Below are positions 1 to 64,000 of a DNA stretch of 64,000 bases, in pieces. The stretch spans positions 3,109,001 to 3,173,000 of the forward strand of contig NZ_CP024848.1 in the NCBI RefSeq assembly GCF_003352005.1. Reading direction: 5' to 3'. Below the pieces are notes generated by a model. It was not told the DNA's origin. It saw nothing but the letters and a program-made list of their open reading frames with translations, and did not search any database. The position numbers and the translations under genes are program-made. Source of the DNA: Oceanobacillus zhaokaii (GTDB taxonomy: Bacteria; Bacillota; Bacilli; Bacillales; Amphibacillaceae). Each line of letters starts with the position of its first letter. Positions within the stretch are counted from its first letter, which is position 1.

Positions 1-986
1 AATGAGCTTAAATCATATTCTCCTGCGACATTGTCACCAACCGCCATTAACCTGCGAAATGCAGTCGGCGCGCTCAGCCATACAGTGACACCATATGTTT
101 CAATCGTCTTATACCAATCCTCTGGGCTGAAACGACCGCCGCGAATCAGATTCGATGCTCCATTTAGCCATGGACCAAAAATCCCGTATGATGTGCCTGT
201 TACCCAGCCAGGGTCAGCTGTACACCAGAAAATATCATCTTCCTGTAAATCGAGTACCCATTTAGCTGTCTGGTAATGTTGAATCATCGCATTATGAACA
301 TGCAGCACACCCTTTGGTTTTCCCGTTGAGCCAGATGTATAATGCAAAATCATACCATCTTCCCTGTCAACCCATTCAATATCTAACTGTGGAGATGCCT
401 TTTTCATTTCTTCTTCGTAGCTATAAAATGCTATATCAGCTGTTTCATCCACCTGGTCAGGTGCATCACCAACGATAATAATATGGTTTAAATGCACAAG
501 TTCTTGATAAGGTACCCGTGGTAGCAATTCCTTCGTTGTAATTAAGGTAGAGGCATCACTATTTTCCAGGCGGTCACGAACCGCTTGCTCCATGAATGCC
601 TCGAATAAAGGTCCAACAATCGACCCATTTTTCAGGATACCTAGTAAACTAACATATAGCTCCGGTGATCTAGGCATAAAGAGGAAGACACGCTCCCCTT
701 TTTCAATGCCAATGTTTCGTAATACATTGCCAAACTGATTCGATAAACGTTTCAAATCTCGAAAAGTATACTTCTCATCTCGGTTTTCATCACTATAATA
801 GAGTGCCACCTTATTTTTCCGCCATGTTTCTGCATGACGATCAATTGCCTCATATGCCATATTTACCTTACCAGTCTCATGCCAGGAGAATTCCTTTTCA
901 ACATCCTGCCATTTAAAATCAGCGTATGCCTGATCATAATCAGCCATATTCGTCCGTACTTTTACTGGTGCAATCGTTTCGCTCAC
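1..986 (-). CDS. acsA: acetyl-CoA synthetase (N-terminal part, cut by window edge)
   Basis: AMP-forming acetate:CoA ligase of the AcsA type, which activates acetate to acetyl-CoA in the cytosol. About 328 N-terminal residues of a protein normally near 570 residues are visible; the C-terminal domain lies left of position 1. The P-loop-like adenylate motif YTSGSTGKPKG is present, as are WCTADPGWVTG and FSWHETGKVN, which closely resemble Bacillus AcsA. A GGGGG box lies 8 bases before a GTG at 986, which I prefer over the ATG at 992, only 2 bases from that box. The gene follows the symporter and two-component genes on the same strand, which fits one acetate-use module. A cre box 37 bases upstream suggests CcpA repression, as known for acsA in B. 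subtilis. Confidence 0.9.
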   Translation of the reverse strand, partial: MSETIAPVKVRTNMADYDQAYADFKWQDVEKEFSWHETGKVNMAYEAIDRHAETWRKNKVALYYSDENRDEKYTFRDLKRLSNQFGNVLRNIGIEKGERVFLFMPRSPELYVSLLGILKNGSIVGPLFEAFMEQAVRDRLENSDASTLITTKELLPRVPYQELVHLNHIIIVGDAPDQVDETADIAFYSYEEEMKKASPQLDIEWVDREDGMILHYTSGSTGKPKGVLHVHNAMIQHYQTAKWVLDLQEDDIFWCTADPGWVTGTSYGIFGPWLNGASNLIRGGRFSPEDWYKTIETYGVTVWLSAPTAFRRLMAVGDNVAGEYDLSS

Positions 987-1009
987 GTCCATTTCCCCCA
1001 ATCAATAAT

Positions 1010-1039
1010 AGTATACTTATAATTGAAAGCGCTTACTAA
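1010..1039 (-). promoter_or_regulatory. acsA promoter candidate with cre (CcpA) box
   Basis: TTGAAAGCGCTTACT at 1023-1037 matches the cre consensus WTGNAANCGNWNNCW at every fixed position. It lies between a possible -35 (TTAGTA, 1039-1034) and -10 (TATACT, 1015-1010) with an 18-base spacer, just upstream of acsA. The cre match is strong; the -35 is weak, so the promoter assignment is tentative. The location predicts glucose repression of acetate activation. Confidence 0.7.
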
Positions 1040-1121
1040 TAAGTATATAGATTCCTTTCTGTATATGGTGGAAATCGGGTTAAACGGTTAATTTGAATGT
1101 TTCAATTGTAGGATTTAATAC

Positions 1122-1259
1122 ATAAAGTGAAACTTCATTCATGAGGGGTACCTTCACTATATGTTAGTTGAACAGAATCAAAAATTTAAGAGCTGCTTAT
1201 TCCCCACTTCGCATTTTTGTTTTTTTATGCTTAGAGGCGGGGGTCTTATAGCCGTTAAT
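1122..1259. repeat. hairpin-rich intergenic repeat element, diverged copy 1
   Basis: This stretch shares ordered blocks with 30141-30284: ATAAAGTGAAACTT at the left, TTAGTTGAAC in the middle, and a right part with CCCACTT and GGGGGTCTTATAGCC. The internal hairpins are decayed here, while those in the other copy are intact. Both copies lie directly behind the stop of a minus-strand gene, in the same orientation. It may be a non-autonomous mobile element; no coding sequence is seen. Confidence 0.55.
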
Positions 1260-1272
1260 GCGTGGTAAATGG

Positions 1273-2025
1273 TTATTTCTCAAATAGATCAAATAAATGT
1301 TTTCTTGCTGCTCGACTAACAGGGATTGTCGTTTGTTCCTTATTATTCAAGGTCACATTACTCGTCCCATTAAACCATGGGGTAATATCTTGTATGTGAT
1401 TCAAATTCACAAGATAGCTGCGATGGGTTCGAAAAAAGGAGTATCCTTGAACCTTTTTTTCCAGTTCCTGTAAAGTCATCCGACTGATGATAACCCTATC
1501 CTCCGTATGGATTTCCAGCATTCGATTATATGGTACCGCATAATAAATCGAATCAGGTGAAAGGACAACCATTCGATCATTATCATCAATTAATAGTTTT
1601 ATAGGATTTGCTGAAGAAATGTCTGGGGAATTGTTCTGTTTCATTTCCAATTGCTGCAATCGTTTCCGGGCACGTTGCATTGCCATTTGAAAGCGCGCAG
1701 TATCGTATGGCTTTAGCATGTAATCAATTGCTTCAATCGAAAATGCCTCGATCGCATATTCATCGTATGCAGTAGTAAAAATAAACAAAGGCGGCTTAAT
1801 AAATGCTAATTCTGTTATCTTCTTCGCTGCTTCAAGTCCATGCATTCCCGGCATATGAACATCGAGGAAAATAACTTCTGGTTCATGCTCTACATATAAT
1901 TTAACCAGCTGTTCGCCATTTTCTGCACTTGGACAAAGGCTGACATCCTCTTCCTTTTCTAATAAATAGATCAGCTCCTCGCGTGCTAACTGCTCATCCT
2001 CTGCAATCATTACATGAATTTTCAT
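1273..2025 (-). CDS. LytTR-family response regulator
   Basis: Cytosolic response regulator of 250 residues. The receiver domain (about 1-120) has the acidic pair ED at 9-10 and the phospho-acceptor Asp55 in VIFLDVHMPG. The C-terminal LytTR DNA-binding domain (about 145-250) carries the typical HRSYLVN stretch. The start is an ATG at 2025 with GGAGG 8 bases upstream; a longer open frame to 2121 overlaps the kinase gene and has no ribosome site. It follows the LytS-like kinase with 13 bases between genes, so the two form one system. Placed between an acetate-type symporter and acsA, it probably controls acetate (or another short carboxylate) uptake, comparable to LytST control of pyruvate transport in B. 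subtilis. The substrate is inferred. Confidence 0.9.
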   Translation of the reverse strand: MKIHVMIAEDEQLAREELIYLLEKEEDVSLCPSAENGEQLVKLYVEHEPEVIFLDVHMPGMHGLEAAKKITELAFIKPPLFIFTTAYDEYAIEAFSIEAIDYMLKPYDTARFQMAMQRARKRLQQLEMKQNNSPDISSANPIKLLIDDNDRMVVLSPDSIYYAVPYNRMLEIHTEDRVIISRMTLQELEKKVQGYSFFRTHRSYLVNLNHIQDITPWFNGTSNVTLNNKEQTTIPVSRAARKHLFDLFEK

Positions 2026-2038
2026 CCGGGTTTCCTCC

Positions 2039-3775
2039 CTAAACATTATATGGAATGTTAAACGATACTTCACTTCCACCTGCAGGCAAATTTCGTATCT
2101 GTAAACATGCAGTTTCACCAATTAGATTAATTAACCGTTGATTGACATTATATAACCCTGTTCCACCATTTTGCTTTTCCTCGAATTGAACTTGTCCTAC
2201 CTGTGTTAAATTTTGCTCTGAAAAACCGAGACCATTATCCCGTACACTAATCCGCACTTTATCACCGTTTCTCTCAATGCGAACCTCAATCCTGCCACCT
2301 TCTATTACATCTCCCAAACCATGCTGGACACTATTCTCAACCAGTGGCTGAATCGAGGAGGGCGGAAGATACAAGTTCGGAAATTCCTCCGATTGTAAGA
2401 CTATGTTAATTCGACTTGCAAAACGTGTCTGGATAATATCAATATATGCTTGGACATGCTCGAATTCCTTTTCTAATGGCACCAGCTGCACCTGAACCAA
2501 TTTAATATTAAAGCGCATAAATGTTGCCAGCTGAATTGTTAAATGCCTCGCCTTTTCGGGATCCTTACGAAACAAAGCAGCAATCATATGCAGCGTATTA
2601 AATAGGAAATGGGGGTTGATTTGTGCTTGAAGATTGCGAAGCACTAAGTCCCGATTATGCAGTTCGAGCTTTTCCCCTTTTATTGTTTTTAGTTGATTGG
2701 AAATCAATTGTCCTAGCCCCTCTGCTAACATCAATTCCACTGGTCTTATATGCTGTGCTTTACGAAAATATAATTTAATCAAACCGACCGCGTCTTCTGT
2801 TTCCATGATTGGAATAATAATGACGGCCTCAAGTGGGCAATCATCCCGCTCGCAGTTTATTTCTGCTTTTGATTTACTGACAATCAGCTGCTTTGTATCG
2901 ATTGCTTGTCTTGCAATCTCTGTTGTTATTGGATTACCGACTCGATGATGTCCTGCCCCTAAGCCACAGTGTGCCATGATTACTTGTTTATTTGTCACCG
3001 TAACGGCAGCCAATTTCAATTGGTTATAGAGTAAATTTGCAATTCCTTCCGCTTGCTCTTGAAACGAATCTTTTTTCAAAAAAGGAAGTGCATCTTCGGC
3101 TATACTTAGCGCCTGCTTTGTCGCTAATGCTGCCTCATTTTCTTGTTCCCGCAATACAATGGCAATCATTGCTGTAAAAATTGCAATCGCAATACTATTG
3201 GATAATACGACCGGCAAGCCAATGACATTTACCATTGCAACCATGTCGATCTCCTGTGAATCAAAAATCAGGAGTAAGTGAATCAGTAAAATCGGTGGAA
3301 AAATACCAATGAATAATGCTTTGATTGGGGAAATAACGCGCTCTTGTGAAAAGAATCGAGCCGTAAATCCTGCTAGCAGCCCTGTAATTGGATTAACAAG
3401 ACTTGTAGCAAGAAAGCCGACACCACCTAGGAAAAATAAATGTGTCCCGGCAATTAATCCCGCTCCAAGTCCGACGATTGGACCGCCCAATAATCCAGCA
3501 ATCACAATTGCAACGAGACTTGAGCTAACGATTAATTCTCCCTCACCAACAGACCAAATAAACGTACGCGTTACTGTAAAATCATCGTTAATAATGACCC
3601 CCGTTAGATTACCAGCAATACCAAACAAACCGAATACACCTGCATGGAGAATCGACATTCTTAAGCTAAATTCTCGGTAAAGGATCGATTGAAATTCAGG
3701 GATCCTTGTTAAAACGAAAGCGACTACGAGTAATAAACCTAATCGCTCAAATAAAATAAGTGTCAAGTCCATCAC
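2039..3775 (-). CDS. LytS-type sensor histidine kinase
   Basis: Membrane histidine kinase of 578 residues. The first 210 residues form several hydrophobic helices of the 5TM-LYT type, with the glycine-rich LGGPIVGLGAGLIAGTH stretch. A GAF-like region follows (about 225-360), then the His_kinase domain with NPHFLFNTL (His389), and an HATPase domain with VENSVQHG (N box), DNGLGF (G1) and GGTGLYN (G2). All key residues are intact. The start overlaps the stop of the symporter gene (GTGATG across TGA), so translation is coupled. I use the GTG at 3775 because GAGGGG lies 9 bases before it; ATG at 3772 is the alternative. The sensed signal is unknown, but coupling to the symporter suggests its substrate. 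Confidence 0.92.
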   Translation of the reverse strand: MMDLTLILFERLGLLLVVAFVLTRIPEFQSILYREFSLRMSILHAGVFGLFGIAGNLTGVIINDDFTVTRTFIWSVGEGELIVSSSLVAIVIAGLLGGPIVGLGAGLIAGTHLFFLGGVGFLATSLVNPITGLLAGFTARFFSQERVISPIKALFIGIFPPILLIHLLLIFDSQEIDMVAMVNVIGLPVVLSNSIAIAIFTAMIAIVLREQENEAALATKQALSIAEDALPFLKKDSFQEQAEGIANLLYNQLKLAAVTVTNKQVIMAHCGLGAGHHRVGNPITTEIARQAIDTKQLIVSKSKAEINCERDDCPLEAVIIIPIMETEDAVGLIKLYFRKAQHIRPVELMLAEGLGQLISNQLKTIKGEKLELHNRDLVLRNLQAQINPHFLFNTLHMIAALFRKDPEKARHLTIQLATFMRFNIKLVQVQLVPLEKEFEHVQAYIDIIQTRFASRINIVLQSEEFPNLYLPPSSIQPLVENSVQHGLGDVIEGGRIEVRIERNGDKVRISVRDNGLGFSEQNLTQVGQVQFEEKQNGGTGLYNVNQRLINLIGETACLQIRNLPAGGSEVSFNIPYNV

Positions 3776-5316
3776 TTCTTATCACCCCTCGTATCAACTC
3801 CGGTTTGGGCAAGCAGATAAAAGGCTTGAAATTCTTCATTGCTTTCCGAGCTTTTTCCTGAAAGAATAGTCCCCAGATAGGCTGCTAGAAATCCAATTGG
3901 AATTGCAATTATTCCAGGATTGTAGAGTGGAACAATTGCTTCCATTAAAATCCACCCGCCATCCGGATGCATAATATGCGGACCAATTAATAATAGGACG
4001 AGTGATGCGAGCAAGCCACAAACCATTCCACTAACCGCACCCACTTGATTAAAACGCTTCCAATATAGTGTGAGCAGCAAGACCGGTAGATTACTAGATG
4101 CAGCAACGATGAATGTTAAAGAGACGAGAAAGGTAACATTCATATTTTTCAATCCTAGAGCAAATAATGTAGAGATTAGCCCAATCGCAAACGCTGTCCA
4201 CCTGGCAACAAGTACTTGCTGTTTCTCTGTTGTCTTGCCTCTTTTGATAATATGATAATAAATATCATGAGAGAATGCTGTTGTTGCAGAGATTACTAAA
4301 CCGGCAACGACTGCGATAATCGTTGTAAAGGCGATTGCAGCAATAAATGCCATTAGGAAGTCCCCACCGAGCACCATTGCGAGCAGCGGAGCAGCTAAAT
4401 TCCCTGTCGAATCCTTTATAATCAAATCCTCGTATCCAACAAGTGCAACGGTTCCTAGTCCAAGAGTTAACGCTATCAAATAAAACAGACCAATAATCCA
4501 GCTCGCTGTAAATAGAGATTTTCGTACTTCCACTGTGTTTCTTACGGTAAAAAGCCGGATTAATATATGTGGCAGACCTGCTGTACCAAGAATCAATGCA
4601 AGATGAAGCGAGATTGTTTCCAATGGATTATCAAATAGATTACCAGGCAGGAAAAATTGCTCTCCTAAGGGCGTTCCAAGCTTTACTTGCTGAAGCAATT
4701 CGGTCATGCTCCAATTTAGCCTGGAAAAAACAATTAACGCAAGTAAAAAGGTACCAGACATAAGTAAAACTGTTTTCACGATTTGCACCCATGATGTCGC
4801 AAACATTCCGCCAAACACAACATAAATCGTCATCAGTCCACCTATAATCAAAACAGAAATAGCATAATCAATATCTAGCAATAAACGAATCAAGAGACCT
4901 GCGGCAACTAGTTGAGGAATAATATAAAAAATTGATATGATTAATGTTCCTATAGCCATTAAGCCACGCATATGATAACTCGGAAAACGCGAAAAAATCA
5001 CGTCTCCAAGTGAATATTTCCCTAAACGATGTACGGGCTCAGCGATGAAAAACAGTACAATTAAATAGGAAACTAAAAATCCAATCGCATACATAAACCC
5101 ATCAAATCCATTGATTGCAATTGTACCAATTATCCCTAAGAAAGATGCAGCACTTATATAATCCCCTGCAATCGCCATCCCATTTTGAAACCCTGTTAAA
5201 CTACCAGCAGCAATATAAAATTGATTGGTAGTATTACTTTGCCTTGCAGCCCAATATGTAATAATTAATGTGCAAATAATAATACAGAGGAAAAATAGTA
5301 AATATGTAATGTTCAT
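3772..5316 (-). CDS. sodium:solute symporter, acetate permease (ActP/YwcA) type
   Basis: Solute:sodium symporter of 514 residues with about 13 hydrophobic segments. The N-terminal part (AARQSNTTNQFYIAAGS, then GMAIAGDYISAASFLG) matches the cation/acetate subgroup; GLVISATTAFSHDIY further on is also typical. The protein should import acetate or a related monocarboxylate with Na+ or H+. The common small DUF485 partner gene is not found next to it. The ATG at 5316 has AAGGTG 6 bases upstream. It is first of an apparent operon with the LytS/LytR pair and lies upstream of acsA. Confidence 0.88.
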   Translation of the reverse strand: MNITYLLFFLCIIICTLIITYWAARQSNTTNQFYIAAGSLTGFQNGMAIAGDYISAASFLGIIGTIAINGFDGFMYAIGFLVSYLIVLFFIAEPVHRLGKYSLGDVIFSRFPSYHMRGLMAIGTLIISIFYIIPQLVAAGLLIRLLLDIDYAISVLIIGGLMTIYVVFGGMFATSWVQIVKTVLLMSGTFLLALIVFSRLNWSMTELLQQVKLGTPLGEQFFLPGNLFDNPLETISLHLALILGTAGLPHILIRLFTVRNTVEVRKSLFTASWIIGLFYLIALTLGLGTVALVGYEDLIIKDSTGNLAAPLLAMVLGGDFLMAFIAAIAFTTIIAVVAGLVISATTAFSHDIYYHIIKRGKTTEKQQVLVARWTAFAIGLISTLFALGLKNMNVTFLVSLTFIVAASSNLPVLLLTLYWKRFNQVGAVSGMVCGLLASLVLLLIGPHIMHPDGGWILMEAIVPLYNPGIIAIPIGFLAAYLGTILSGKSSESNEEFQAFYLLAQTGVDTRGDKK

Positions 5317-5343
5317 GTGCTCACCTTCTTTTTAGGGAGAAAT

Positions 5344-5370
5344 GGACCGCGGGGACAGGCACTTTGGTCC
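5344..5370. repeat. short dispersed repeat, copy R1 (GGGGACAGGCACTTTGGTCC type)
   Basis: Contains GGGGACAGGCACTT enclosed by GGACC and GGTCC arms, so it can fold. It shares the GACAGGCAC core with eight other intergenic copies in the window. It lies between the SemiSWEET and symporter genes. Confidence 0.5.
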
Positions 5371-5751
5371 GAAAAAGTACAAAGACAGCGCATCATTTTA
5401 AGAATCAAATATCAAGAGTCATAATTTTACCTTTATTCTAATAAATTTTAAACGATGGGACGGAATATGTAAAGGGAACATTGGAGGATTCGACTCGAGT
5501 CAAAGGGCATGCTTCTTCACTATGCTCACCTGTCTTTTTCCTTATGTTGTATTTTATAAAGGCTTGTTTCTCAGTCTCACCTAAGTACACCGAGACTTTT
5601 ATGTAGTTCGTGTTCCTAGGGGAAGAGATTTGCTGCCGACTTTCTTCAGATTTTAGGTCACCCTTGACACCCATGCCTCAAGCTAATCACTACTACTGCC
5701 ATCGTGGCTCAGGACTTTAACCCTAGAGAATGTGCGCATGTTTGGCGCATG
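5371..5751. other. intergenic stretch without a credible gene; possible mobile-element remnant
   Basis: This part of the 556-base gap between the symporter and SemiSWEET genes has no ribosome site and no recognisable protein. A 78-codon minus-strand frame (5438-5674) shows no family features. The sequence around 5680-5750, with two close GCGCATG motifs, has the look of a conserved element end, but I cannot name it from sequence alone. Confidence 0.3.
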
Positions 5752-5787
5752 AAAAAAATGTTGTCACCATCCTCTGGGTGACAACAT
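5752..5787 (-). terminator. rho-independent terminator after SemiSWEET
   Basis: Perfect 11-base stem ATGTTGTCACC / GGTGACAACAT with an 8-base loop, followed on the minus strand by seven Ts. It lies about 85 bases behind the SemiSWEET stop. Confidence 0.85.
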
Positions 5788-5872
5788 TAGTTGCGCTCAT
5801 GTAGTGAGAAAATTTTCTAATATAATCCAAATCACTACGCTCCACTTCAATATCCATAAACGAAATTCTATC

Positions 5873-6142
5873 TTATCCTTCTGTTTTCACATTCTTTAAT
5901 TTTACACTCAAAATAATAACAGCAAATAACAGAGTTATTATATTACCAACTAGAATGGCTATATCTTGAATATAAAATCCGTATATAACCCATAAGAACA
6001 ATCCTGCGGTAAACATTGTGTACATAATCAAAGAAATTCCCTCTGTGTTTTTTTCTTTTATTTTCTTTATCGCTTGAGGTAAAAATGATAAAGTAGTTAA
6101 TATGGCTGCAATATAACCGAAATAATGAAACGGATGTTCCAT
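5873..6142 (-). CDS. SemiSWEET family sugar transporter
   Basis: Membrane protein of 89 residues with three hydrophobic segments, the usual size of a bacterial SemiSWEET (half of a plant SWEET, acting as a dimer). The first helix carries the conserved proline-glutamine pair in LSFLPQAIK, followed by the charged loop KEKNTEGIS. Members move sugars down their gradient. It lies behind the lic operon on the same strand but beyond a strong terminator (6196-6237), so it probably has its own promoter or depends on read-through. The sugar specificity is unknown; the location hints at glucose or cellobiose exchange. Confidence 0.85.
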   Translation of the reverse strand: MEHPFHYFGYIAAILTTLSFLPQAIKKIKEKNTEGISLIMYTMFTAGLFLWVIYGFYIQDIAILVGNIITLLFAVIILSVKLKNVKTEG

Positions 6143-6195
6143 TTCCCCAATCCTTCCTGTATATAAATTTGATATACACTCTTTGCAGAGACTTA

Positions 6196-6237
6196 ATAAA
6201 AAGGATCATTACAAAATCAGTATCGTAATGATCCTTT
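6196..6237 (-). terminator. terminator at the end of the lic operon
   Basis: A 13-base perfect stem (AAAGGATCATTAC / GTAATGATCCTTT) followed on the minus strand by a T run, about 60 bases after the PTS IIC stop. Confidence 0.88.
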
Positions 6238-6296
6238 ATTACTTTATCTGCTAATATCTGCTAAAGCTTCCTTTTGAACCTTTTTAATGACTTTGG

Positions 6297-7655
6297 TTAA
6301 ATTAATGCTTCCCCACCTTTTTCTTGCTCAACTAACTTTTTATCGTACATTTTAATGAATGGAAGCCAAATTAGGAATGCCGCAATAGCACTAATTATAG
6401 CAACAATTATCGCCATATAGTCTCCACCTGTACTAATGAAAGAACCTGCACCTATTGGAGTTGGCCAAGGTAAATGTGCAATAACAGCTTGAACAATTTG
6501 TAGTTTAATTGCAAAATAACCAATTGTTGCTGATACCATTGGTGCTAAAAAGAACGGAATAGCTAAAAACGGATTATATACAATTGGCAAACCAAATATT
6601 AATGGTTCATTAATATTAAAAATACCAGGAGCAAGAGCTGCTTTACCTAAAATTTTTAATTGTTGTGATTTAGCTAAGAACGCAATAAATAAACATAAAC
6701 CTAAAGTCGCCCCAGAACCACCCATAGTTACGAAAGCATTTGAGAATTCACCCGCAAATGGTATATTTGCTCCTGCAATGTTGGATTGCATATTTGTAAG
6801 AAAGATTGGTGTTAGGAATCCCATAATAATAGTTGCTCCGTGGATACCGACAATCCAAAGTGCACTGATTAAAAAGTAAATAACCATGAGACCTAACCAG
6901 CTATTTGTTAAATTAACAACAAAACCAAACGGAATTGCTATCATTTTAAATATATCGGTACCTAATGCAACTAAAATACCATTAATTATTAAAACAACAA
7001 TAGCGACTAAGAATGCGGGAATTAATGCTGTGAATGATCTTGCTACACCCTCCGGTACTGCTTCAGGCATTTTTATTACCCAATTTTGTTTCACACACAG
7101 TCTATATAATTGCACAGCTACAATCGACATAATGATGGCTGTAAATATTCCTATCGCACCTAAACGACTTACACCATCTCCGACCATTTCCCATCCACTA
7201 ACGATTATACCGTTATCGTCAATTTGCTCTACTAAAGATATTTTTCCATCTGTAATAACCAATTGTGGAATTGTCATAAAGAGAGCAAACATGGATAGTA
7301 AAGCACCATTTAAAGGGTTTAGATTTAAGTCTTCCTCTTCGGCATATATTTTTGTATACTCATAACCAATAACAAGTCCAAAATATAACGCTAATATTCC
7401 CATTGTTGCTTTGTTCGCTAACATGTACAAATCACTGATTCTAAAAAAAGTATTATTGAAAAAGCCTTCTAAAAACGTAAATGTCAGTGGTAATACGTTT
7501 AACACTAGGAACATCGAACCTACGATTACAAACGGAATAGAAGCCATCCCTGCAGCCATGACTGCACGTACAACACGGAAGGTTGCAATTTTACCCATAG
7601 GACCCATTAGATACTTTTCCAAGAAAGCAAATACTTTGTTTTGTTCTTCTTCCAT
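6297..7655 (-). CDS. licC: PTS cellobiose/lichenan-type EIIC permease
   Basis: Membrane component IIC of a lactose/cellobiose-family phosphotransferase system, 452 residues, the normal family length, with about ten hydrophobic segments. The start FLEKYLMGPMGKIA, the ASIPFVIVGSMFLV segment and NINEPLIFGLPIVYNP (the substrate-side NEP motif) are typical of CelB/LicC. It imports the beta-glucoside that the IIB protein phosphorylates. GAGGT lies 6 bases before the ATG. It is the last PTS gene of the operon and ends before a strong terminator. Assignment to cellobiose or lichenan oligosaccharides rests on the neighbouring LicR-type regulator and 6-phospho-beta-glucosidases. Confidence 0.9.
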   Translation of the reverse strand: MEEEQNKVFAFLEKYLMGPMGKIATFRVVRAVMAAGMASIPFVIVGSMFLVLNVLPLTFTFLEGFFNNTFFRISDLYMLANKATMGILALYFGLVIGYEYTKIYAEEEDLNLNPLNGALLSMFALFMTIPQLVITDGKISLVEQIDDNGIIVSGWEMVGDGVSRLGAIGIFTAIIMSIVAVQLYRLCVKQNWVIKMPEAVPEGVARSFTALIPAFLVAIVVLIINGILVALGTDIFKMIAIPFGFVVNLTNSWLGLMVIYFLISALWIVGIHGATIIMGFLTPIFLTNMQSNIAGANIPFAGEFSNAFVTMGGSGATLGLCLFIAFLAKSQQLKILGKAALAPGIFNINEPLIFGLPIVYNPFLAIPFFLAPMVSATIGYFAIKLQIVQAVIAHLPWPTPIGAGSFISTGGDYMAIIVAIISAIAAFLIWLPFIKMYDKKLVEQEKGGEALI

Positions 7656-7676
7656 ATAAATACCTCTTTTCTAAGA

Positions 7677-8180
7677 TTAATTAATAGCCTCTTCATATTT
7701 TTTGATGAGATCATAATGCTTATCCTCATCATGTTTAATCCGGAATAAACGATTAAGGATTAATGCACTTAATAATATCCCGATAGTCAAAATAACTAAA
7801 ACTAATATTTTTGACTTCTCTTGATTCAAGAGAAATGGATATAACTGAGTGAAGGACGAAGAAAAACAACTCGGTATTATTAAAAATACATTTGTAAAAA
7901 GCAAAGTCATAAAACTAAATTTTGTGTATTTGGCATTATTGGTATGCTTACTATATATTTTCACTTGCTCTGCAGTACTAATTACTAATACGATAATTAA
8001 TATCAATGGGATAATATATAGTGATGAATCGCTCATTACCAAAGAAATTAGCCAATATATATTTGTAAAAAAGAATAAGGCAGACACATATCTAACAAGT
8101 AAATATCGATTAAAGTACATCGATTTAATACTTATTTTTTTTCTGCTTTGTTCCATCAGTGCCATTTCATCTTTTTTCAT
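7677..8180 (-). CDS. small membrane protein of unknown function in the PTS operon
   Basis: Protein of 167 residues with four clear hydrophobic helices and charged tails (KKDEMALMEQSRKK at the start, DEDKHYDLIKKYEEA at the end). I do not recognise a family. The ATG at 8180 has GAGGG 8 bases upstream, better than the one five codons earlier. It ends 21 bases before the IIC gene, so it is surely translated from the lic operon transcript. It could help membrane assembly of IIC or have a regulatory role; this is a guess from position only. A 342-base gap with nested inverted repeats separates it from the IIB gene. Confidence 0.7.
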   Translation of the reverse strand: MKKDEMALMEQSRKKISIKSMYFNRYLLVRYVSALFFFTNIYWLISLVMSDSSLYIIPLILIIVLVISTAEQVKIYSKHTNNAKYTKFSFMTLLFTNVFLIIPSCFSSSFTQLYPFLLNQEKSKILVLVILTIGILLSALILNRLFRIKHDEDKHYDLIKKYEEAIN

Positions 8181-8267
8181 ATACAAATCCCTCATTTATT
8201 TACCGGCTTCTCCACTACTTGCAATAATTTGCTAGGAAATATCATAGATTACTAACCTGGTTAAATT

Positions 8268-8378
8268 GAAAACTGGATAATAGAATGAGTTAAATCACGT
8301 ATGGCATGGCATGGTATGCGCTTACATACCATACCTCATTCTTTTTTAACGTTTTTCATCGTAAAAACTCCAGTTTTC
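8268..8378. repeat. nested inverted-repeat structure inside the lic operon
   Basis: Three sets of complementary arms are nested: GAAAACTGGA (8268-8277) with TCCAGTTTTC (8369-8378); GAATGAG (8283-8289) with CTCATTC (8335-8341); ATGGTATG (8311-8318) with CATACCAT (8325-8332), loop CGCTTA. A run of six Ts follows the middle arm on the plus strand. It may be a mini mobile element, a transcript-processing structure or an antisense terminator. The inner loop also resembles a cre box on the minus strand with one mismatch. Confidence 0.6.
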
Positions 8379-8522
8379 ACCCTATGATTCTATTGTTAGA
8401 ATCTAGTTTTGTCAGGTGTTATTCTTTATGAATAGTGAAGAAGCCAATTTTTTTAACGAAAATGATTACATAAGCTTACGCTTATTTCATTTCTATTTCT
8501 CATTAACATAATCCATAACAAA
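8379..8522. other. remaining gap between IIB and the membrane-protein gene
   Basis: AT-rich sequence without an open frame that has a ribosome site. No clear promoter was found, so the genes on either side may share one transcript or have an unseen internal promoter. Confidence 0.4.
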
Positions 8523-8846
8523 TCATTCATTCGGAAGTTCTTGTAAGATGACGTTCGCTAATTTTTCAATACCCATAGGAATCGGAACGTATGCTTGTGG
8601 CGGAATGTTTGCAACTGGTTTACCCGCATTATCACCAGCAGCTTTCATTTTTTTATAATACATTTTTATTTGCGGACTTACCAAAAACAAATCATAATCA
8701 CTATTTCCAATCAGCTTCTGACCTTCACTAGTAGAAGTCGCTTCTACTACAATATCGTTCCCTTTACTTTTTAAAAATTCCATTGTTTTCTTTGCCATTA
8801 AAGAAGATGACATACCACCTGCACATATAATTAAAGCCTTTTTCAT
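8523..8846 (-). CDS. licB: PTS lactose/cellobiose-type EIIB
   Basis: Cytosolic phosphotransfer protein of 107 residues. The active-site loop begins with Cys8 in ALIICAGGMSSS, the signature of IIB of the lactose/cellobiose family; the cysteine takes phosphate from IIA and hands it to the sugar bound by IIC. The ATG at 8846 has GGAGG 8 bases upstream; an earlier ATG at 8861 sits on the ribosome site itself. It lies between the GH1 gene and the structured gap inside the lic operon. Confidence 0.92.
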   Translation of the reverse strand: MKKALIICAGGMSSSLMAKKTMEFLKSKGNDIVVEATSTSEGQKLIGNSDYDLFLVSPQIKMYYKKMKAAGDNAGKPVANIPPQAYVPIPMGIEKLANVILQELPNE

Positions 8847-8900
8847 CTTAAATTCCTCCATTAAATTAAATTTTTAATAAATTACTGAATTAATCTATAA

Positions 8901-10355
<1,455 letters not shown>

Positions 10356-10425
10356 TTAATATGAATCCTATAAACCTATTCATATGGTGCTGGGGATTAT
10401 ATCCCCAGAGCCATACTTTTCTATA

Positions 10426-11760
10426 TCAGTTTACTTTTTCAGTTTGAAAAAACTGTGGAAGATGTTCTTTGTGTGCTTCCATCATTTCATTCACAATTTC
10501 TTTTGCAATTGTATCAGACGGTGTGAGTGGATTAATCGTTAAAGCAAGGACTGCCTTATTATAATCTCCCGTTACCGCAGCCTCTGCCGCAATCCGTTCA
10601 AATGATTTAATTTGTTGAACTAGCCCACGTGCTTCTACAGGGATATCTCCCATTGTTAGAGGAACTGGACCGTCCTTAGTAATAATACTACTTACTTCAA
10701 TAGCTGAATCTGCTGGAATGCTTGCGATTGCACCACGATTGATTGTGTTAACCGGCTGAATATCACGCTTATCTGTATAAATGGAAGTAATCAAACGAAC
10801 AGCTGCATCTGAATAATATGCTCCCCCGCGTTCTTCTAATTGTGGTGGTTTAATATTTAAACTTTCATCTTTATATAGTTCGAATAACTCTTCTTCCAGT
10901 TTTTGAACGACTTCCGCTCGAGTTCCTTCTTTCTCAGCGCTTTCTATTGCTTTATCCACCATCTCTTTTGATTTATAGTAATACATATGATATGGACAAG
11001 TTAGAGCATTTAATGATTGAATGAACTCAGGCTCCCAGCCCATACCATCAATATTTTTAACAAAGCTACTATTTTCTGGATCGGATAACTTCTCAATAAC
11101 TTCTGCTTTGACACTAACACCATCTAGATATACATCTAATCCATAGACCATATGATTTAACCCTGCAAAATCAATCCGTATACGTGAATGGTCAACATCT
11201 AGTAATTTAGCAATTCCCATCTCCATACCAATCGGAACATTACATAAACCGATAACCTTATCAATGTTAGAGTAACGAATGACAGCCTCTGTTACCATTC
11301 CAGCTGGATTTGTAAAGTTAATTAGCCATGCTTCAGGACAAAGCTCCTCCATGTCTTTACAAATATCTAAGATGATGGGAATAGTACGTAATCCTTTAAA
11401 CAACCCACCAGGTCCGTTTGTTTCCTGACCAAGAACACCATATTTAATTGGGATACGTTCATCTTTAGCACGGGCATTTAGACCACCGACACGGAATTGC
11501 GTCGTGACAAAGTCTGCATCTGTTAATGCAGCTTTGCGATCTAGCGTTAAATGAACATCAATTGGCAGACCAGCATTTTCAATCATTCTTTTGGCAAGAT
11601 TCCCTACAATTTCAAGCTTGTCTTTCCCCTTTTCGATATCGACTAACCATAATTCTGTTAATGGAAATTCATCATACCGTTTGATAAAACCTTCTATTAA
11701 TTCTGGGGTATAACTTGACCCCCCACCAATTGTAGCTACTTTCAACTTATGATTTGACAT
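10426..11760 (-). CDS. licH: 6-phospho-beta-glucosidase, glycoside hydrolase family 4 (LicH/CelF)
   Basis: NAD+- and Mn2+-dependent GH4 enzyme of 444 residues. The N-terminal Rossmann motif is [16 protein letters not shown]; the metal-binding Cys is in GLCNVPIG and His in [18 protein letters not shown] is also typical of the LicH/CelF branch. It opens 6-phospho-beta-glucosides through a redox-elimination mechanism. AAGGGG lies before the ATG. It is the second gene of the operon, 26 bases behind licA. Confidence 0.93.
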
Positions 11761-11786
11761 AATAATCCCCTTTCCAATTAATAAAT

Positions 11787-12086
11787 TTATTTTTTATGAA
11801 GCTCGATTATTTCTTCAGCTAAATCGATTACTGTCATCGCATTCATTAGATGGTCTTGTGCGTGAATGAGTAATAAACGAATTTCTATTTCTTCCCCACG
11901 AGCTTCCCCTTGGATAAGATCTGTTTGATATCGGTGTGCTTTGCTCATTTCTTCATTCGCTTCTTGGAGTTTTTGTTCAGATAAGTCAAATTCATCGACT
12001 TTAGCGTGTTGAATCGCCTCCATTGCTAGTGCTCTAGCATTTCCGCCATATAAAATAATTTGAAAGCTAATTTCCTCTATGCCCAT
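11787..12086 (-). CDS. licA: PTS lactose/cellobiose-type EIIA
   Basis: Cytosolic helical phosphocarrier of 99 residues. The motif HAQDH at 75-79, with the phospho-accepting histidine, and the GGNARALAMEA helix identify the lactose/cellobiose IIA family. The ATG at 12086 has GGAGGG 5 bases upstream. It is the first gene of the lic operon and lies downstream of a promoter with an embedded cre box. Confidence 0.93.
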   Translation of the reverse strand: MGIEEISFQIILYGGNARALAMEAIQHAKVDEFDLSEQKLQEANEEMSKAHRYQTDLIQGEARGEEIEIRLLLIHAQDHLMNAMTVIDLAEEIIELHKK

Positions 12087-12110
12087 CAAAACCCTCCTTA
12101 AGTTGACATA

Positions 12111-12130
12111 ACTAAGGCTGCCACCGAAAG
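12111..12130 (-). repeat. dispersed short repeat CTTTCGGTGGCAGCCTTAGT
   Basis: On the minus strand this reads CTTTCGGTGGCAGCCTTAGT and differs by one base from 30048-30067; a more diverged relative is at 16677-16698. Role unknown. Confidence 0.5.
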
Positions 12131-12199
12131 ACTTGGTTAGTCCCTAGTTCTAAAACATTGCTAATCGTTTCATTCTTTTTACCACTTGCTCACATATAT

Positions 12200-12228
12200 A
12201 TAGTACGATGTAATCGTTTTCATTTGAA
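12200..12228 (-). promoter_or_regulatory. lic operon promoter candidate with cre box
   Basis: ATGAAAACGATTACA (minus strand, 12223-12209) is a full match to the cre consensus. It fills the spacer between a possible -35 (TTCAAA, 12228-12223) and -10 (TACTAT, 12205-12200), spacing 17. CcpA bound here would block the polymerase. The promoter hexamers are only four-of-six matches, so LicR activation is probably needed. Confidence 0.7.
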
Positions 12229-12303
12229 CCCATACTTTTTCCATAACCTTACGGAAAACATTGTATCTAAATAATGGAAATTCCCTGTTCACTCTGTAAA
12301 AAT

Positions 12304-12344
12304 CAAAAAGGAGTCATAAGTAAGGGTAATTACTTATAACTCCT
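12304..12344 (-). terminator. terminator after licR
   Basis: Hairpin with arms GGAGT-ATAAGTAA and TTACTTAT-ACTCC and one unpaired base on each side, followed by TTTTTGATTTTT on the minus strand, about 65 bases behind the licR stop. Confidence 0.8.
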
Positions 12345-12409
12345 CCATTATATCTTCGGGTATTGAATTAGTAGCAATTTATTTATTTTTAGTAATCTAC
12401 CATCTTCGT

Positions 12410-14341
12410 CTATTTGTTTATTAACTCAATAAATTCCTCTTTTACTTCACAACATGTTAGCTGTTTTACCCTTTGTTCATTTTCAATAATTTCAATTAAA
12501 TATTCATACATCCCTTGCAAATTAGGTGTTTTGTTTTTCCCTAGACTTAATAAACAAACGAATTGAACACGGTTACCCTCCCAATCAATAGGTCTTTTCA
12601 ACGTACAAATTGCCCAGAAGGTTTCACTTGTAAACGGCGTCATCGGATGGGGAATTGCGACCAAATTTCCAAAGCTAGTAGGCGATAAACGTTCTCTTTC
12701 TAAAACAGAATCACCGAACGATCCATCTACATAACCCTTCAACTCAAGTTTATTTACTAAATACTTGATAACCTCTTCTTTTGTTTGTAAGTCTTTTTGA
12801 AGAAAAATAAGCTCCTCTTTCAAAAAGGCAATTTTATTTTTATTTCGTTCTTGTAAATAATCTTCTATTCTACTAATGTCTTCTGTCCCTAATATTGTAT
12901 TGACATGTATAATTGGAACCGAAAATTCCCCCTCAATTGGAATAGTTGTAATAATAAAATCTATATGTTTTAAGGAAGTTTCATCTAACCGATAATAATC
13001 GATTGTATCTACAACTACTAATTGGTTAAAATACATTGATTGCAGTTTATACTTTAATAACATCGCACTACCTACTCCAGATGCACAAACGATGATGCAG
13101 CGCTTAACGTCTTGATTCATCTTCTGCCTATACATGGCTACACTTATATGCAACGCAATATATCCAATTTCATCTTCTTCAATGTCAATCGCTAATTTCT
13201 CTTTTAATACTTCGCTTGCTAAAATTGCGGCATCAAATGCAAGAGGATATTTCGCTTTAATCTCTTCAAGCATTGGATTTCGCACATTCATTCCATATCG
13301 AAGGCGGTTTATCGCAGGCTTTAAATGTAATCCTAAAGCGATAAACAGCTCCTTATCATCTTGCAGGCGCAATTTCAATCGATTATCAATCTTCATGATA
13401 ATTTCATTTGTTATTTCTCCTAGAAAACTTCCAACAAGTGCTTCTAATTCTTGTCTATCTAAATTTGTGTTTGCTATTTTATTTGTACCTAACAAATGAA
13501 TGGCAATATATGCTATTTCTACTTCAGGAAAAGAAACATTCAAAGCGAATTCAATTTTTGTTACTATTTGTTTAGCCACTTTGTATTCTTTTTGATTGCA
13601 TATCCCTTCAAAATCTTCAGGTGCTAGTAATATATAATTTCTATCTCTAATCCGCTTACAAGCAATAGCGAAATGAATACACAAATTATTTAGCGCAATA
13701 TCGGAAATATCAATTTCATTCGTTTTAACTTCTTCTAAAATAATCCTGTGAATAGTATTGAATTCTTCGTTTGAAAATATGGAATCGATCTGGTTTTGCA
13801 TACTGAAAATAATTTCTTTTCTATTAAATAAATATTCCGACAAACAAAACCGCAAGTTCATTTCATTACCTTTTACTTTAACTCCATAATATGGTTTACT
13901 TTCTATTTCAATCTTAAAACTTTTTAATTTTTTCCTTACTTCGATTAAATCATTCTGCAATGTAGATTTGCTAATATATAATTCATCCGCAATCTGATCT
14001 AATTTAATATAGTTATTCGCTAGAAGAAGTTTCCTAACAATATAAATGGCACGCGCTTCAGGGGAATTCGGTGTTTTACTTGCTAGAAATGTAGCGTTTT
14101 CAGATATTTCTTGTAAAAACAACTTGAATATTTTACTATTTTTTATTTCTAACTCATATCCAATTCCTCTGGTTGACTTAATGAATCCTCCATTTTGTAA
14201 TAAGATTTCATTAAGTTCTTTTATATCATTTCGAATCGTTCTTGATGTAACTTGTATAATATTTGCTAAATCATTACCCGTTATTGGAGATTTAGTAGAC
14301 AATAGGTCTTTTAAAATCAGCCTCATTCGACTGGACAGCAT
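12410..14341 (-). CDS. licR: LicR-type PTS-regulated transcriptional activator
   Basis: Multidomain regulator of 643 residues: N-terminal helix-turn-helix domains (about 1-160), two PRD domains (about 170-400) with histidines for PTS phosphorylation, an EIIB-like domain with Cys in IIVCASGVGSAM, and a C-terminal EIIA-2 domain with His in VAIPHPMTP. Such proteins activate the neighbouring PTS operon when the sugar is present and are inhibited by the idle PTS. GGGAG lies 8 bases before the ATG at 14341; the GTG three codons earlier abuts it. It is transcribed toward the lic operon but has its own terminator. Confidence 0.92.
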   Translation of the reverse strand: MLSSRMRLILKDLLSTKSPITGNDLANIIQVTSRTIRNDIKELNEILLQNGGFIKSTRGIGYELEIKNSKIFKLFLQEISENATFLASKTPNSPEARAIYIVRKLLLANNYIKLDQIADELYISKSTLQNDLIEVRKKLKSFKIEIESKPYYGVKVKGNEMNLRFCLSEYLFNRKEIIFSMQNQIDSIFSNEEFNTIHRIILEEVKTNEIDISDIALNNLCIHFAIACKRIRDRNYILLAPEDFEGICNQKEYKVAKQIVTKIEFALNVSFPEVEIAYIAIHLLGTNKIANTNLDRQELEALVGSFLGEITNEIIMKIDNRLKLRLQDDKELFIALGLHLKPAINRLRYGMNVRNPMLEEIKAKYPLAFDAAILASEVLKEKLAIDIEEDEIGYIALHISVAMYRQKMNQDVKRCIIVCASGVGSAMLLKYKLQSMYFNQLVVVDTIDYYRLDETSLKHIDFIITTIPIEGEFSVPIIHVNTILGTEDISRIEDYLQERNKNKIAFLKEELIFLQKDLQTKEEVIKYLVNKLELKGYVDGSFGDSVLERERLSPTSFGNLVAIPHPMTPFTSETFWAICTLKRPIDWEGNRVQFVCLLSLGKNKTPNLQGMYEYLIEIIENEQRVKQLTCCEVKEEFIELINK

Positions 14342-14517
14342 CTGAATCACTCCCTGCCTACTGTGATGTAGCTATGTTACTCACAGCTTATTTATCCCTA
14401 ATATGGAAATAGATAATTTGACCTAATTCATATATCTATTTTATATCAATTGATTACTAATCTACAAGTATTAGACAAGGTTCGGCACAATTAACCATAA
14501 AATATGGAGTGTTGCCC

Positions 14518-14549
14518 AAAAAAAGGAAAGAGCACTAACGCTCTTCCCT
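14518..14549 (-). terminator. terminator after the TPR/InlB-repeat gene
   Basis: Stem GGAAGAGC / GCTCTTTCC with a 6-base loop, followed by seven Ts on the minus strand, right behind the stop at 14558. Confidence 0.88.
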
Positions 14550-14557
14550 TCACTTCA

Positions 14558-16549
14558 TTATTCATCTGGAATTTTTACAAATACTGCTGTTACATGCATG
14601 TCTCGATTCATCGTTAAATTTTCTATTACATAAGATCCTCTAAGATCTCCTGTCCAGTGGGAAAATTCCCAGCCAGTTGCAGGTTTAGCTTCTATTGTAA
14701 CGTTTGCCCCTTCTGCATAGGTGCCATTAGCAGGCAAAATCGTTCCTTCACCACTAACTGATGACGAAAGGGTATATTTTGTTTCAGGGATTTGCTCAAA
14801 TACTGCTCGTACATTTTTATTGCTGTTCATCGTTACTGAAATCGTCGATGATGCTCCTGAAGCGTCACCTTCCCAGCCTACAAATTGCCAGCCATTACTT
14901 GGTGTAGCAGTTAGTTGGACAATTGTTCCTTTTGCGAAAGAATTCCCTTGTTGGCTTTTAGTGATTGTTCCGCTTCCAGACATATCAACACCTAAGCTAT
15001 AGTAAATTGTATCTGGTTCAGGTGTTGGCTCTGGATTTGGTTCCTCTGGATCTGGATTTGGATTTGGATTAGTGTCCGGTTTCTCAGGTGTTGTTGGATT
15101 GTTATCTTCTGGTGCATCATTCGTTGGCTCTTCAGACTCATTCGATTCGGGATTCTTTGTGAAAACTGCGGTAATGTCTTTATCTTCATCCATTTGCACC
15201 GTTATTTGTTCACTCGTTCCACTTACAGATCCTTCCCAATGGTCAAATGACCAGCCGGTAATAGGCGCTGCTGTTAAGGTTACCGAATCCATATGATTAT
15301 ATGTTGAGTCTAATGATTCACGGTAAATATTCCCTTCTCCTTCGATTCCTAGCGTTAATTCATGGGTATCACGCTGTTCAAATACAGCCTGAATTGTCAT
15401 ATCGCCCTCGACAACAACAGTTGCCGGATTTGTTTCTCCAGTGAGGTCTCCACTCCATCCTACAAATTCCCAGCCATCAACAGGATGTGCTTCAACCTGA
15501 ATTTCACTTCCTACTGGATAACTAGCTTGCTCAGGAGATATAGAGACAGTTCCATTCCCTTGCACTCCTGTTTCGATTATTTTATCTTCATCAGAAACTG
15601 CAATTCGAAGCTCTGCATCTAACTCTTGGTAACTAACATTCACCATTGTTATTCCCTCTTCAACGGCCACGATGGAATTGTTCTGTCCTTCTGTTTGACC
15701 AAACTCAATAATATCCTTACTTGCAGTCCACTCTGGATTGAATTCCATTTCCTCACCTGCAGCATCAACACCAGATACCGACAATGCAAGCTCCTGTCCA
15801 ATCGCTAAAGGTTCTACATCAGATGGATTAAATGTGATTTCCTCAATTACTTGCTCTTCTACAAAAATTTCAGTTTCCTTTGTAATAGACCCAACTGTCG
15901 TTGAGATCTTCACACTGCCGACGTCAGTACCTGTAAACGTGACAGATGTGTCTGTTTCCTCGGTAAGAGTACCAGAATCTTCATTTTCAAGCTCCCACTT
16001 AGCCTCAACGGGAAGTTTTACACCATTATTTTTCTTCCAAATTAATGACAAATCTTTACTAAAATCCTGTTGAACATAGTTGCGGTCAACTTCAATTTGG
16101 ACATTGGAATCAAGTTGCTCCCCTAATTCCTTTAATGCTTGATTATTAGTAGCCTCAATACCCGCTTGAATCGTGCTCGCTACACTTTCTAAATCATTTG
16201 TTCCTTCATATGCAATCGATAAAAAATAATAAAATTGTGTTTCTTTCGGTTTAAGACTAATTCCTTCATCTAAAAGGTCGATAGCGACATCATATTTTGA
16301 TAACGCCATATTGGCATTTGCCAAGCCAATGCGTGCTTCCGTATTGGAAGGATCCTTCTCGAGTACTTTTTCAAATAAGTTAATGCTCTCCTTAATTTGA
16401 TCCTGATCAAGCAATACTTTTGCTTGATCCAGCTGATCATCAAGTGTCATTGTGATGTCGTTTGATTGTATAACTTGAAATGTAAAGAAAGCAGCAACAG
16501 CAACAGTTATAACGCCTGCCAGGATTAGAATTAATCGCTTTTTGTTCAT
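14558..16549 (-). CDS. membrane-anchored TPR protein with InlB-type B repeats
   Basis: Protein of 663 residues, probably held in the membrane by one N-terminal helix (about 5-27) with the rest outside. After the helix come TPR-like units (about 35-150, e.g. DPSNTEARIGLANANMA), a beta-rich Ig/Big-like region (about 155-325), two divergent InlB B repeats (WEFVGWSGDLTG, WSFDHWEGSVSG), a Pro/Asn/Glu-rich linker (about 470-515), and two more repeats (WQFVGWEGDASG, WEFSHWTGDLRG). The four repeats each end in an AVF strand. No sortase motif is seen. Function unknown; surface or wall interactions are likely from the repeat type. GAGG lies before the ATG; it is monocistronic with its own terminator. 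Confidence 0.85.
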   Translation of the reverse strand: MNKKRLILILAGVITVAVAAFFTFQVIQSNDITMTLDDQLDQAKVLLDQDQIKESINLFEKVLEKDPSNTEARIGLANANMALSKYDVAIDLLDEGISLKPKETQFYYFLSIAYEGTNDLESVASTIQAGIEATNNQALKELGEQLDSNVQIEVDRNYVQQDFSKDLSLIWKKNNGVKLPVEAKWELENEDSGTLTEETDTSVTFTGTDVGSVKISTTVGSITKETEIFVEEQVIEEITFNPSDVEPLAIGQELALSVSGVDAAGEEMEFNPEWTASKDIIEFGQTEGQNNSIVAVEEGITMVNVSYQELDAELRIAVSDEDKIIETGVQGNGTVSISPEQASYPVGSEIQVEAHPVDGWEFVGWSGDLTGETNPATVVVEGDMTIQAVFEQRDTHELTLGIEGEGNIYRESLDSTYNHMDSVTLTAAPITGWSFDHWEGSVSGTSEQITVQMDEDKDITAVFTKNPESNESEEPTNDAPEDNNPTTPEKPDTNPNPNPDPEEPNPEPTPEPDTIYYSLGVDMSGSGTITKSQQGNSFAKGTIVQLTATPSNGWQFVGWEGDASGASSTISVTMNSNKNVRAVFEQIPETKYTLSSSVSGEGTILPANGTYAEGANVTIEAKPATGWEFSHWTGDLRGSYVIENLTMNRDMHVTAVFVKIPDE

Positions 16550-16787
16550 ATATCGCTAACCTCTCAATTCTATTGTAGTGGTAATATTAGTCAGATTTTC
16601 TATTATTATTATACATGATTTTGTCATATAGTGGCGATAGAATAGTAGATTATTAGAAGACAATAATTTAGCCAAGCCTTTTGGTGACAGCCTTAACTGC
16701 AATTATGTAGTTAGAAAGTCTTTATACTTCCTAACTACATGAGAAAAAGGCAACATCCACACCATAGAAATAAAAATTGATAGAACT
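16550..16787. other. intergenic region with a long inverted repeat
   Basis: No gene is seen. ATGTAGTTAG (16705-16714) pairs with CTAACTACAT (16732-16741), with an inner AAGT/ACTT pair. It lies beside the repeat at 16677-16698. No T run follows directly, so it is not a clear terminator. Confidence 0.45.
16677..16698 (+). repeat. dispersed short repeat, CTTTCGGTGACAGCC type
   Basis: Reads CCTTTTGGTGACAGCCTTAACT; close to the copies at 12111-12130 and 30048-30067. It lies in a gene-free stretch. Confidence 0.4.
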
Positions 16788-16815
16788 AAAAAAATCCTCA
16801 CCATAGGCAAGGATT
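16788..16815 (-). terminator. terminator after the SAM-hydrolase-family gene
   Basis: Minus strand: AATCCTTGCC, loop TAT, GGTGAGGATT (with G-T pairs), then seven Ts. Confidence 0.85.
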
Positions 16816-16899
16816 AATTAAAGTTGAAGCTATTTATTTTATTTGTGGATTATCATCCTTATACAGATTTGCACCTCAGACCGGCAAATCCAGCCAAAT

Positions 16900-17757
16900 T
16901 TAACAGTAAATAAGATTGGTTGCCTTACGAATACTAATTTTCCAATTTGCACCTGTTTCGATATGATATGCTTTTGCGAAGGAACCTTGATTGATTGCAA
17001 CGCCAAGTTTGTCTAATGAGTTAACAAATAATAGAGGTTCTCCTAGGCGACTATCTGCGAAAGAACGCCCAAATTTCATGATATTTTTATAGATATGGCG
17101 ACGATTATTTTCGATTGTGACTTCTAATGAATCACCGTATTCAATGCCACTTTCGATGAATAATTCTCGGTCGATATTGGTCCATAAATTACCAAAGCGC
17201 ACATCAAGAATATCAATGTTGCCGATTAATGTACCGTCATTAATACTCGCTTCTCTCTTTTCTAATTGAATAATTTGTTCAATATCATGCAACGGTCCAA
17301 CTTCCTCAAAGTTTATCACGCCAGATGCAAGTCTTGCCCCTGTATAAGCATAGACATCACGTCCATGGAAAGTATACGACTCTCCAGAATTTGGCAAACG
17401 ATTGATTCGTTCATCAATAATTCGCGCTTCAGTAATACCTATATGCTGTTTTATATGTGTTAAAGTCCCATTATCCGGTGTGATAAGGTAATGATTGTCA
17501 GCTGTTTTTGCAACGATACTTAATCGCTCTGTCCCCACACCAGGATCAACAACAGAAACAAAAACACTATCCTCTGGCCAGTAGGGAATCGTTTGATAAA
17601 GGCGATAAGATGCCTCCCATATATTATATTGTGGGATATCATGGGTTAAATCAAAAACACGAATTGTCGGGTCAACCGAAAGTGCAACGCCATACATCGC
17701 ACTGACTGCTCCATCACTTAAACCAAAATCTGTTTGCAACACTAAATGTTTGCTCAT
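16900..17757 (-). CDS. SAM hydroxide adenosyltransferase (DUF62) family protein
   Basis: Protein of 285 residues in the family that includes SAM hydrolases and fluorinase/chlorinase. Conserved blocks are LQTDFGLSDGAVSAMYG, VSVVDPGVGTERLS, TPDNGTLT and FHGRDVYAYTGARLASG, including the Asp, Arg and His used for water activation in SAM hydroxide adenosyltransferases. The expected reaction is SAM to adenosine plus methionine; halogenation is unlikely but not excluded by eye. The ATG at 17757 has GGAGGG 7 bases upstream. Directly upstream is a T-box leader whose specifier looks like ATG (Met), which would tie expression to methionyl-tRNA charging. Confidence 0.88.
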   Translation of the reverse strand: MSKHLVLQTDFGLSDGAVSAMYGVALSVDPTIRVFDLTHDIPQYNIWEASYRLYQTIPYWPEDSVFVSVVDPGVGTERLSIVAKTADNHYLITPDNGTLTHIKQHIGITEARIIDERINRLPNSGESYTFHGRDVYAYTGARLASGVINFEEVGPLHDIEQIIQLEKREASINDGTLIGNIDILDVRFGNLWTNIDRELFIESGIEYGDSLEVTIENNRRHIYKNIMKFGRSFADSRLGEPLLFVNSLDKLGVAINQGSFAKAYHIETGANWKISIRKATNLIYC

Positions 17758-17785
17758 CCTATAACCCTCCAATTATTTTTTCCAT

Positions 17786-18080
17786 TAAAAAACCACGCCA
17801 TTACCGAAAAAACGATAAGGACGTGGTTAATATACGTGGTACCACCTTACTTTACTGCATGCTCACACATACAGCCTCATCAAGTACTCAAGACATAAGT
17901 TCTTTTCTATACTTGTGGTATGGATAACGAGTACCAACTCTCGTCGTTGCCTACTAATATCTCAGATACGTTCAGCACGAAACTCCGAGGCCATTGTTCA
18001 GATTTTTATTTTTGCTTCGTCTCAGCTACTGAAGCTCTCTTTGAAAAATAAACGAATCCTACTTTTCCTCATCAACGTCT
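17786..18080 (-). promoter_or_regulatory. T-box riboswitch leader, probable Met specifier
   Basis: On the minus strand the leader contains the T-box AAGGTGGTACCACG (17848-17835), which can form the antiterminator, followed by a terminator hairpin with arms AACCACG and CGTGGTT and a T run ending at 17787. Stem I begins near 18079 (GACGTTG, pairing with CAACG) and has the AGTA bulge, GAGAGC and the GAACAATGGCCTCGGAG segment. The codon ATG at 17994-17992 is followed by the usual purine and CCTCGGAG block, so methionine is the best specifier; AAT one base earlier is the alternative. Confidence 0.88.
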
Positions 18081-18111
18081 TTTAAAATGTTATGACTATT
18101 TAACTAATAAT

Positions 18112-18140
18112 AGTATAGTGCAAAGATTTTTGAAATGCAA
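18112..18140 (-). promoter_or_regulatory. sigma-A promoter for the T-box leader
   Basis: TTGCAT (18140-18135) and TATACT (18117-18112) with exactly 17 bases between them, about 30 bases before stem I of the T-box. Confidence 0.75.
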
Positions 18141-18286
18141 GCTTTGTGGTTCCTGTCACTTCCCGGTTTTTGTCGAAAAAAGCGATTGAAATTAAAATTA
18201 GAGACACTGAGATGAAAAATTTATGTTTAAGAATTAAGCAATTGGGCAATAAAGATAATATAACAACAAGAGGAGTGAGAAATGAC

Positions 18287-18538
18287 ATGGGATTTTTATG
18301 GAGTTTAATTATTGGTGGTATACTAGGTTGGATAGCTAGCCTAATCGTAGGAAAAGATGTACCAGGTGGAATTATAGGTAATATTATTGCGGGGTTTATC
18401 GGTGCATGGATCGGTTCGGCATTACTCGGAAGCTGGGGACCTGAAATTGGGGATTTCTATATTATCCCGGCATTAATTGGAGCTATCGTTCTTATTTTCA
18501 TTGTTAGCCTAATTATGAGAGCAATGCGAAAAAACTAA
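18287..18538 (+). CDS. GlsB/YeaQ/YmgE family stress-response membrane protein
   Basis: Small membrane protein of 83 residues with three hydrophobic segments. The glycine-rich pattern LIIGGILGWIASLIVG, then GGIIGNIIAGFIGAWIG, is typical of the transglycosylase-associated/GlsB family, found in general stress responses. The ATG at 18287 is in frame behind AGGAG, with an 11-base spacing; the overlapping ATG at 18282 is out of frame. It stands alone and is followed by a good terminator. Confidence 0.88.
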   Translation: MGFLWSLIIGGILGWIASLIVGKDVPGGIIGNIIAGFIGAWIGSALLGSWGPEIGDFYIIPALIGAIVLIFIVSLIMRAMRKN

Positions 18539-18578
18539 CTTGAAAAGATAGACAGAGATTCTTTTTTTAAGATTTATT

Positions 18579-18616
18579 AAGAGCCATTTCAATTTTATTG
18601 AAATGGCTCTTTGTTT
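18579..18616 (+). terminator. terminator after the GlsB-like gene
   Basis: Stem AAGAGCCATTTCAAT / ATTGAAATGGCTCTT, short loop, then TTTG. It is symmetric enough to act on both strands. Confidence 0.82.
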
Positions 18617-18796
18617 GGAATAACTTCATTAATCGTTCTTCATTCGACAAATCTCACCTAACAGAGCCTTTTCCACCTCACCAAACTCAATGGGTTGGAG
18701 AAACCTTTCCCTATCCTGATCGCTAGCCTCAATCATATAATTCTTTGCGTTATTATTAAATTGTATTTAATATTCCCCAGGAAATATTTAGCGAAT

Positions 18797-19579
18797 TTAA
18801 GCAATAATTGTCATCCATGCTCTATTCTTTCTCCAGGAAACCTCCAATGGAATATCAAAGAAATGCGATAGGCTTTCACTTGTTAATACGTCCTTGGTTT
18901 TTCCTTGATTAAATACAGTTCCATGGCGAAGCAATAATGTATGATTAAAAATAGGCAGAATTTCCTCAATATGATGTGTAACAAAAATAATCGTAGGAGC
19001 ATCTTCTTGAGCTGCTAATTGTTGGATTGCAGCTAATAATCCTTCTCGAGAAATAAAGTCCAATCCATTTGTCGGCTCATCTAAAATGAGCAAATCTGGC
19101 GAAGCCATTAATCCTCTAGCAATTAGTATCTTCTGCTTTTCTCCCTGTGAGCATGTTTGATACTTGCGATTAGCTAAATGACTGCATCCGAGCTGCTCCA
19201 TCAATTCCCTTGCCCGTTGGTAGTCGTCCGCTGCAGGTTGTTCATACAAGCCAATCGACGCATATTTACCACTAACAACAACATTCTCTCCATATTCCAT
19301 TCCGTTAATTTTCTCCTGTAATGAGGAACTCACCCAGCCAATTGACTTTCGCAGCTCACGGATATCCGTTTTCCCAAAATGCTGATCCAAAACACTTACT
19401 TTTCCTGATGTGGGCCAAATATAGCCATTAATTATATTCAGCAGCGTTGTTTTCCCTGAGCCATTAAGTCCTAGTACCGCCCAGTGCTCTCGACGATTAA
19501 CCTGCCAATTTATTTCGGAAAGAATCACATTTCCATCTCTTCGCCAATCCACATTTTGTATATCAATTACTTTATTCAA
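18797..19579 (-). CDS. ABC transporter ATP-binding protein (YlmA-like)
   Basis: Cytosolic ABC ATPase of about 260 residues with Walker A LNGSGKTTLL, signature CSQGEKQK, Walker B LLILDEPTNGLD and the H-loop FVTHHIEEI. The sequence WQVNRREHWAVLGLNGSGK is typical of YlmA-type ATPases, whose transport partner is unknown. No permease gene is adjacent. A GAGGTG box lies 6 bases before a TTG at 19579, which I take as the start; a GTG at 19588 falls inside that box. The signature cysteine-serine (CSQGE instead of LSGGQ) is a common variant in this subgroup. Confidence 0.85.
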   Translation of the reverse strand: MNKVIDIQNVDWRRDGNVILSEINWQVNRREHWAVLGLNGSGKTTLLNIINGYIWPTSGKVSVLDQHFGKTDIRELRKSIGWVSSSLQEKINGMEYGENVVVSGKYASIGLYEQPAADDYQRARELMEQLGCSHLANRKYQTCSQGEKQKILIARGLMASPDLLILDEPTNGLDFISREGLLAAIQQLAAQEDAPTIIFVTHHIEEILPIFNHTLLLRHGTVFNQGKTKDVLTSESLSHFFDIPLEVSWRKNRAWMTIIA

Positions 19580-19769
19580 TCTATTCACCTCTTAATATGT
19601 ATCTATTAATCTAATTAATCTTACTATTTAATCTATTTTAGCAGGTTTATGTGAAATTTAGAAATGATGAGCCTTAGCTGGGGTGATACTATCTCTTCAT
19701 AAGTGGTTAGATATAGGGGGAGTAAGTAATCCTCATCACACGATTCTTAAGGATGGAACGATGAAATTT

Positions 19770-19799
19770 AAAAGAGACTTGATTGATTAAGTCTCTTTT
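19770..19799 (-). terminator. terminator after the prolyl 4-hydroxylase gene
   Basis: Perfect 11-base stem AAAAGAGACTT / AAGTCTCTTTT with an 8-base loop, just behind the stop at 19820. The T/A ends let it work on either strand. Confidence 0.78.
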
Positions 19800-19819
19800 C
19801 CTAATACTTTCATTCTTGA

Positions 19820-20458
19820 TTATCTTACGCGTTGTTTTCTCATCCATTGTGTTGCTATCCATTTTTCTCCTGTTATTACAGGCGCACCACCGTGTAAAGT
19901 CCGTTCATTTAAGTTGTGATCGGCATAAAAGTATTCAAAGTACACCGCCATTCCTTTTCTTGGAGATACGGAGAAATTCAATTCCGGGAAAAAGGTTTCT
20001 CCGCCTTGTTCGACATCATTCAAGTACATGACCAGCGTGCTGATTCGATTATTTTGGGAAGCATTGCTTGCAGCTGAAAAATAATCAAAATGAGCTTTAT
20101 ACTCCTGTCCGGGCGTATATTTTAGGATTTGAAGCCCTTCTCCGTGTTCGACGGGGATGTTCATAATGCTGGAAACTCTTTTTTCAATTTTCGTTAAGAT
20201 ACCATGCTCATTTCCTTCAAAAAACATGCCGCTGCTCGTTCGAATTTCATTTACTTCTCGAGCATCTCCAATTTTAGAACGATGCATGTTATCTTTTGAT
20301 AATCGAATGAGTTCATCACACTCTTCATTGCTCAAAACATTCTCTAAAACTAACACGAGCGGTTCTTCCAAACGGGCAACAATATGAATCTCTCGATCTT
20401 CTGTTTGAAATCGATTTCCAACGTGAGGAAAAATGGTTTGTTCCTTTTGCATTGTCAA
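19820..20458 (-). CDS. 2-oxoglutarate/Fe(II) dioxygenase, prolyl 4-hydroxylase type
   Basis: Cytosolic protein of 212 residues resembling Bacillus prolyl 4-hydroxylases. The Fe(II) ligands are His and Asp in AHFDYF and the distal His in RTLHGGAPV; the basic residue for 2-oxoglutarate is in GEKWIATQW. RTSSGMFF and LQILKYTPGQEYKAHFD are family blocks. Likely substrates are proline-containing peptides or collagen-like proteins; none is encoded nearby. The TTG at 20458 has AAGGAG 10 bases upstream; the ATG two codons later is an alternative start. The gene stands alone. Confidence 0.88.
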   Translation of the reverse strand: MTMQKEQTIFPHVGNRFQTEDREIHIVARLEEPLVLVLENVLSNEECDELIRLSKDNMHRSKIGDAREVNEIRTSSGMFFEGNEHGILTKIEKRVSSIMNIPVEHGEGLQILKYTPGQEYKAHFDYFSAASNASQNNRISTLVMYLNDVEQGGETFFPELNFSVSPRKGMAVYFEYFYADHNLNERTLHGGAPVITGEKWIATQWMRKQRVR

Positions 20459-20632
20459 TGTGCCTCTACTCCTTCCGTAATTCTAATTTCCGAACAACCG
20501 GTTTGGCTGATTTTGTCATTTCGTTTTTATTATACTATAATTTCCTGTTTCTTTAGAGAATTTTGATTCGTTTTTTAAGTCTCTAAAATGATATTTTTTG
20601 GTTATGCACTCGAATATTTTTCAATCTAGCTG

Positions 20633-20673
20633 TAAACAAAATCAATCCGTAGTAATATAAAATTACTACGGAT
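20633..20673 (-). terminator. terminator after lsrF (end of lsr operon)
   Basis: Perfect 12-base stem ATCCGTAGTAAT / ATTACTACGGAT, loop 5 bases, followed on the minus strand by TTGATTTTGTTT, about 80 bases behind lsrF. Confidence 0.82.
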
Positions 20674-20751
20674 CATTCTGCAGCTCGTGAACAGCACTCA
20701 ATGCTGTGGCAAAGCAATTAATATACATCTCTCCCTTACATTTCCATAAGG

Positions 20752-21645
20752 TTATAATTCACCTTTAACAGTTACTGCTTGCTGAAAAAACTCATATGCC
20801 TCTCTATCCGAATAACCTTCATGGACTACCTTTCCAATCGCTTGTATCATCTCTTCGGGATATTTCGATTGGAAAATATTCCGTCCCATATCTACCCCTG
20901 CAGCTCCTCCCTCGATTGCTCGATATGCAAGAGTGAGAGCATCTTTCTCGGGGATCTTCTTCCCTCCAGCAACAACTAGTGGTACAGGACAAGCAGAAGC
21001 AACCTTTTCAAAATCCTCACAATAATAGGTTTTTACTATTTGTACACCAAACTCAGCAAGCATTCTAGTAGCTAATAAGAAAAATTGTGTCGTTCGCTCC
21101 ATTTCTTTTCCAACAGCGACAACGCCCATTGTTGGTATAGAATATTTCGAGCCAAGATTGACAGCTCTGTTCAGCTCCTCAATTGTTTCCTTCTGTCCTT
21201 TGGCACCAATAAATGTTTGGATTGCAATAGCACTTGCATTCATTTTTATTGCATCATCAATATCAACTACCATGGATTCCTGGCTTAAATCATCTTGTAA
21301 AACACTAGAGCCAGATGAAGCTCTTAAGGCAATTGCTTTATTATATGTTGCTGGGACACTGCTGCGAATCGCTCCCCTAGTTCCCATTAAGCAGTCCGCG
21401 TAATCTGCCAGCCTAGGAATTAATAGATCCAATCTTTCTAGACCTGATGTCGGTCCCATGAAGTACCCATGATCAAATGCTAGCATTACCGTTTTTCCTG
21501 TCTGGGGATTAAAGATTCTTGATAAACGGTCCTTCATACCCCAGTCATAGTTCGCAGCACCTTTTACATGAAAGTCCCCATTATTAGCAAATGGAACTGC
21601 TTCTGAAAAGTTTTTTGCATCTTTATTTCCTGCAACATCTGCCAT
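20752..21645 (-). CDS. lsrF: LsrF, phospho-AI-2 thiolase
   Basis: Class I aldolase-fold protein of 297 residues. In enterics LsrF moves an acetyl group from 3-hydroxy-2,4-pentadione 5-phosphate to CoA, the last step of phospho-AI-2 breakdown. The family blocks MLAFDHGYFMGPTSGLE, DCLMGTRGAIRSS and VVAGGKKIPEKDAL are intact, and the catalytic lysine is in IVKTYYCEDF. GGGGAG lies 10 bases before the ATG. It is the last gene of the lsrACDBF operon, 33 bases behind lsrB. Because LsrG makes the LsrF substrate in enterics and is missing here, the cupin at 29603-29959 may supply that step. Confidence 0.93.
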   Translation of the reverse strand: MADVAGNKDAKNFSEAVPFANNGDFHVKGAANYDWGMKDRLSRIFNPQTGKTVMLAFDHGYFMGPTSGLERLDLLIPRLADYADCLMGTRGAIRSSVPATYNKAIALRASSGSSVLQDDLSQESMVVDIDDAIKMNASAIAIQTFIGAKGQKETIEELNRAVNLGSKYSIPTMGVVAVGKEMERTTQFFLLATRMLAEFGVQIVKTYYCEDFEKVASACPVPLVVAGGKKIPEKDALTLAYRAIEGGAAGVDMGRNIFQSKYPEEMIQAIGKVVHEGYSDREAYEFFQQAVTVKGEL

Positions 21646-21678
21646 CTAATACAATCTCCCCTCGATTTGTTCCCTTAT

Positions 21679-22776
21679 TTAAAAGTCAAAATCATTTGTA
21701 TTATGTTTTGTAAAAACAATTCGCTCAGGTAAAACGATAATACCAGAGTCCTCTGCTTCATAGTCATAGCCCTGAACAGAATTTGGTTCTACTGTAACCT
21801 CTCCAATGTTAGGAACATCAACTGTGTCACCAACCTTTAGTTCATTTCCTTGTGCCAAATAGTACGCGATATATACTGCAAGTGCGCCCTGATCAGTAAC
21901 GTCCCATAAACCATGATTAAGAATCGTCCCATTTTCGATAAATTGGCGCATTGAATTAGGAGATGCGAAACCAGTAATAATAATATCCTCTGCAGTTAGT
22001 CCCTTATTTTCAGCAGCTTGTGCCATTGCAGGAAGGGCTGTTGAGTCCGGTGCAATAACAGCATCTAAATCTGGGTACGAATCGATGATACTTTCTCCAA
22101 TTTGTAATGATAACTGTTCATCACCTTCACCAAACTGTTTCGTAACAATCTCCCAGTTCGGATATTTCTCAGCAATATAGGTTTCTGCATAATCAACCCA
22201 TGAATTCTGATCAGGAACGGTCGGACTTGAGTAGAACCAAGCAACCTGCTGCTCCGCATTCGGATCATCCATTTGTTCTGCTGCCATATCGACGAGCATC
22301 GCGCCTAGTATTTCTGGAGTTCCTTGATTAATATAAGCTGTTCGATATTCCGGATCTACATCAGAATCCCATGTTACTACCTTCACTCCTGCATCTAGTG
22401 CATTCTGTAATGCCTGGTTCAACCCATCAGAAGTCACCGACGAAATGGCAATTGCATCTGCCCCACTACTCACTGCACTGTTGATAATTTGCACTTGGTT
22501 AGCGACTGTTCCCTCTGGTGCTCCATCATATTTCACCTTGAAGCCTATTTCCTCCGCCATTGCTTGTGCACCGTTATTTCCTGATTCGAAAAATGCATTA
22601 CCTGTCATTTTTGGGATGAAAACAACTTCAATATCACTTGCAGCTTCATTTCCTGAGGAATCACCACCATCTGAATTATCCTTCGTTGCTCCATCATCAT
22701 TTGTATTACATGCAGCAAGCAAAAATACCAACAATAAAATTCCAAACAGGGTTTTAAGGATGTTAAATTTTCTCAT
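21679..22776 (-). CDS. lsrB: LsrB, AI-2 binding lipoprotein
   Basis: Substrate-binding protein of 365 residues with a lipoprotein signal (LLAAC, Cys23) that anchors it outside the membrane. It aligns without gaps with enteric LsrB around the ligand site: Lys in IPKMTGN, Asp in VTWDSD, Asp-Gln in TVPDQNSW and Pro in IAPDS. The enteric Ala222 is Ser here. GLWDV and VLPERIVF are also conserved. It captures AI-2 for the LsrACD importer. It lies fourth in the operon, between lsrD and lsrF. Confidence 0.93.
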   Translation of the reverse strand: MRKFNILKTLFGILLLVFLLAACNTNDDGATKDNSDGGDSSGNEAASDIEVVFIPKMTGNAFFESGNNGAQAMAEEIGFKVKYDGAPEGTVANQVQIINSAVSSGADAIAISSVTSDGLNQALQNALDAGVKVVTWDSDVDPEYRTAYINQGTPEILGAMLVDMAAEQMDDPNAEQQVAWFYSSPTVPDQNSWVDYAETYIAEKYPNWEIVTKQFGEGDEQLSLQIGESIIDSYPDLDAVIAPDSTALPAMAQAAENKGLTAEDIIITGFASPNSMRQFIENGTILNHGLWDVTDQGALAVYIAYYLAQGNELKVGDTVDVPNIGEVTVEPNSVQGYDYEAEDSGIIVLPERIVFTKHNTNDFDF

Positions 22777-22826
22777 TACAGCCTACCTCCGATTTATTTA
22801 AAATATGAGACCATATACCACCAAAG

Positions 22827-23822
22827 CTATACACTGTTTTTCTGTGGGGAAACTATTCGTTTAATATTTGACTTGAAATCCGCAGAAATTCCTAAAAATG
22901 CGGCTGAAATAATAAGGAGAAGTCCGGTTGCTAGGCCAATATACTGTGTCGAAACACCTCCCATTTGCAAACCTATTTGCAGAAATCCCACAATTATGCT
23001 TGCTAGAGCAGTACCGACAACACCTCCTTTACCACCAGTAATTAAAGTTCCCCCCAATACAACAACAGTTAATATCGGCATGAGGTACTCTGCACCGAAA
23101 TCTGCTCTTGCACTACCTAAATAGGAAGTCAGCATGACGCCAGCAACACCGGCACTTAAACCAGATAATACATACGTGCTCGCGATAATTTTCCTCGTAT
23201 GAATACCCGCATACTCTGCAGCATGCTGATTAATTCCTGTTAAATAAATATATCTTCCGTACCTCGTCCAATACAATAGAACGAACGCAATAGCAAACAT
23301 GATAAAAAATAATAAAACAGAATGTGGGATTCCAAGTAATTTTCCATATGCTAGATTAGTAAAGGCTTGCGGGAAACCAGATATCCCCTCATACGTGCTT
23401 ACACCAGAGAAACCAACTAACACAATCGCAACCCCACTATATAACAGCATTCCACCAAGCGTGATCACCATAGCCTGAACACGTCCATAAGCAATAAGTA
23501 TTCCATTTAATAAACCACATAATCCTCCAACTAATATTGCAAGGATGATTGATACCCAAATATTTATCCCGATAACCTGTGATAAAATTCCTATTACAAC
23601 AGAGGTTAACCCAATAATTGATCCCCCTGAGATATCAATCCCACCTGTAATCACCACAAAAGTAACAAAGAAAGCGATAATTGCGATGCCGATAAAATCG
23701 TTAAAGCTATTTAATAAGATCGTGATATTTAAGAATCTCGGGTTAATTAATCCAAAAATGATGATTTCTGCGATTAATATAATCCCTAACATCAGATTCC
23801 ATTTCGGTATTTTTGCTAACAT
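22827..23822 (-). CDS. lsrD: LsrD, AI-2 ABC importer permease
   Basis: Ribose-type (RbsC family) permease of 331 residues with eight to ten hydrophobic segments; VVITGGIDISGGSIIGL and the EYLMPILTVVVLGGTLITGGKG loop region are typical. It pairs with LsrC to form the membrane channel. AAGGAGG lies 12 bases before the ATG, and only 7 bases separate it from lsrC, so the two are co-translated. The C-terminus is shorter than that of LsrC and lacks its basic tail. Confidence 0.9.
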   Translation of the reverse strand: MLAKIPKWNLMLGIILIAEIIIFGLINPRFLNITILLNSFNDFIGIAIIAFFVTFVVITGGIDISGGSIIGLTSVVIGILSQVIGINIWVSIILAILVGGLCGLLNGILIAYGRVQAMVITLGGMLLYSGVAIVLVGFSGVSTYEGISGFPQAFTNLAYGKLLGIPHSVLLFFIMFAIAFVLLYWTRYGRYIYLTGINQHAAEYAGIHTRKIIASTYVLSGLSAGVAGVMLTSYLGSARADFGAEYLMPILTVVVLGGTLITGGKGGVVGTALASIIVGFLQIGLQMGGVSTQYIGLATGLLLIISAAFLGISADFKSNIKRIVSPQKNSV

Positions 23823-23829
23823 CTAGAAC

Positions 23830-24825
23830 TCACACCTCCTTCTGAATGACTCTAGCATTTAATCTTTCTTTCTTCGCTTGATTACTAGACTTTCTTGCTA
23901 ATAATGCATCCGTTACAACAATGATAATTAATAGTGAGCCTGATATCGCATCATTCCAAAATGCAGGAACCTTCATAAAAACAAGCGCAGAAATAATCGA
24001 GGTCATAATAATTGCACCAATACTTGCACCAACAATAGATCCCAAACCGCCAACTAACGAAACACCACCAAGAACTGTCGCTGCAATAACTGTCATTTCT
24101 ATACCTAATCCAGCAGTTGTTGAAATAAAACCAATTTGACTAGCAAATATTAGTCCAGCAATGGATGCACAGACACTAGAAATGATAAAAGAATAGGTTT
24201 TATATCTTTTTACTGGAATTCCTAAGAGTATTGCACCGTCCTCATTGTCACCTATTGCTGCAAAATATCTCCCTTTATTACCATTGGATAAAAACAATTG
24301 AATGAGAATAACCGCAACAATTACGATAATCGCTAAGGCATTTATTCCAAGGATATTTATCTGAGAAAGCTGCTTAAATGCAATTGGTAAGTTCTCTATC
24401 CATTTCCCATCCGTATAAATTACCTGGATTACTCTTAGGATTCCAAGCATCCCCAAGGTCATAATAAAGGAAGAGATTTTTAATTTAGTAACCCCTAGAC
24501 CATTTATCAAACCAATGATTATTCCGATTAGAATAGCAATAAATACTGCTAGAATGATACTGCCACCATCTCTGAGGATAATTCCGCTAACTGCTGCACT
24601 GAGTCCCAGTACACCACCAACGGAAATATCAATATTCCCAGTCAACAAAACGAACGTCATCCCAATTGCAAGCACGATATATAGTAAACTGCTTTTTAAC
24701 ACATTATGGATATTTCCTAATGATAGAAAGTCCGTATTAACGATCCCTACAATAACAAACAATAGGATTAAAAAGAGAAATGTCCTAAACTCTCTCTGCT
24801 TTAGCATTGTTTCAACTTTTGACAT
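23830..24825 (-). CDS. lsrC: LsrC, AI-2 ABC importer permease
   Basis: RbsC-family permease of 331 residues; LLTGNIDISVGGVLGLSAAV and VIAATVLGGVSLVGGLGS are the expected family blocks. With LsrD it forms the AI-2 channel energised by LsrA. I place the start at the ATG at 24825, preceded by GAAGTG; the open frame continues nine codons further into lsrA. The lsrA stop at 24812 overlaps this start by 14 bases, indicating coupled translation. Confidence 0.9.
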   Translation of the reverse strand: MSKVETMLKQREFRTFLFLILLFVIVGIVNTDFLSLGNIHNVLKSSLLYIVLAIGMTFVLLTGNIDISVGGVLGLSAAVSGIILRDGGSIILAVFIAILIGIIIGLINGLGVTKLKISSFIMTLGMLGILRVIQVIYTDGKWIENLPIAFKQLSQINILGINALAIIVIVAVILIQLFLSNGNKGRYFAAIGDNEDGAILLGIPVKRYKTYSFIISSVCASIAGLIFASQIGFISTTAGLGIEMTVIAATVLGGVSLVGGLGSIVGASIGAIIMTSIISALVFMKVPAFWNDAISGSLLIIIVVTDALLARKSSNQAKKERLNARVIQKEV

Positions 24826-26320
24826 AAGGTTCACTTCTTTCATATGTTCCAAAGGCAGCTTTCATTACATTCGTTACATTGATTTCCTCAATTTCCAGAC
24901 AAACATCACAAGTCCCCCGATGAATGGCATAAATACGATCACTAATTCTTTCAATCTCCTCTAAATCAGACGAAATCAGTAAAATTGCATATCCTTGTTC
25001 CTTCAATTCTGTAATAATGGCGTAAATATCACGCCTTGCTGCTGCATCTATTCCCCTTGTTGGTTCATCCATAATGATTAATTTTGGTTTTGTCGATAGA
25101 ATCCTGGCTATTACGGCTTTTTGCTGATTTCCCCCTGATAATGATTTTATTTCCTCATCACTGCTGGAAAGCTTAATATTTAACCTGTCAATATATTCAT
25201 TTGTAATTTTCTCTTCCATTTTCTTATTTGTAAAAAAACCTTGTTTTTTGATAATCTGTGCCGTTATATTGTTTCGAACGGAACTAATGGTAAAAATTCC
25301 ATGTAAGAATCGGTCCTCTGGTATATATGCCACGCCACTTGCAACTGTTTCATCTATTGGTAATTTCGTAATATCTTTTCCATCCAGATAAATTTTTCCA
25401 CGCTTCACTTCCGTAATACCATAGATAGATTCGGCTATTTCCGTTCTTCCTGCCCCAACAAGACCGGCAAGACCAACCACCTCCCCTTTGTAAACATCGA
25501 AGCTGATTTGATTAAATCCATCGCCACAAATATTTTCTACCTTAAGAATTGGTGCAACATTACTATAATCCGATTTTTTCTTTTCAAACTCATGCGTGTC
25601 ATTTTTTATATTGCCATCCGGAATTAGCCCTTCAATTAACATTTCTTTCGTAAACTGATCAATTTTTCCTTTAAGCGTAATGTTGCCATCTCTTAAAATA
25701 ACGGCATGAGTTGAAATCTGAAATACCTCATCCAGTCGATGGGTTATATAAAAGATCCCCACACCTGCAGTCTTTAGCTTTTCAATTACTGCAAATAAAG
25801 ACTTAGTTTCCGAAAATGTTAGTGCAGATGTAGGTTCATCAAGTATTAAAACTTTTGCATTCCTTAGCAGACCTTTAATTATTTCTAACTGCTGTTGCTC
25901 AGCGATTGTTAACGAATTGGCATATCGATGTAAATCCAGGTCCCAGCCTAATTGTTCCAGCAACTTCTTCGTTGTCGTTCTCACCTCTGCTTTTGTTTTG
26001 TCGAAGCCTATCGTCAGGTTTTGTTCAACGGTCATGTTCGGAAACAATAGCGGTTCTTGCGGTACTAAATAGATTCCTTTCTGATGGGCAATTAACGGAT
26101 TGAAGTGAATGATATTTTCACCGTTAATCTCGAGTTCACCTGAATCTGCTTTATAAACTCCAGTCAATATTTTCATCAATGTACTTTTTCCTGCACCGTT
26201 TCCACCAATAATTGAAATTACTTCTGATTTGTGAATTGCCAAAGAAACTCCTTTTAATACTTGGTTTTGATGAAATGACTTTTGAATATTTTTTAATTCC
26301 ACTAATGGATTAGCGTTCAA
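24812..26320 (-). CDS. lsrA: LsrA, AI-2 ABC importer ATPase (double domain)
   Basis: Fused ABC ATPase of 502 residues, RbsA type. The first half has Walker A GGNGAGKSTLM, signature TIAEQQQLEI and Walker B VLILDEPTSAL; the second has LVGAGRTEIAES, LSGGNQQKAVIARI and LIIMDEPTRGID. It drives uptake of AI-2 by LsrCD. The start is a TTG at 26320 with a strong GGAGGTG box 6 bases upstream. It is the first gene of the lsrACDBF operon, whose upstream region holds a cre box and a candidate operator. Confidence 0.92.
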   Translation of the reverse strand: MNANPLVELKNIQKSFHQNQVLKGVSLAIHKSEVISIIGGNGAGKSTLMKILTGVYKADSGELEINGENIIHFNPLIAHQKGIYLVPQEPLLFPNMTVEQNLTIGFDKTKAEVRTTTKKLLEQLGWDLDLHRYANSLTIAEQQQLEIIKGLLRNAKVLILDEPTSALTFSETKSLFAVIEKLKTAGVGIFYITHRLDEVFQISTHAVILRDGNITLKGKIDQFTKEMLIEGLIPDGNIKNDTHEFEKKKSDYSNVAPILKVENICGDGFNQISFDVYKGEVVGLAGLVGAGRTEIAESIYGITEVKRGKIYLDGKDITKLPIDETVASGVAYIPEDRFLHGIFTISSVRNNITAQIIKKQGFFTNKKMEEKITNEYIDRLNIKLSSSDEEIKSLSGGNQQKAVIARILSTKPKLIIMDEPTRGIDAAARRDIYAIITELKEQGYAILLISSDLEEIERISDRIYAIHRGTCDVCLEIEEINVTNVMKAAFGTYERSEPYVKS

Positions 26321-26410
26321 TTTTTACACCTCCATAGTTTTTATTATTTTTGTTCATTTTGCTATGTTGCTATTTATATTAACTTAGGATGATATTTGCC
26401 TCCTTGGCTG

Positions 26411-26532
26411 TCGCTCCAGAAATACACTACGCTTTCCGCGGGGAGCTGGTGAGCCTTCTTGTGCTGTTGCACTTCGAAGTCTCACCAAGGCTCTACTTCC
26501 CGCAGGAGTCTTCGTGTATTTCTTCCGCTGAG
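26411..26532. repeat. palindromic Bacillaceae-type intergenic repeat
   Basis: About 120 bases, clearly richer in G+C than the surroundings. Outer arms GAAATACAC (26419-26427) and GTGTATTTC (26514-26522) are complementary. Inside are CGCTTTCCGCGGGGAG, GGTGAGCC and, on the far side, TCTCACC and CTTCCCGCAGGAGTC. I recognise this layout from many Bacillaceae genomes, where it is a common intergenic repeat. It separates lsrA from its probable promoter region. Confidence 0.7.
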
Positions 26533-26750
26533 GTTGTAAAAAATCACATATAAAAGAGTAACTGAGAATCGACGTTGATTGATGGTATGAGAATAGAAAC
26601 CCCTCTTGTGAACAGCAACTACTGTCTAGATCTGAAATCAAAATTGTCACTAGTTCGTACTTTATATCGACTTACGAATATCAATAATCACTTGAGTTAG
26701 TTACTATCTTTTAGAAAACATCCTTCTTTTTCTATATAACAATTTTATTA
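26533..26750. other. 5' leader side of the lsrA-lsrR intergenic region
   Basis: AT-rich sequence without a credible gene. It would be the untranslated leader of lsrA if transcription starts near 26750. A minus-strand open frame across 26384-26650 only translates the palindromic repeat. Confidence 0.4.
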
Positions 26751-26797
26751 TTGTAAGCGTTTGCTTATCTTGTAAATTATATTATGCGTGCACACAT
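26751..26797. promoter_or_regulatory. cre box and candidate LsrR operator between lsrA and lsrR
   Basis: TTGTAAGCGTTTGCT (26751-26765) is a full cre match. Next to it, ATGCGTGCACACAT (26784-26797) is a near-perfect 14-base palindrome with core GTGCAC. A perfect -10 hexamer TATAAT for the lsrA direction lies between them on the minus strand (26782-26777), with no good -35. The layout fits repression by LsrR and by CcpA, as CRP/LsrR control does in enterics. LsrR binding is inferred. Confidence 0.6.
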
Positions 26798-27044
26798 TTT
26801 ATTAATGATTCATCATTTTATTATTTTTTAATCTCCTATTTTTTTGAAGATAAGATTCCTGACTTTCTATTTATAAAAATATTTATATCCAGTAATTGTT
26901 AATAAACAGGGATTTGCAAGCATATTATTAATTTCAAAGTTTACTTTCACAACTTATTTTACTTCGTTCAATTTCCCTGGATCTTATTTACCAATAGGGC
27001 TAACAAATGTTTTTTGTACTAAATTTTGTTTCAACAAGTGAGGG
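26798..27044. other. lsrR upstream region
   Basis: Very AT-rich. No gene and no clear promoter hexamer pair was identified by eye; the lsrR ribosome site (GAGGGATGAG) lies at its right end. Confidence 0.4.
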
Positions 27045-27968
27045 ATGAGCTTGTCCTATGAGAGAGATCTGATCGTAAGGATTGCCTGGAAATATTACAA
27101 CGAGGGAATGACGCAAAATGAAATAGCTGCAGCACTAAATTTATCAAGGATGAAGGTCATTAAATACCTGGAAAAGGCAAAATCATCAAATATCATTCAA
27201 TTCAAAATCAACTTAGAAAAAATCACGAATATGGATCTGCAAAATGAAATTAAAAAGAAATACGGATTACAGGATATTTATATTGTTCCAGCATCGAATC
27301 AGAAATCAATAGAAAGTCTTACAGTAGCAGCAGCACAATACATTGAAGACCGAATCACAAGTGACATGATGATTAATATTGGATATGGGCAAGCAGTTTC
27401 AAAGACATTAGGATACTTAAATATTTCAACAAAATATAAGGTTACCTTCGTCTCCTTGTCCGGCGGTGTAAAATTTTACATGCCTACAGCAATTGATACA
27501 AGGTCAGACTACTACACAAATCCAAATTATAAGCACTATATTATTCCGTCGCCATTAATCGTATCCTCCGTAAAACTCGCAGAACAGATGCTGAAGGAGA
27601 GGTCAATTAACAAGATACTAAAGATGATTCCATTTTCAAATATTACAGTAATTGGGATTGGCGCGTTGAATGAACAGGCAACGATTGTAAAGGAAGACGA
27701 GCTTAGCTTAAATGACCTTGAGATTTTAAAAGCAAAAGGAGCAGTTGGCGATTTATTAAGCCAATTTTATGACATCAATGGCAAAGTTCTAGACATTCCT
27801 GTACATAAGCATCTGATCAGTACAGATATTCAGTTATTGAAATCACTTCAGCATGTCGTAGCTGTTGCAGGAGGACTTGATAAAAAAGACGCAATTATCG
27901 GGGCACTAAATGGTGGATATATTGATGTACTAATTACAGATGAATCCGTCGCAGAAGCGATTATTTAA
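27045..27968 (+). CDS. lsrR: LsrR, SorC/DeoR-type transcriptional repressor
   Basis: Regulator of 307 residues. An N-terminal helix-turn-helix (about 8-55, with YNEGMTQNEIAAALNLSRMKVIKYL) is followed by a sugar-phosphate binding domain of the SorC family (GYGQAVSKTLGYL, SLSGGVKF, IGIGALNE, VAGGLDKKDAIIGAL). In enterics LsrR represses the lsr operon and is released by phospho-AI-2; this gene faces the lsrACDBF operon and precedes lsrK, the same arrangement. The start is probably TTG at 27051 or the ATG at 27045, since GAGGGATGAG sits close to both; I keep 27045. Confidence 0.9.
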   Translation: MSLSYERDLIVRIAWKYYNEGMTQNEIAAALNLSRMKVIKYLEKAKSSNIIQFKINLEKITNMDLQNEIKKKYGLQDIYIVPASNQKSIESLTVAAAQYIEDRITSDMMINIGYGQAVSKTLGYLNISTKYKVTFVSLSGGVKFYMPTAIDTRSDYYTNPNYKHYIIPSPLIVSSVKLAEQMLKERSINKILKMIPFSNITVIGIGALNEQATIVKEDELSLNDLEILKAKGAVGDLLSQFYDINGKVLDIPVHKHLISTDIQLLKSLQHVVAVAGGLDKKDAIIGALNGGYIDVLITDESVAEAII

Positions 27969-28033
27969 ATCTATTTATTTTCTGATTCAATACAAAATTG
28001 ATAGAAAGGAAGATAATTATCGAAACCTATCTA

Positions 28034-29584
28034 ATGGCGATTGATGCAGGGACTGGGAGTGTAAGGGTAATCTTATTCGACACACTTGGCAATGAAATTC
28101 ATGTGTCTCAATCAGAATGGACACATAAAGAAGATAAAGGATACCCCGGTTCCATGGATTTTGACGTTTCGAGAAACATTGTAATTATTACAGATTTAAT
28201 TAAAGAAACGATTAGTAAAAGCAATGTAGATTCTAAGCAGATTGCCGCAATATCAACAACAAGCATGCGGGAGGCAATTGTTTTATACGATCAATTTGGC
28301 AAGGAGCTATGGGCATGTGCTAATGTCGACTCGCGATCGAATGATGAAGTTACGAATCTTTATCAAATAAGCGAAACGATTGAAGCTGATATATACCGAA
28401 AATCCGGACAAACATTTTCGTTAGGTGCAATTCCAAGAATACTCTGGGTAAAAAATAATCTGCCTGAAACATATAAACAGATAAAAAATGTAACGATGCT
28501 AAATGATTGGATAACGTATCGACTAACAGATGTCATTTCCGTTGAACCTTCGAACGGCTGCACAACTGGACTCTTTGATTTAAAGCAAAGATCATGGGAC
28601 TCATCCATTGCCGACCAAGCTGGAATTCGAAATGATATTTTCCCAGTTAGTTATGAGAGTGGCACGATCATTGGTAATGTAACCGAAAAAATGGCGGTAT
28701 TGACAGGACTCAGCACTGAAACAGTTGTCGTCGCAGGTGGTGGCGATGCTCAGCTTGGATGTATTGGCATGGGAGTAATTGGCGAAGGGAGCGCGGCTAT
28801 TCTAGGTGGAAGCTTCTGGCAATATGAATACACAACCAAAAACATGCAGATTGATGACAAATGCAGGGTACGAATTAACTGTCATGCTGTTCCAAATACG
28901 TGGCAGTACGAAGCAATTGCTTTTTATCCCGGATTAGTGATGCGGTGGTTTCGTGATAGTTTTTGTGAGTTAGAGAAATATCTGGAAGAGCAAACTGGGG
29001 AAAGTATTTATTCACAAATGGAAAAACGTGCACGAAATGTATCAGTTGGCAGTAATGGAATGTTAAGTACCTTCTCCGATAAAATGAATTACATTTCCTG
29101 GAAGCATGCTGCACCTAGTTTCATAAATTACAAGCTTGATTCGGAACGATTTAATAAGGCAACATTTTACCGATCCATTATGGAAAATGCTGCCTTTGTA
29201 ACAAAAGGAAATATTGACTTAATAAATGAAATTACGGATACGTCGCCGAAGGAAATTATATTCGCTGGCGGAGCATCGAAAAGTGAACTATGGTGCCAAA
29301 TTATTTCAGATGTACTAAATACACCAATTAAGGTTCCCGTTGTCAGAGAATCAACAGCCCTTGGCGCAGCTATCTGTGCAGGTGTTGGCGCAAATATTTT
29401 TGATAGCTTTGATGATGCTATTTCTAAAGTTGTGAAATTCGAGAAAACATATTCCCCTATCAAGGAAAACCATTTAGTTTATATAGCGTTATATAAGAAA
29501 TGGGAAGAAATCTATAAAAACCAACTAGAATTGGCTGATAAGGGGCTCACAGAGCATATGTGGATTGCACCAGGATTAAAATAA
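28034..29584 (+). CDS. lsrK: LsrK, AI-2 kinase
   Basis: FGGY-family kinase of about 517 residues that phosphorylates AI-2 in the cytosol and so traps it and creates the LsrR inducer. MAIDAGTGSVRVILFD is the N-terminal phosphate motif, VVVAGGGDAQLGCIG and IIFAGGASKSELWCQI the later ATP-binding blocks. The start is uncertain: the ATG at 28034 has no ribosome site, whereas AAAGGA (28005-28010) lies 5 and 8 bases before in-frame ATT (28016) and ATC (28019). Enteric LsrK also has residues before this Met (YLMALDAGTG). A TTG at 27998 is a third option. The gene follows lsrR closely. Confidence 0.9.
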   Translation: MAIDAGTGSVRVILFDTLGNEIHVSQSEWTHKEDKGYPGSMDFDVSRNIVIITDLIKETISKSNVDSKQIAAISTTSMREAIVLYDQFGKELWACANVDSRSNDEVTNLYQISETIEADIYRKSGQTFSLGAIPRILWVKNNLPETYKQIKNVTMLNDWITYRLTDVISVEPSNGCTTGLFDLKQRSWDSSIADQAGIRNDIFPVSYESGTIIGNVTEKMAVLTGLSTETVVVAGGGDAQLGCIGMGVIGEGSAAILGGSFWQYEYTTKNMQIDDKCRVRINCHAVPNTWQYEAIAFYPGLVMRWFRDSFCELEKYLEEQTGESIYSQMEKRARNVSVGSNGMLSTFSDKMNYISWKHAAPSFINYKLDSERFNKATFYRSIMENAAFVTKGNIDLINEITDTSPKEIIFAGGASKSELWCQIISDVLNTPIKVPVVRESTALGAAICAGVGANIFDSFDDAISKVVKFEKTYSPIKENHLVYIALYKKWEEIYKNQLELADKGLTEHMWIAPGLK

Positions 29585-29602
29585 TTTGAAGGAGTGTTGA
29601 CA

Positions 29603-29959
29603 ATGGGAATAGTAAATGAAAATGAGAGAGAATATCGTTTTGGTGATAGTGGGCCAAAGTATCTCATGCGGGGACCTAGAATGAACTTTGGAATTGTCGT
29701 ATTGAAGCCTGGGCAGGATTTTACTGCGCATTATCACAATATAATGGAAGAAAATTTTTATATATTAGAAGGGGAACTCGAAATCCATATTGATCAAGAA
29801 GCTTTCCACTGTAAAAAAGGCGACTTCATCCACGTTGAACCAAAGAAGGTCCACTATTTAATTAATCGTGGTAACACAGATTTCAAAGCAGCATTCATGC
29901 TCGCTCCATATCAAGAAAAAGATAAGGTTGAAGTAGAATACCAGCCCTATCGTAAATAG
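29603..29959 (+). CDS. cupin protein in the lsr locus (possible LsrG replacement)
   Basis: Small cupin of 118 residues. The first cupin motif supplies the metal ligands in HYHNIMEENFYILEGELEIH and the second in KKGDFIHVEPKKVHYL, so a metal site with three His and one Glu is likely. GAAGGAG lies 8 bases before the ATG at 29603; it follows lsrK by 18 bases and belongs to the lsrRK operon. No LsrG (ABM-domain isomerase of phospho-DPD) is found in this locus, so the cupin may do this isomerisation, or bind AI-2 derivatives. That role is inference. Confidence 0.85.
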   Translation: MGIVNENEREYRFGDSGPKYLMRGPRMNFGIVVLKPGQDFTAHYHNIMEENFYILEGELEIHIDQEAFHCKKGDFIHVEPKKVHYLINRGNTDFKAAFMLAPYQEKDKVEVEYQPYRK

Positions 29960-29984
29960 ACTGTGTTGGAGATGGGTTGATTGT

Positions 29985-30023
29985 ATATGGATTGGGAGTG
30001 CTCCACAACATCCAATCTCATAT
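29985..30023 (+). terminator. weak terminator-like hairpin after the cupin gene
   Basis: GATTGG / CCAATC arms with an outer TATG / CATA pair; no T run follows, so termination is doubtful. Confidence 0.3.
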
Positions 30024-30047
30024 TAGATAATTAAGGTTTAGCTCTGA

Positions 30048-30067
30048 CTTTCGGTGACAGCCTTAGT
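30048..30067 (+). repeat. dispersed short repeat CTTTCGGTGACAGCCTTAGT
   Basis: Differs by one base from the copy at 12111-12130 (minus strand) and resembles 16677-16698. Confidence 0.5.
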
Positions 30068-30098
30068 TACACTGTTATATTTATTTTACTTAAAAAGA

Positions 30099-30140
30099 AT
30101 CGGGGAGTGCCAGGCACTCTTTCACCCTGCACTCCCCGAT
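30099..30140. repeat. short dispersed repeat, copy R2, with hairpin
   Basis: ATCGGGGAGTGC and GCACTCCCCGAT form a perfect 12-base stem around CAGGCACTC. It carries the core shared with the other copies and directly abuts the longer element at 30141. Confidence 0.65.
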
Positions 30141-30284
30141 ATAAAGTGAAACTTTATTCAGTGGGGGTTCTTTTCAACCCCCACTGAATATTAGTTGAAC
30201 CAATCGGGCCGTTATTGGCTGTTGATCTCCCACTTAGAAGTTTCGTGTTTACTCGATTCTTCAAGTGGGAGTCTTACAGCCAGT
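30141..30284. repeat. hairpin-rich intergenic repeat element, intact copy 2
   Basis: Starts ATAAAGTGAAACTTT. Hairpin one: ATTCAGTGGGGGTT / AACCCCCACTGAAT (14-base perfect stem). Then TTAGTTGAACC and hairpin two with CTCCCACTT / AAGTGGGAG arms, ending GTCTTACAGCC. The same ordered blocks occur, decayed, at 1122-1259. Both copies lie a few bases behind the stop of a minus-strand gene. It could be the structured RNA-bearing end of an IS200/IS605-type element; no transposase gene is present. Confidence 0.6.
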
Positions 30285-30299
30285 TACACTGCGATAAAT

Positions 30300-32696
30300 T
30301 TATCTTATTAATTTCACGATTTCATTTCTTACATTTTCATTAATTGCTACGTTTCCACCAAGGAAATATAGATTTGGCCTTGTAGAGATGCGTCCATTCA
30401 GCCATGCTTTTGTTTCTGCAGGAAGTTTATTAGCTTGTGTTAGAACGATTGGTGCTTCTAATTTCGCTGCAAATGGAGATGCGGAAAGAGCATCTGCTGT
30501 TTCCATTCCTTGTGAGACTAAGAGTTTATCAATCGCTTTACTATCATAGAAAGTATTGATAATCGCGATATTCGTATCAAATCTTGACTTACCGAATACT
30601 CGCTTCACATTTGCTGAACCTACTAAACGCTGTAGCTCTGCTTCTGCGCTTTTCGATACTGCTAATTCTCCACCAATTATCGTGACCTTTTTAATATTAT
30701 TATCTTGAATAAAGGTGCGTACTTCTTTGTTCAAGCTTTCTCCCCTGCTCCTTCCTGTAAGAAGGATTGGAATATTATTTTCACCTGCATATGGCGCGAT
30801 TGCTAATGGATCCGAGGAATTCGAATCTCCAGTCGTGACGATAACTTCACTCACATTGCTATGCTCATCTACTTCTTTAGCAACCTTAGATGCTGTTTCA
30901 AATCTACTATATCCAGCAATACGGATTACTCGATTATTACCAAATTTTTGTTTAAGTTTATTTTCCACATCTTCTGAAATAACATTCTCCCCACCTAAAA
31001 TATAAACAATACCAGTAGGGTTTAGTCGATTAAGTTCTCTTTCTACTGAAGCTGGCAATTCCTTCGTTTTCGTCAAAATCAATGGTGAGTCAAGTCCAGA
31101 GGCTAACACACTTCCTGTTAACGCATCAATTGGGTCATCCCCACGTCCGATTACAACAGAAGTTGGTTGGTCCCAATGCCAGCCATGGTTTGCAATGCTA
31201 ACACTCGTATCGTAACGTGAGTATCCTTCTAAACGATGAACATCAATGTAGTCATTTTTATTCAAATAGCTAGATGATACCCATGCATTTTGCCCATTGC
31301 TTGTACGAATAGGGAGCCATACATATTGGTTGTACTTTGAATTGTTCCCTGCATAACCGCCAGTAATCGTCACTTTAGATCCTTTAGATAAGCTGCCAAT
31401 GACATCACCATTAGGTGCATTTCGGATATTCAACGATTGTGCTGTTGTATATGCCGTATCTCCTTTTACAAGGGATTGGCTTGAATAATGCTGTGGTCCA
31501 GTAACTTTAAAATTGAGCGTTTCAAATCGTAACTGCCCATTTTCTAAAGTATATGGATCTAATAAATGAGTTGGAAAAGGATTAATATCGATTAAGGTAT
31601 AATCATTGAGAAGTTCAAATACCTCTTCCTGATACGCTCCATATGGAGAGAATGGTCTTTCCAATGGGTTATTTCTTGGCAGCATTCCATTATATGCCAT
31701 CACCGCGAAATACCAATTTTCAATTACTAACGGGTCATTATCATTAATTGTCGGAATAATACCGGAACGATGGAAACCCCATTTTTCATTTAAAATCTTG
31801 ATTCCTTCTTGGATATTAAAACGAATATCCGTCTTTAATCTGTCTATGTATGCATCCTTTTCGGGACCATCTTTCATAAACCTATAGTCCGAAATTTGCA
31901 TAATCCCAATGCCAATACAATCATAGCCAAGTTTTACATTCGTTCCATCATAATTATCACAAGCCTGGATTGACTTTGGAACGGATCCCCAGTACTGTTC
32001 CCAGCCGCTCTCTTGAAGGGCAATCGCCTTCACTATTTCTGGTGAAACATTCGCTTTTAGTGACTCTTCCGTTAAGATTTTATTAATCTCAGAAAAAGAA
32101 GGATTCTTTTTCGTTCCTTCTGCCTGCAATGCATTCGTTGCAAATTCGACTTGCTCTTCTTTACCTTTTCCTTCAACTACCTGATTATCAGTAATTGAGA
32201 ATTCTTGTGTGATAATAGCAGAAGGCTCTGTTCGCGCATCATCTTCCTCATACTTCGGATACTTTAATGTAATCTTGTTTTCTGCAATTTCCAGTCGTGC
32301 ACGTTCGTAAACTTCTGAAGTATACACTGTTTCGACAGCTGATTCATTTAGCTTTACTATTTCAAAGTAAAGGCCATTCGCTGAACCATCATGGCGATAG
32401 CTAATAATCGCATATTCTTGACCATCTGCATTCACCTTCTCAATACTTGTTACAGTGATCATGGAAAGCTCTTTATGGTATAGTTCTTGTCCATTGTCTG
32501 TAATCGAAAGCTCTGCGTTCATATCCTGGTTTGTAACGTGAACCTCTTTCGTTTCTGTTAACTGTTCCTTGGCTTCCCCAATACTAAAGTCAAATTCAGT
32601 CGCCTCTTCTGCACCTACATGCATCGGTAAAACGACAAAAATCGCAAGCATTGCAGCAAGTAAAACTAGCTGACTCTGCTTCTTCATAGCATGCAT
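30300..32696 (-). CDS. secreted lysozyme-fold protein with SH3 and three cell-wall binding repeats
   Basis: Exported protein of 798 residues with a signal peptide (cleavage near VGA-EEA, residue 29). A non-globular region (about 30-200) is followed by a lysozyme/transglycosylase-like domain (about 205-360) with the catalytic-type Glu in IVKAIALQESGW and QISDYRF, then an SH3 domain (about 400-465; SLNIRNAPNGDVIGSL) and three CW_binding_2 repeats, each starting R-x-GYSRYDT/RFET/RFDTN with conserved YILGG-type ends. It probably cuts or remodels peptidoglycan while bound to anionic wall polymers. GGGAGG lies before the ATG. It stands alone; the repeat element lies right behind it. Confidence 0.88.
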   Translation of the reverse strand: MHAMKKQSQLVLLAAMLAIFVVLPMHVGAEEATEFDFSIGEAKEQLTETKEVHVTNQDMNAELSITDNGQELYHKELSMITVTSIEKVNADGQEYAIISYRHDGSANGLYFEIVKLNESAVETVYTSEVYERARLEIAENKITLKYPKYEEDDARTEPSAIITQEFSITDNQVVEGKGKEEQVEFATNALQAEGTKKNPSFSEINKILTEESLKANVSPEIVKAIALQESGWEQYWGSVPKSIQACDNYDGTNVKLGYDCIGIGIMQISDYRFMKDGPEKDAYIDRLKTDIRFNIQEGIKILNEKWGFHRSGIIPTINDNDPLVIENWYFAVMAYNGMLPRNNPLERPFSPYGAYQEEVFELLNDYTLIDINPFPTHLLDPYTLENGQLRFETLNFKVTGPQHYSSQSLVKGDTAYTTAQSLNIRNAPNGDVIGSLSKGSKVTITGGYAGNNSKYNQYVWLPIRTSNGQNAWVSSSYLNKNDYIDVHRLEGYSRYDTSVSIANHGWHWDQPTSVVIGRGDDPIDALTGSVLASGLDSPLILTKTKELPASVERELNRLNPTGIVYILGGENVISEDVENKLKQKFGNNRVIRIAGYSRFETASKVAKEVDEHSNVSEVIVTTGDSNSSDPLAIAPYAGENNIPILLTGRSRGESLNKEVRTFIQDNNIKKVTIIGGELAVSKSAEAELQRLVGSANVKRVFGKSRFDTNIAIINTFYDSKAIDKLLVSQGMETADALSASPFAAKLEAPIVLTQANKLPAETKAWLNGRISTRPNLYFLGGNVAINENVRNEIVKLIR

Positions 32697-32908
32697 AAAT
32701 ATAATTCCTCCCCATTAGTTGCTTTAATATAAGAATACTAGAATATAGAAATAATATCCATATAATAATAGAAGGAAATGAAAAAGACTTATAGATTATG
32801 TATTGAAAATAATAAGGGATTTATGCGAATGACAACTTAAATTTAGGATATGAGGCACTCCTAATTCCATTTGAAGCGCCTCAAAAACTGATTTCAGACC
32901 GCATAAAT

Positions 32909-32937
32909 CGACAAAAATCGGGGAGTGGACAGGCACC
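32909..32937 (-). repeat. short dispersed repeat, copy R3, abutting a stop codon
   Basis: On the minus strand the oxidase stop TAG is followed at once by GGTGCCTGTCCACTCCCCGA and a TTTTTGTCGA tail. Confidence 0.7.
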
Positions 32938-34296
32938 CTAAATCAATTTCCCCGGATTCAATCGATCATCCGGATCGATTGCGTTCTTCACTTTTCTCAT
33001 CAAGTTTAGTTCCACTGGATTAATCATCTTTTCAAGGTAAGATTTCTTAATTATTCCAATTCCATGTTCAGCTGATGGTAAGCCACCTAGATTAGCAACC
33101 TTCTCATATAGATCAGCCAATAACGCTTCCCTCTTAGCTGTCCATATTTCCTGTTCCAAATCCTCCTTCATTAGAACGGTGTGGATATTCCCATCCCCTG
33201 CATGGCCAAAGTTTATTACTCTAATCCCATGCTTTCTCTGCAGTTCCTTCGTATAGCTAATCATTTCAGCAAAACGATTGATAGGAACAACCTCATCGAG
33301 CATCTCAAATTCGGTAAATTCCATTAGAGCAACTAGAATGTAGTCACGTAATTTCCAAGCTGATTTCTCTTGCTCTTTATTTAAAGTTAGTGCAGCGATT
33401 GCTTTATTTTGTACTAGTTGTTCGACCACCTTAACTCTTCTTGTAATCGATTGCATTTCATTGTCATCCAATGTCATCAGAACGTAAGCATCCCCTAGTT
33501 GTAATGGGAGCAGCTCTTTCGTAAACTTTTCGCTATATGCAATTGTTCCTCTCTCAAAAAGCTCTAATGCAGTCGGTTCAATTCCGTTTGATAGAATAGT
33601 TAATACACCGTCTGTCGCACTCGTTACAGAATCAAATGCAAGCAGAACGGACTGTTTATATTTTGGCAGCGGCAATACCTTCAGCTTGATCTGTGTGATA
33701 ATTCCTAAAGTACCCTCTGAACCAATCAAAAGGTTTTTCAAATCATAGCCAGAGCTGCTTTTTATATTTAAACTTCCTAATTCAACGGTTTCACCTGTAG
33801 GCATAACAACCTCCATAGCCCGTACATAATCACGTGTGGTTCCATACTTCACCGCACGCATGCCACCTGCATTTGTCGCGACATTTCCACCAATCGTCGA
33901 ATGCTTCGATCCTGGATCAGGCGGATAAAAGTAGCCACGACTTTCTACATATTCTTGAATTTCAGAAAGAAGGACACCCGGTTCAACGGTAAGTGTCATC
34001 GTCGCCTCATCCAACTCAATTATTTGCTTCATTTGACTGACATCAATTATCAGCTCATTGCCATGAATTGGTACTTGTGCACCTGCAACGCCTGTTCCAG
34101 CACCTCGGGCAATGATTTTCAAATCCTGTTCGATTGCATAGTTTACGAGTTTCCTAACTTCATCTGTAGTCTTCACTAATGCTACTGCCTGCACATCAAC
34201 AACATCTGTAACATACGCATCCTTTTTATATACATCTGAAATCTGTTCCCCTAGGAGTAATCTCTCTGAATCATTAATAATTGTTTGTAAAGACAT
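32938..34296 (-). CDS. FAD-binding oxidase/dehydrogenase of the GlcD/D-lactate dehydrogenase type
   Basis: Flavoprotein of 452 residues, family length. The N-terminal FAD_binding_4 domain shows IARGAGTGVAGAQVPIHG, VEPGV and GGNVATNAGGMRAVKYGTT; the C-terminal FAD-oxidase domain has INFGHAGDGNIH and PSAEHGIGIIK. It oxidises a 2-hydroxy acid such as glycolate or D-lactate; no GlcE/GlcF partner is present, so it may act alone. The ATG at 34296 has GGGGAGG 7 bases upstream; the open frame extends 29 codons further without a ribosome site. A YdcF gene lies upstream on the same strand. Confidence 0.88.
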   Translation of the reverse strand: MSLQTIINDSERLLLGEQISDVYKKDAYVTDVVDVQAVALVKTTDEVRKLVNYAIEQDLKIIARGAGTGVAGAQVPIHGNELIIDVSQMKQIIELDEATMTLTVEPGVLLSEIQEYVESRGYFYPPDPGSKHSTIGGNVATNAGGMRAVKYGTTRDYVRAMEVVMPTGETVELGSLNIKSSSGYDLKNLLIGSEGTLGIITQIKLKVLPLPKYKQSVLLAFDSVTSATDGVLTILSNGIEPTALELFERGTIAYSEKFTKELLPLQLGDAYVLMTLDDNEMQSITRRVKVVEQLVQNKAIAALTLNKEQEKSAWKLRDYILVALMEFTEFEMLDEVVPINRFAEMISYTKELQRKHGIRVINFGHAGDGNIHTVLMKEDLEQEIWTAKREALLADLYEKVANLGGLPSAEHGIGIIKKSYLEKMINPVELNLMRKVKNAIDPDDRLNPGKLI

Positions 34297-34388
34297 GATA
34301 ATTCCTCCCCTAAAATTTGTATAAACATAATTTTCATGCATGATAGCTGCAACATTACTTAACCGTGACAACCATTTCAGCAATCCCC

Positions 34389-34955
34389 TTAATCCTTCTC
34401 CGCAACCTCATACGCCCCTAACCAATACCCAAACGTCTTCACCCACTCATAGAAAATTGTTTGAATCTCCCAGCCTTCCATTAAAAAGTCATTTTTCAAG
34501 TATGGTGCAGCGACAAATGTCAATTCGATTCCAGTATTTTCATAGACTTTACTAAAGATATACCTTACCCTACGCATATGAAAATCGGATGAAATGATGA
34601 TTGCTGAAGTTAATTGTTGTTCTTTCATTTTTTCCAGTGCATAAATTGCATTCGTATGCGTGCTTATCGCTCTTTCCTCTAAAATTAATTTGTCTTCTGG
34701 TATCCCGAGTTCGATAGCCTCTTGGGCGGTTGCCCATGTATCATTAGAGTTAGTAAGCATCAGCTGATCTGCATTTCCCTCTTTGAATAATGCTGCACCC
34801 TTTTCGAGTCTGCCCGGACCACCACTTAAAACAATGATTACATCCGCTTTCTTTGGTCGCTCATTAACGATCAAAAATCTTCTAGCCAAAAGAAACAAAA
34901 GCTGAATGCCAAATAATGTGGTGATGATGTAGCTTAATCTTTTTAACATTTTCAA
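34389..34955 (-). CDS. YdcF family (DUF218) membrane-anchored protein, paralog 1
   Basis: Protein of 188 residues with one N-terminal membrane helix (about 8-30) followed by the DUF218 domain: KADVIIVLSGGPGRLEKG, AISTHTNAIYALE and AIIISSDFHMRR. Family members (YdcF, SanA, ElyC) are linked to envelope processes. It is paralogous to 57559-58122. The start may be the TTG at 34955 or ATG at 34949; the ribosome site is weak. A possible cre box lies 65 bases upstream. Confidence 0.85.
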   Translation of the reverse strand: MKMLKRLSYIITTLFGIQLLFLLARRFLIVNERPKKADVIIVLSGGPGRLEKGAALFKEGNADQLMLTNSNDTWATAQEAIELGIPEDKLILEERAISTHTNAIYALEKMKEQQLTSAIIISSDFHMRRVRYIFSKVYENTGIELTFVAAPYLKNDFLMEGWEIQTIFYEWVKTFGYWLGAYEVAEKD

Positions 34956-35019
34956 TGTATAACAACGCTCCCTGTATAAATTAATGCTAATTCATTCATT
35001 ACTATGCCAATCATACCAT

Positions 35020-35034
35020 ATGTAAGCGGAAACA
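35020..35034. promoter_or_regulatory. possible cre box upstream of ydcF-like gene
   Basis: ATGTAAGCGGAAACA fits the loose consensus WTGNAANCGNWNNCW but is less symmetric than the other cre sites of this window. Could be chance. Confidence 0.35.
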
Positions 35035-35079
35035 CTGTTATGTTTTAGTCGTAAAATAATCAAATTGAACAGCCAAATT

Positions 35080-35115
35080 TAAAACCACCCTAACACGCAA
35101 AGTGTCAGGGTGGTT
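35080..35115 (-). terminator. terminator at the end of the Ugp-type operon
   Basis: AACCACCCT-ACAC / GTGT-AGGGTGGTT with one mismatched pair, followed on the minus strand by TTTTAAATTT. Confidence 0.82.
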
Positions 35116-35188
35116 GTTGTAGTATTATTGTAGGGAATGATGCGAATCCAACTCCAAATGTTCATCTTACAGAATATTCATAGGAATT

Positions 35189-35911
35189 CTACTTTCCTTC
35201 AAAAATAAATTTATCATTTTGATCAAATAAATCATGAACATTTTCAATAATATACGGTGTATACTTTCGCAATGTATCTTCCGTACCTACACCAGATAAT
35301 ACACCGACTCCTAGTCTGCCATGTCTGGAAAACTCCATATCCACTACGGAATCGCCGACATGGATTACTTCATTTTTCTCTAAGTGGCAAGCATTACAAA
35401 ATGCTTGCATCGCCTCTATGTTTGGCTTTCTCTCATAATTACTGGCTGTTCCAATAAAATCTACATGCTCACGGATTCCTAAATATCGCAATGTATAATC
35501 TGTAATATCATAGTTATCTGCCGTAACGATACCAATTGTAAAGTTATCTTGTTTTAACTTTTCAAAGAGCTTGCGTATATCGCCAATAGCTTTGATATTA
35601 TTGCTATTTCTCACCGTTTCTTCGTATAAAAATGTGTTAATTTTTTGATGTACTTGCTGCTGATCTGCGTGAAGAACTGTTGCAATAGTCGCTGACATTT
35701 GTTCTGATGTACCGGAAGCGAGGATGCTGTCTTCTCTCACCTGATGTCCTTCAAGTCCAATCAAATTGGCAATCTCTTCACATTTCTGTGCATAATCTGT
35801 GTTTGCATATTCTTTAACTAATGTATGAATCATTTCATATGTGGACTCGACCCATAATGAATTAAATTCAATTAAGGTTCCATCCTTATCAAATAAGATG
35901 CCTTTAATCAT
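35189..35911 (-). CDS. HAD-superfamily phosphatase (phosphoglycolate phosphatase-like)
   Basis: Cytosolic HAD hydrolase of 240 residues. Motif I is FDKDGTL (nucleophile Asp8), the cap domain spans about 17-85, motif II is IGIVTADN, motif III lies at RKPN and motif IV at VIHVGDSVVDMEF. It should remove phosphate from a small organic phosphate. Its start overlaps the end of the PHP gene by 8 bases, so it is co-translated as the last gene of the Ugp-type operon. The pairing with a PHP phosphoesterase suggests a short route from an imported phosphodiester or sugar phosphate to free phosphate. Confidence 0.85.
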   Translation of the reverse strand: MIKGILFDKDGTLIEFNSLWVESTYEMIHTLVKEYANTDYAQKCEEIANLIGLEGHQVREDSILASGTSEQMSATIATVLHADQQQVHQKINTFLYEETVRNSNNIKAIGDIRKLFEKLKQDNFTIGIVTADNYDITDYTLRYLGIREHVDFIGTASNYERKPNIEAMQAFCNACHLEKNEVIHVGDSVVDMEFSRHGRLGVGVLSGVGTEDTLRKYTPYIIENVHDLFDQNDKFIFEGK

Positions 35912-37349
35912 TTATTTGATCCTCTACCAGTTCAAGCAGTTCGCCCCATTTTTTCATTGTTGGCTGTTTTTCGCCAAAATAGATTGGATTGGAAAAGCCA
36001 TAAAAGCTTCCATCAGCAAAACGGACATCAACTCTAACCCAATGAAAGCCTGGGTCATTATTAAAATCATACGCACATTCAGAACGATTGCCATCTTCTC
36101 TCGCAACGATTTCTCCGTCGATTACCCATTCAAAATAAATGGCTTCATCGGTTTCTACAGAGGCTGTTGCAACACCTTTATTTTGGGAACATTGATTACC
36201 AGAGATAAGATCATCAATCCCGAATTGCACACGCTCTCCTCTTGAAACTGTAACATTTCCTTTTTTCAACGCTTTTACAACATTAGCTGCTGTAAGCTGG
36301 TCGCAATAAACAAATGTGCCTGGGTCACCAATTAATGAAGGAATATCGCTCCCATCATAAGTTTCATCGGGTTTCAAATGAGAATCTGATCCACCAATTC
36401 CGGTAATCTGATAGCCATCATTTAATAATTTATTCCAAGCGAGTAACGCAAATTCGGTCGCCTGTTTATTAAATGGATAGGTCGGATCATTACAAATTTC
36501 CATCGTATCTACCTTATCTAAAGGTGTTTCCTTCAATAACCACTTCCATTCCGTTAAAAATGGATGGTTGATTGAAATGATCGAATCATCACCATAATGA
36601 TGATTGATAATCTTGTTCATGCCTTCCTCTGTCTCCATATCCGCTAATCGTTGCTTTGTGAAAGGCGAGGTCAATGTTGAAATAATATTAAAATGTCCCA
36701 AAGGAGCCGTTACTTCTACGCCAGGAATGACTAGAATATCCGTCCTGTCAAACCAAGAGGTAGGAACGATATTATGGTCTGTTGCTACAAAGAAATCGAG
36801 CTTTTGGTTTGCTGCACTTTGCATATTCTCTTTCCTCGTCATCTTGCCGTCTGTATAAATTGTATGTGTATGGAAATCTCCCTTATACCATGCTTTTTCA
36901 GCGTTAAATATTAATTCCTTATCATAGGCGTTAAGTTGAAATGTTGCTGTCTCGCCATCATGCCACGAGTATAAATCGCCCAAAACAGCAGTTTCCAGTT
37001 CAGCATCAAATAATATGGTACAAGTGGCCCAATCGGTTAATGCCGTTACATCGTCTTTGGTGATTACGGCAAAATCAATTGTCCACTCCCCTGCTTTAAC
37101 AGGTCCAGAAATGGTATTGGCCGATGTATTTTCACGTTCATTATGGACTGTGACAGGTTGTGGCGTCATCCCCCGAACATATTGAGCTCTTAATTCCTTT
37201 TTCTCATCGTATACCATATACGTTAACCATAGTGCCTGTTCCGTTTCGATTTGAAACGAAACGGAAGAGACATTATCTGGTACATTAAAGGTAAATGCTT
37301 GGTTTAATTTATTGCTCGTTATATCTTGGTTGATCTTTAATTCAATCAT
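35904..37349 (-). CDS. PHP-domain metal phosphoesterase (CehA/McbA type)
   Basis: Protein of 481 residues. A beta-rich N-terminal domain (about 1-160) precedes a PHP domain with FHTHTIYTDGK, FFVATDHNIV, PGVEV, ISINHPF and GGSDSHLKP, which supply the metal-binding His and Asp residues; a C-terminal beta-domain of about 100 residues follows. The order resembles CehA/McbA-type hydrolases. It lies between the binding protein of a Ugp-type transporter and a HAD phosphatase, so it may open imported phosphodiesters. No signal peptide is seen; it acts in the cytosol. The ATG at 37349 (AAGGGG 11 bases upstream) is preferred to the GTG at 37382. Confidence 0.85.
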   Translation of the reverse strand: MIELKINQDITSNKLNQAFTFNVPDNVSSVSFQIETEQALWLTYMVYDEKKELRAQYVRGMTPQPVTVHNERENTSANTISGPVKAGEWTIDFAVITKDDVTALTDWATCTILFDAELETAVLGDLYSWHDGETATFQLNAYDKELIFNAEKAWYKGDFHTHTIYTDGKMTRKENMQSAANQKLDFFVATDHNIVPTSWFDRTDILVIPGVEVTAPLGHFNIISTLTSPFTKQRLADMETEEGMNKIINHHYGDDSIISINHPFLTEWKWLLKETPLDKVDTMEICNDPTYPFNKQATEFALLAWNKLLNDGYQITGIGGSDSHLKPDETYDGSDIPSLIGDPGTFVYCDQLTAANVVKALKKGNVTVSRGERVQFGIDDLISGNQCSQNKGVATASVETDEAIYFEWVIDGEIVAREDGNRSECAYDFNNDPGFHWVRVDVRFADGSFYGFSNPIYFGEKQPTMKKWGELLELVEDQIND

Positions 37350-37397
37350 TGTCTTGTTTTCCCCTTTGAACAACATATCCACATCCTAAAATCTCTT

Positions 37398-38708
37398 TTA
37401 CATTTCATCTAAAGCTGCTTGTGCTGTTTCCTTTGCTTCTTTCAATGCTTCTTCTGCAGGAACATTTTGCAGTTCTACTTTATCAGCTGCAATGGAGATT
37501 GCATCACGAATTTTTCCACCGGTTGGATCAACAAAGTATGGAATACCTGTTTGTGCTTGTTCGTATGGAACAGCAGCATATGGATTTTCTTCAATGAATT
37601 GTGCGTATTCTGGCACTTCCATCGCTGAATTTCTTACAGGAATATAACCAATTGCTTGTGACCACTCCGCACTTGTTTCAGCACTTGAGAAATAGCTCAT
37701 AAATGCATATCCAGCAGCTTTTTCTTCGTCACTGATTATTTCTGGAATTGCCATGTATAGTGCATCTACGTTTGGTCTTCCTTCATTGCCATTTAAACCA
37801 GGTTGTGGTGCAGAGTCAATAATAGAGAAGTCTAGATCACCTTTATCACCAGATGAACCAGTGTAACCAAGTGCAGTTCCATTCATTACTTCGTCAATTG
37901 TTTTATACCAGTATTCCCAGCCTTGTCCACCAGAGTTTACCTTCATTGATTCTTCTTCATGAATTTGCTTGCGAACAAACTCCCATGCTTCAATCCATTC
38001 TGGACTATCGATTAACACTTCTTTGCCATCTTCACTTAAAACACTGCCGCCATTGCTTGTTGCGATATCAATTAAGTTGTCAGCGCCCCACATTGGCAGG
38101 TGACCATATTGCACAAGACCTTTTTCCTGTAATTCTTTAGAAGTTGTGGCTACATTTTCCCAAGTTGCGTAAGCTTCTTCTGGATCAATGCCTGCTTCTT
38201 CTAAAATATCCTTGCGATAGTACATTACTTGTGTTGTTCCATATGCTGGTAATGCGTATAATGAATCATTCATTTTTGCTGGTTCAATAAATACTTCTAA
38301 GAAATCTGCTTCATCGTAAATCTCATCTTCTGCAGTAAATTCATCTAATGGTGCGATTGCTTCTTTACTTACTAAATCATTAAGTGTTCCAAGACCCGTA
38401 ATGAAAACCCCTGGCGCTGAGCCGGATGCAATCGATGCTTGCAGTTTTTGATATGTTTCTGAATAATCTGCTTGCGGAACTGGCGTTACAACAACATCTT
38501 CTTGAGAATTATTAAAGTTTTGCACGATTTCTTGCATTTTCTTATCAGCTTCACTTCCTAAGCCATACCAAAATTCAATTTCAACAGGACCTGATGCAGC
38601 TGAAGCATCAGCAGAATCATCTTCCGACCCTTCATCATTACTACCACAAGCGGCCATAAGTAACATTGCAATAGCTAAAACAAGTAATACATACCAATTT
38701 TTCTTCAT
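37398..38708 (-). CDS. ABC substrate-binding lipoprotein, UgpB-like
   Basis: Extracellular binding protein of 436 residues, lipid-anchored through Cys21 of LLMAACGSND. It belongs to solute-binding family 1: VEIEFWYGLGSEADKKMQEI resembles UgpB, as does GSAPGVFITGLGTLNDL. The ligand is probably glycerol 3-phosphate-like, inferred from the UgpC-type ATPase and the phosphatases of the operon, not from binding residues. AAGGAG lies 7 bases before the second ATG (38708), preferred to the first, which touches it. Its gene follows both permease genes. Confidence 0.85.
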   Translation of the reverse strand: MKKNWYVLLVLAIAMLLMAACGSNDEGSEDDSADASAASGPVEIEFWYGLGSEADKKMQEIVQNFNNSQEDVVVTPVPQADYSETYQKLQASIASGSAPGVFITGLGTLNDLVSKEAIAPLDEFTAEDEIYDEADFLEVFIEPAKMNDSLYALPAYGTTQVMYYRKDILEEAGIDPEEAYATWENVATTSKELQEKGLVQYGHLPMWGADNLIDIATSNGGSVLSEDGKEVLIDSPEWIEAWEFVRKQIHEEESMKVNSGGQGWEYWYKTIDEVMNGTALGYTGSSGDKGDLDFSIIDSAPQPGLNGNEGRPNVDALYMAIPEIISDEEKAAGYAFMSYFSSAETSAEWSQAIGYIPVRNSAMEVPEYAQFIEENPYAAVPYEQAQTGIPYFVDPTGGKIRDAISIAADKVELQNVPAEEALKEAKETAQAALDEM

Positions 38709-38732
38709 TTCCATTCTCCTTTTATTGTTTTT

Positions 38733-39569
38733 TTATCCTTTAACACCACTATCACTGATTCCTTTAATGAACCACTTTTGTAAGAGTATAAATAAAATTA
38801 ACAGTGGCAATACAGCTAAAACACTAGCTGCCATAATTAAAGGCCATTGATCGGCGAAAGTACCTGAGGTTGTAAAAAATCGATTTAGACCAACAGTAAT
38901 TAAGTAATTTTCCTGGCTATTGACAATCAGTGAAGGCCAGAGGTAATTATTATACATTTGCACAAAGCTAATTAAGCCTACAGTAAAAATAGAGGATTTA
39001 CACATTGGCATCATCACTTTTCTTAGAATGGCGAAATCATTCGCCCCTTCAGAACGAGCTGCTTCTATCATTTCCTTAGGTACCTGCATAAATGCTTGTC
39101 TCATCAGGAAGATGGTGAACACACTCGCAATATTAGAAATGATAATCCCTGTCAATGTATCAAGCAGGCCTAGCTTTGCAACAATTACATAGCTAGGTAC
39201 ATACGTTGCCGCTGCTGGCAGCATATACGTAATCAGAATCGAATTAAATAATATACTTTTACCTTTAAAGGTCATTTGTGTTAATGCATAAGCAATCATG
39301 CTGGAAAGAATGATTTGAAAAAAGACGATAACAATTGCTGTAAACGTACTATTGAATATATATAATCCAAATGGTGCGAGTTCTAGTGCACCTGCAAAGT
39401 TCCCCCATTGTGGATTACTCGGAAGCCAGTCCAGGGGTACAGCAAATATTTCTTCCGGTGTTTTCAATGCACTGAGAAACATCCAGACTAAAGGAAAAAC
39501 CATTATAATACTGAAAATCGTTAGCAGTATATAGTGAACCATCTTCCTTGACTTCGATACCATTTCCAT
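38733..39569 (-). CDS. ABC permease, UgpE/MalG type
   Basis: Inner-membrane permease of 278 residues with six hydrophobic segments. The EAA loop (MIEAARSEGANDFAILRKVMMP) that contacts the ATPase is present, and PLVWMFLSALKTPEEIF is typical near the N-terminus. It forms a heterodimer with the next permease. GGGAG lies before the ATG; the gap to the upstream permease gene is 15 bases. Confidence 0.88.
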   Translation of the reverse strand: MEMVSKSRKMVHYILLTIFSIIMVFPLVWMFLSALKTPEEIFAVPLDWLPSNPQWGNFAGALELAPFGLYIFNSTFTAIVIVFFQIILSSMIAYALTQMTFKGKSILFNSILITYMLPAAATYVPSYVIVAKLGLLDTLTGIIISNIASVFTIFLMRQAFMQVPKEMIEAARSEGANDFAILRKVMMPMCKSSIFTVGLISFVQMYNNYLWPSLIVNSQENYLITVGLNRFFTTSGTFADQWPLIMAASVLAVLPLLILFILLQKWFIKGISDSGVKG

Positions 39570-39584
39570 TTCTTGTTCAACTCC

Positions 39585-40457
39585 CTAATAATGGACCCAG
39601 CGTTTCGATCCGTAGAACATAATTAATGCCAGAGCACCAGTTAAGATAACAATGAGTGTTGCTAATGCGGTTGCTTGCCCCATGTTAAATTGCTCAAATG
39701 CCATCTGATAATATAGATACAATAAGGTTCTCGTACTGCCAGCAGGCCCACCTTGCGTCATGACTTGAATTTGGTCATATGCTTGAATCGAATCAATCGC
39801 AGAAATGATGACTAAAAATAAGGTAGTCGGAGAAACAAGTGGTATCACAATTGTTGTCATTCGCTGCAGCCAACCGGCGCCTTCAATATTACCTACCTCA
39901 TATAATTCATCTGGAATTTTAGAAAGGGCATCGGCGTAAAATAACATTGCCCACCCTGCATTTTTCCAGACAGTCACAATAATAATCGCCCACATCGCCA
40001 TCTCTGAATCCGTTAGCCATGATGGCTGTGGTAGATTAAACCACCCTAATACTTGATTGAGCAGTCCGACATCTGGTTCATAAATCCACGACCAAACGAT
40101 TGACATAGCAACCATTGGTGTAATCCACGGAGCAAATAAGAATGCTTTAAATCCCGTCAGTCCCTTTAATCCTTTTCGTAATAATAATGCTAAAAGAAGT
40201 CCAAAGAATATCGTCGGCAGAATTGTCCAAAATCCGAAAAAGATTGTGTTTTTAAGTGCGCTGTAAAAATCGGCACTTGTGAGTGCATTCGTATAATTTT
40301 CTATTCCAACATAATCAAAGGTTGGGCTAATATAATCCCAGTTTGTAAAGCTTAGCCAAACGGATACTGCCATCGGAACAAACCAAAAAACGACTAAGGG
40401 GATCATAGGAATGCCGACAAAAAATAATAGTTTCCCTACATTACCGAATCGATTCAC
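39585..40457 (-). CDS. ABC permease, UgpA/MalF type
   Basis: Permease of 290 residues with six hydrophobic segments; the EAA loop (LYEVGNIEGAGWLQRMTTI) and MTQGGPAGSTRTLLYLYYQ are typical of sugar-type importers of this class. The start is a GTG at 40457 with GAGGAG 8 bases upstream, and it overlaps the TGA of the ATPase gene by 4 bases (GTGA), so translation is coupled. Confidence 0.9.
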   Translation of the reverse strand: MNRFGNVGKLLFFVGIPMIPLVVFWFVPMAVSVWLSFTNWDYISPTFDYVGIENYTNALTSADFYSALKNTIFFGFWTILPTIFFGLLLALLLRKGLKGLTGFKAFLFAPWITPMVAMSIVWSWIYEPDVGLLNQVLGWFNLPQPSWLTDSEMAMWAIIIVTVWKNAGWAMLFYADALSKIPDELYEVGNIEGAGWLQRMTTIVIPLVSPTTLFLVIISAIDSIQAYDQIQVMTQGGPAGSTRTLLYLYYQMAFEQFNMGQATALATLIVILTGALALIMFYGSKRWVHY

Positions 40458-41539
40458 TTTTTCAACTCCTCACGATGAAGCAAAGATTGCTCTGTTACAG
40501 GGTCGAATAAATGAAATTTATGCTGGGCAAATTCAATATAAATTGTTTCTCCTGTTTCAATCTCATAATCTGGTCGCAAGCGAACGACCAGAGAGTCTCC
40601 ATGCAGCTTCCCATAAACATAGAGATCGGAACCTAGCATTTCGATGAAGTCAACTTGCAACGGTATCCCAGTTTCTTTGTTGGACAGAACAATATCCTCT
40701 GGTCGAATACCGATGACCGCTTCCCCTTGCTTGTCAATTACAGCAGGCAATGCACCTAACCTGTCACCATTTGAAAATGTAAGCTGGTCGGTTGTTATCT
40801 TTCCTTTGAAAAAATTCATGGCAGGAGCACCTATAAAACTAGCAACAAACATATTTTCTGGATGATTGTAAATTTCCTTTGGTGTTCCGATTTGCTGAAC
40901 ATGTCCATCTTTTAGCACAACAATTCTTGATGCCATCGTCATTGCTTCTGTTTGGTCATGTGTAACGTAAATTGTTGTCGTTCCGAGCCTTTTATGTAAG
41001 TTAATAATTTCTTCTCGCATTTGCACACGCAGCTTTGCATCTAAATTTGATAATGGTTCATCCATAAGAAAGAGATTTGCATCACGAACGATTGCTCTTC
41101 CCAGTGCAACACGCTGCCTTTGACCACCAGATAATTCTTTTGGCTTTCTTTTTAAGTAAGACGTTAATTCTAAAATCTCAGCTGTTTTTTCTACTTTTTC
41201 CTTGATAATATCTCGTTTGACTTTACGAATTTTCAAACCAAAAGCGATATTATCAAAGACTGTTAGATGTGGGAATAAAGCATAGTTTTGAAATACCATT
41301 GCCATATCACGATCTTTAGGTGGAATATCATTCACTAGTTCCCCATCCATCCACAACTCTCCGCCAGAAATAGACTCTAGACCCGCAATCATTCGTAATG
41401 TTGTTGATTTGCCACACCCAGATGGACCGACAAATACGATAAATTCTTTATCCTTAATTTCAAGGTTAAAATCATGGATCACATTATCCTTCTGCTTATC
41501 ATATTGCTTTGATAATTGCAGCATTTTTATTTTCGACAA
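40454..41539 (-). CDS. ABC transporter ATPase, UgpC/MsmX type
   Basis: ATPase of 361 residues with Walker A GPSGCGKSTTL, Q-loop VFQNYALFPHLTV, signature LSGGQRQRVALG, Walker B LFLMDEPLSNLD and H-loop THDQTEAM, then TOBE-type regulatory domains (about 235-361). It drives the adjacent permeases; because the second sugar ABC operon (48.6-54 kb) has no ATPase, it may serve that too, as MsmX does in B. subtilis (inference). The start is a TTG at 41539 behind GAGGG. It is the first gene of the operon. Confidence 0.92.
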   Translation of the reverse strand: MSKIKMLQLSKQYDKQKDNVIHDFNLEIKDKEFIVFVGPSGCGKSTTLRMIAGLESISGGELWMDGELVNDIPPKDRDMAMVFQNYALFPHLTVFDNIAFGLKIRKVKRDIIKEKVEKTAEILELTSYLKRKPKELSGGQRQRVALGRAIVRDANLFLMDEPLSNLDAKLRVQMREEIINLHKRLGTTTIYVTHDQTEAMTMASRIVVLKDGHVQQIGTPKEIYNHPENMFVASFIGAPAMNFFKGKITTDQLTFSNGDRLGALPAVIDKQGEAVIGIRPEDIVLSNKETGIPLQVDFIEMLGSDLYVYGKLHGDSLVVRLRPDYEIETGETIYIEFAQHKFHLFDPVTEQSLLHREELKK

Positions 41540-41570
41540 TACCTTCCCTCTTCTCCTAAATAACTCTATC

Positions 41571-41619
41571 TTTGTTTTTCTTTATTTTTATTTGTTTTTC
41601 TTTTATAATTCGATTATAA
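41571..41619. promoter_or_regulatory. candidate operators between the Ugp-type operon and the DeoR gene
   Basis: Two direct repeats TTTGTTTTTCTTT begin at 41571 and 41591, exactly 20 bases apart (two helical turns), followed by the inverted repeat TTATAAT-TCG-ATTATAA (41603-41619). They lie between the divergent genes, where the DeoR protein is expected to bind. Binding is inferred. Confidence 0.45.
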
Positions 41620-41736
41620 ACAACAAATGTAAATTTAAATGAAGAAATTTGTTAATTTTTTATTAAAATACTTCAATGGATTTATCTAATTTATATTCTT
41701 ATAATGAATAATAGAATCTAGGTTAGGGAGGATATT

Positions 41737-42507
41737 ATGCTAAAGAATGACCGATTAACATTTATTACGGATTATCTAAAAAAACATCAAACAGCCAAAG
41801 TTGGCTTTTTGAGTGATCAGCTTAGTGTAACCCCTGAGACCGTTCGAAGGGATCTCGAGGTTCTGGAAGAATCTGGGGAAATCAAAAGGGTACATGGCGG
41901 GGCCATGTTAAAACAAGCAAATATAACTGAAACGAATTTTGAAATAAGGGAATCGATAAATAAAAATGAGAAAGAATTAATCGCAGAAGAAGCATGTCAC
42001 TTTGTCAAAGAAGGGGATTTTATTGCGATGGATGTTAGTACAACGAATACGGAAATCGCGATACAATTAGCACGTCAATTCTCTCAATTATCCGTACTGA
42101 CGAACTCACTAGTCATTGCGACAATATTAGGGAAAAATTCCAATATCGATGTTTACCTACCGAGCGGGAAGTTAAGAAATTCTGAACTTTGTGTATTAGG
42201 TGCGTCTTGTATATCCTATATCAACCAATTTCATATTGATACGTTCTTCATGAGCGTAAGTGGCATTTCATTAGAGAAAGGATTGATGGATTATGGCTAC
42301 GGCGAATCAGAAGTAAAAATGGCGATGTATAACAATGCAATCAATAAATTTGTCGTTGCAGATCACACTAAATTCGAATCAACAGCGATGCTGCGAGTTG
42401 GCGATGTCCATTTGGTGAACGGCATTATTACCGACCCAATGATTTCACCTGCCATAGTGAAGAAATATGAAGAGAAGGACATACATATCTTTCATTCAAG
42501 CCAATAG
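41737..42507 (+). CDS. DeoR/GlpR-type transcriptional regulator
   Basis: Regulator of 256 residues: N-terminal DeoR helix-turn-helix (about 6-58; VTPETVRRDLEVLEESGEIKR), then the GGAM segment and a sugar-phosphate sensor domain (FIAMDVSTTNTEIA, VLTNSLVIA, FVVADHTKF). It is divergent from the Ugp-type operon and probably its repressor, with a phosphorylated compound as inducer, which fits the phosphatases there. GGGAGG lies 5 bases before the ATG. Confidence 0.9.
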   Translation: MLKNDRLTFITDYLKKHQTAKVGFLSDQLSVTPETVRRDLEVLEESGEIKRVHGGAMLKQANITETNFEIRESINKNEKELIAEEACHFVKEGDFIAMDVSTTNTEIAIQLARQFSQLSVLTNSLVIATILGKNSNIDVYLPSGKLRNSELCVLGASCISYINQFHIDTFFMSVSGISLEKGLMDYGYGESEVKMAMYNNAINKFVVADHTKFESTAMLRVGDVHLVNGIITDPMISPAIVKKYEEKDIHIFHSSQ

Positions 42508-42521
42508 ATTGCTAGCAATAT

Positions 42522-42561
42522 GTGAGGAAGTTTGTGAAAAACAGGAAACTATAAGACTTCC
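42522..42561 (+). terminator. weak terminator-like hairpin after the DeoR gene
   Basis: Arms GAGGAAGT / ACTTCCTC with a 24-base loop and no T run. Confidence 0.3.
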
Positions 42562-42671
42562 TCTCATTCTGCATTATTAGGGAATCTTTTTTGAATTACT
42601 AGTTTAGGGATTGTTTGCTCCGATTATATCTTAAGCGCTATAACACTTATTTGCTCCACGTCCTAGCTGGA

Positions 42672-42697
42672 GCGCTCCATTTAACCACTCAACACCA
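42672..42697. repeat. left copy of a direct repeat around the SatD/DUF3307 pair
   Basis: GCGCTCCATT plus ACCACTCAA with one short difference in between; the same pieces occur at 44591-44619. This copy covers the end of the DUF3307 gene. Confidence 0.4.
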
Positions 42698-43559
42698 TCC
42701 TCACAACCAACCCTAGCACAATTCCAAACAGCATCGATAACAATGTCCCTAACAGAAAATATTCAGCAAAATCTCGGTCTTCCATCTGTTTAAATCTAGC
42801 AATTGATTTGGCTGTAATGATAAATGCAATTGCAGGGTATGCGGCATAATAGGTTAAGATTAATACTAGTAATCTTTCAATATAGCCGATTGTCCTTCCA
42901 CGATTATATCGATTATTTAAAAGCAAATAATGATATTCCTCGCTTACACCCCTGTTTAATTCTCGTAGCTTGCCCGACCTATCATCTAGCGATTCGGATT
43001 TAAACGTGAGCTTCCCTTCAAAAGTAGTAATATTAATAGAAGGATTCCCCAGTGTTTTGGCAATAATATGCCCGCTAATTGAAGTAACAGCAATAATAAT
43101 AATCGCTAAAAACAATACTTTATCTGTGGGGCTTAAAGCAACGCTCGACTGGAATGAGGCAATGATATTTTCAAATACCAAACGGAATGATAGACTGAAA
43201 AACAAATGACCAATAATCATCAACACAATAAGATGAAGGATTTGATCAGACACAAATAATTTCAGATCGTAATAGCTTCCCAGTAATTCTTTAACTCGCT
43301 GTGACTTCTCCATTTTTATTTTCATTAAATCTATGAGGTAATGGGTAATTAAAATGAGGATGAGTGGAAAAAGCACATGCACGAAGAATCCATGATATTG
43401 ATTGTTTCTTCCCCAAATGAAAAGTAATGCAATCAGAAGAAAGATTGCGTGATGCATCATGTGCAAGCGTAAGTATTTTTCTTTATTATTTGCCATACGA
43501 TCTTTTTGCAGGTAAAAATCTGCGATGAAGTGTGCAAGTATTAAGCTTAGCAAAGCCAT
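42681..43559 (-). CDS. DUF3307 membrane protein
   Basis: Membrane protein of 292 residues with seven or eight hydrophobic segments. The N-terminal LAHFIADFYLQKDRMANNK and the histidines in RLHMMHHAIF, then ITHYLIDLMKIK, fit the DUF3307 family, often found next to SatD genes in Firmicutes. A soluble stretch (about 165-230) separates the two membrane parts. Function unknown. GAAGGGAAG lies before the ATG. It follows the SatD-like gene by 27 bases, so both share one transcript. Confidence 0.82.
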   Translation of the reverse strand: MALLSLILAHFIADFYLQKDRMANNKEKYLRLHMMHHAIFLLIALLFIWGRNNQYHGFFVHVLFPLILILITHYLIDLMKIKMEKSQRVKELLGSYYDLKLFVSDQILHLIVLMIIGHLFFSLSFRLVFENIIASFQSSVALSPTDKVLFLAIIIIAVTSISGHIIAKTLGNPSINITTFEGKLTFKSESLDDRSGKLRELNRGVSEEYHYLLLNNRYNRGRTIGYIERLLVLILTYYAAYPAIAFIITAKSIARFKQMEDRDFAEYFLLGTLLSMLFGIVLGLVVRMVLSG

Positions 43560-43586
43560 AATGATCTTCCCTTCTGAAATACTCTC

Positions 43587-44411
43587 TTAGAATTTCCTGT
43601 TTGAGAATAGTGAATCGATATGATTATTTACGTAAACTCGAATGTTTTCTTCAAGCTGTTTCTGATACTTGGTTTGATTTTGTTGTAGTGTTGATTGAAA
43701 GATAGACATTTGGATTGAATTTAGTGCCTCATTTATTCGATTAAAGTTCTTGATTATTTCTTTTCCGTATCCTCGATTAATATGACTGGATATTGTTGCA
43801 CCTGTTTTATTCAAGAATACCGCAATTTTCTTTTGCTGCATAAAGATAAGGTATAAATCTGCAATTAATTCCTGTAATTCTGTTTGTTTCGTGAAAAGAA
43901 TATGCTGGTTTTCTAGCAATGTGTTGATTAGGGATTCGACCGTTGATAGATAATGATTTACCTCGGGAGAGCTCGGGCTTGGTAAGTGCTTATTTTGGTT
44001 CGAGATGTCTAGTTTAAATTTAAATTGCTTACGGTCTTCTTTTAAATGTTTTAATTCGTTGTTTGCAGTTCTAGCTTGCTTCACTAAAGGATGGATCCAC
44101 GTTTCAATCTCAATATCCTTCACTCGTTTGTTTATATTCCCAAAGGTTAGGCCAAAATATGGTTTATGCTCGCTAAATTTCCAAATTCTGCTCAAATAAA
44201 ATGCAATCGTATATGCTGTTGAATAATTCTCACTTATAAGAATTAGTTCATCTCCCTGGCGATGAGAAATCTTAATATTTACCACTTCTTCCGACCAGCT
44301 TCTCACCATATACACAATTTCTTTTAGATATGATTCTAATTCCTGCCCAACCTTTCCGTCTGTTGAACTGCCGGTTACATCCATAATAAAAATCGATATT
44401 GGATTCTCCAT
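43587..44411 (-). CDS. SatD-family protein
   Basis: Cytosolic protein of 274 residues. The start FIMDVTGSS with a later SHRQGDELILIS and IAFYLSRIW fits the SatD family, whose N-terminal half looks like a nucleotide-cyclase-like fold. The C-terminal half has a predicted coiled region and a helix-turn-helix-like piece (FLNKTGATISSHINRG, about 200-215). Function unknown. AAGGGG lies before the ATG. With DUF3307 it forms a two-gene unit behind a perfect -10 box and tandem palindromes. Confidence 0.8.
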   Translation of the reverse strand: MENPISIFIMDVTGSSTDGKVGQELESYLKEIVYMVRSWSEEVVNIKISHRQGDELILISENYSTAYTIAFYLSRIWKFSEHKPYFGLTFGNINKRVKDIEIETWIHPLVKQARTANNELKHLKEDRKQFKFKLDISNQNKHLPSPSSPEVNHYLSTVESLINTLLENQHILFTKQTELQELIADLYLIFMQQKKIAVFLNKTGATISSHINRGYGKEIIKNFNRINEALNSIQMSIFQSTLQQNQTKYQKQLEENIRVYVNNHIDSLFSNRKF

Positions 44412-44444
44412 TTAAATCCCCTTTTTATTAATACTTTATTGAGG

Positions 44445-44527
44445 ATTATAGCATAAAATAAGACAAAAATGTCTAATCAATATAAAATTAGACGAAAACA
44501 TCTAATAATATAAGAATTAGACAGAAT
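44445..44527 (-). promoter_or_regulatory. satD promoter with tandem TTAGACA palindromes
   Basis: A perfect TATAAT lies at 44450-44445 on the minus strand. Upstream, AGACA-AAAA-TGTCT (44461-44474) and TTAGACG-AAAA-CATCTAA (44488-44505) are two inverted repeats of the same half-site, and a third half-site TTAGACA is at 44517-44523. They cover the -35 zone, so they are probably operators of an unidentified regulator. Confidence 0.6.
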
Positions 44528-44590
44528 GACAAGACTATTATTCAGATTAATTTAATAAGTAATGTGAACACTCTAGAAATGGATTCATAG

Positions 44591-44619
44591 GCGCTCCATT
44601 CACCACTCAAAGCCACCAT
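44591..44619. repeat. right copy of a direct repeat around the SatD/DUF3307 pair
   Basis: GCGCTCCATTCACCACTCAA, similar to 42672-42697, in the gap between satD and the MDR gene. Confidence 0.4.
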
Positions 44620-44624
44620 GTTTC

Positions 44625-44650
44625 TACAAATTTCAGGAAGTGACAGGCAT
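44625..44650 (-). repeat. short dispersed repeat, copy R4
   Basis: Minus strand core ATGCCTGTCACTTCC followed by TGAAATTTGTAG; it lies 22 bases behind the stop of the MDR gene. Confidence 0.55.
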
Positions 44651-44672
44651 CACATATGCACAGGCTATGCAT

Positions 44673-45641
44673 CTAAACAAGCAATACTACCTTTCCTTGC
44701 AAGTGTTCTTCTTCAAAATAGCGATATGCCTCTGGCGCTTCGCTTAGTTTAAAGGTTTTATCGATAATGGCTTTTACTTTTCCCTCTTCAATTAGCTCTC
44801 GTAAAAACTCAAGATCTTTTTGATTCGCTCTTTGCAAAAAGAGGCTCATTTTTTTACTTCGACCAAGGAAAAGGAGTGGTCCCAGCAGTATCGTTTGAAG
44901 CAATTGGGAATCTCCACCACCAACGTTTACATAGATTCCACCATTGTTTAATTTTCGCTTATAAGTTGAAATAGATCTTGACCCATTTACACCTAATATT
45001 AGGTCATAGTTCTGGTCCCGCTCTGCAAAATCTGCTTTCGTATAATCAATTATATGGTCAGCACCAATTGATTGAACGAGGTCTACATTCCTTGTACTGA
45101 CAACTGCAGTTACTTCAGCGCCAAGTGCTTTAGCGATTTGAACCGCAAACAGTCCCACTCCACCTGAGCCACCATGAACTAAAACCTTCTGTCCTGGCTC
45201 AAGCTTGCCTTTATTCCTGATGGCCTGTAATGCTGTAACTGCCGCCATAGGTACTGCAGCTGCCTCCTCAAATGATAGATTATGAGGTTTTCGGACAATT
45301 GCTTCTTCCGGAACAGCTGCATACTCGGCAAAAGCACCCCATCCAGAGCCAGATAGGTCACCAAATACCTCGTCACCAGGTTGAAATTGGGTAATATTTT
45401 CTCCAACAGCTTCCACTGTTCCAGCCATATCCCCACCCGGTATTGGATATTTAGGTTTTCGCACACCAAAAACTAGTCGAGCAATTAATGGGTTCCCTTG
45501 TAATAGAAGCATATTCCCATAATTAATCGATGCTGCGTGAATTTTAACTAATACTTGGTGATCCAGTGGTTTTGGTTTTTCTATCTCATTAAATTGCAGT
45601 GTATCTGGCCCTCCGTATTCACTTGAAATAATTGCTTTCAA
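44673..45641 (-). CDS. NAD(P)-dependent MDR oxidoreductase (quinone-reductase type)
   Basis: Zinc-independent medium-chain dehydrogenase of 322 residues. VLVHGGSGGVGLFAVQIAKALGAEV is represented by its nucleotide-binding core GGSGGVGLFAVQIA; PGGDMAGTVEAVG and GDEVFGDLSGSGWGAFAEYA are typical, and the catalytic-zinc cysteine is absent. It likely reduces quinones or enals with NADPH. The start is a TTG at 45641 with GGAGGG 6 bases upstream. The Crp-like gene lies upstream on the same strand. Confidence 0.88.
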   Translation of the reverse strand: MKAIISSEYGGPDTLQFNEIEKPKPLDHQVLVKIHAASINYGNMLLLQGNPLIARLVFGVRKPKYPIPGGDMAGTVEAVGENITQFQPGDEVFGDLSGSGWGAFAEYAAVPEEAIVRKPHNLSFEEAAAVPMAAVTALQAIRNKGKLEPGQKVLVHGGSGGVGLFAVQIAKALGAEVTAVVSTRNVDLVQSIGADHIIDYTKADFAERDQNYDLILGVNGSRSISTYKRKLNNGGIYVNVGGGDSQLLQTILLGPLLFLGRSKKMSLFLQRANQKDLEFLRELIEEGKVKAIIDKTFKLSEAPEAYRYFEEEHLQGKVVLLV

Positions 45642-45738
45642 ACGTATCCCTCCATATATTCAGCTTCCAATCTTAGCTCCATTGTAATCTGGGAAAGTTG
45701 AAACGTCATTGACTTAAGTTAAGATTGGCCAACTATTT

Positions 45739-46323
45739 TCATATATCTTTATTCATACGCTTTTTAATTCTGCTTAATGACTCCGGAGTAACACCAAGAT
45801 AGCTTGCTAGTTGATGTTGGGGCACACGGGTAATTAAATCTGGTCGTTTACTTATAATGGATTTGTATCGTTCTTCAGGTGTCGAGCTAATGAATGCAGC
45901 GAATTCATTTTGTGTTTCGCCAAGATAGATTTCCGTCATTTTCCGAGTCATTATTTCCAGTTCGGAATACTGGCTATACATCTCCTGTTCCGTTTCAAAG
46001 TCACCGACAACCATTACAGTATCCTCAAGACAGGTTAATGAATATTTAGATGTTTGGCTGGAGTCTTGAAATGCAAAAATAAGGATTGCTTGTTCTTCTG
46101 TATAGAAGTTTGCAGTAACTTCCTTTCCAGATTCATTAATCGTATATTGTCTAACACAACCCTGCAATACAAAATAACATTTAGTAGTTGGAGCGTCACC
46201 CTGCCTAATGAGATAGGTCCCTTTTTTGTATTCCTCAATTAAAATAGCTTCTGTAATTTCCTGTTGCTCCTCTTCAGTAAGCTTGGTGAATTCAGTCATA
46301 TACTTCAACAGTTTCTCTCTCAT
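45739..46323 (-). CDS. Crp/Fnr-family transcriptional regulator
   Basis: Regulator of 194 residues: cyclic-nucleotide-like sensor domain (about 10-120; YLIRQGDAPTTKCYFVLQGCVRQY) and a short C-terminal helix-turn-helix (VPQHQLASYLGVTPESLSRI, about 165-185). No cysteine cluster for an Fe-S cluster is seen, so it is not an Fnr oxygen sensor. GGAAGGGGG lies before the ATG. It may control the downstream MDR gene 97 bases away on the same strand. Confidence 0.88.
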   Translation of the reverse strand: MREKLLKYMTEFTKLTEEEQQEITEAILIEEYKKGTYLIRQGDAPTTKCYFVLQGCVRQYTINESGKEVTANFYTEEQAILIFAFQDSSQTSKYSLTCLEDTVMVVGDFETEQEMYSQYSELEIMTRKMTEIYLGETQNEFAAFISSTPEERYKSIISKRPDLITRVPQHQLASYLGVTPESLSRIKKRMNKDI

Positions 46324-46406
46324 GTTATCCCCCTTCCAAGATTATGAATCGCGAAAGCTATAATAATTATTTTACTTGTTTAATCTTATATACTCAGCTT
46401 ATATAT

Positions 46407-46452
46407 AAAAAAGATATGATTTCCATAAATAATTGGAAATCATACCTTTTTA
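46407..46452 (-). terminator. terminator after the HAD gene
   Basis: Arms GGTATGATTTCCA / TGGAAATCATATC with an 8-base loop, then TTTTTTATA on the minus strand, directly behind the stop at 46459. The other strand also has a T run. Confidence 0.82.
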
Positions 46453-46458
46453 AAACAT

Positions 46459-47115
46459 TCAGCTTTCACACTGCGAAACTGACTTTCTTTCAATCTCTTT
46501 GATTGTATCTGCAAGCACGTCAAATTGATCAATACTATATTCATAATCCGTCACTTCGCCAAAGCCATATGCAGCAAAGATGAATGGAATTCCTGCTTCT
46601 CTTGCAGCCTGCTGATCACCCACTGTATCGCCAACATAGACAGGGCTTGCCAACTGATTTCTCTCCATGACCAGTTTAATATTTTCTCCCTTGGAAAGCC
46701 CAGTTCTGCCCGGATTTTCATAGTCAATAAAATATTTCTCTAAACCATGATATTTATAAAAAGCTTCAATATACCCATCCTGGCAATTACTCACAATAAA
46801 AAGCTTATACTTACTGGAGAGCATTTTCAATGTATGTTCCACATTTTCATATAGAACCCCGCCTTGCTTAGCAAGATAACTATTTTCTAAATCACAGCAT
46901 GCTTGAATAATTTCTGCTCGCATGTCCTTGTCCAATTCAGGTAATAGCTTCTCCCCTAATTGATCAAAAGGAAGTCCCATTACCTGGCGCAAATCATCCT
47001 TCGTTATTTCTCGGTTTAGTTGTTTATTTTGGGTAAGGACATTGTTCCAAGCATCGACTACGGTATCTATTGAATCCCATAAAGTCCCATCTAAATCAAA
47101 AATAATGCCGTTCAT
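46459..47115 (-). CDS. HAD-superfamily hydrolase (phosphoglycolate phosphatase-like)
   Basis: HAD hydrolase of 218 residues: motif I FDLDGTLWDS, helical cap (about 17-85), motif II FIVSNCQDG, a lysine in GLSKGENI, and motif IV PVYVGDTVGDQQAARE. It should dephosphorylate a small metabolite; the natural substrate is unknown. The ATG at 47115 has GAAGGAG 11 bases upstream; the open frame runs on 16 codons through the R5 repeat without a ribosome site. It is behind the SEC-C gene on the same strand. Confidence 0.87.
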   Translation of the reverse strand: MNGIIFDLDGTLWDSIDTVVDAWNNVLTQNKQLNREITKDDLRQVMGLPFDQLGEKLLPELDKDMRAEIIQACCDLENSYLAKQGGVLYENVEHTLKMLSSKYKLFIVSNCQDGYIEAFYKYHGLEKYFIDYENPGRTGLSKGENIKLVMERNQLASPVYVGDTVGDQQAAREAGIPFIFAAYGFGEVTDYEYSIDQFDVLADTIKEIERKSVSQCES

Positions 47116-47135
47116 AAATGTATGCGCTCCTTCTT

Positions 47136-47164
47136 TTGACAAAATTCGGGGAGTGACAGGCACT
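47136..47164 (-). repeat. short dispersed repeat, copy R5
   Basis: Minus strand GTGCCTGTCACTCCCCGAAT then TTTGTCAAAA; 20 bases behind the SEC-C gene stop and just before the ribosome site of the HAD gene. Confidence 0.65.
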
Positions 47165-47184
47165 CAGGAAGAGCAAAGGCACTT

Positions 47185-48390
47185 CTATCTCCCGCAGCAT
47201 TTTTTGTATTTTTTCCCACTGCCGCATGGACATGGGTCGTTTCTGCCGATTTTTACTTTTTTCTTTCCAGCCTTTTGGTTGGATATTGAATTCGGCAATG
47301 CTTGGTTACGATTTGGGCTTAACTCCATTGATGTATGGCCTTTAAGAATCCATTTTCTAGTGTTATTCATCAGATTAATAAGCTGATCCATTAACATCTG
47401 AACAGTTTCAAATGACTTTAATTCAAGCACGTCTCCTAAATATTGCAAGATGTCATTTGAAGTATAATCATTTTTTATTGCATATACGCATTCTTCCACA
47501 TAGACTTCAGCTTGTTTCCGATCAATATCGTAATGCTCTGTGATAAAGTTCATTAATTGTAAATAGCTCTCATTTCGATCCACAAACTCTGGCTCCCCAG
47601 CTGTAAGGACCTCATTTTTTGTAAATGGATAATAGGCTACATTCGCTCTAGACTGGTGTTCTCCCATTATTTTACCAGGATTAGACACTCTAATATTCGA
47701 GTAGACTTCACTTTCAAGCCGGAGATCCTCACGATAAGATACTGCATCATGAATCACTTCAATATAATCTGAAGTGTTTAATGCCTCATTCGTATGTTCC
47801 TCCACCATTTCTTCTAATTGTAAGAGGCTTAATGTCCCATAATAATACAATAGACCTCTAGTAAGCTTAATCCAATCGGTATTTCGTTTTACTGTTGACC
47901 GTAGGCTTACATCTGTACCCATTGATAGAATCAGTTTGATAAGATCCTCAGGTACTGCTAAAACTTTTTTCTCATTAAATGTGCCAGTAAAGACAAACCC
48001 ACTAGTACGGAGATAATTAATCTGTTGAGAATCTAAATCTGGGGACTCTATATAGCCACCGCTTCGAGCAATTTTTAACAGTAAATTAAAACGCTCGTAA
48101 TCTAGTTTGAGGAAAAACGCCTTCAATAAATCTGGGATTCTTTCTTCAAGCAATCCACTTAGTTCAGCCTTTTTCAAACTGCTAGCATTTTTAATATTAA
48201 AATACTTCCTAATATCGTCTAAATCGGATTTTGTATATGTACTTAACCCTTCATGCAATGTAAGTGGAACACTGATTGAACTCCAATGCTTTTTATACTC
48301 TTTTTCATCTATATTGCTCTCGGTATATTTTATACCCTCCAGCATATTTAGCATGCCTTGTTTTAATTCTTTCTCTATTTTTTCGCTCAT
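47185..48390 (-). CDS. SEC-C motif protein with a Rho-N/SAP-like segment
   Basis: Protein of 401 residues ending in a SEC-C zinc-binding motif (RNDPCPCGSGKKYKKCC). A small helical segment near 55-90 (TKSDLDDIRKYFNIKNASS, then KKAELSGLL) resembles Rho-N or SAP-like nucleic-acid binding modules. The middle is helical without recognised motifs. SEC-C tails bind Zn and often mediate contact with SecB-like or nucleic-acid partners; the role here is unknown. The start is the ATG at 48390; the ribosome site is modest (GGTAGTGAG). Confidence 0.78.
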   Translation of the reverse strand: MSEKIEKELKQGMLNMLEGIKYTESNIDEKEYKKHWSSISVPLTLHEGLSTYTKSDLDDIRKYFNIKNASSLKKAELSGLLEERIPDLLKAFFLKLDYERFNLLLKIARSGGYIESPDLDSQQINYLRTSGFVFTGTFNEKKVLAVPEDLIKLILSMGTDVSLRSTVKRNTDWIKLTRGLLYYYGTLSLLQLEEMVEEHTNEALNTSDYIEVIHDAVSYREDLRLESEVYSNIRVSNPGKIMGEHQSRANVAYYPFTKNEVLTAGEPEFVDRNESYLQLMNFITEHYDIDRKQAEVYVEECVYAIKNDYTSNDILQYLGDVLELKSFETVQMLMDQLINLMNNTRKWILKGHTSMELSPNRNQALPNSISNQKAGKKKVKIGRNDPCPCGSGKKYKKCCGR

Positions 48391-48554
48391 AATATATCTC
48401 ACTACCTTCCAATCATCTATTATACCAAACTTGAGCGGGATACTTAAGTATGGATTTAATGGACAGTTTGGAAGCTTCTTACAGCGATTGATTCAAGTAC
48501 TTCAGATAAACTAGAGCAGTTTCTATTATAAGCTGCATTTTATTCTCCACAAAT

Positions 48555-48609
48555 ATAAAACGGATCAATAAATCATTGCATTATTTGTTCACAATGAAAT
48601 TATTGATCC
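48555..48609 (-). terminator. terminator after the second sugar ABC operon
   Basis: GGATCAATAA / TTATTGATCC with an inner TTCATTG / CAATGA pair, followed by GTTTTAT on the minus strand; about 47 bases behind the last gene. Confidence 0.72.
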
Positions 48610-48655
48610 TTTATAATCAAATTCCTATATTTTTCTTAAAGAATCTATATAAATC

Positions 48656-49663
48656 TTATTCAGTAATTTCCCGTATTTCCACACGCCTGCCCTGTGTATT
48701 AGACAGGACTGCGGCTTGATTAATTACTGTTAAATTCATCACATCTTCTTTCGTAATAACAGGTGGATTATCAGAATCGATATCGGCCACCCATTGCTCC
48801 ATTGGTGTAAAAGAATCCGCTCCATTTCCCTCTATTTCCACCAACCGATTATTATCGACATGTATACTATTCAGACTTACTTCTCCATCCTTCAGCATAA
48901 TTGTGCCTTCTGTTCCATACAGCTCCAATTGAAATGGACTGCCATGTGATAAGAATCCTGTTTCAATAATACCGATTGCTCCTGAATGATACTCAACTAT
49001 CACTGCCGCGCTATCATCAACGTCCTTGCTAATCTGTGGCTGGAGCCTAGCATATACTGCTTGAACTGGTCCTGCAAGTCGATTAGTTAAATAGATTGGA
49101 TGTGCGCCGAGATCAATGAGTGAGCCGCCACCTGTTTTCTCTTTATCATAGAATCTCACAGGAAGCCATCCCTGTTCGGAACCATCAGCTGCTACCCCGC
49201 CATTATGTGCTAACCTGCAGCGTATCGTTGTCAGTTCCCCAAGCCAGCCGTTTTCAATTGCTTGATTGGCGTACAAATAATCACTCTCTGTTAATCTAGG
49301 TAATGATACCATCATTTTCACATCGTTTTCCTCAACTGCATCAAAGATTTTTTTGCAATCTTCAATAGTAAATGCCAATACTTTTTCCGTATAAATATGC
49401 TTTTTATGCTTTGCGGCTGCTGCAATAACTTCTGTATGCATACTTGTTGGAGTAGTTACAATAACTGCATCGACATCTGAATTGGATAAAACCGCTTCCA
49501 AATCTTTTTCAAAAGGAACACCTAATTCACCAGCCCATACCTCTCCACGCTCTGGATCTTCATCCCAAACCTGTACTATGTTAAGCTGCTCATTCGCCCC
49601 TGCTTCTTTTGCGTAATCATCGGCATGAACATGCCATCTGCTTAATAATGCAACATTTATCAT
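48656..49663 (-). CDS. Gfo/Idh/MocA family dehydrogenase (second of pair)
   Basis: NAD(P)-dependent oxidoreductase of 335 residues. N-terminal Rossmann fold (INVALLSRWHVHADDY, atypical, without the usual GxGxxG), then IVTTPTSMH, HIYTEKVLAF and the catalytic-type GGGSLIDLGAHPIYL with His. The motif EKV stands where EKP is usual, and the dinucleotide loop is altered, so cofactor use may differ from that of its neighbour. The ATG at 49663 (GGAG 10 bases upstream) is chosen; an ATG at 49684 overlaps the previous stop. Last gene of the operon; probably acts on the imported sugar. Confidence 0.85.
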   Translation of the reverse strand: MINVALLSRWHVHADDYAKEAGANEQLNIVQVWDEDPERGEVWAGELGVPFEKDLEAVLSNSDVDAVIVTTPTSMHTEVIAAAAKHKKHIYTEKVLAFTIEDCKKIFDAVEENDVKMMVSLPRLTESDYLYANQAIENGWLGELTTIRCRLAHNGGVAADGSEQGWLPVRFYDKEKTGGGSLIDLGAHPIYLTNRLAGPVQAVYARLQPQISKDVDDSAAVIVEYHSGAIGIIETGFLSHGSPFQLELYGTEGTIMLKDGEVSLNSIHVDNNRLVEIEGNGADSFTPMEQWVADIDSDNPPVITKEDVMNLTVINQAAVLSNTQGRRVEIREITE

Positions 49664-49683
49664 ATGTCTCTTGCTCCTCTCCA

Positions 49684-50766
49684 TTAATTAAAATATACCG
49701 CTTTACCTGTCTTCGAAGATTCATAGATTGCCTCCAAAATTTGGGTTACTACGAATGCTTCTGAAGGTTTAACTGTCGGTTCAGTATCATTTAAAATGCT
49801 CTCAATCCAAAGACGGGCTTCTAATTCTGCATCACTTTCCTCTGTTCCATCATAAAAAGCAACACCATCCGCACCTAATGCAATATTCGTTGTATAAAGC
49901 TTCCCGAAATTTTCCCCATTTATTCGTAAGCCATTCTTCATATCTGCTCCGCCCTCTGTACCACTAAGCGAGCATTTTGCTTCATCTACATCAAGCGAAT
50001 TAATAGCCCAGCTTGATTCAAGTATAATAGTTGCTCCGTTTTCCATTGTAATAAAACCAAATGCCGAATCCTCAACCGTAAACTTCTCTGGATCCCATGG
50101 TCCCCATGCATTTGCTGCATCTTTTTTCTTACCAAGCTTGTGAAATACGGATCCCATTACTGCTTTTGGCTTGTAATTGTCCATCATCCAAAGTGTCAAA
50201 TCCAGTGCATGTGTACCAATATCGATTAAAGGTCCTCCACCTTGTTTTTCTTCATCTAGAAATACTCCCCAAGTTGGAACAGCACGTCTTCGAATTGCGT
50301 GTGCTTTAGCAAAGTACACTTCCCCTAAATCACCTCGTCTGCTCACCTTATGTAGATATTGACTGTCTGCTCGGAAGCGATTATTGTAACCGATTGTTAA
50401 TTTCTTTCCTGATCTTTCAGCAGCTTCCACCATTCTTTTCGCTTCTTCTGATGTTTTCGCCATCGGTTTTTCACACATGACATGCTTCCCTGATTCCAGT
50501 GCAGCAATTGATATTTCTGCATGTGAATTATTCGGTGTACAAACATGGACAACGTCAATTGTCGTATCCTGTAATAACTCTTTATAATCACTATATACTT
50601 TAGCATCCGTGATACCATATGCTGCTGCAGCCTTCTCCGCTCTCTCTATTACGATATCACAAAAAGCAACTAGCTCCACTTGTTTAACCTTTTTTAAACT
50701 TGGAAGATGTTTGCCGTTTGCAATTCCTCCACATCCAATAATTGCAACTTTTAACTTTTCAGCCAT
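49684..50766 (-). CDS. Gfo/Idh/MocA family dehydrogenase (first of pair)
   Basis: Oxidoreductase of 360 residues with an intact dinucleotide motif (VAIIGCGGIANGKHLPSL), VHVCTPNNSH, the EKP motif HVMCEKPMAKT and the catalytic GGGPLIDIGTHALDL. It likely oxidises a sugar, inositol-like or amino-sugar compound taken up by the adjacent transporter. The ATG at 50766 has AAGGG 8 bases upstream. It overlaps or nearly touches the next Gfo/Idh gene, and both follow the ABC genes. Confidence 0.9.
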   Translation of the reverse strand: MAEKLKVAIIGCGGIANGKHLPSLKKVKQVELVAFCDIVIERAEKAAAAYGITDAKVYSDYKELLQDTTIDVVHVCTPNNSHAEISIAALESGKHVMCEKPMAKTSEEAKRMVEAAERSGKKLTIGYNNRFRADSQYLHKVSRRGDLGEVYFAKAHAIRRRAVPTWGVFLDEEKQGGGPLIDIGTHALDLTLWMMDNYKPKAVMGSVFHKLGKKKDAANAWGPWDPEKFTVEDSAFGFITMENGATIILESSWAINSLDVDEAKCSLSGTEGGADMKNGLRINGENFGKLYTTNIALGADGVAFYDGTEESDAELEARLWIESILNDTEPTVKPSEAFVVTQILEAIYESSKTGKAVYFN

Positions 50767-50806
50767 AAGACCCACCCTTTATTTTTTAATTTTTAACAGT
50801 AAACAA

Positions 50807-51631
50807 TTAACCCTTTGTAGCTCCGCCAAGACTAAACCCTTTAGACATATACCTTTGTGATAAATAATATAGAATTACAACTGGAGCAGAATATAGAACA
50901 GAAAAAGCTGCTAGTTCTCCGTAATTAACTAACCCATAATTACCAAAAAACTGGAATATCGTAACGGATGCCGGCATTTTCTCAGGAGATTGAATTAAAA
51001 TATATGGTACGAAAAAGTTTCCCCAGCTTCCTGTGTACGTAAAGATTAATACGGTAAATGTTCCTGGGAGCATTAAAGGTGCTACAATTCTTCTTATGCC
51101 CACCCACACGGAAGCACCATCAACCCAAGCAGATTCCTCTAACTCTAGTGGTACTGAATCCATGAAGTTTTTCATCATCCATATTGCATAAGGCAGTGAT
51201 GTACCAGCCGTGAAAAGCATGACTGCCCATAACTTGTCCACGAAATTGAATATCAAAAACATTTGAAACACAGGAACAATAACTGCAGTCATCGGTAATG
51301 ATGTTAGAAATAAAATCGTATATAAAAATGACTTTTTATAGGATGGTTTATACCTTGACAACGGATAAGCAGCTAGAATACTAACAAGTACAACAATGAT
51401 CGATTGCCCACCAGACAAAAATATTCCTATTAAAAAGGACCTAATGATTGATGGATCGCTCAGAATCCCCATATAGTTTTGAAAGGTGTACTTTTCAGGT
51501 ATCTTTAACGCTTGAATTGCTGAACTATCTATCGACGCTACTAGCATCCATAACAGCGGTAAAATAAAGATAATCCCCAAACATACAAGTATAGCGTGAT
51601 GTATTATTTTTTCTGTTCTCCCAATTCTCAT
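50807..51631 (-). CDS. sugar ABC permease, MalG type
   Basis: Permease of 274 residues with six membrane segments and the EAA loop ELEESAWVDGASVWVGI. It pairs with the next permease for import of a carbohydrate. GGGGAG lies before the ATG. It is the third gene of the operon, 12 bases behind the MalF-type gene. Confidence 0.9.
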   Translation of the reverse strand: MRIGRTEKIIHHAILVCLGIIFILPLLWMLVASIDSSAIQALKIPEKYTFQNYMGILSDPSIIRSFLIGIFLSGGQSIIVVLVSILAAYPLSRYKPSYKKSFLYTILFLTSLPMTAVIVPVFQMFLIFNFVDKLWAVMLFTAGTSLPYAIWMMKNFMDSVPLELEESAWVDGASVWVGIRRIVAPLMLPGTFTVLIFTYTGSWGNFFVPYILIQSPEKMPASVTIFQFFGNYGLVNYGELAAFSVLYSAPVVILYYLSQRYMSKGFSLGGATKG

Positions 51632-51643
51632 GCTACTCTCCCC

Positions 51644-52546
51644 TTATATTTTCACCTTAAGAAATCGCAAATATAATAGACTAAACAGAGCCCCAATTAT
51701 TAATATTACTAATGAGATTGCTGTTCCATAGCCTAATTGATAACTCACAAACGCCTGTTGATACATGTATATCGGTAAAGTCATGGTCGCGTTTCCTGGG
51801 CCACCGCCAGTCATTGCGTAGATTAAGGTGAATACCCCTAAAGTTTGTAATGTTACAAGCATTAAATTTGTCGTGATGGTTCCTTTAACGATAGGAATCG
51901 TTATATTTCTAACAATTCTCCATCTGCTTGCACCATCCATGACTGCTGCCTCTTCGACTTCCAAAGGTATATCATCTAAAGCTGCTTGAAAAGCCATCAT
52001 AGAAAAAGCCGTCCCACGCCATATATTCGCCACTACAACACTAACCATCGGGTACTCAAAGAGAAATGCAATTGGTTCGATTCCAGATAAGGCTGTGATA
52101 ATGCTATTTAGCGTTCCATTATCTCCTAAAAAAGCGACCCAGCTAAATCCAACAACAATTTCTGGTGTTACCCATGCTGCAATTACGGTAATACCAATCG
52201 CCCTACGAAAGGTAGAATTTTTCCCCTTCATTAAAAACGCGATTAAAAAGCCCAAAAAACATTGGCCTATAATAGCAGAAAATAAAACAAAAATGAGCGT
52301 TTTTCCAATACTGTTATATAATTCCGCATCATTAAACATTTGGACAAAATTATCAAAGCCCACAAATTTAAGGTTTTGTGCCTGGGTACCAGTGAGTGCT
52401 AGATTGGTAAATGAAAATACGATTGTTAATAGCATTGGAGTAAGAAAGAATATTAATAGTAATATCAATGCAGGCGATAAAAAAATAGATGACTTGATAT
52501 TATCCGATATTTTCTTCTTACCTGAAATATTAGGTGTAACTTCCAT
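51644..52546 (-). CDS. sugar ABC permease, MalF type
   Basis: Permease of 300 residues with six membrane segments; EAA loop EVEEAAVMDGASRWRIV and MTGGGPGNATMTLPIYMYQ are as expected. GGGGG lies before the ATG at 52546. No ATPase gene is found in this operon, so a shared one (for example the UgpC-like protein at 40454-41539) must energise it. Confidence 0.9.
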   Translation of the reverse strand: MEVTPNISGKKKISDNIKSSIFLSPALILLLIFFLTPMLLTIVFSFTNLALTGTQAQNLKFVGFDNFVQMFNDAELYNSIGKTLIFVLFSAIIGQCFLGFLIAFLMKGKNSTFRRAIGITVIAAWVTPEIVVGFSWVAFLGDNGTLNSIITALSGIEPIAFLFEYPMVSVVVANIWRGTAFSMMAFQAALDDIPLEVEEAAVMDGASRWRIVRNITIPIVKGTITTNLMLVTLQTLGVFTLIYAMTGGGPGNATMTLPIYMYQQAFVSYQLGYGTAISLVILIIGALFSLLYLRFLKVKI

Positions 52547-52615
52547 TTCATTTCCCCCACTTTATATTTGATATTGAAAACGAGGAATAAAATATTTTTA
52601 TTCCTCATTCAACAT

Positions 52616-53980
52616 CTAATAAACGTTTTCTTCCCCCACAATGTCTGTTACTTTTGATTTATAATTAGCAGCTGCCTCTTCAGGTGACATCGTTCCACTC
52701 GCAACTGCCTCTACCGCATTTTGAATTTCAATTGAAACGTTTGGATATAAGTCATTCTTCGGTCTGAAATTTGCATTCTCCAATGCTTTTGTAGCCTGTT
52801 CGATTAATGGACGTTCTAAATAATCGCTGCTTTCTGCTGAATCATTCCTAACCGCTAATGTACCCCCAGTAAGCGCTCGCTTTGTTTGTAAATCTTCTGT
52901 GCTCATTGCTTGTATCACTTTCCATGCCACATCATGATTTTTCGACTTCTCAGGAATAGACCAACCCCAACCACCGGACATCGTTATAAACCCAGGTGAT
53001 TGCCCATCCTTTGTCGGGAAAGGTACGAAGCCAAGTGTTGCTTCAATATCTTCTAGTGGATGTGCTCCACCTTCTGTATAGTGTGCAATGTTCCAGTTCC
53101 CATCCAGCACCATTCCAACACCACCAGTTGGCAATAAATCTTGAGTCATGACAGAGCTATAATTTGCATTAAGAGCAATTGAAAGAGATGGCCCTAAGTC
53201 ACGCTTATTCATGATTTCGTCAACGAAAACTAAAGAATCAGTGATTCCTTGCCCATTAACATTCCATTTGCCATTTTCACCATCATATAAAGTTTCCCCA
53301 GTCCCATAGAGCAGCATTTCAAATGTTTGCATGGAAACTGCCTCACCATTTGCTTTTGCTACATTCATCGCAAATGGTACTACATCAGCATTCTCTTCCT
53401 TTATAGTTTCGGCTGCGGCATAAACATCTTCCCAGCTTTTAGGCTCCCAATCGCTTGGTAGTCCAGCTGCTTCAAAAACCTCCTTGTTAAACCAGATACC
53501 CCGTGAATCTGTTGTTGTCGGTATACCATAAACAGTTCCATCATCACCTGTGGTTCCGGATTTTATATTTTCAATAAAATTATCCCATTCATCCCATGAT
53601 TCTACGTACTCATCTAATGGTTTTAAATAACCAGCATTAGCATCGGCACTCAGCATAAATGTGTCTTCAGATACGATATCAGGTGCTGTTTCAGCAGATT
53701 GCATTGTCAATGCTACCTTAGAGAAATAATCGCCTTCACTAGCGGTTATTGGCGAAAGTACTATGTCGATATCTTCATTTTCTGATTCAAAGTCTGCTTC
53801 AAATCCCTCGAGATACCTTTTTATATTATCCTGTTCACCCAATCCCCTCCATGTTATTTTTATTTCAGTTTTACCGCTCTTTGAATCAGAGTTACCACTC
53901 GCATTATCCGAATCCGAACATGCACTTAGTAGTAATATTCCAGATAATAAAATTGGTACAAACATTTTCCTTTTAAGCAT
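52616..53980 (-). CDS. sugar ABC substrate-binding lipoprotein
   Basis: Extracellular solute-binding protein of 454 residues, lipid-anchored through Cys21 (LLLSACSDSD). It is of solute-binding family 1: ITWRGLGEQDNIKRYLEGF, then RGIWFNKEVFEAAGLP and MVLDGNWNIAHY. The sugar is unknown; the two Gfo/Idh enzymes downstream suggest a polyol or uncommon sugar. GGAAGG lies 9 bases before the ATG at 53980, preferred to the ATG at 53989 that touches it. First gene of the operon. Confidence 0.9.
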   Translation of the reverse strand: MLKRKMFVPILLSGILLLSACSDSDNASGNSDSKSGKTEIKITWRGLGEQDNIKRYLEGFEADFESENEDIDIVLSPITASEGDYFSKVALTMQSAETAPDIVSEDTFMLSADANAGYLKPLDEYVESWDEWDNFIENIKSGTTGDDGTVYGIPTTTDSRGIWFNKEVFEAAGLPSDWEPKSWEDVYAAAETIKEENADVVPFAMNVAKANGEAVSMQTFEMLLYGTGETLYDGENGKWNVNGQGITDSLVFVDEIMNKRDLGPSLSIALNANYSSVMTQDLLPTGGVGMVLDGNWNIAHYTEGGAHPLEDIEATLGFVPFPTKDGQSPGFITMSGGWGWSIPEKSKNHDVAWKVIQAMSTEDLQTKRALTGGTLAVRNDSAESSDYLERPLIEQATKALENANFRPKNDLYPNVSIEIQNAVEAVASGTMSPEEAAANYKSKVTDIVGEENVY

Positions 53981-54080
53981 CCATACCATTCCTTCCAGAT
54001 TTTTTTAAATAGTAGAGATCAAAACTTTTCCCCCCTAGACTGGCTAAACACACCACCCTTCAAATTGCACTAACTAGCAC

Positions 54081-54109
54081 ATTCAAAGTTGTATTTTCAG
54101 TATTGTCAA
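54081..54109 (-). promoter_or_regulatory. promoter of the second sugar ABC operon
   Basis: TTGACA (54109-54104, perfect -35) and TTGAAT (54086-54081) with a 17-base spacer. A cre-like sequence with one base missing, TGTAAGCGCTACA, lies 40 bases upstream on the same strand. Confidence 0.65.
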
Positions 54110-54226
54110 CAATTGGTGAGTGCCTCCATGACAGTAATTGTAGCGCTTACATTTAAAACCTGCAATATCGTTTTTTTGTCATTATACTCAACTTTTGTTA
54201 TATATCTACTATTCTGTATACTATTC

Positions 54227-54272
54227 TTCATTTTGTATATGATTTATGCTATATTAAATGTAAACGTTATCA
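54227..54272 (+). promoter_or_regulatory. promoter of the AraC-type gene with cre box at the start site
   Basis: TTCATT (54227-54232) and TATATT (54250-54255) with 17 bases between. ATGTAAACGTTATCA (54258-54272) is a full cre match and would cover the transcription start, so CcpA should repress the regulator gene. Confidence 0.65.
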
Positions 54273-54290
54273 TATTATTAAGGAGTGGAC

Positions 54291-56528
54291 GTGCGAAGGA
54301 TGAAAAAAAGAATTCTCAGAAGAACCTTTTATACTTTTTTCTCCATAATCTTATTGTACACACTAATGATAATCGCCACAGTTACACTTTTTAATTTTAA
54401 TCATTTTTCCCAGCAAAATGATTATAAAAACCAAGTATTTTTGGATGCCGCCAGTCGTACAACTGACTCCAAAATTAACAGTGTAGCTCGTTATGCTTCA
54501 GCTATTTCGAAACAACCGAGTGTTCAAGATTATATTAGTAATTCAAATAGCTCCCTATTCTATTTTCCCGATATTTATGATGATCTCGTTAACAGTCTTT
54601 ATTTAACTGATGATTTAAACATAAATGTAGGAATTACTAAAGTTTCAGATAACTATGTAGTTTCACAAGAAGGTTATTTTCCTTTAGCTGATTATCTGAA
54701 TCAAGCAGGTATTAGCAAAGATTTAATCACAGCACCTCATTTATTTGAGAGGGATCAAAATAATAACTTTTATTTACTCGAAGAAAAATTCCAGCAAAAT
54801 CTAAATAACACAATATTTATAAGCCAAACATATTATCATCAATTTGATGAATACTTATATATTTTTATAAGCATCCCGAATGAAAAATTGTTTCCAAAAG
54901 AACTGGTAAACATCTCTGGTAAGTTTTATTTAGATGATAATAAACGCTCAACAGAGGAGAATTCCGAAATTGCAACAGTAAAACAGAGTGAGAGCTTTGA
55001 AAAACTAACTATAAATCATACGAAGGACAGTAAAATTCTATATAATATGCCTTCTTCTGTTTTAAACCTGCAATATTCTTATTTAGTAGAAGAAACCAAA
55101 TTTCTTCAATTTGAACCAGATTTTTTATCTGTATTGCTATTATTTGTACTTTGCTTATTCTTACTTGGGGGAATCATCCTTTATTTCGCAACGATAAAAA
55201 GCTACAACCCAATTCAAGATATACTTAATGCGTTCAATAAAAATAAACCTATGCCCTTCAAAAATAATGTCAAAGATAATAATGTTAGCGAATTGGATTA
55301 TATAATTAGAAACATAGATGGCATTCAGGATAAAAATAAAGAGCTCGAGCTTAAAATCAATGAATCATTATCTGTATTACAGGTTGAATTTATCTCTTCA
55401 GTCTTATTTGGCACGATAAATAAAGAAGAAATTCCACAAAAATTAACGGAACTTAGTATGGAGAATTTTAATCGTGGTGGGATAATAGCGATTCTATCAA
55501 TCGCAAGTCTAGAATTGGAGTCAGAAGATGTCTCAAATACTAATTTACTTGTCTTGCGAAATAAGGTTATCACGTTAATCAATAGTGTTAGTAATGTGAT
55601 CCCCTTTATTCAAATTCCAATTGATTATAAAGACCTTTGCCTTATTTTCCCATTTAAAGAAGCGAAGAAAGTGGATGATCAATTAAATAAGCTAACATTA
55701 TACATTCAAAACGAATTGTCAATTAAGCTAACCCATTCGGTATCTGAGCCTGTAGAGAGCATCTATAACTTAAATGCGGCATTTATTGAAGCTATTGAGT
55801 TAACGTTAAAAAAATACACATATGTTAACTCACTAGATTTATTCCCTGCTATGGAACCGTTACTAAACGATGAAAGCTATTCCTATTCGTTGGATGATGA
55901 AAGATTTTTAGTAAATGCCATCATCGATAATGATCTCGAATTAGCGGAAAAATCGATTCAAAACGTTTTGGAAACAAATCTGTTTCATTTGGAATTGGAT
56001 ACAATAAATACGATAAAATTTAAATATGTACTTTTAAATACAGTCAAACGGATTCTAAATCATTATAATAAATCGATAAATGAATTTTCCCTGCAAAATA
56101 AAGGATTATTCGATTTACTGAATAGCAATAATAAAGATGACATTTATTTTTCATTAAATAAGATGTTCGAAATTCTATTTCAAACTTTTATTATCACATT
56201 TAAAGAAACATCGGATCCAACTACATTTCGTATTTTGGAATATATTAATCAAAACTATGACCAAGATCTTTCGTTGACGGATATCTCTAAAAAGTTTAAT
56301 TTAACGGAAGGTTATATTAGTAGAGTATTAAAGAAGAATGCTAACATTAATTTTAAAAAACATCTCAATAATTTAAAGATTAATAAAGCAAAAGAGCTGC
56401 TTAAAAAAGGAAATTACAAAGTAAATGAAGTTAGCGCATTGGTTGGTTATAAGAATGTAAATACTTTTATACGAACTTTTAAGCAGCAAGAAGGAATACC
56501 ACCAGGAGAATTCTCTAAATTTCGTTAA
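54291..56528 (+). CDS. membrane-bound AraC-family regulator with extracytoplasmic sensor
   Basis: Protein of about 745 residues. One membrane helix near the N-terminus (about 12-34), an extracellular sensor region (about 35-280), a second helix (about 282-306; VLLLFVLCLFLLGGIILYF), a cytosolic helical linker, and a C-terminal AraC DNA-binding domain with two helix-turn-helix units (LSLTDISKKFNLTEGYISRV and VNEVSALVGYKNVNTFIRTF). This one-component layout is common next to sugar ABC operons in Bacillales and Paenibacillus, and the gene is divergent from such an operon, which it probably activates. Start GTG at 54291 (AGGAG 5 bases upstream); ATG at 54300 is possible. Confidence 0.88.
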   Translation: MRRMKKRILRRTFYTFFSIILLYTLMIIATVTLFNFNHFSQQNDYKNQVFLDAASRTTDSKINSVARYASAISKQPSVQDYISNSNSSLFYFPDIYDDLVNSLYLTDDLNINVGITKVSDNYVVSQEGYFPLADYLNQAGISKDLITAPHLFERDQNNNFYLLEEKFQQNLNNTIFISQTYYHQFDEYLYIFISIPNEKLFPKELVNISGKFYLDDNKRSTEENSEIATVKQSESFEKLTINHTKDSKILYNMPSSVLNLQYSYLVEETKFLQFEPDFLSVLLLFVLCLFLLGGIILYFATIKSYNPIQDILNAFNKNKPMPFKNNVKDNNVSELDYIIRNIDGIQDKNKELELKINESLSVLQVEFISSVLFGTINKEEIPQKLTELSMENFNRGGIIAILSIASLELESEDVSNTNLLVLRNKVITLINSVSNVIPFIQIPIDYKDLCLIFPFKEAKKVDDQLNKLTLYIQNELSIKLTHSVSEPVESIYNLNAAFIEAIELTLKKYTYVNSLDLFPAMEPLLNDESYSYSLDDERFLVNAIIDNDLELAEKSIQNVLETNLFHLELDTINTIKFKYVLLNTVKRILNHYNKSINEFSLQNKGLFDLLNSNNKDDIYFSLNKMFEILFQTFIITFKETSDPTTFRILEYINQNYDQDLSLTDISKKFNLTEGYISRVLKKNANINFKKHLNNLKINKAKELLKKGNYKVNEVSALVGYKNVNTFIRTFKQQEGIPPGEFSKFR

Positions 56529-57020
56529 TCAGTACTTATGTAAAATCGTTAAATGACAGATAGGTAAATTTAGCTTAGATTCGGTATTTTAGTTGTTTAA
56601 GGTTTGAGGGTTTTGTAATTCGGTGGATTTAGATAATGGGAGAAGCACTGCCAATACTTCTCCGATTTTAGCATCTGTTTAGGCTAGGAAAACAGTTTTT
56701 CTTGTAAACTCTAGTCAGTTATTAATTTGAGAGTTAGTTCCTTATTTAAGATTTGATTCAAAGCTTGTCGAGCCTTTACATCATCAAGTTGTCAACCAAT
56801 TCTAATGCAATATGTTCTGTCAGTAGGCGAACTCAACATTTATTTGCTTACTGACAGATACTCTTAATTGGACTAGTGTGTTATGTCAATTAATTTAAGA
56901 ATAATATAATTGACTCAAATATTTATGTAAATCGATTCGTCCAGCACTGATAGACACGGCACAATATCATAAATAATCACTAATAAATTGCCCTCTTTAC
57001 CCATATCCTGTTATATAAGC
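56529..57020. other. gene-poor intergenic region with two hairpins
   Basis: No credible gene in about 500 bases. A weak terminator-like hairpin is at 56638-56663. A second, with perfect arms TCTGTCAGTA (56816-56825) and TACTGACAGA (56849-56858) and no T run, has no evident role. Confidence 0.45.
56638..56668 (+). terminator. probable terminator after the AraC-type gene
   Basis: GGAGAAG / CTTCTCC stem with an 11-base loop followed by GATTTTA. About 110 bases behind the stop. Confidence 0.45.
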
Positions 57021-57045
57021 TCTTTTATCGAAGGAGAAGGTAAAC

Positions 57046-57507
57046 TTGAGGAAAAGCCATACATCAACTATTATACTTCTCGCTGCCTCTGGCATCATCA
57101 TGTTGATTGCTGTTTTCATCCTTAGAGCAACGCTTTTTTCTCCAAGTCGTCAAGCACAACATATAGTAAATGAATTTTATACTTATGAGCAGGATGCTAA
57201 TTTCACTGGTTCCTGGGAATTATTGCATCCCCTCATGAAAGAAAGATGGAATAAGACAACTTATATAACGGATCGGGCCCACGTGTTTATGGGGCACTTC
57301 GGTGTGGAGACGTTTGAATATACTATTGAGGAGATAGGAAAAGTAGATGAATGGAAAATGGCAAAAGATTTACCAACCTTAAAAGAGGTTTATAAATTCT
57401 ATGTGATTCAGAGTTATAAAGGAAAATATGGGAAATTTAGCTTTTCACAAGAGGTGTACGTTGTAAATACAGAAGACTCATGGCAGATTTTGTGGGATTA
57501 TAATTAA
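57046..57507 (+). CDS. small membrane-anchored or secreted protein of unknown function
   Basis: Protein of 153 residues with an N-terminal hydrophobic helix (about 8-28; TIILLAASGIIMLIAVFIL) and an extracellular domain rich in aromatic residues (ELLHPLMKERW, FMGHFGVETFEY, SWQILWDYN), reminiscent of NTF2-like folds. I do not recognise a named family. The start is a TTG at 57046 with AAGGAG 9 bases upstream; no ATG gives a proper N-terminus. It converges on the YdcF-like gene, with the R6 hairpin between them. Confidence 0.72.
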   Translation: MRKSHTSTIILLAASGIIMLIAVFILRATLFSPSRQAQHIVNEFYTYEQDANFTGSWELLHPLMKERWNKTTYITDRAHVFMGHFGVETFEYTIEEIGKVDEWKMAKDLPTLKEVYKFYVIQSYKGKYGKFSFSQEVYVVNTEDSWQILWDYN

Positions 57508-57513
57508 AGCGAA

Positions 57514-57560
57514 GAGGGTGCCTGTCACTCACAAAATTCGACAAGTGACAAGCACCCTCT
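57514..57560. repeat. short dispersed repeat pair, copy R6, forming a hairpin between convergent genes
   Basis: AGAGGGTGCCTGTCACT and AGTGACAAGCACCCTCT form a 17-base stem with one mismatch. On each side the core GGTGC(C/T)TGTCACT directly follows a gene end; it abuts the TAG of the YdcF-like gene. It could act as a two-way terminator. Confidence 0.7.
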
Positions 57561-58122
57561 ACAGATCAATAAAATGATACATTCCCAGGCTGTAGCCGAC
57601 GTATTTTGTCAGTTCACTCAAGGTATAATGGATTTCACTCTTATTCATCACTAATGAATCGCTCATTACCTGCCTTGATGCAACGTATGTACGTTCAATC
57701 TCAGTATCTTTAAAGACCCTTTCGAAGGATAACTTCGTTCGTCGCATATGATAGTCTGAGGATACAATGATTGCTGATGTTAACTGATTGTTTTCCATCA
57801 AATCCTTAGTATAGATTCCAGTGTTGTAGGTGCTGGTAGCTTTTTCTTCCAGAATCAGCCGTTTTTTGGGGACGCCTAATTCTATCGCCCTTTCTGCAGT
57901 CATTCCTGGCACATTTGCACGAGATAGCATTAAATAGTCGCCATAGCCCGCATGATATAATTCAACCGCTTTTTCCAGACGACCAACACCACCACTCAAG
58001 ACAATAATGACATCTGCTTTTTTTGGTTCTTCACTGATTACTAGGAACTCTCTTCCTACTATTAAAAGGATATAGCAAAAAATAATTGCGAATCCAACCA
58101 ATTTCACTACCTTCATCAGCAT
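57559..58122 (-). CDS. YdcF family (DUF218) membrane-anchored protein, paralog 2
   Basis: Protein of 187 residues with one N-terminal helix and the DUF218 domain: KADVIIVLSGGVGRLEKA, ATSTYNTGIYTKDLM and AIIVSSDYHMRR. It is clearly paralogous to 34389-34955 and of the same length if the ATG at 58122 is used (AAGGAA 12 bases upstream); the ATG at 58164 would overlap the end of the next small gene's leader and add 14 residues the paralog lacks. Function in the envelope is likely but unproven. Confidence 0.85.
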   Translation of the reverse strand: MLMKVVKLVGFAIIFCYILLIVGREFLVISEEPKKADVIIVLSGGVGRLEKAVELYHAGYGDYLMLSRANVPGMTAERAIELGVPKKRLILEEKATSTYNTGIYTKDLMENNQLTSAIIVSSDYHMRRTKLSFERVFKDTEIERTYVASRQVMSDSLVMNKSEIHYTLSELTKYVGYSLGMYHFIDL

Positions 58123-58176
58123 ATTTTTCACTAATTCCTTACAAATGAAAAAGATAAACTCCATAATGAAAATCTA

Positions 58177-58335
58177 TTACTTTCCAACGAACTCTAATTT
58201 CTCTTCTAAAACAATAAAGCTTTTAATTTCATTCACTAAAAATTGAATAACCTCTTCAGCAGTTTGCATCTTATTACTTTCCGTTTCTTCAATTACACTA
58301 GTTAATATTCTAGTAAATCGTTCTTGATCACTCAT
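58177..58335 (-). CDS. small acidic protein, 52 residues, unknown
   Basis: ATG at 58335 with AAAGGTGGG 5-6 bases upstream opens a frame for 52 residues (MSDQERFTRILTSVIEE at the start, KSFIVLEEKLEFVGK at the end), predicted all-helical and rich in Glu. The good ribosome site and location just upstream of the YdcF-like gene on the same strand support translation. No family recognised. Confidence 0.6.
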   Translation of the reverse strand: MSDQERFTRILTSVIEETESNKMQTAEEVIQFLVNEIKSFIVLEEKLEFVGK

Positions 58336-58540
58336 CCAATTCCCACCTTTTCCCAATTTAAATGTCCGTTTCTAAATTATAATGTACTATACCACAGTCT
58401 TAGATAGGATAGTGTCGAAATTTGCCGTGTTTACAAAAAGTTCATATTTATACTAGTATTTAATACATCTATTCTAGGCCGTAATACTGTAATATATTAA
58501 TTTTAAATATCTACTTTAAAAAGGAAAAGCAACAATAAAA

Positions 58541-58583
58541 ATATCCTTCTCGCCAAATTGGGGTGAGAAGGATACCTTTTTTG
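58541..58583 (-). terminator. terminator after sigL
   Basis: TATCCTTCTC / GAGAAGGATA arms with inner CC/GG pairs; T runs flank it on both strands. About 95 bases behind the sigL stop. Confidence 0.8.
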
Positions 58584-58676
58584 TATTTCTATTAATATAG
58601 TAATAGACTTTCAAGAGACATCTACTATAAAATTCATTTTTAAAATTTTTCAAATCCCAAACCTTTAAAAAACTAT

Positions 58677-59984
58677 CTAAATCCTAATCTCCTTCCGCTT
58701 GCTGGAGGAAGGAATATTAAGCTCCTCCCTATACTTCGCCACCGTTCGCCGCGAAATTGTAATCCCCTTTTTGGTTTTAAAGTGATCCGCAATTTTTTGA
58801 TCTGAATGTGGTTTGTATTTATTTTCCTCCCTGATAAATTCCTCTAGCAATAACTTTACTTTCGTTTGTGAAGTACTATTTCCATCAGCTGTTTCTATTT
58901 TGGAAGTGAAGAAAATTCGAAAATCAATTGTCCCCTCTGGTGTTTGGATCGTTTTATTCGATGTAGCCCTGCTCACAGTGGATTCGTGCATATTAATTTC
59001 GTCTGCAATTTCCTTTAATGTTAAAGGTTGTAGTGCTGTAAGTCCATCGGTGAAAAAGGCGGCTTGCTTCTTTAAAACAGCCTGTGTAATTTTTAAAATT
59101 GTATTTCTTCTTTGCTCAATGCTGTTTACTAGCATTTGAAAGCTTCTATATTTATCTTGAACAAAATTCAGATCATTTTTATCATGCAAACCATCTGTAT
59201 ATTGATTGTTAAAGTTAATTTTCGGTAAATAGCCATCATTTAAATAAACGTCAAGCTTTCCTGCATTCTTTTCTATAATAATATCTGGAAATAAATATTC
59301 AGTCTCCCTTGAATCTAAAATACATGGTCTAGGATTTAATGTTCGAATAAGATCGAAGGCCGATTTTACTTCGGATAAGCTTATTTTCAATGTGCTCGCA
59401 ATCGCTTGCCATTTTTTGTTTGCTAGATTTTCTAAATGATGCATTATTATTTGTTCTGTTACCTTTTCTTCTGGATAGTGATATTTTAATTGCAGCAATA
59501 GACATTCCGAGAAATTTCTCGCACCTACTCCAATGGGTTCTAACTGTTGCAATAATGCTATTCCGTGCTGTACCGTCTCCTCATCGATCCGTAGCAGAGA
59601 TGATATTTCTGTTGCATTGAGAGGCAGATAGCCATTTGCATCTAGATTGTTAACCAAATATATAAGAATGTTACATTCCCATTCTTCTATGTCTAGCCAC
59701 CGCACTTGCTCGATTAATTTCTTCCGCTCATCTTTATCTTCTGCTGCTAGAAAATCGATTGGATTATTCTTAGAATAATCGGAACCACCAGACCTCATAT
59801 TGCCATCGAAGGGCAGCTGCTTATCTTCTCTTTCGACCAGTTCAATTAGTGGATTTTCTAATTCCTGTTCTCGAATAAACTGATATAAGTCAATGGTTGA
59901 ATATTGTAATAGTGAGATTGCCTGCCTTAACTCCACGGTCATCATCAGATTGAGTTTTTGCTTTTGTTGAAGTACAAGTTCCAA
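58677..59984 (-). CDS. sigL: RNA polymerase sigma-54 factor (SigL/RpoN)
   Basis: Sigma-54 of 435 residues: N-terminal activator-interaction region (LVLQQKQKLNLMMTVELRQAI), core-binding region, helix-turn-helix (LKEIADEINMHESTVSRATS) and the RpoN box in SRRTVAKYREELNIP, which reads the -24 element. In B. subtilis SigL serves levanase, amino-acid and cold-shock genes. A TTG at 59984 has GGAGGG 7 bases upstream and gives the usual N-terminus; the ATG at 59990 lies only 1 base from that box. The cre box at the transcription start suggests CcpA control, as shown for sigL in B. subtilis. No bEBP gene is seen in this window. Confidence 0.93.
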   Translation of the reverse strand: MELVLQQKQKLNLMMTVELRQAISLLQYSTIDLYQFIREQELENPLIELVEREDKQLPFDGNMRSGGSDYSKNNPIDFLAAEDKDERKKLIEQVRWLDIEEWECNILIYLVNNLDANGYLPLNATEISSLLRIDEETVQHGIALLQQLEPIGVGARNFSECLLLQLKYHYPEEKVTEQIIMHHLENLANKKWQAIASTLKISLSEVKSAFDLIRTLNPRPCILDSRETEYLFPDIIIEKNAGKLDVYLNDGYLPKINFNNQYTDGLHDKNDLNFVQDKYRSFQMLVNSIEQRRNTILKITQAVLKKQAAFFTDGLTALQPLTLKEIADEINMHESTVSRATSNKTIQTPEGTIDFRIFFTSKIETADGNSTSQTKVKLLLEEFIREENKYKPHSDQKIADHFKTKKGITISRRTVAKYREELNIPSSSKRKEIRI

Positions 59985-60044
59985 TACCATTCCCTCCATT
60001 GATGAGATACCTTTGTTACTTTCGTGTATATAACTCGACTTTAC

Positions 60045-60073
60045 TGTAAGCGTTATCATTTATTTTCATTATA
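60045..60073 (-). promoter_or_regulatory. sigL promoter with downstream cre box
   Basis: TGTAAGCGTTATCA (60045-60058) matches the cre consensus TGWAANCGNTNWCA completely. A perfect -10 TATAAT is at 60073-60068, so the cre box covers about +3 to +16, the roadblock arrangement. The -35 is poor. Confidence 0.72.
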
Positions 60074-60119
60074 ATATAAGTACTCATAAAATTCGAGTGG
60101 TATTTGAAAGTTTAACAAT

Positions 60120-60148
60120 CGGGACAAAGGGACAGGTACCACGTCCCA
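60120..60148. repeat. short dispersed repeat, copy R7
   Basis: CGGGACAAAGGGACAGGTACC with CGGGAC / GTCCC arms; a diverged copy of the GACAGGCACC family. Confidence 0.5.
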
Positions 60149-60204
60149 TGTGCACAATTCTTTTAATTTATGGTAGATACTATACTCTTAGTTCTTTTTC
60201 TTTC

Positions 60205-60248
60205 CTAAAAAGGCTCTAACCCTTTGAAGTAAAGAGTTAAAGCCTTTC
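60205..60248 (-). terminator. terminator after the YjjG-like gene
   Basis: AAAGGCT-TAAC-CTTT / AAAG-GTTA-AGCCTTT with single mismatches, followed by TTTTT on the minus strand. Confidence 0.8.
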
Positions 60249-60287
60249 ATTTTAATTCATCCGTTAATCTCCAGGTGTTTGCATTGT

Positions 60288-60368
60288 CTAAACACTTCCA
60301 TAAAATGAGACAAACCAAATAATCGTTATAATCGTATTCAAAATAATTGTAATTGAATGCTTCAGCAG
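60288..60368 (-). CDS. possible 26-residue membrane peptide with CTG start
   Basis: Behind the HAD stop TAA, GAGGT lies 6 bases before an in-frame CTG (60368) that opens a 26-codon frame, almost entirely a hydrophobic helix (KHSITIILNTIITIIWF). It ends before the operon terminator. CTG starts are rare and the frame is short, so this is tentative, but the length and composition fit a small membrane peptide. Confidence 0.3.
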   Translation of the reverse strand: MLKHSITIILNTIITIIWFVSFYGSV

Positions 60369-60372
60369 CGAT

Positions 60373-61068
60373 TTACCTCAACAGCTCAAGCATTTCCTGC
60401 GCACTATATACTACTTTATCTGCTACCACACTATTCTTTACACTAGCCCTTTTACGGTGGTTCATCCAAACTGCATTCCACCCAGCCTGTTTAGCACCAA
60501 CAATATCATTAGCAAATGAATCACCGACATAGACTGTTGTTTCCTTGTTTAATCCTAGTCTGCTTTCAATGAATTGAAAAACTTCTATTGCTGGTTTGGC
60601 ATGGCCAACCGTACCTGAAATAAAGATATTTTCTTTTGGAATCCATCTTTCTAAATTCAGCTGCCTTATTTTCATCGATTGATGTCCTTCTGCTCCATTT
60701 GTCAAAATAGCGAGCTGCTTCCCTTGTTTGTGCAGTGTTTCCAACAGTTCTTCCACTTCATCAAATAACACAATTTTATTTTGCTCAACTACGTATGCCT
60801 CCTGGAATTCCATTGCTTCCTCATCATTCATTACGATACCGAACTCAGCACACGCATCTTTAATACGACGGATATGCATTTCTCGCTCCGTTAATTTCCC
60901 AGCTACTTTTTCATCAAATAATGCATCACTATGCTTACGGTTTGCTATGTAAAGCCTATCAAGTTCCTCATCTGTAAGTGACACTTTTAAAACCTTTTTG
61001 CATGTATTTATAAACGATAATGCTTGATCGTATAATGTATCATCTACATCAAAAATAATAGTATCCAT
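60373..61068 (-). CDS. HAD-superfamily hydrolase, YjjG/pyrimidine 5'-nucleotidase-like
   Basis: HAD hydrolase of 231 residues with motif I FDVDDTLYDQ, motif II LAILTNGAEGHQ, Lys in GHAKPAIEVF and motif IV TVYVGDSFANDIVGAK. DDTLYD and NGAEGHQ are typical of the YjjG/YfnB group, which removes phosphate from nucleotides or sugar phosphates. The ATG at 61068 has GGAGG 8 bases upstream. It stands apart from sigL, with a terminator between. Confidence 0.88.
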   Translation of the reverse strand: MDTIIFDVDDTLYDQALSFINTCKKVLKVSLTDEELDRLYIANRKHSDALFDEKVAGKLTEREMHIRRIKDACAEFGIVMNDEEAMEFQEAYVVEQNKIVLFDEVEELLETLHKQGKQLAILTNGAEGHQSMKIRQLNLERWIPKENIFISGTVGHAKPAIEVFQFIESRLGLNKETTVYVGDSFANDIVGAKQAGWNAVWMNHRKRASVKNSVVADKVVYSAQEMLELLR

Positions 61069-61174
61069 TCTATCAACCTCCACTTCTATCATACCTTCTA
61101 AAATGAATGTCGTATAGAGTGGAAAATTACTTTAATATTAATATTTGTGAAAACAAAATTAGAATCAGCATCGA

Positions 61175-61207
61175 ATAAAATAGGCTAAGTGTTGCTAACA
61201 CTCAGCC
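61175..61207 (-). terminator. terminator after the 71-residue gene
   Basis: GGCTGAGTGTT / AACACTTAGCC with a 3-base loop, followed by TATTTTATT on the minus strand, about 70 bases behind the stop. Confidence 0.72.
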
Positions 61208-61276
61208 TAAGCCACATGAACTGCGGCTGAACTTGTATAGTAACTCAAAGATTTTTTCACATCTCCCAGAGGAGTA

Positions 61277-61492
61277 TCACCTGATCTTATTTAATATTTC
61301 CTCAGGCACCAGTTCCCTTAAACTACTATTGTCCGTGTTCTCCAGTACTGAAACCAAAGCATAAAATTGGGAAAACTTATATTCGAGCTCATCTGCGTCT
61401 GTTGGATATTCTTCTACATAAAGCTGTGTAAGTTCCAGTGCAACATCAAGCTTGCTTCTTTGAGTTGTTGGTAATATATTATTATTCGACAT
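61277..61492 (-). CDS. small acidic protein, 71 residues, unknown
   Basis: Frame for 71 residues with GGGGTGAGG just before the ATG. The protein is helical and acidic (LDVALELTQLYVEEYPTDADE and NSSLRELVPEEILNKI), without membrane segments. A terminator follows. No family recognised; the clean expression signals make it credible. Confidence 0.65.
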   Translation of the reverse strand: MSNNNILPTTQRSKLDVALELTQLYVEEYPTDADELEYKFSQFYALVSVLENTDNSSLRELVPEEILNKIR

Positions 61493-61613
61493 TTCCTCAC
61501 CCCTTTAGTATTAATATTCTTTATTAGTTGTTAAAAACCCTACTTAATTTTGAACTGAAAATACTTTCTTAATTATTCTGTTGTGAAACGCAACAACAAA
61601 CTTTCGACATATT

Positions 61614-61641
61614 ATGACAAAAACCAAGGAGTGACAGGCAC
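61614..61641 (-). repeat. short dispersed repeat, copy R8, abutting a stop codon
   Basis: Behind the TAG of the ArAE-type gene the minus strand reads GGTGCCTGTCACTCCTTGG, then TTTTTGTCATA. Confidence 0.7.
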
Positions 61642-62604
61642 CTAACTCCTTCTAGAAAAGAGTTTCTTCTTAATGTTTAGGTAGTTTTCTATTTCAAAAA
61701 TTAAATAGAAAAGATTCGCTCTTATTTCGAATTCTTCCCTTGTCTTTGGCAGCTCCGTTTCGCGGATGGATGCCATACACTCCTCTAACTTATGTAGTGA
61801 GCTGTCCGTTGTATCTCCTGAATGAACGTTTTGGCTTAAATAAGCAAGGAATTCCGCAAACATTTCTTTCTGCTCTACATGCAGATCCGAAGAAGAAACA
61901 ATCGCAACGATTTTTACCATATGTTTTAGAAGTTCCAATTGATCCTCTCGCATTTCAAGATAATAATAATCTTTATTTAGCTTCCTTAATATGTGATTTT
62001 CAACATCTTGTATGGCAATGCTTTTAGCTTGATTAATGATTTCCTCTACTTCAAGAATTTCCTTCCCGTTCCAGTTTCGTTCACTATCTCTTAAATAAGC
62101 AGAGAATTCATATAGAATCGCACTAAACTTATGCTCAATCTTTTTCTTAAAAGTTTCGATATCTCTTTTAAAATTTGGCATAAAACTGTTGACTAGCAAG
62201 GCAATTCCCATGCCTATGAAAATAATATAGAGTTCGTTCAGAAAGATATCCAAGTTGGCATCCTTCACTGTATAAATATGTAAAACAACTACCATACTTG
62301 TGACAAAACCTGCTTGTATACGGGCTTTCACAAGGATTGGAACAAACAATAAAATAAAGAAGGAAAAGACAATTGGATTATAACCAAATACTTCAAAAAA
62401 GACTGCACCAAGAAACAAGGATAATAGTGACGCAAAGAACTTTTTTTGTATTGTATTTAATGTCTTTTTCTTTGTCTTCTCGATACACATTATGACGATG
62501 ATAGCTGCAAATGTTGCAAATTCCAGATCGAGTAAACTCGCAATCCAAATTGCAAGCCCAGCTCCTACAGCAGTCTTCAACGTCCTATAGCCCATGCCAA
62601 CCAT
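61642..62604 (-). CDS. aromatic acid exporter (ArAE) family membrane protein
   Basis: Membrane protein of 320 residues: MGYRTLKTAVGAGLAIWIA, then IIVIMCIEKTKKKTL and about six hydrophobic segments in the first 150 residues, followed by a cytosolic helical domain, the layout of the YqjA/ArAE_1 group. Such proteins may export aromatic acids or other organic anions, but direct evidence for Gram-positive members is scarce. GGTG lies 6 bases before the ATG at 62604. The open frame continues to 62772, but that part includes the upstream gene's terminator, so it is not coding. Confidence 0.8.
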   Translation of the reverse strand: MVGMGYRTLKTAVGAGLAIWIASLLDLEFATFAAIIVIMCIEKTKKKTLNTIQKKFFASLLSLFLGAVFFEVFGYNPIVFSFFILLFVPILVKARIQAGFVTSMVVVLHIYTVKDANLDIFLNELYIIFIGMGIALLVNSFMPNFKRDIETFKKKIEHKFSAILYEFSAYLRDSERNWNGKEILEVEEIINQAKSIAIQDVENHILRKLNKDYYYLEMREDQLELLKHMVKIVAIVSSSDLHVEQKEMFAEFLAYLSQNVHSGDTTDSSLHKLEECMASIRETELPKTREEFEIRANLFYLIFEIENYLNIKKKLFSRRS

Positions 62605-62721
62605 ATGAAGCACCATCCTGTTGTTTAATAAGTAAATGTTTGCATATTTCTTTAGAAACTGCAAGTCTTTATTATAATTAGAGCTATTCAGGATGTATGG
62701 AATAGATTGAATGCTCGTCAC

Positions 62722-62759
62722 AAAAAAGACTAGAACAAAATTATTCTGTTCTAGCCTTC
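62722..62759 (-). terminator. terminator after the 3-hydroxyacyl-CoA dehydrogenase gene
   Basis: GGCTAGAACA / TGTTCTAGTC with a 9-base loop, then CTTTTTTG on the minus strand. Confidence 0.82.
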
Positions 62760-62840
62760 TTAGAGAAATCATTATATTCAGTTGCTACTGTATTTTGTCA
62801 TATTATTAAAACCTAATAGCTTACAGATTTTAGACATATC

Positions 62841-62869
62841 ATGACAAAAACCGGGAAGTGACAGGGACT
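62841..62869 (-). repeat. short dispersed repeat, copy R9
   Basis: Minus strand GTCCCTGTCACTTCCCGG then TTTTTGTCAT, 5 bases behind the dehydrogenase stop. Confidence 0.65.
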
Positions 62870-62874
62870 TAAGA

Positions 62875-63834
62875 TCATTTTAAAGATGCAACAGTGTCCT
62901 TATTCTCTTTACTATTTTGTAGCTTTAAGAGATCTAAGAAATGATCGTCCCGTGTATGGATGGCTTTTTCACCATGATCATCATATTTGTAAAACCCTTG
63001 ATTTGTTCGAATGCCGAGTTGATCATTTTCCACCATTTCCGATAAGAAAGAAGGAACTTCTCTTGTATTTGATAGATCTTCCATAATGTTGCCAACCATT
63101 GCTTTTGTTGTTTGCAGACCCGCTAAATCCTGGCTTTCTATTGGACCGCAGAAAGCCCATTTAAAGCCCATGCTTCCTTTCATAGCGATATCGATATCTT
63201 CAGCAGTAGCCACGCCGGTTTCAATTAAGTGAAACGCTTCGCGAAGCATCGCTACTTGAACACGGTTGACGATAAAGCCTGTAATCTCTTTTTTTAGAAC
63301 TACTGGGGATTTTCCGATTTCCTTCATTAAATCATAAGTTGTATTTACGATGTTTTCATCTGTCTTATCGAATTTAACTATTTCCACAATTGGTACGAGC
63401 TGTGGCGGGTTAAAGAAATGAGTAATGATAAATCTCTCCGGATGCTTTGCCCTCCCCGTCAGGTCTTTCAATGGGAAAGTAGAAGTATTGGATGAAATAA
63501 TCGTATTCTCAGAAACAACGCTCTCAATAATGTCATAAGTATCTAGTTTTTGTTCGAGAACTTCTGGAATTGATTCAAGAATGAAATCAGCATCCCGAAT
63601 TGCTTCATGCAAATCGGTCGTATATGTGATACGGGCTAATGCCTGACTCATTTCATGTTCAGTCAGCATTTCTTTTTCAACCATTATTTTTAAGCTATTT
63701 GTAATGAGTTCACTTGCTTTTTCCAAAGATGTCTCGCGCCTGGCTCGAATACGTACATTCTTTCCTGCTTGAGCAAATAATTGAGCAGCACCATGTCCCA
63801 TAATTCCTGCTCCAAGTATTGTAATATTTTCCAA
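62875..63834 (-). CDS. 3-hydroxyacyl-CoA dehydrogenase family protein
   Basis: NAD-dependent dehydrogenase of 319 residues. N-terminal Rossmann motif ITILGAGIMGHGAAQLFAQAG; catalytic-type HFFNPPQLVPIVEI with His and a preceding SSNTSTFPL; C-terminal helical domain with GFIVNRVQVAMLREAF. It resembles 3-hydroxybutyryl-CoA or related short dehydrogenases; the exact substrate is open. AAAAGGGG lies 7 bases before a TTG at 63834, giving MENITILGAG; ATG at 63852 is the alternative but sits on the box. It follows an MFS-type gene on the same strand by 37 bases, probably one operon. Confidence 0.86.
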   Translation of the reverse strand: MENITILGAGIMGHGAAQLFAQAGKNVRIRARRETSLEKASELITNSLKIMVEKEMLTEHEMSQALARITYTTDLHEAIRDADFILESIPEVLEQKLDTYDIIESVVSENTIISSNTSTFPLKDLTGRAKHPERFIITHFFNPPQLVPIVEIVKFDKTDENIVNTTYDLMKEIGKSPVVLKKEITGFIVNRVQVAMLREAFHLIETGVATAEDIDIAMKGSMGFKWAFCGPIESQDLAGLQTTKAMVGNIMEDLSNTREVPSFLSEMVENDQLGIRTNQGFYKYDDHGEKAIHTRDDHFLDLLKLQNSKENKDTVASLK

Positions 63835-63871
63835 TTTAATACCCCTTTTCATATGATGTAATTTAAAATCT

Positions 63872-64000
63872 TCATGTAGCAATTTTTTTCAGTTTCGGCT
63901 CGTCAGTAATTACTTTTCGTCCTTGTTGATTGGCTAAGAATACAGCCAACGCTGCAATGACTCCTGGAATGGCAAATATAAAGAAGTTTAGCTGTAAAGT
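63872..64000 (-). CDS. probable MFS transporter, C-terminal end (cut by window edge)
   Basis: The last 42 codons are visible: one hydrophobic helix (NFFIFAIPGVIAALAVFLAN) and a short charged tail ending KKIAT, then TGA. This looks like the final membrane helix and tail of a major-facilitator transporter. It lies just upstream of the dehydrogenase gene, so it may carry its substrate. The rest lies beyond 64000. Confidence 0.55.
   Translation of the reverse strand, partial: TLQLNFFIFAIPGVIAALAVFLANQQGRKVITDEPKLKKIAT

Follow-up and report, generated by a model that had tools for sequence, protein, structure and literature searches.

The lsr locus of Oceanobacillus zhaokaii, which lies in a 64,000-nt stretch of contig NZ_CP024848.1 (the window), raises the question of which protein performs the step assigned to LsrG, the phospho-DPD isomerase of enterics with an ABM fold. 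An earlier note on this DNA had described a complete lsr locus at 20752-29959, with lsrF-B-D-C-A on the minus strand and lsrR-lsrK-cupin on the plus strand, a cupin of 118 residues directly behind lsrK, and no lsrG. All of these genes were found where the note had placed them (Table 1), and the cupin length holds with the ATG start.

Table 1. Features of the lsr region, in window coordinates
Feature	Position	Strand	Details
cupin gene	29603..29959	+	118 aa; ATG start, AAGGAG upstream; proposed phospho-DPD isomerase
lsrK, autoinducer-2 kinase	27998..29584	+	NF008187, 740 bits (cut-off 528); longest ORF from TTG
lsrR, sugar-binding transcriptional repressor	27045..27968	+	NF011947 best model, 218 bits (below cut-off 486); Pfam Sugar-bind
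lsrA, ABC transporter ATPase	24812..26320	-	NF011967 best model, 565 bits (below cut-off 586); longest ORF from TTG
lsrC, permease	23830..24852	-	NF011961 best model, 274 bits (below cut-off 388)
lsrD, permease	22827..23822	-	NF011612 best model, 292 bits (below cut-off 500)
lsrB, AI-2 binding protein	21679..22776	-	NF011937, 450 bits (cut-off 384)
lsrF, 3-hydroxy-5-phosphonooxypentane-2,4-dione thiolase	20752..21645	-	NF006081, 412 bits (cut-off 297)
terminator-like hairpin after lsrF	20643..20675	-	14 pairs; consensus match only; 5 in region vs shuffle mean 6.7

The locus combines the features that define an Lsr locus, the LsrACDB transporter with LsrR and LsrK in divergent arrangement, and also encodes the LsrF thiolase. 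LsrF, LsrB and LsrK pass the curated NCBIfam cut-offs, and LsrA, LsrC, LsrD and LsrR have Lsr families as their best models at sub-cut-off scores. The longest ORFs of lsrA and lsrC overlap. The likely cupin start lies 18 nt past the lsrK stop, the program-made ORF beginning at a GTG at 29594, and the gene presumably belongs to a shared transcript. An Rfam search of positions 20000-31000 gave no match. All eight genes recur in identical order in each of the 6 other family members whose LsrF exceeds the cut-off (7 of the 159 genomes surveyed, the source genome included); thus, the arrangement is not due to chance.

According to the earlier note, a homolog of LsrG with lsr-linked regulation at another place in the genome would speak against a role of the cupin in its stead. 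None was found: the LsrG model NF007791 has no match at E<=1e-3 across the whole 4.1 Mb genome, and the three ABM-domain genes outside the locus have heme-degrading or heme-oxygenase families, and in no case LsrG, as their best models. We therefore rejected a remote LsrG homolog as the enzyme for this step. The locus lacks the LsrG that marks the enteric form of the system. The cupin itself belongs to Pfam Cupin_2 (61.7 bits), reaches no NCBIfam cut-off, and matches neither the ABM domain nor NF007791; it may work like LsrG, yet by its sequence belongs outside the LsrG family.

Cupin motif 1 has the form G(X)5HXH(X)4E(X)6G; motif 2 includes a histidine. The protein carries motif 1 (G37, H43, H45, E50 and G57) and, of motif 2, H84 and N88, and thus falls within the metal-type cupin superfamily; the metal-ligand positions are invariant in all 47 aligned cupins. 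An AlphaFold2 beta model (pLDDT 90.4) matches cupin folds. In the Foldseek comparison, the best PDB match by E-value was 7zvm (E 4.7e-9; 30% identity across 89 aligned columns), the highest TM-scores were obtained with the uncharacterised protein 3h8u, and the KdgF structures 5fpz and 5fq0 were within the first 24 matches. It is this nearness in predicted fold and in sequence that points to a phosphosugar isomerase, and we give the fold match little weight because the cupin fold is too versatile. Other relatives are dioxygenases, lyases and decarboxylases, including quercetinase, DddK and OxdC.

The cupin belongs regularly to lsr loci. We rejected the possibility that it is peculiar to the source genome or to the Bacillaceae, since it adjoins lsrK in Bacillota, Spirochaetota, Succinivibrio and Deinococcus, with further phyla represented by MAG label. 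Isolates or plasmids from at least four phyla (Bacillota, Spirochaetota, Pseudomonadota, Deinococcota) retain it together with lsrK. Among 87 distinct cupin loci, the slot behind lsrK is occupied by the cupin in 84; at L091 the two genes are divergent, and a Treponema MAG (L067) has the cupin with no lsrK on the locus. Across 46 loci, cupin distances correlate with LsrK distances (r=0.88, a value reached in none of 1000 permutations). The 80-locus set comprises the closest 80 of 258 relatives, so distant cupins such as that of Salmonella are under-sampled; among the close ones, the cupin of Oceanobacillus chungangensis is 92% identical to that of the window. Long branches come together in the cupin tree, which makes the placement of the Deinococcus and Salmonella cupins unsure. 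A class-level LsrK search gave 1 of 369 over the cut-off. That the cupin has no catalytic role, and either serves in binding or regulation or is an operon passenger, would agree with the Treponema locus and with the absence of any reported cupin activity from the literature found, but the invariant metal ligands, the retention with lsrK in at least four phyla and the co-inheritance with LsrK make it very improbable.

Comparison of lsr loci revealed a near-complete division between the two genes. Of the 44 LsrF-selected loci with lsrK, 14 carry the cupin without LsrG and 29 carry LsrG without the cupin; one has both, and none is without either. The 123 distinct lsrK loci, many of them chosen by their cupin, are divided into 83 with the cupin only, 36 with LsrG only, four with both and none with neither; this set was obtained after dropping 10 duplicates among 133 rows and excluding members of the 80-locus set without a single lsrK ORF >440 aa. 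The division extends beyond the loci: the LsrG model exceeded its cut-off in none of 20 whole genomes chosen as cupin-bearing and without lsr-linked lsrG, and the cupin was found at E<=1e-6 in none of 29 LsrG-only whole genomes, with both control genomes detected. LsrF alone was rejected as a marker of lsr loci, since the examined stretch has an LsrF-model gene but no lsrK at all 42 new loci from the Pseudomonadota survey, at 7 of the 10 spirochaete loci and at all 5 new loci from the G712 family; several of these stretches end at contig ends, and all such loci were kept out of the complementarity count. Also outside the count are G161, whose LsrF is on a different contig from the one that lsrK and the cupin share, G160, whose cupin and LsrF are on separate stretches that both lack lsrK, and L181 (sub-cut-off, no lsrK).

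The mutual exclusion that the earlier note proposed to test for is not strict. Both genes are present at two Salmonella loci (L011, L012), at L094, which is a genomic island of E. coli, and at L123 in genome G712, that is, in lsr loci that keep lsrG, a finding named beforehand as contrary to the proposal. A related cupin is carried by 125 of the 5426 E. coli genomes, and its context was examined in one case. Residues D39 and E49, invariant in 44 of 44 cupins of lsrG-free loci, a set that covers Deinococcus and L176, are changed in 3 of 3 cupins that coexist with LsrG, whereas the metal-ligand positions are kept there. Mutants without LsrG, apparently of S. typhimurium, show raised lsr transcription (PMC2728841), which argues that the Salmonella cupin does not cover for LsrG.

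The slot behind lsrK provides a second line of evidence. In all 6 rhizobial/rhodobacterial-type lsr loci examined (five alphaproteobacterial records and one labelled Roseateles), this slot is directly occupied by an LsrG-like ABM protein; in the enteric loci examined, lsrG is behind lsrF. The six ABM proteins score 105-116 bits against an enteric-LsrG profile, and the three compared with NCBIfam have LsrG as best model at 107-110 bits (E about 1e-31), below the cut-off of 135.

The division, the slot swap and the phosphomannose isomerase fold matches favor the earlier proposal of a non-homologous stand-in for LsrG, and the four loci with both genes weaken it. We give an even chance to the cupin being a metal-dependent phospho-DPD isomerase that performs the LsrG step. 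The pathway would then proceed as follows: (i) AI-2 (DPD), captured by LsrB, would enter through LsrACD and receive its phosphate from LsrK, (ii) the cupin, with a metal held by H43, H45, E50 and H84, would move the phospho-DPD carbonyl group between C3 and C4 by ene-diol chemistry like that of cupin phosphosugar isomerases, and (iii) the product, 3-hydroxy-5-phosphonooxypentane-2,4-dione, would be cleaved by LsrF with CoA.

The cupin could instead act as a KdgF-like ring-opening or anomer-converting enzyme, turning cyclic or hydrated DPD, and perhaps phospho-DPD, into the linear form for LsrK or the next enzyme. Such a role would explain why the cupin is tied to lsrK above lsrF, as its position in 84 of 87 loci and its presence beside lsrK on a Deinococcus plasmid record with no LsrF illustrate, and why Salmonella can use the cupin and LsrG together; the presence of KdgF among the fold matches and the additional rbsD, a sugar pyranase gene, in the L. 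paracasei locus agree with it. LsrF was not found in the Deinococcus plasmid record that carries the cupin and lsrK (the plasmid record being what was searched) or in the cupin-bearing MAG G167, possibly an incomplete one, and an isomerase feeding LsrF would have no partner there. A similar function was proposed, by analogy with KdgF, for an unexplained sulfoglycolysis cupin in PMC11968277, which itself reports no detected activity of that cupin on the sugars tried. Ring opening gives no reason for an LsrG-like protein in the same slot, for the presence of the cupin or LsrG in every lsrK locus examined, or for the lack of a cupin in 29 of the 30 LsrG-bearing loci of a 34-locus set, and we regard it as rather unlikely.

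Phospho-DPD might also isomerise unaided. The cupin might catalyse another reaction on phospho-DPD or a by-product (for instance hydrolysis, oxygenation or clean-up of a damaged dicarbonyl) alongside such spontaneous LsrG-independent isomerisation, for which its kinship with quercetinase, DddK and OxdC and the retention of both genes by Salmonella could be cited; the complementarity and the slot swap speak against this explanation, and we consider it quite unlikely.

The direction of replacement appears to differ from that implied by the earlier note. By parsimony on a tree of 58 LsrK proteins, LsrG requires one change and the cupin three, all inside the LsrG-bearing part, where either three losses or a single loss with two gains may account for them; this fits a later LsrG and not the cupin as the replacement; the tree was built by a quick method with a midpoint root, and 17 of its 55 inner forks are open. 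The complementarity reflects few events, and a sign test on the 2-3 independent pairs of this tree has no power. These sequence comparisons suggest that the cupin preceded LsrG, which would be a proteobacterial solution of later date. A fuller scenario is possible and is put forward tentatively: the cupin would be the ancestral phospho-DPD isomerase in most non-Proteobacteria lsr lineages, LsrG would have replaced it in Proteobacteria, in the rhizobial type by taking the slot after lsrK and in enterics by entering at the lsrF end, and the Salmonella, E. coli island and G712 cupins would have lost D39 and E49, invariant in the other cupins, following the arrival of LsrG.

A second, unrelated phospho-DPD isomerase would complete the pathway in at least four phyla, give a function to the unassigned Salmonella gene STM4071, and mean that the E. 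coli version of the pathway does not hold generally. STM4071 is the Salmonella cupin by its position adjoining lsrK (STM4072), and its expression rises with the lsr genes (PMC4804515, PMC11000858).

In 2008, Gram-positive lsr was placed in the B. cereus group alone (PMC2561040). Our literature search, which left most subscription journals outside, found no work joining LsrG, LsrK and the cupin, and for cupin, AI-2 and LsrK only a table in PMC8876208, where the RAST label 'Cupin domain protein in autoinducer 2 (AI-2)-related operon' indicates that annotators had noticed the linkage; the label gives no function. The association itself is already known: PMC3420918 described in 2012 a 'mannose-6-phosphate isomerase' consistently adjoining lsrK in the Bacillus cereus group, Spirochaeta smaragdinae and Salmonella, the last presumably the Salmonella cupin counted here, and suggested a possible role in AI-2-P processing. 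The division with LsrG, the slot swap and the order of gain are absent from sections 13 and 15 of its main text. The Thermococcus phosphomannose isomerase (7zvm and 7zvy, by depositors' titles), the best fold match by E-value, has HxHxxxxE in common with the cupin, but comes from another organism and acts on another substrate, and the local alignment stops short of the conserved N-terminal segment GPxYLxxGP. KdgF, which converts a cyclic unsaturated uronate to the acyclic keto form (PMC11968277), is likewise a small cupin; it has 17% identity, and its pathway concerns a non-phosphorylated uronate. The cupin would perform the same step as LsrG (NF007791), and a relative of LsrG fills the slot of the cupin in the rhizobial/rhodobacterial-type loci, whereas the two folds, ABM and cupin barrel, are unrelated.

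Gene positions and family models confirm the arrangement described in the earlier note, with lsrACDBF on one strand and lsrR-lsrK-cupin divergent from it, as a complete lsr locus. LsrF, LsrB and LsrK pass the curated cut-offs of their family models, and for LsrA, LsrC, LsrD and LsrR the Lsr model is the top match, with a score under the cut-off. The cupin carries the metal-type cupin motif; its gene starts 18 nt past lsrK with AAGGAG upstream, and is therefore very likely co-transcribed with this AI-2 kinase gene. The AlphaFold2 model of the protein is a beta fold (pLDDT 90.4, pTM 0.82), and its Foldseek matches are cupins. A cell-wall-binding protein is encoded next to the locus, with no sign of linkage to it.

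Coordinates of the features in the window and in the loci of comparison
Sequence	Feature	Position	Strand	Basis
Window	complete lsr locus	20752-29959		
Window	lsrF, lsrB, lsrD, lsrC, lsrA	within 20752-29959	minus	family models
Window	lsrR, lsrK, cupin	within 20752-29959	plus	family models
Window	cupin start codon, ATG	29603	plus	
Window	SLT transglycosylase domain, SH3_3 and three CWB2 stretches	30300-32696	minus	
L. paracasei plasmid (L010)	rbsD (ribose pyranase) behind lsr cupin; HAD hydrolase and PTS genes behind lsrF	2059-3596, 12371-12766		
Clostridium magnum (L055)	decayed lsr locus	8118-10360		
Lachnospiraceae MAG (L062)	lsrK, cupin, lsrF in one direction	1-1704		
Lachnospiraceae MAG (L064)	lsrK, cupin, lsrF in one direction	8414-11994		
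E. coli DA33133 (L094)	complete lsrE-like/G-F-B-D-C-A / R-K-cupin locus	2447-12345		
Plasmid loci L189-L192	class II aldolase, about 415 aa, replacing lsrF	2.9-4.3 kb from locus start		

The claim that this genome has no lsrG held in whole-genome searches: the LsrG model NF007791 gave zero matches at E<=1e-3, and the ABM profile PF03992 matches three genes, all outside the lsr locus and nearest to heme-degrading or heme-oxygenase models.

LsrF exceeds the cut-off in 7 of 159 genomes of the window's family, the present one included; in the other six, the eight genes and their order are identical. Search of species-genome contigs with a cupin profile yielded 258 relatives; the analysis covers the top 80, which are closer than the other 178. 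Among these best 80, lsrK or a piece of it was found in 79 loci, usually directly before the cupin, and LsrG in none (blastp, E<=1e-6; several loci run into a contig end). The isolates among them belong to Bacillota, Treponema and Succinivibrio, and the MAGs carry labels such as Planctomycetaceae, Synergistaceae or Chloroflexi, which can err; one locus labelled Sphingobacterium is yet Bacillaceae-like. The cupin also occurs on plasmid records of Lacticaseibacillus paracasei, Salmonella and Deinococcus psychrotolerans. The L. paracasei plasmid is typed conjugative and has HAD hydrolase and PTS genes behind lsrF. In C. magnum, lsrF, lsrB and lsrK are fragments and the cupin frame is still open. 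The lsrK-cupin-lsrF runs of the two Lachnospiraceae MAGs could be a minimal processing set; the LsrACDB transporter is absent from the 13.7 kb of L064, and the L062 contig starts inside lsrK.

For the complementarity count, loci were chosen by LsrF, not by the cupin. Besides the window's family, this selection gave 34 of 394 in the order of Succinivibrio (which includes the enterics in the taxonomy used), 52 of 378 in its phylum, 2 of 245 over the cut-off in a clostridial class, 10 of 120 in the phylum of a Treponema MAG, and 6 of 197 in the family of genome G712. The 44 selected loci that also had lsrK on the stretch (7 + 34 + 1 + 2) comprise 14 with the cupin only, 29 with LsrG only, one with both and none with neither; free assortment would leave about nine with neither, a figure that is no probability, since the loci are related. 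Among 123 distinct lsrK loci, many of them cupin-selected, the respective counts are 83, 36, 4 and 0. Whole-genome searches agree with this split: LsrG passed the cut-off in none of 20 selected genomes that carry the cupin and lack an lsr-linked lsrG (five matches under the cut-off, 22-37 bits) and was found in G712, the expected positive, and the cupin was found in none of the 29 LsrG-only genomes (E<=1e-6), both control genomes being detected. Other LsrF-model proteins over the cut-off, from proteobacterial and spirochaete stretches without lsrK, lsrB or lsrR (L128-L173, L177-L179, L184-L188), are mostly 58-70% identical to reference LsrFs (41-44% for L177-L179) and may serve another pathway under a wrong model name.

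Of 79 plasmid records with an LsrK match, 53 belong to Sinorhizobium; 11 of the 79 were examined. Six represent the rhizobial/rhodobacterial type (Rhizobium, Sinorhizobium meliloti, Alloyangia, Tritonibacter, Shinella, and one labelled Roseateles), and all six have an ABM protein behind lsrK, detected at 105-116 bits by a profile of 32 enteric LsrGs; for the three compared with NCBIfam, LsrG is the top model (107-110 bits, under the cut-off of 135). All four annotated loci of this type have a class II aldolase in place of lsrF, which suggests a different cleavage of phospho-AI-2; the two aldolases tested resemble the N-terminal part of bifunctional aldolase/dehydrogenases. Among the other five plasmids, that of Klebsiella has lsrG behind lsrF, the two from Salmonella have both genes, and those of L. 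paracasei and Deinococcus have the cupin. Thus the slot behind lsrK is taken by a cupin or an LsrG-like protein regardless of the cleaving enzyme; no other single finding hints as strongly that both proteins use the product of the kinase.

The earlier note had proposed the cupin as a non-homologous replacement of LsrG or a new AI-2 processing step, a proposal that finds partial support. The near-complete split and the slot swap favor a substitute; strict replacement is excluded by four loci that keep both genes, in Salmonella (L011, L012), the E. coli island (L094) and G712 (L123). Of the two observations named there as counting against replacement, cupins in lsrG-keeping loci were thus encountered, and LsrG elsewhere in the genome was not. 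The E. coli locus lies amid remnants of IS elements and a maturase gene of a group II intron, and is apparently a genomic island; 125 of 5426 complete E. coli genomes encode a related, Salmonella-like lsr cupin, with one context examined. All 44 cupins from lsrG-free loci, even the distant ones of Deinococcus and L176, have D39 and E49, the latter adjoining metal-ligand position E50. Both positions differ in all three cupins coexisting with LsrG (S/S/E and C/C/S), which retain H43, H45, E50 and H84. An excerpt of PMC2728841 reports raised lsr transcription in mutants without LsrG, apparently of S. typhimurium, so that on this account the Salmonella cupin is no stand-in for LsrG. The changes at positions 39 and 49 may be the reason, a hint only from the alignment, since the three changed cupins may share one event.

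In the parts of the literature covered, a 2012 study described a 'mannose-6-phosphate isomerase' gene that adjoins lsrK in S. enterica, S. smaragdinae and the B. cereus group, included it in the Salmonella LsrR regulon and judged this consistent with a 'possible AI-2-P processing role' (PMC3420918); by position and taxa, it is probably the Salmonella cupin. Excerpts of further papers contain a RAST label for the cupin, in a table (PMC8876208), and a rise of STM4071, by position the Salmonella cupin, together with the lsr genes (PMC4804515, PMC11000858). Our literature searches did not meet the near-complete split, the slot swap or the altered residues of cupins that coexist with LsrG.

On a midpoint-rooted tree of 58 LsrKs, in which many forks are open, LsrG presence requires one change and the cupin three, all inside the LsrG-bearing part; the three could all be losses, or a single loss with two gains. 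The lsrK-cupin locus of Deinococcus adjoins that part. Cupin and LsrK distances correlate across 46 loci (r=0.88, reached by 0 of 1000 permutations). This picture fits a history in which lsrK and the cupin were paired early and LsrG arrived later.

LsrG converts phospho-DPD to 3-hydroxy-5-phosphonooxypentane-2,4-dione by shifting a carbonyl between adjacent carbons of the phosphorylated chain, and shifts of this kind are the chemistry of metal cupin phosphosugar isomerases. The most likely reading, which we hold at about even chances, is that the cupin is a phospho-DPD isomerase; it would shift the same carbonyl and give the same product as LsrG. L067 has the cupin away from any lsrK, and L091 has it divergent from that gene. 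LsrF passed the cut-off in 9 of 12 genomes or records queried, being in pieces in C. magnum and absent from the Deinococcus plasmid record and MAG G167. The cupin lies behind lsrK in 84 of the 87 distinct cupin loci. Because the cupin thus follows lsrK more closely than lsrF, a ring-opening helper similar to KdgF remains the main rival, next in rank to the isomerase and rather unlikely. Among known structures, KdgF appears at Foldseek ranks 17 and 24, the uncharacterised protein 3h8u gives the highest TM-scores, and the best matches by E-value are, by structure title, the phosphomannose isomerase of Thermococcus (7zvm, E 4.7e-9; 7zvy).
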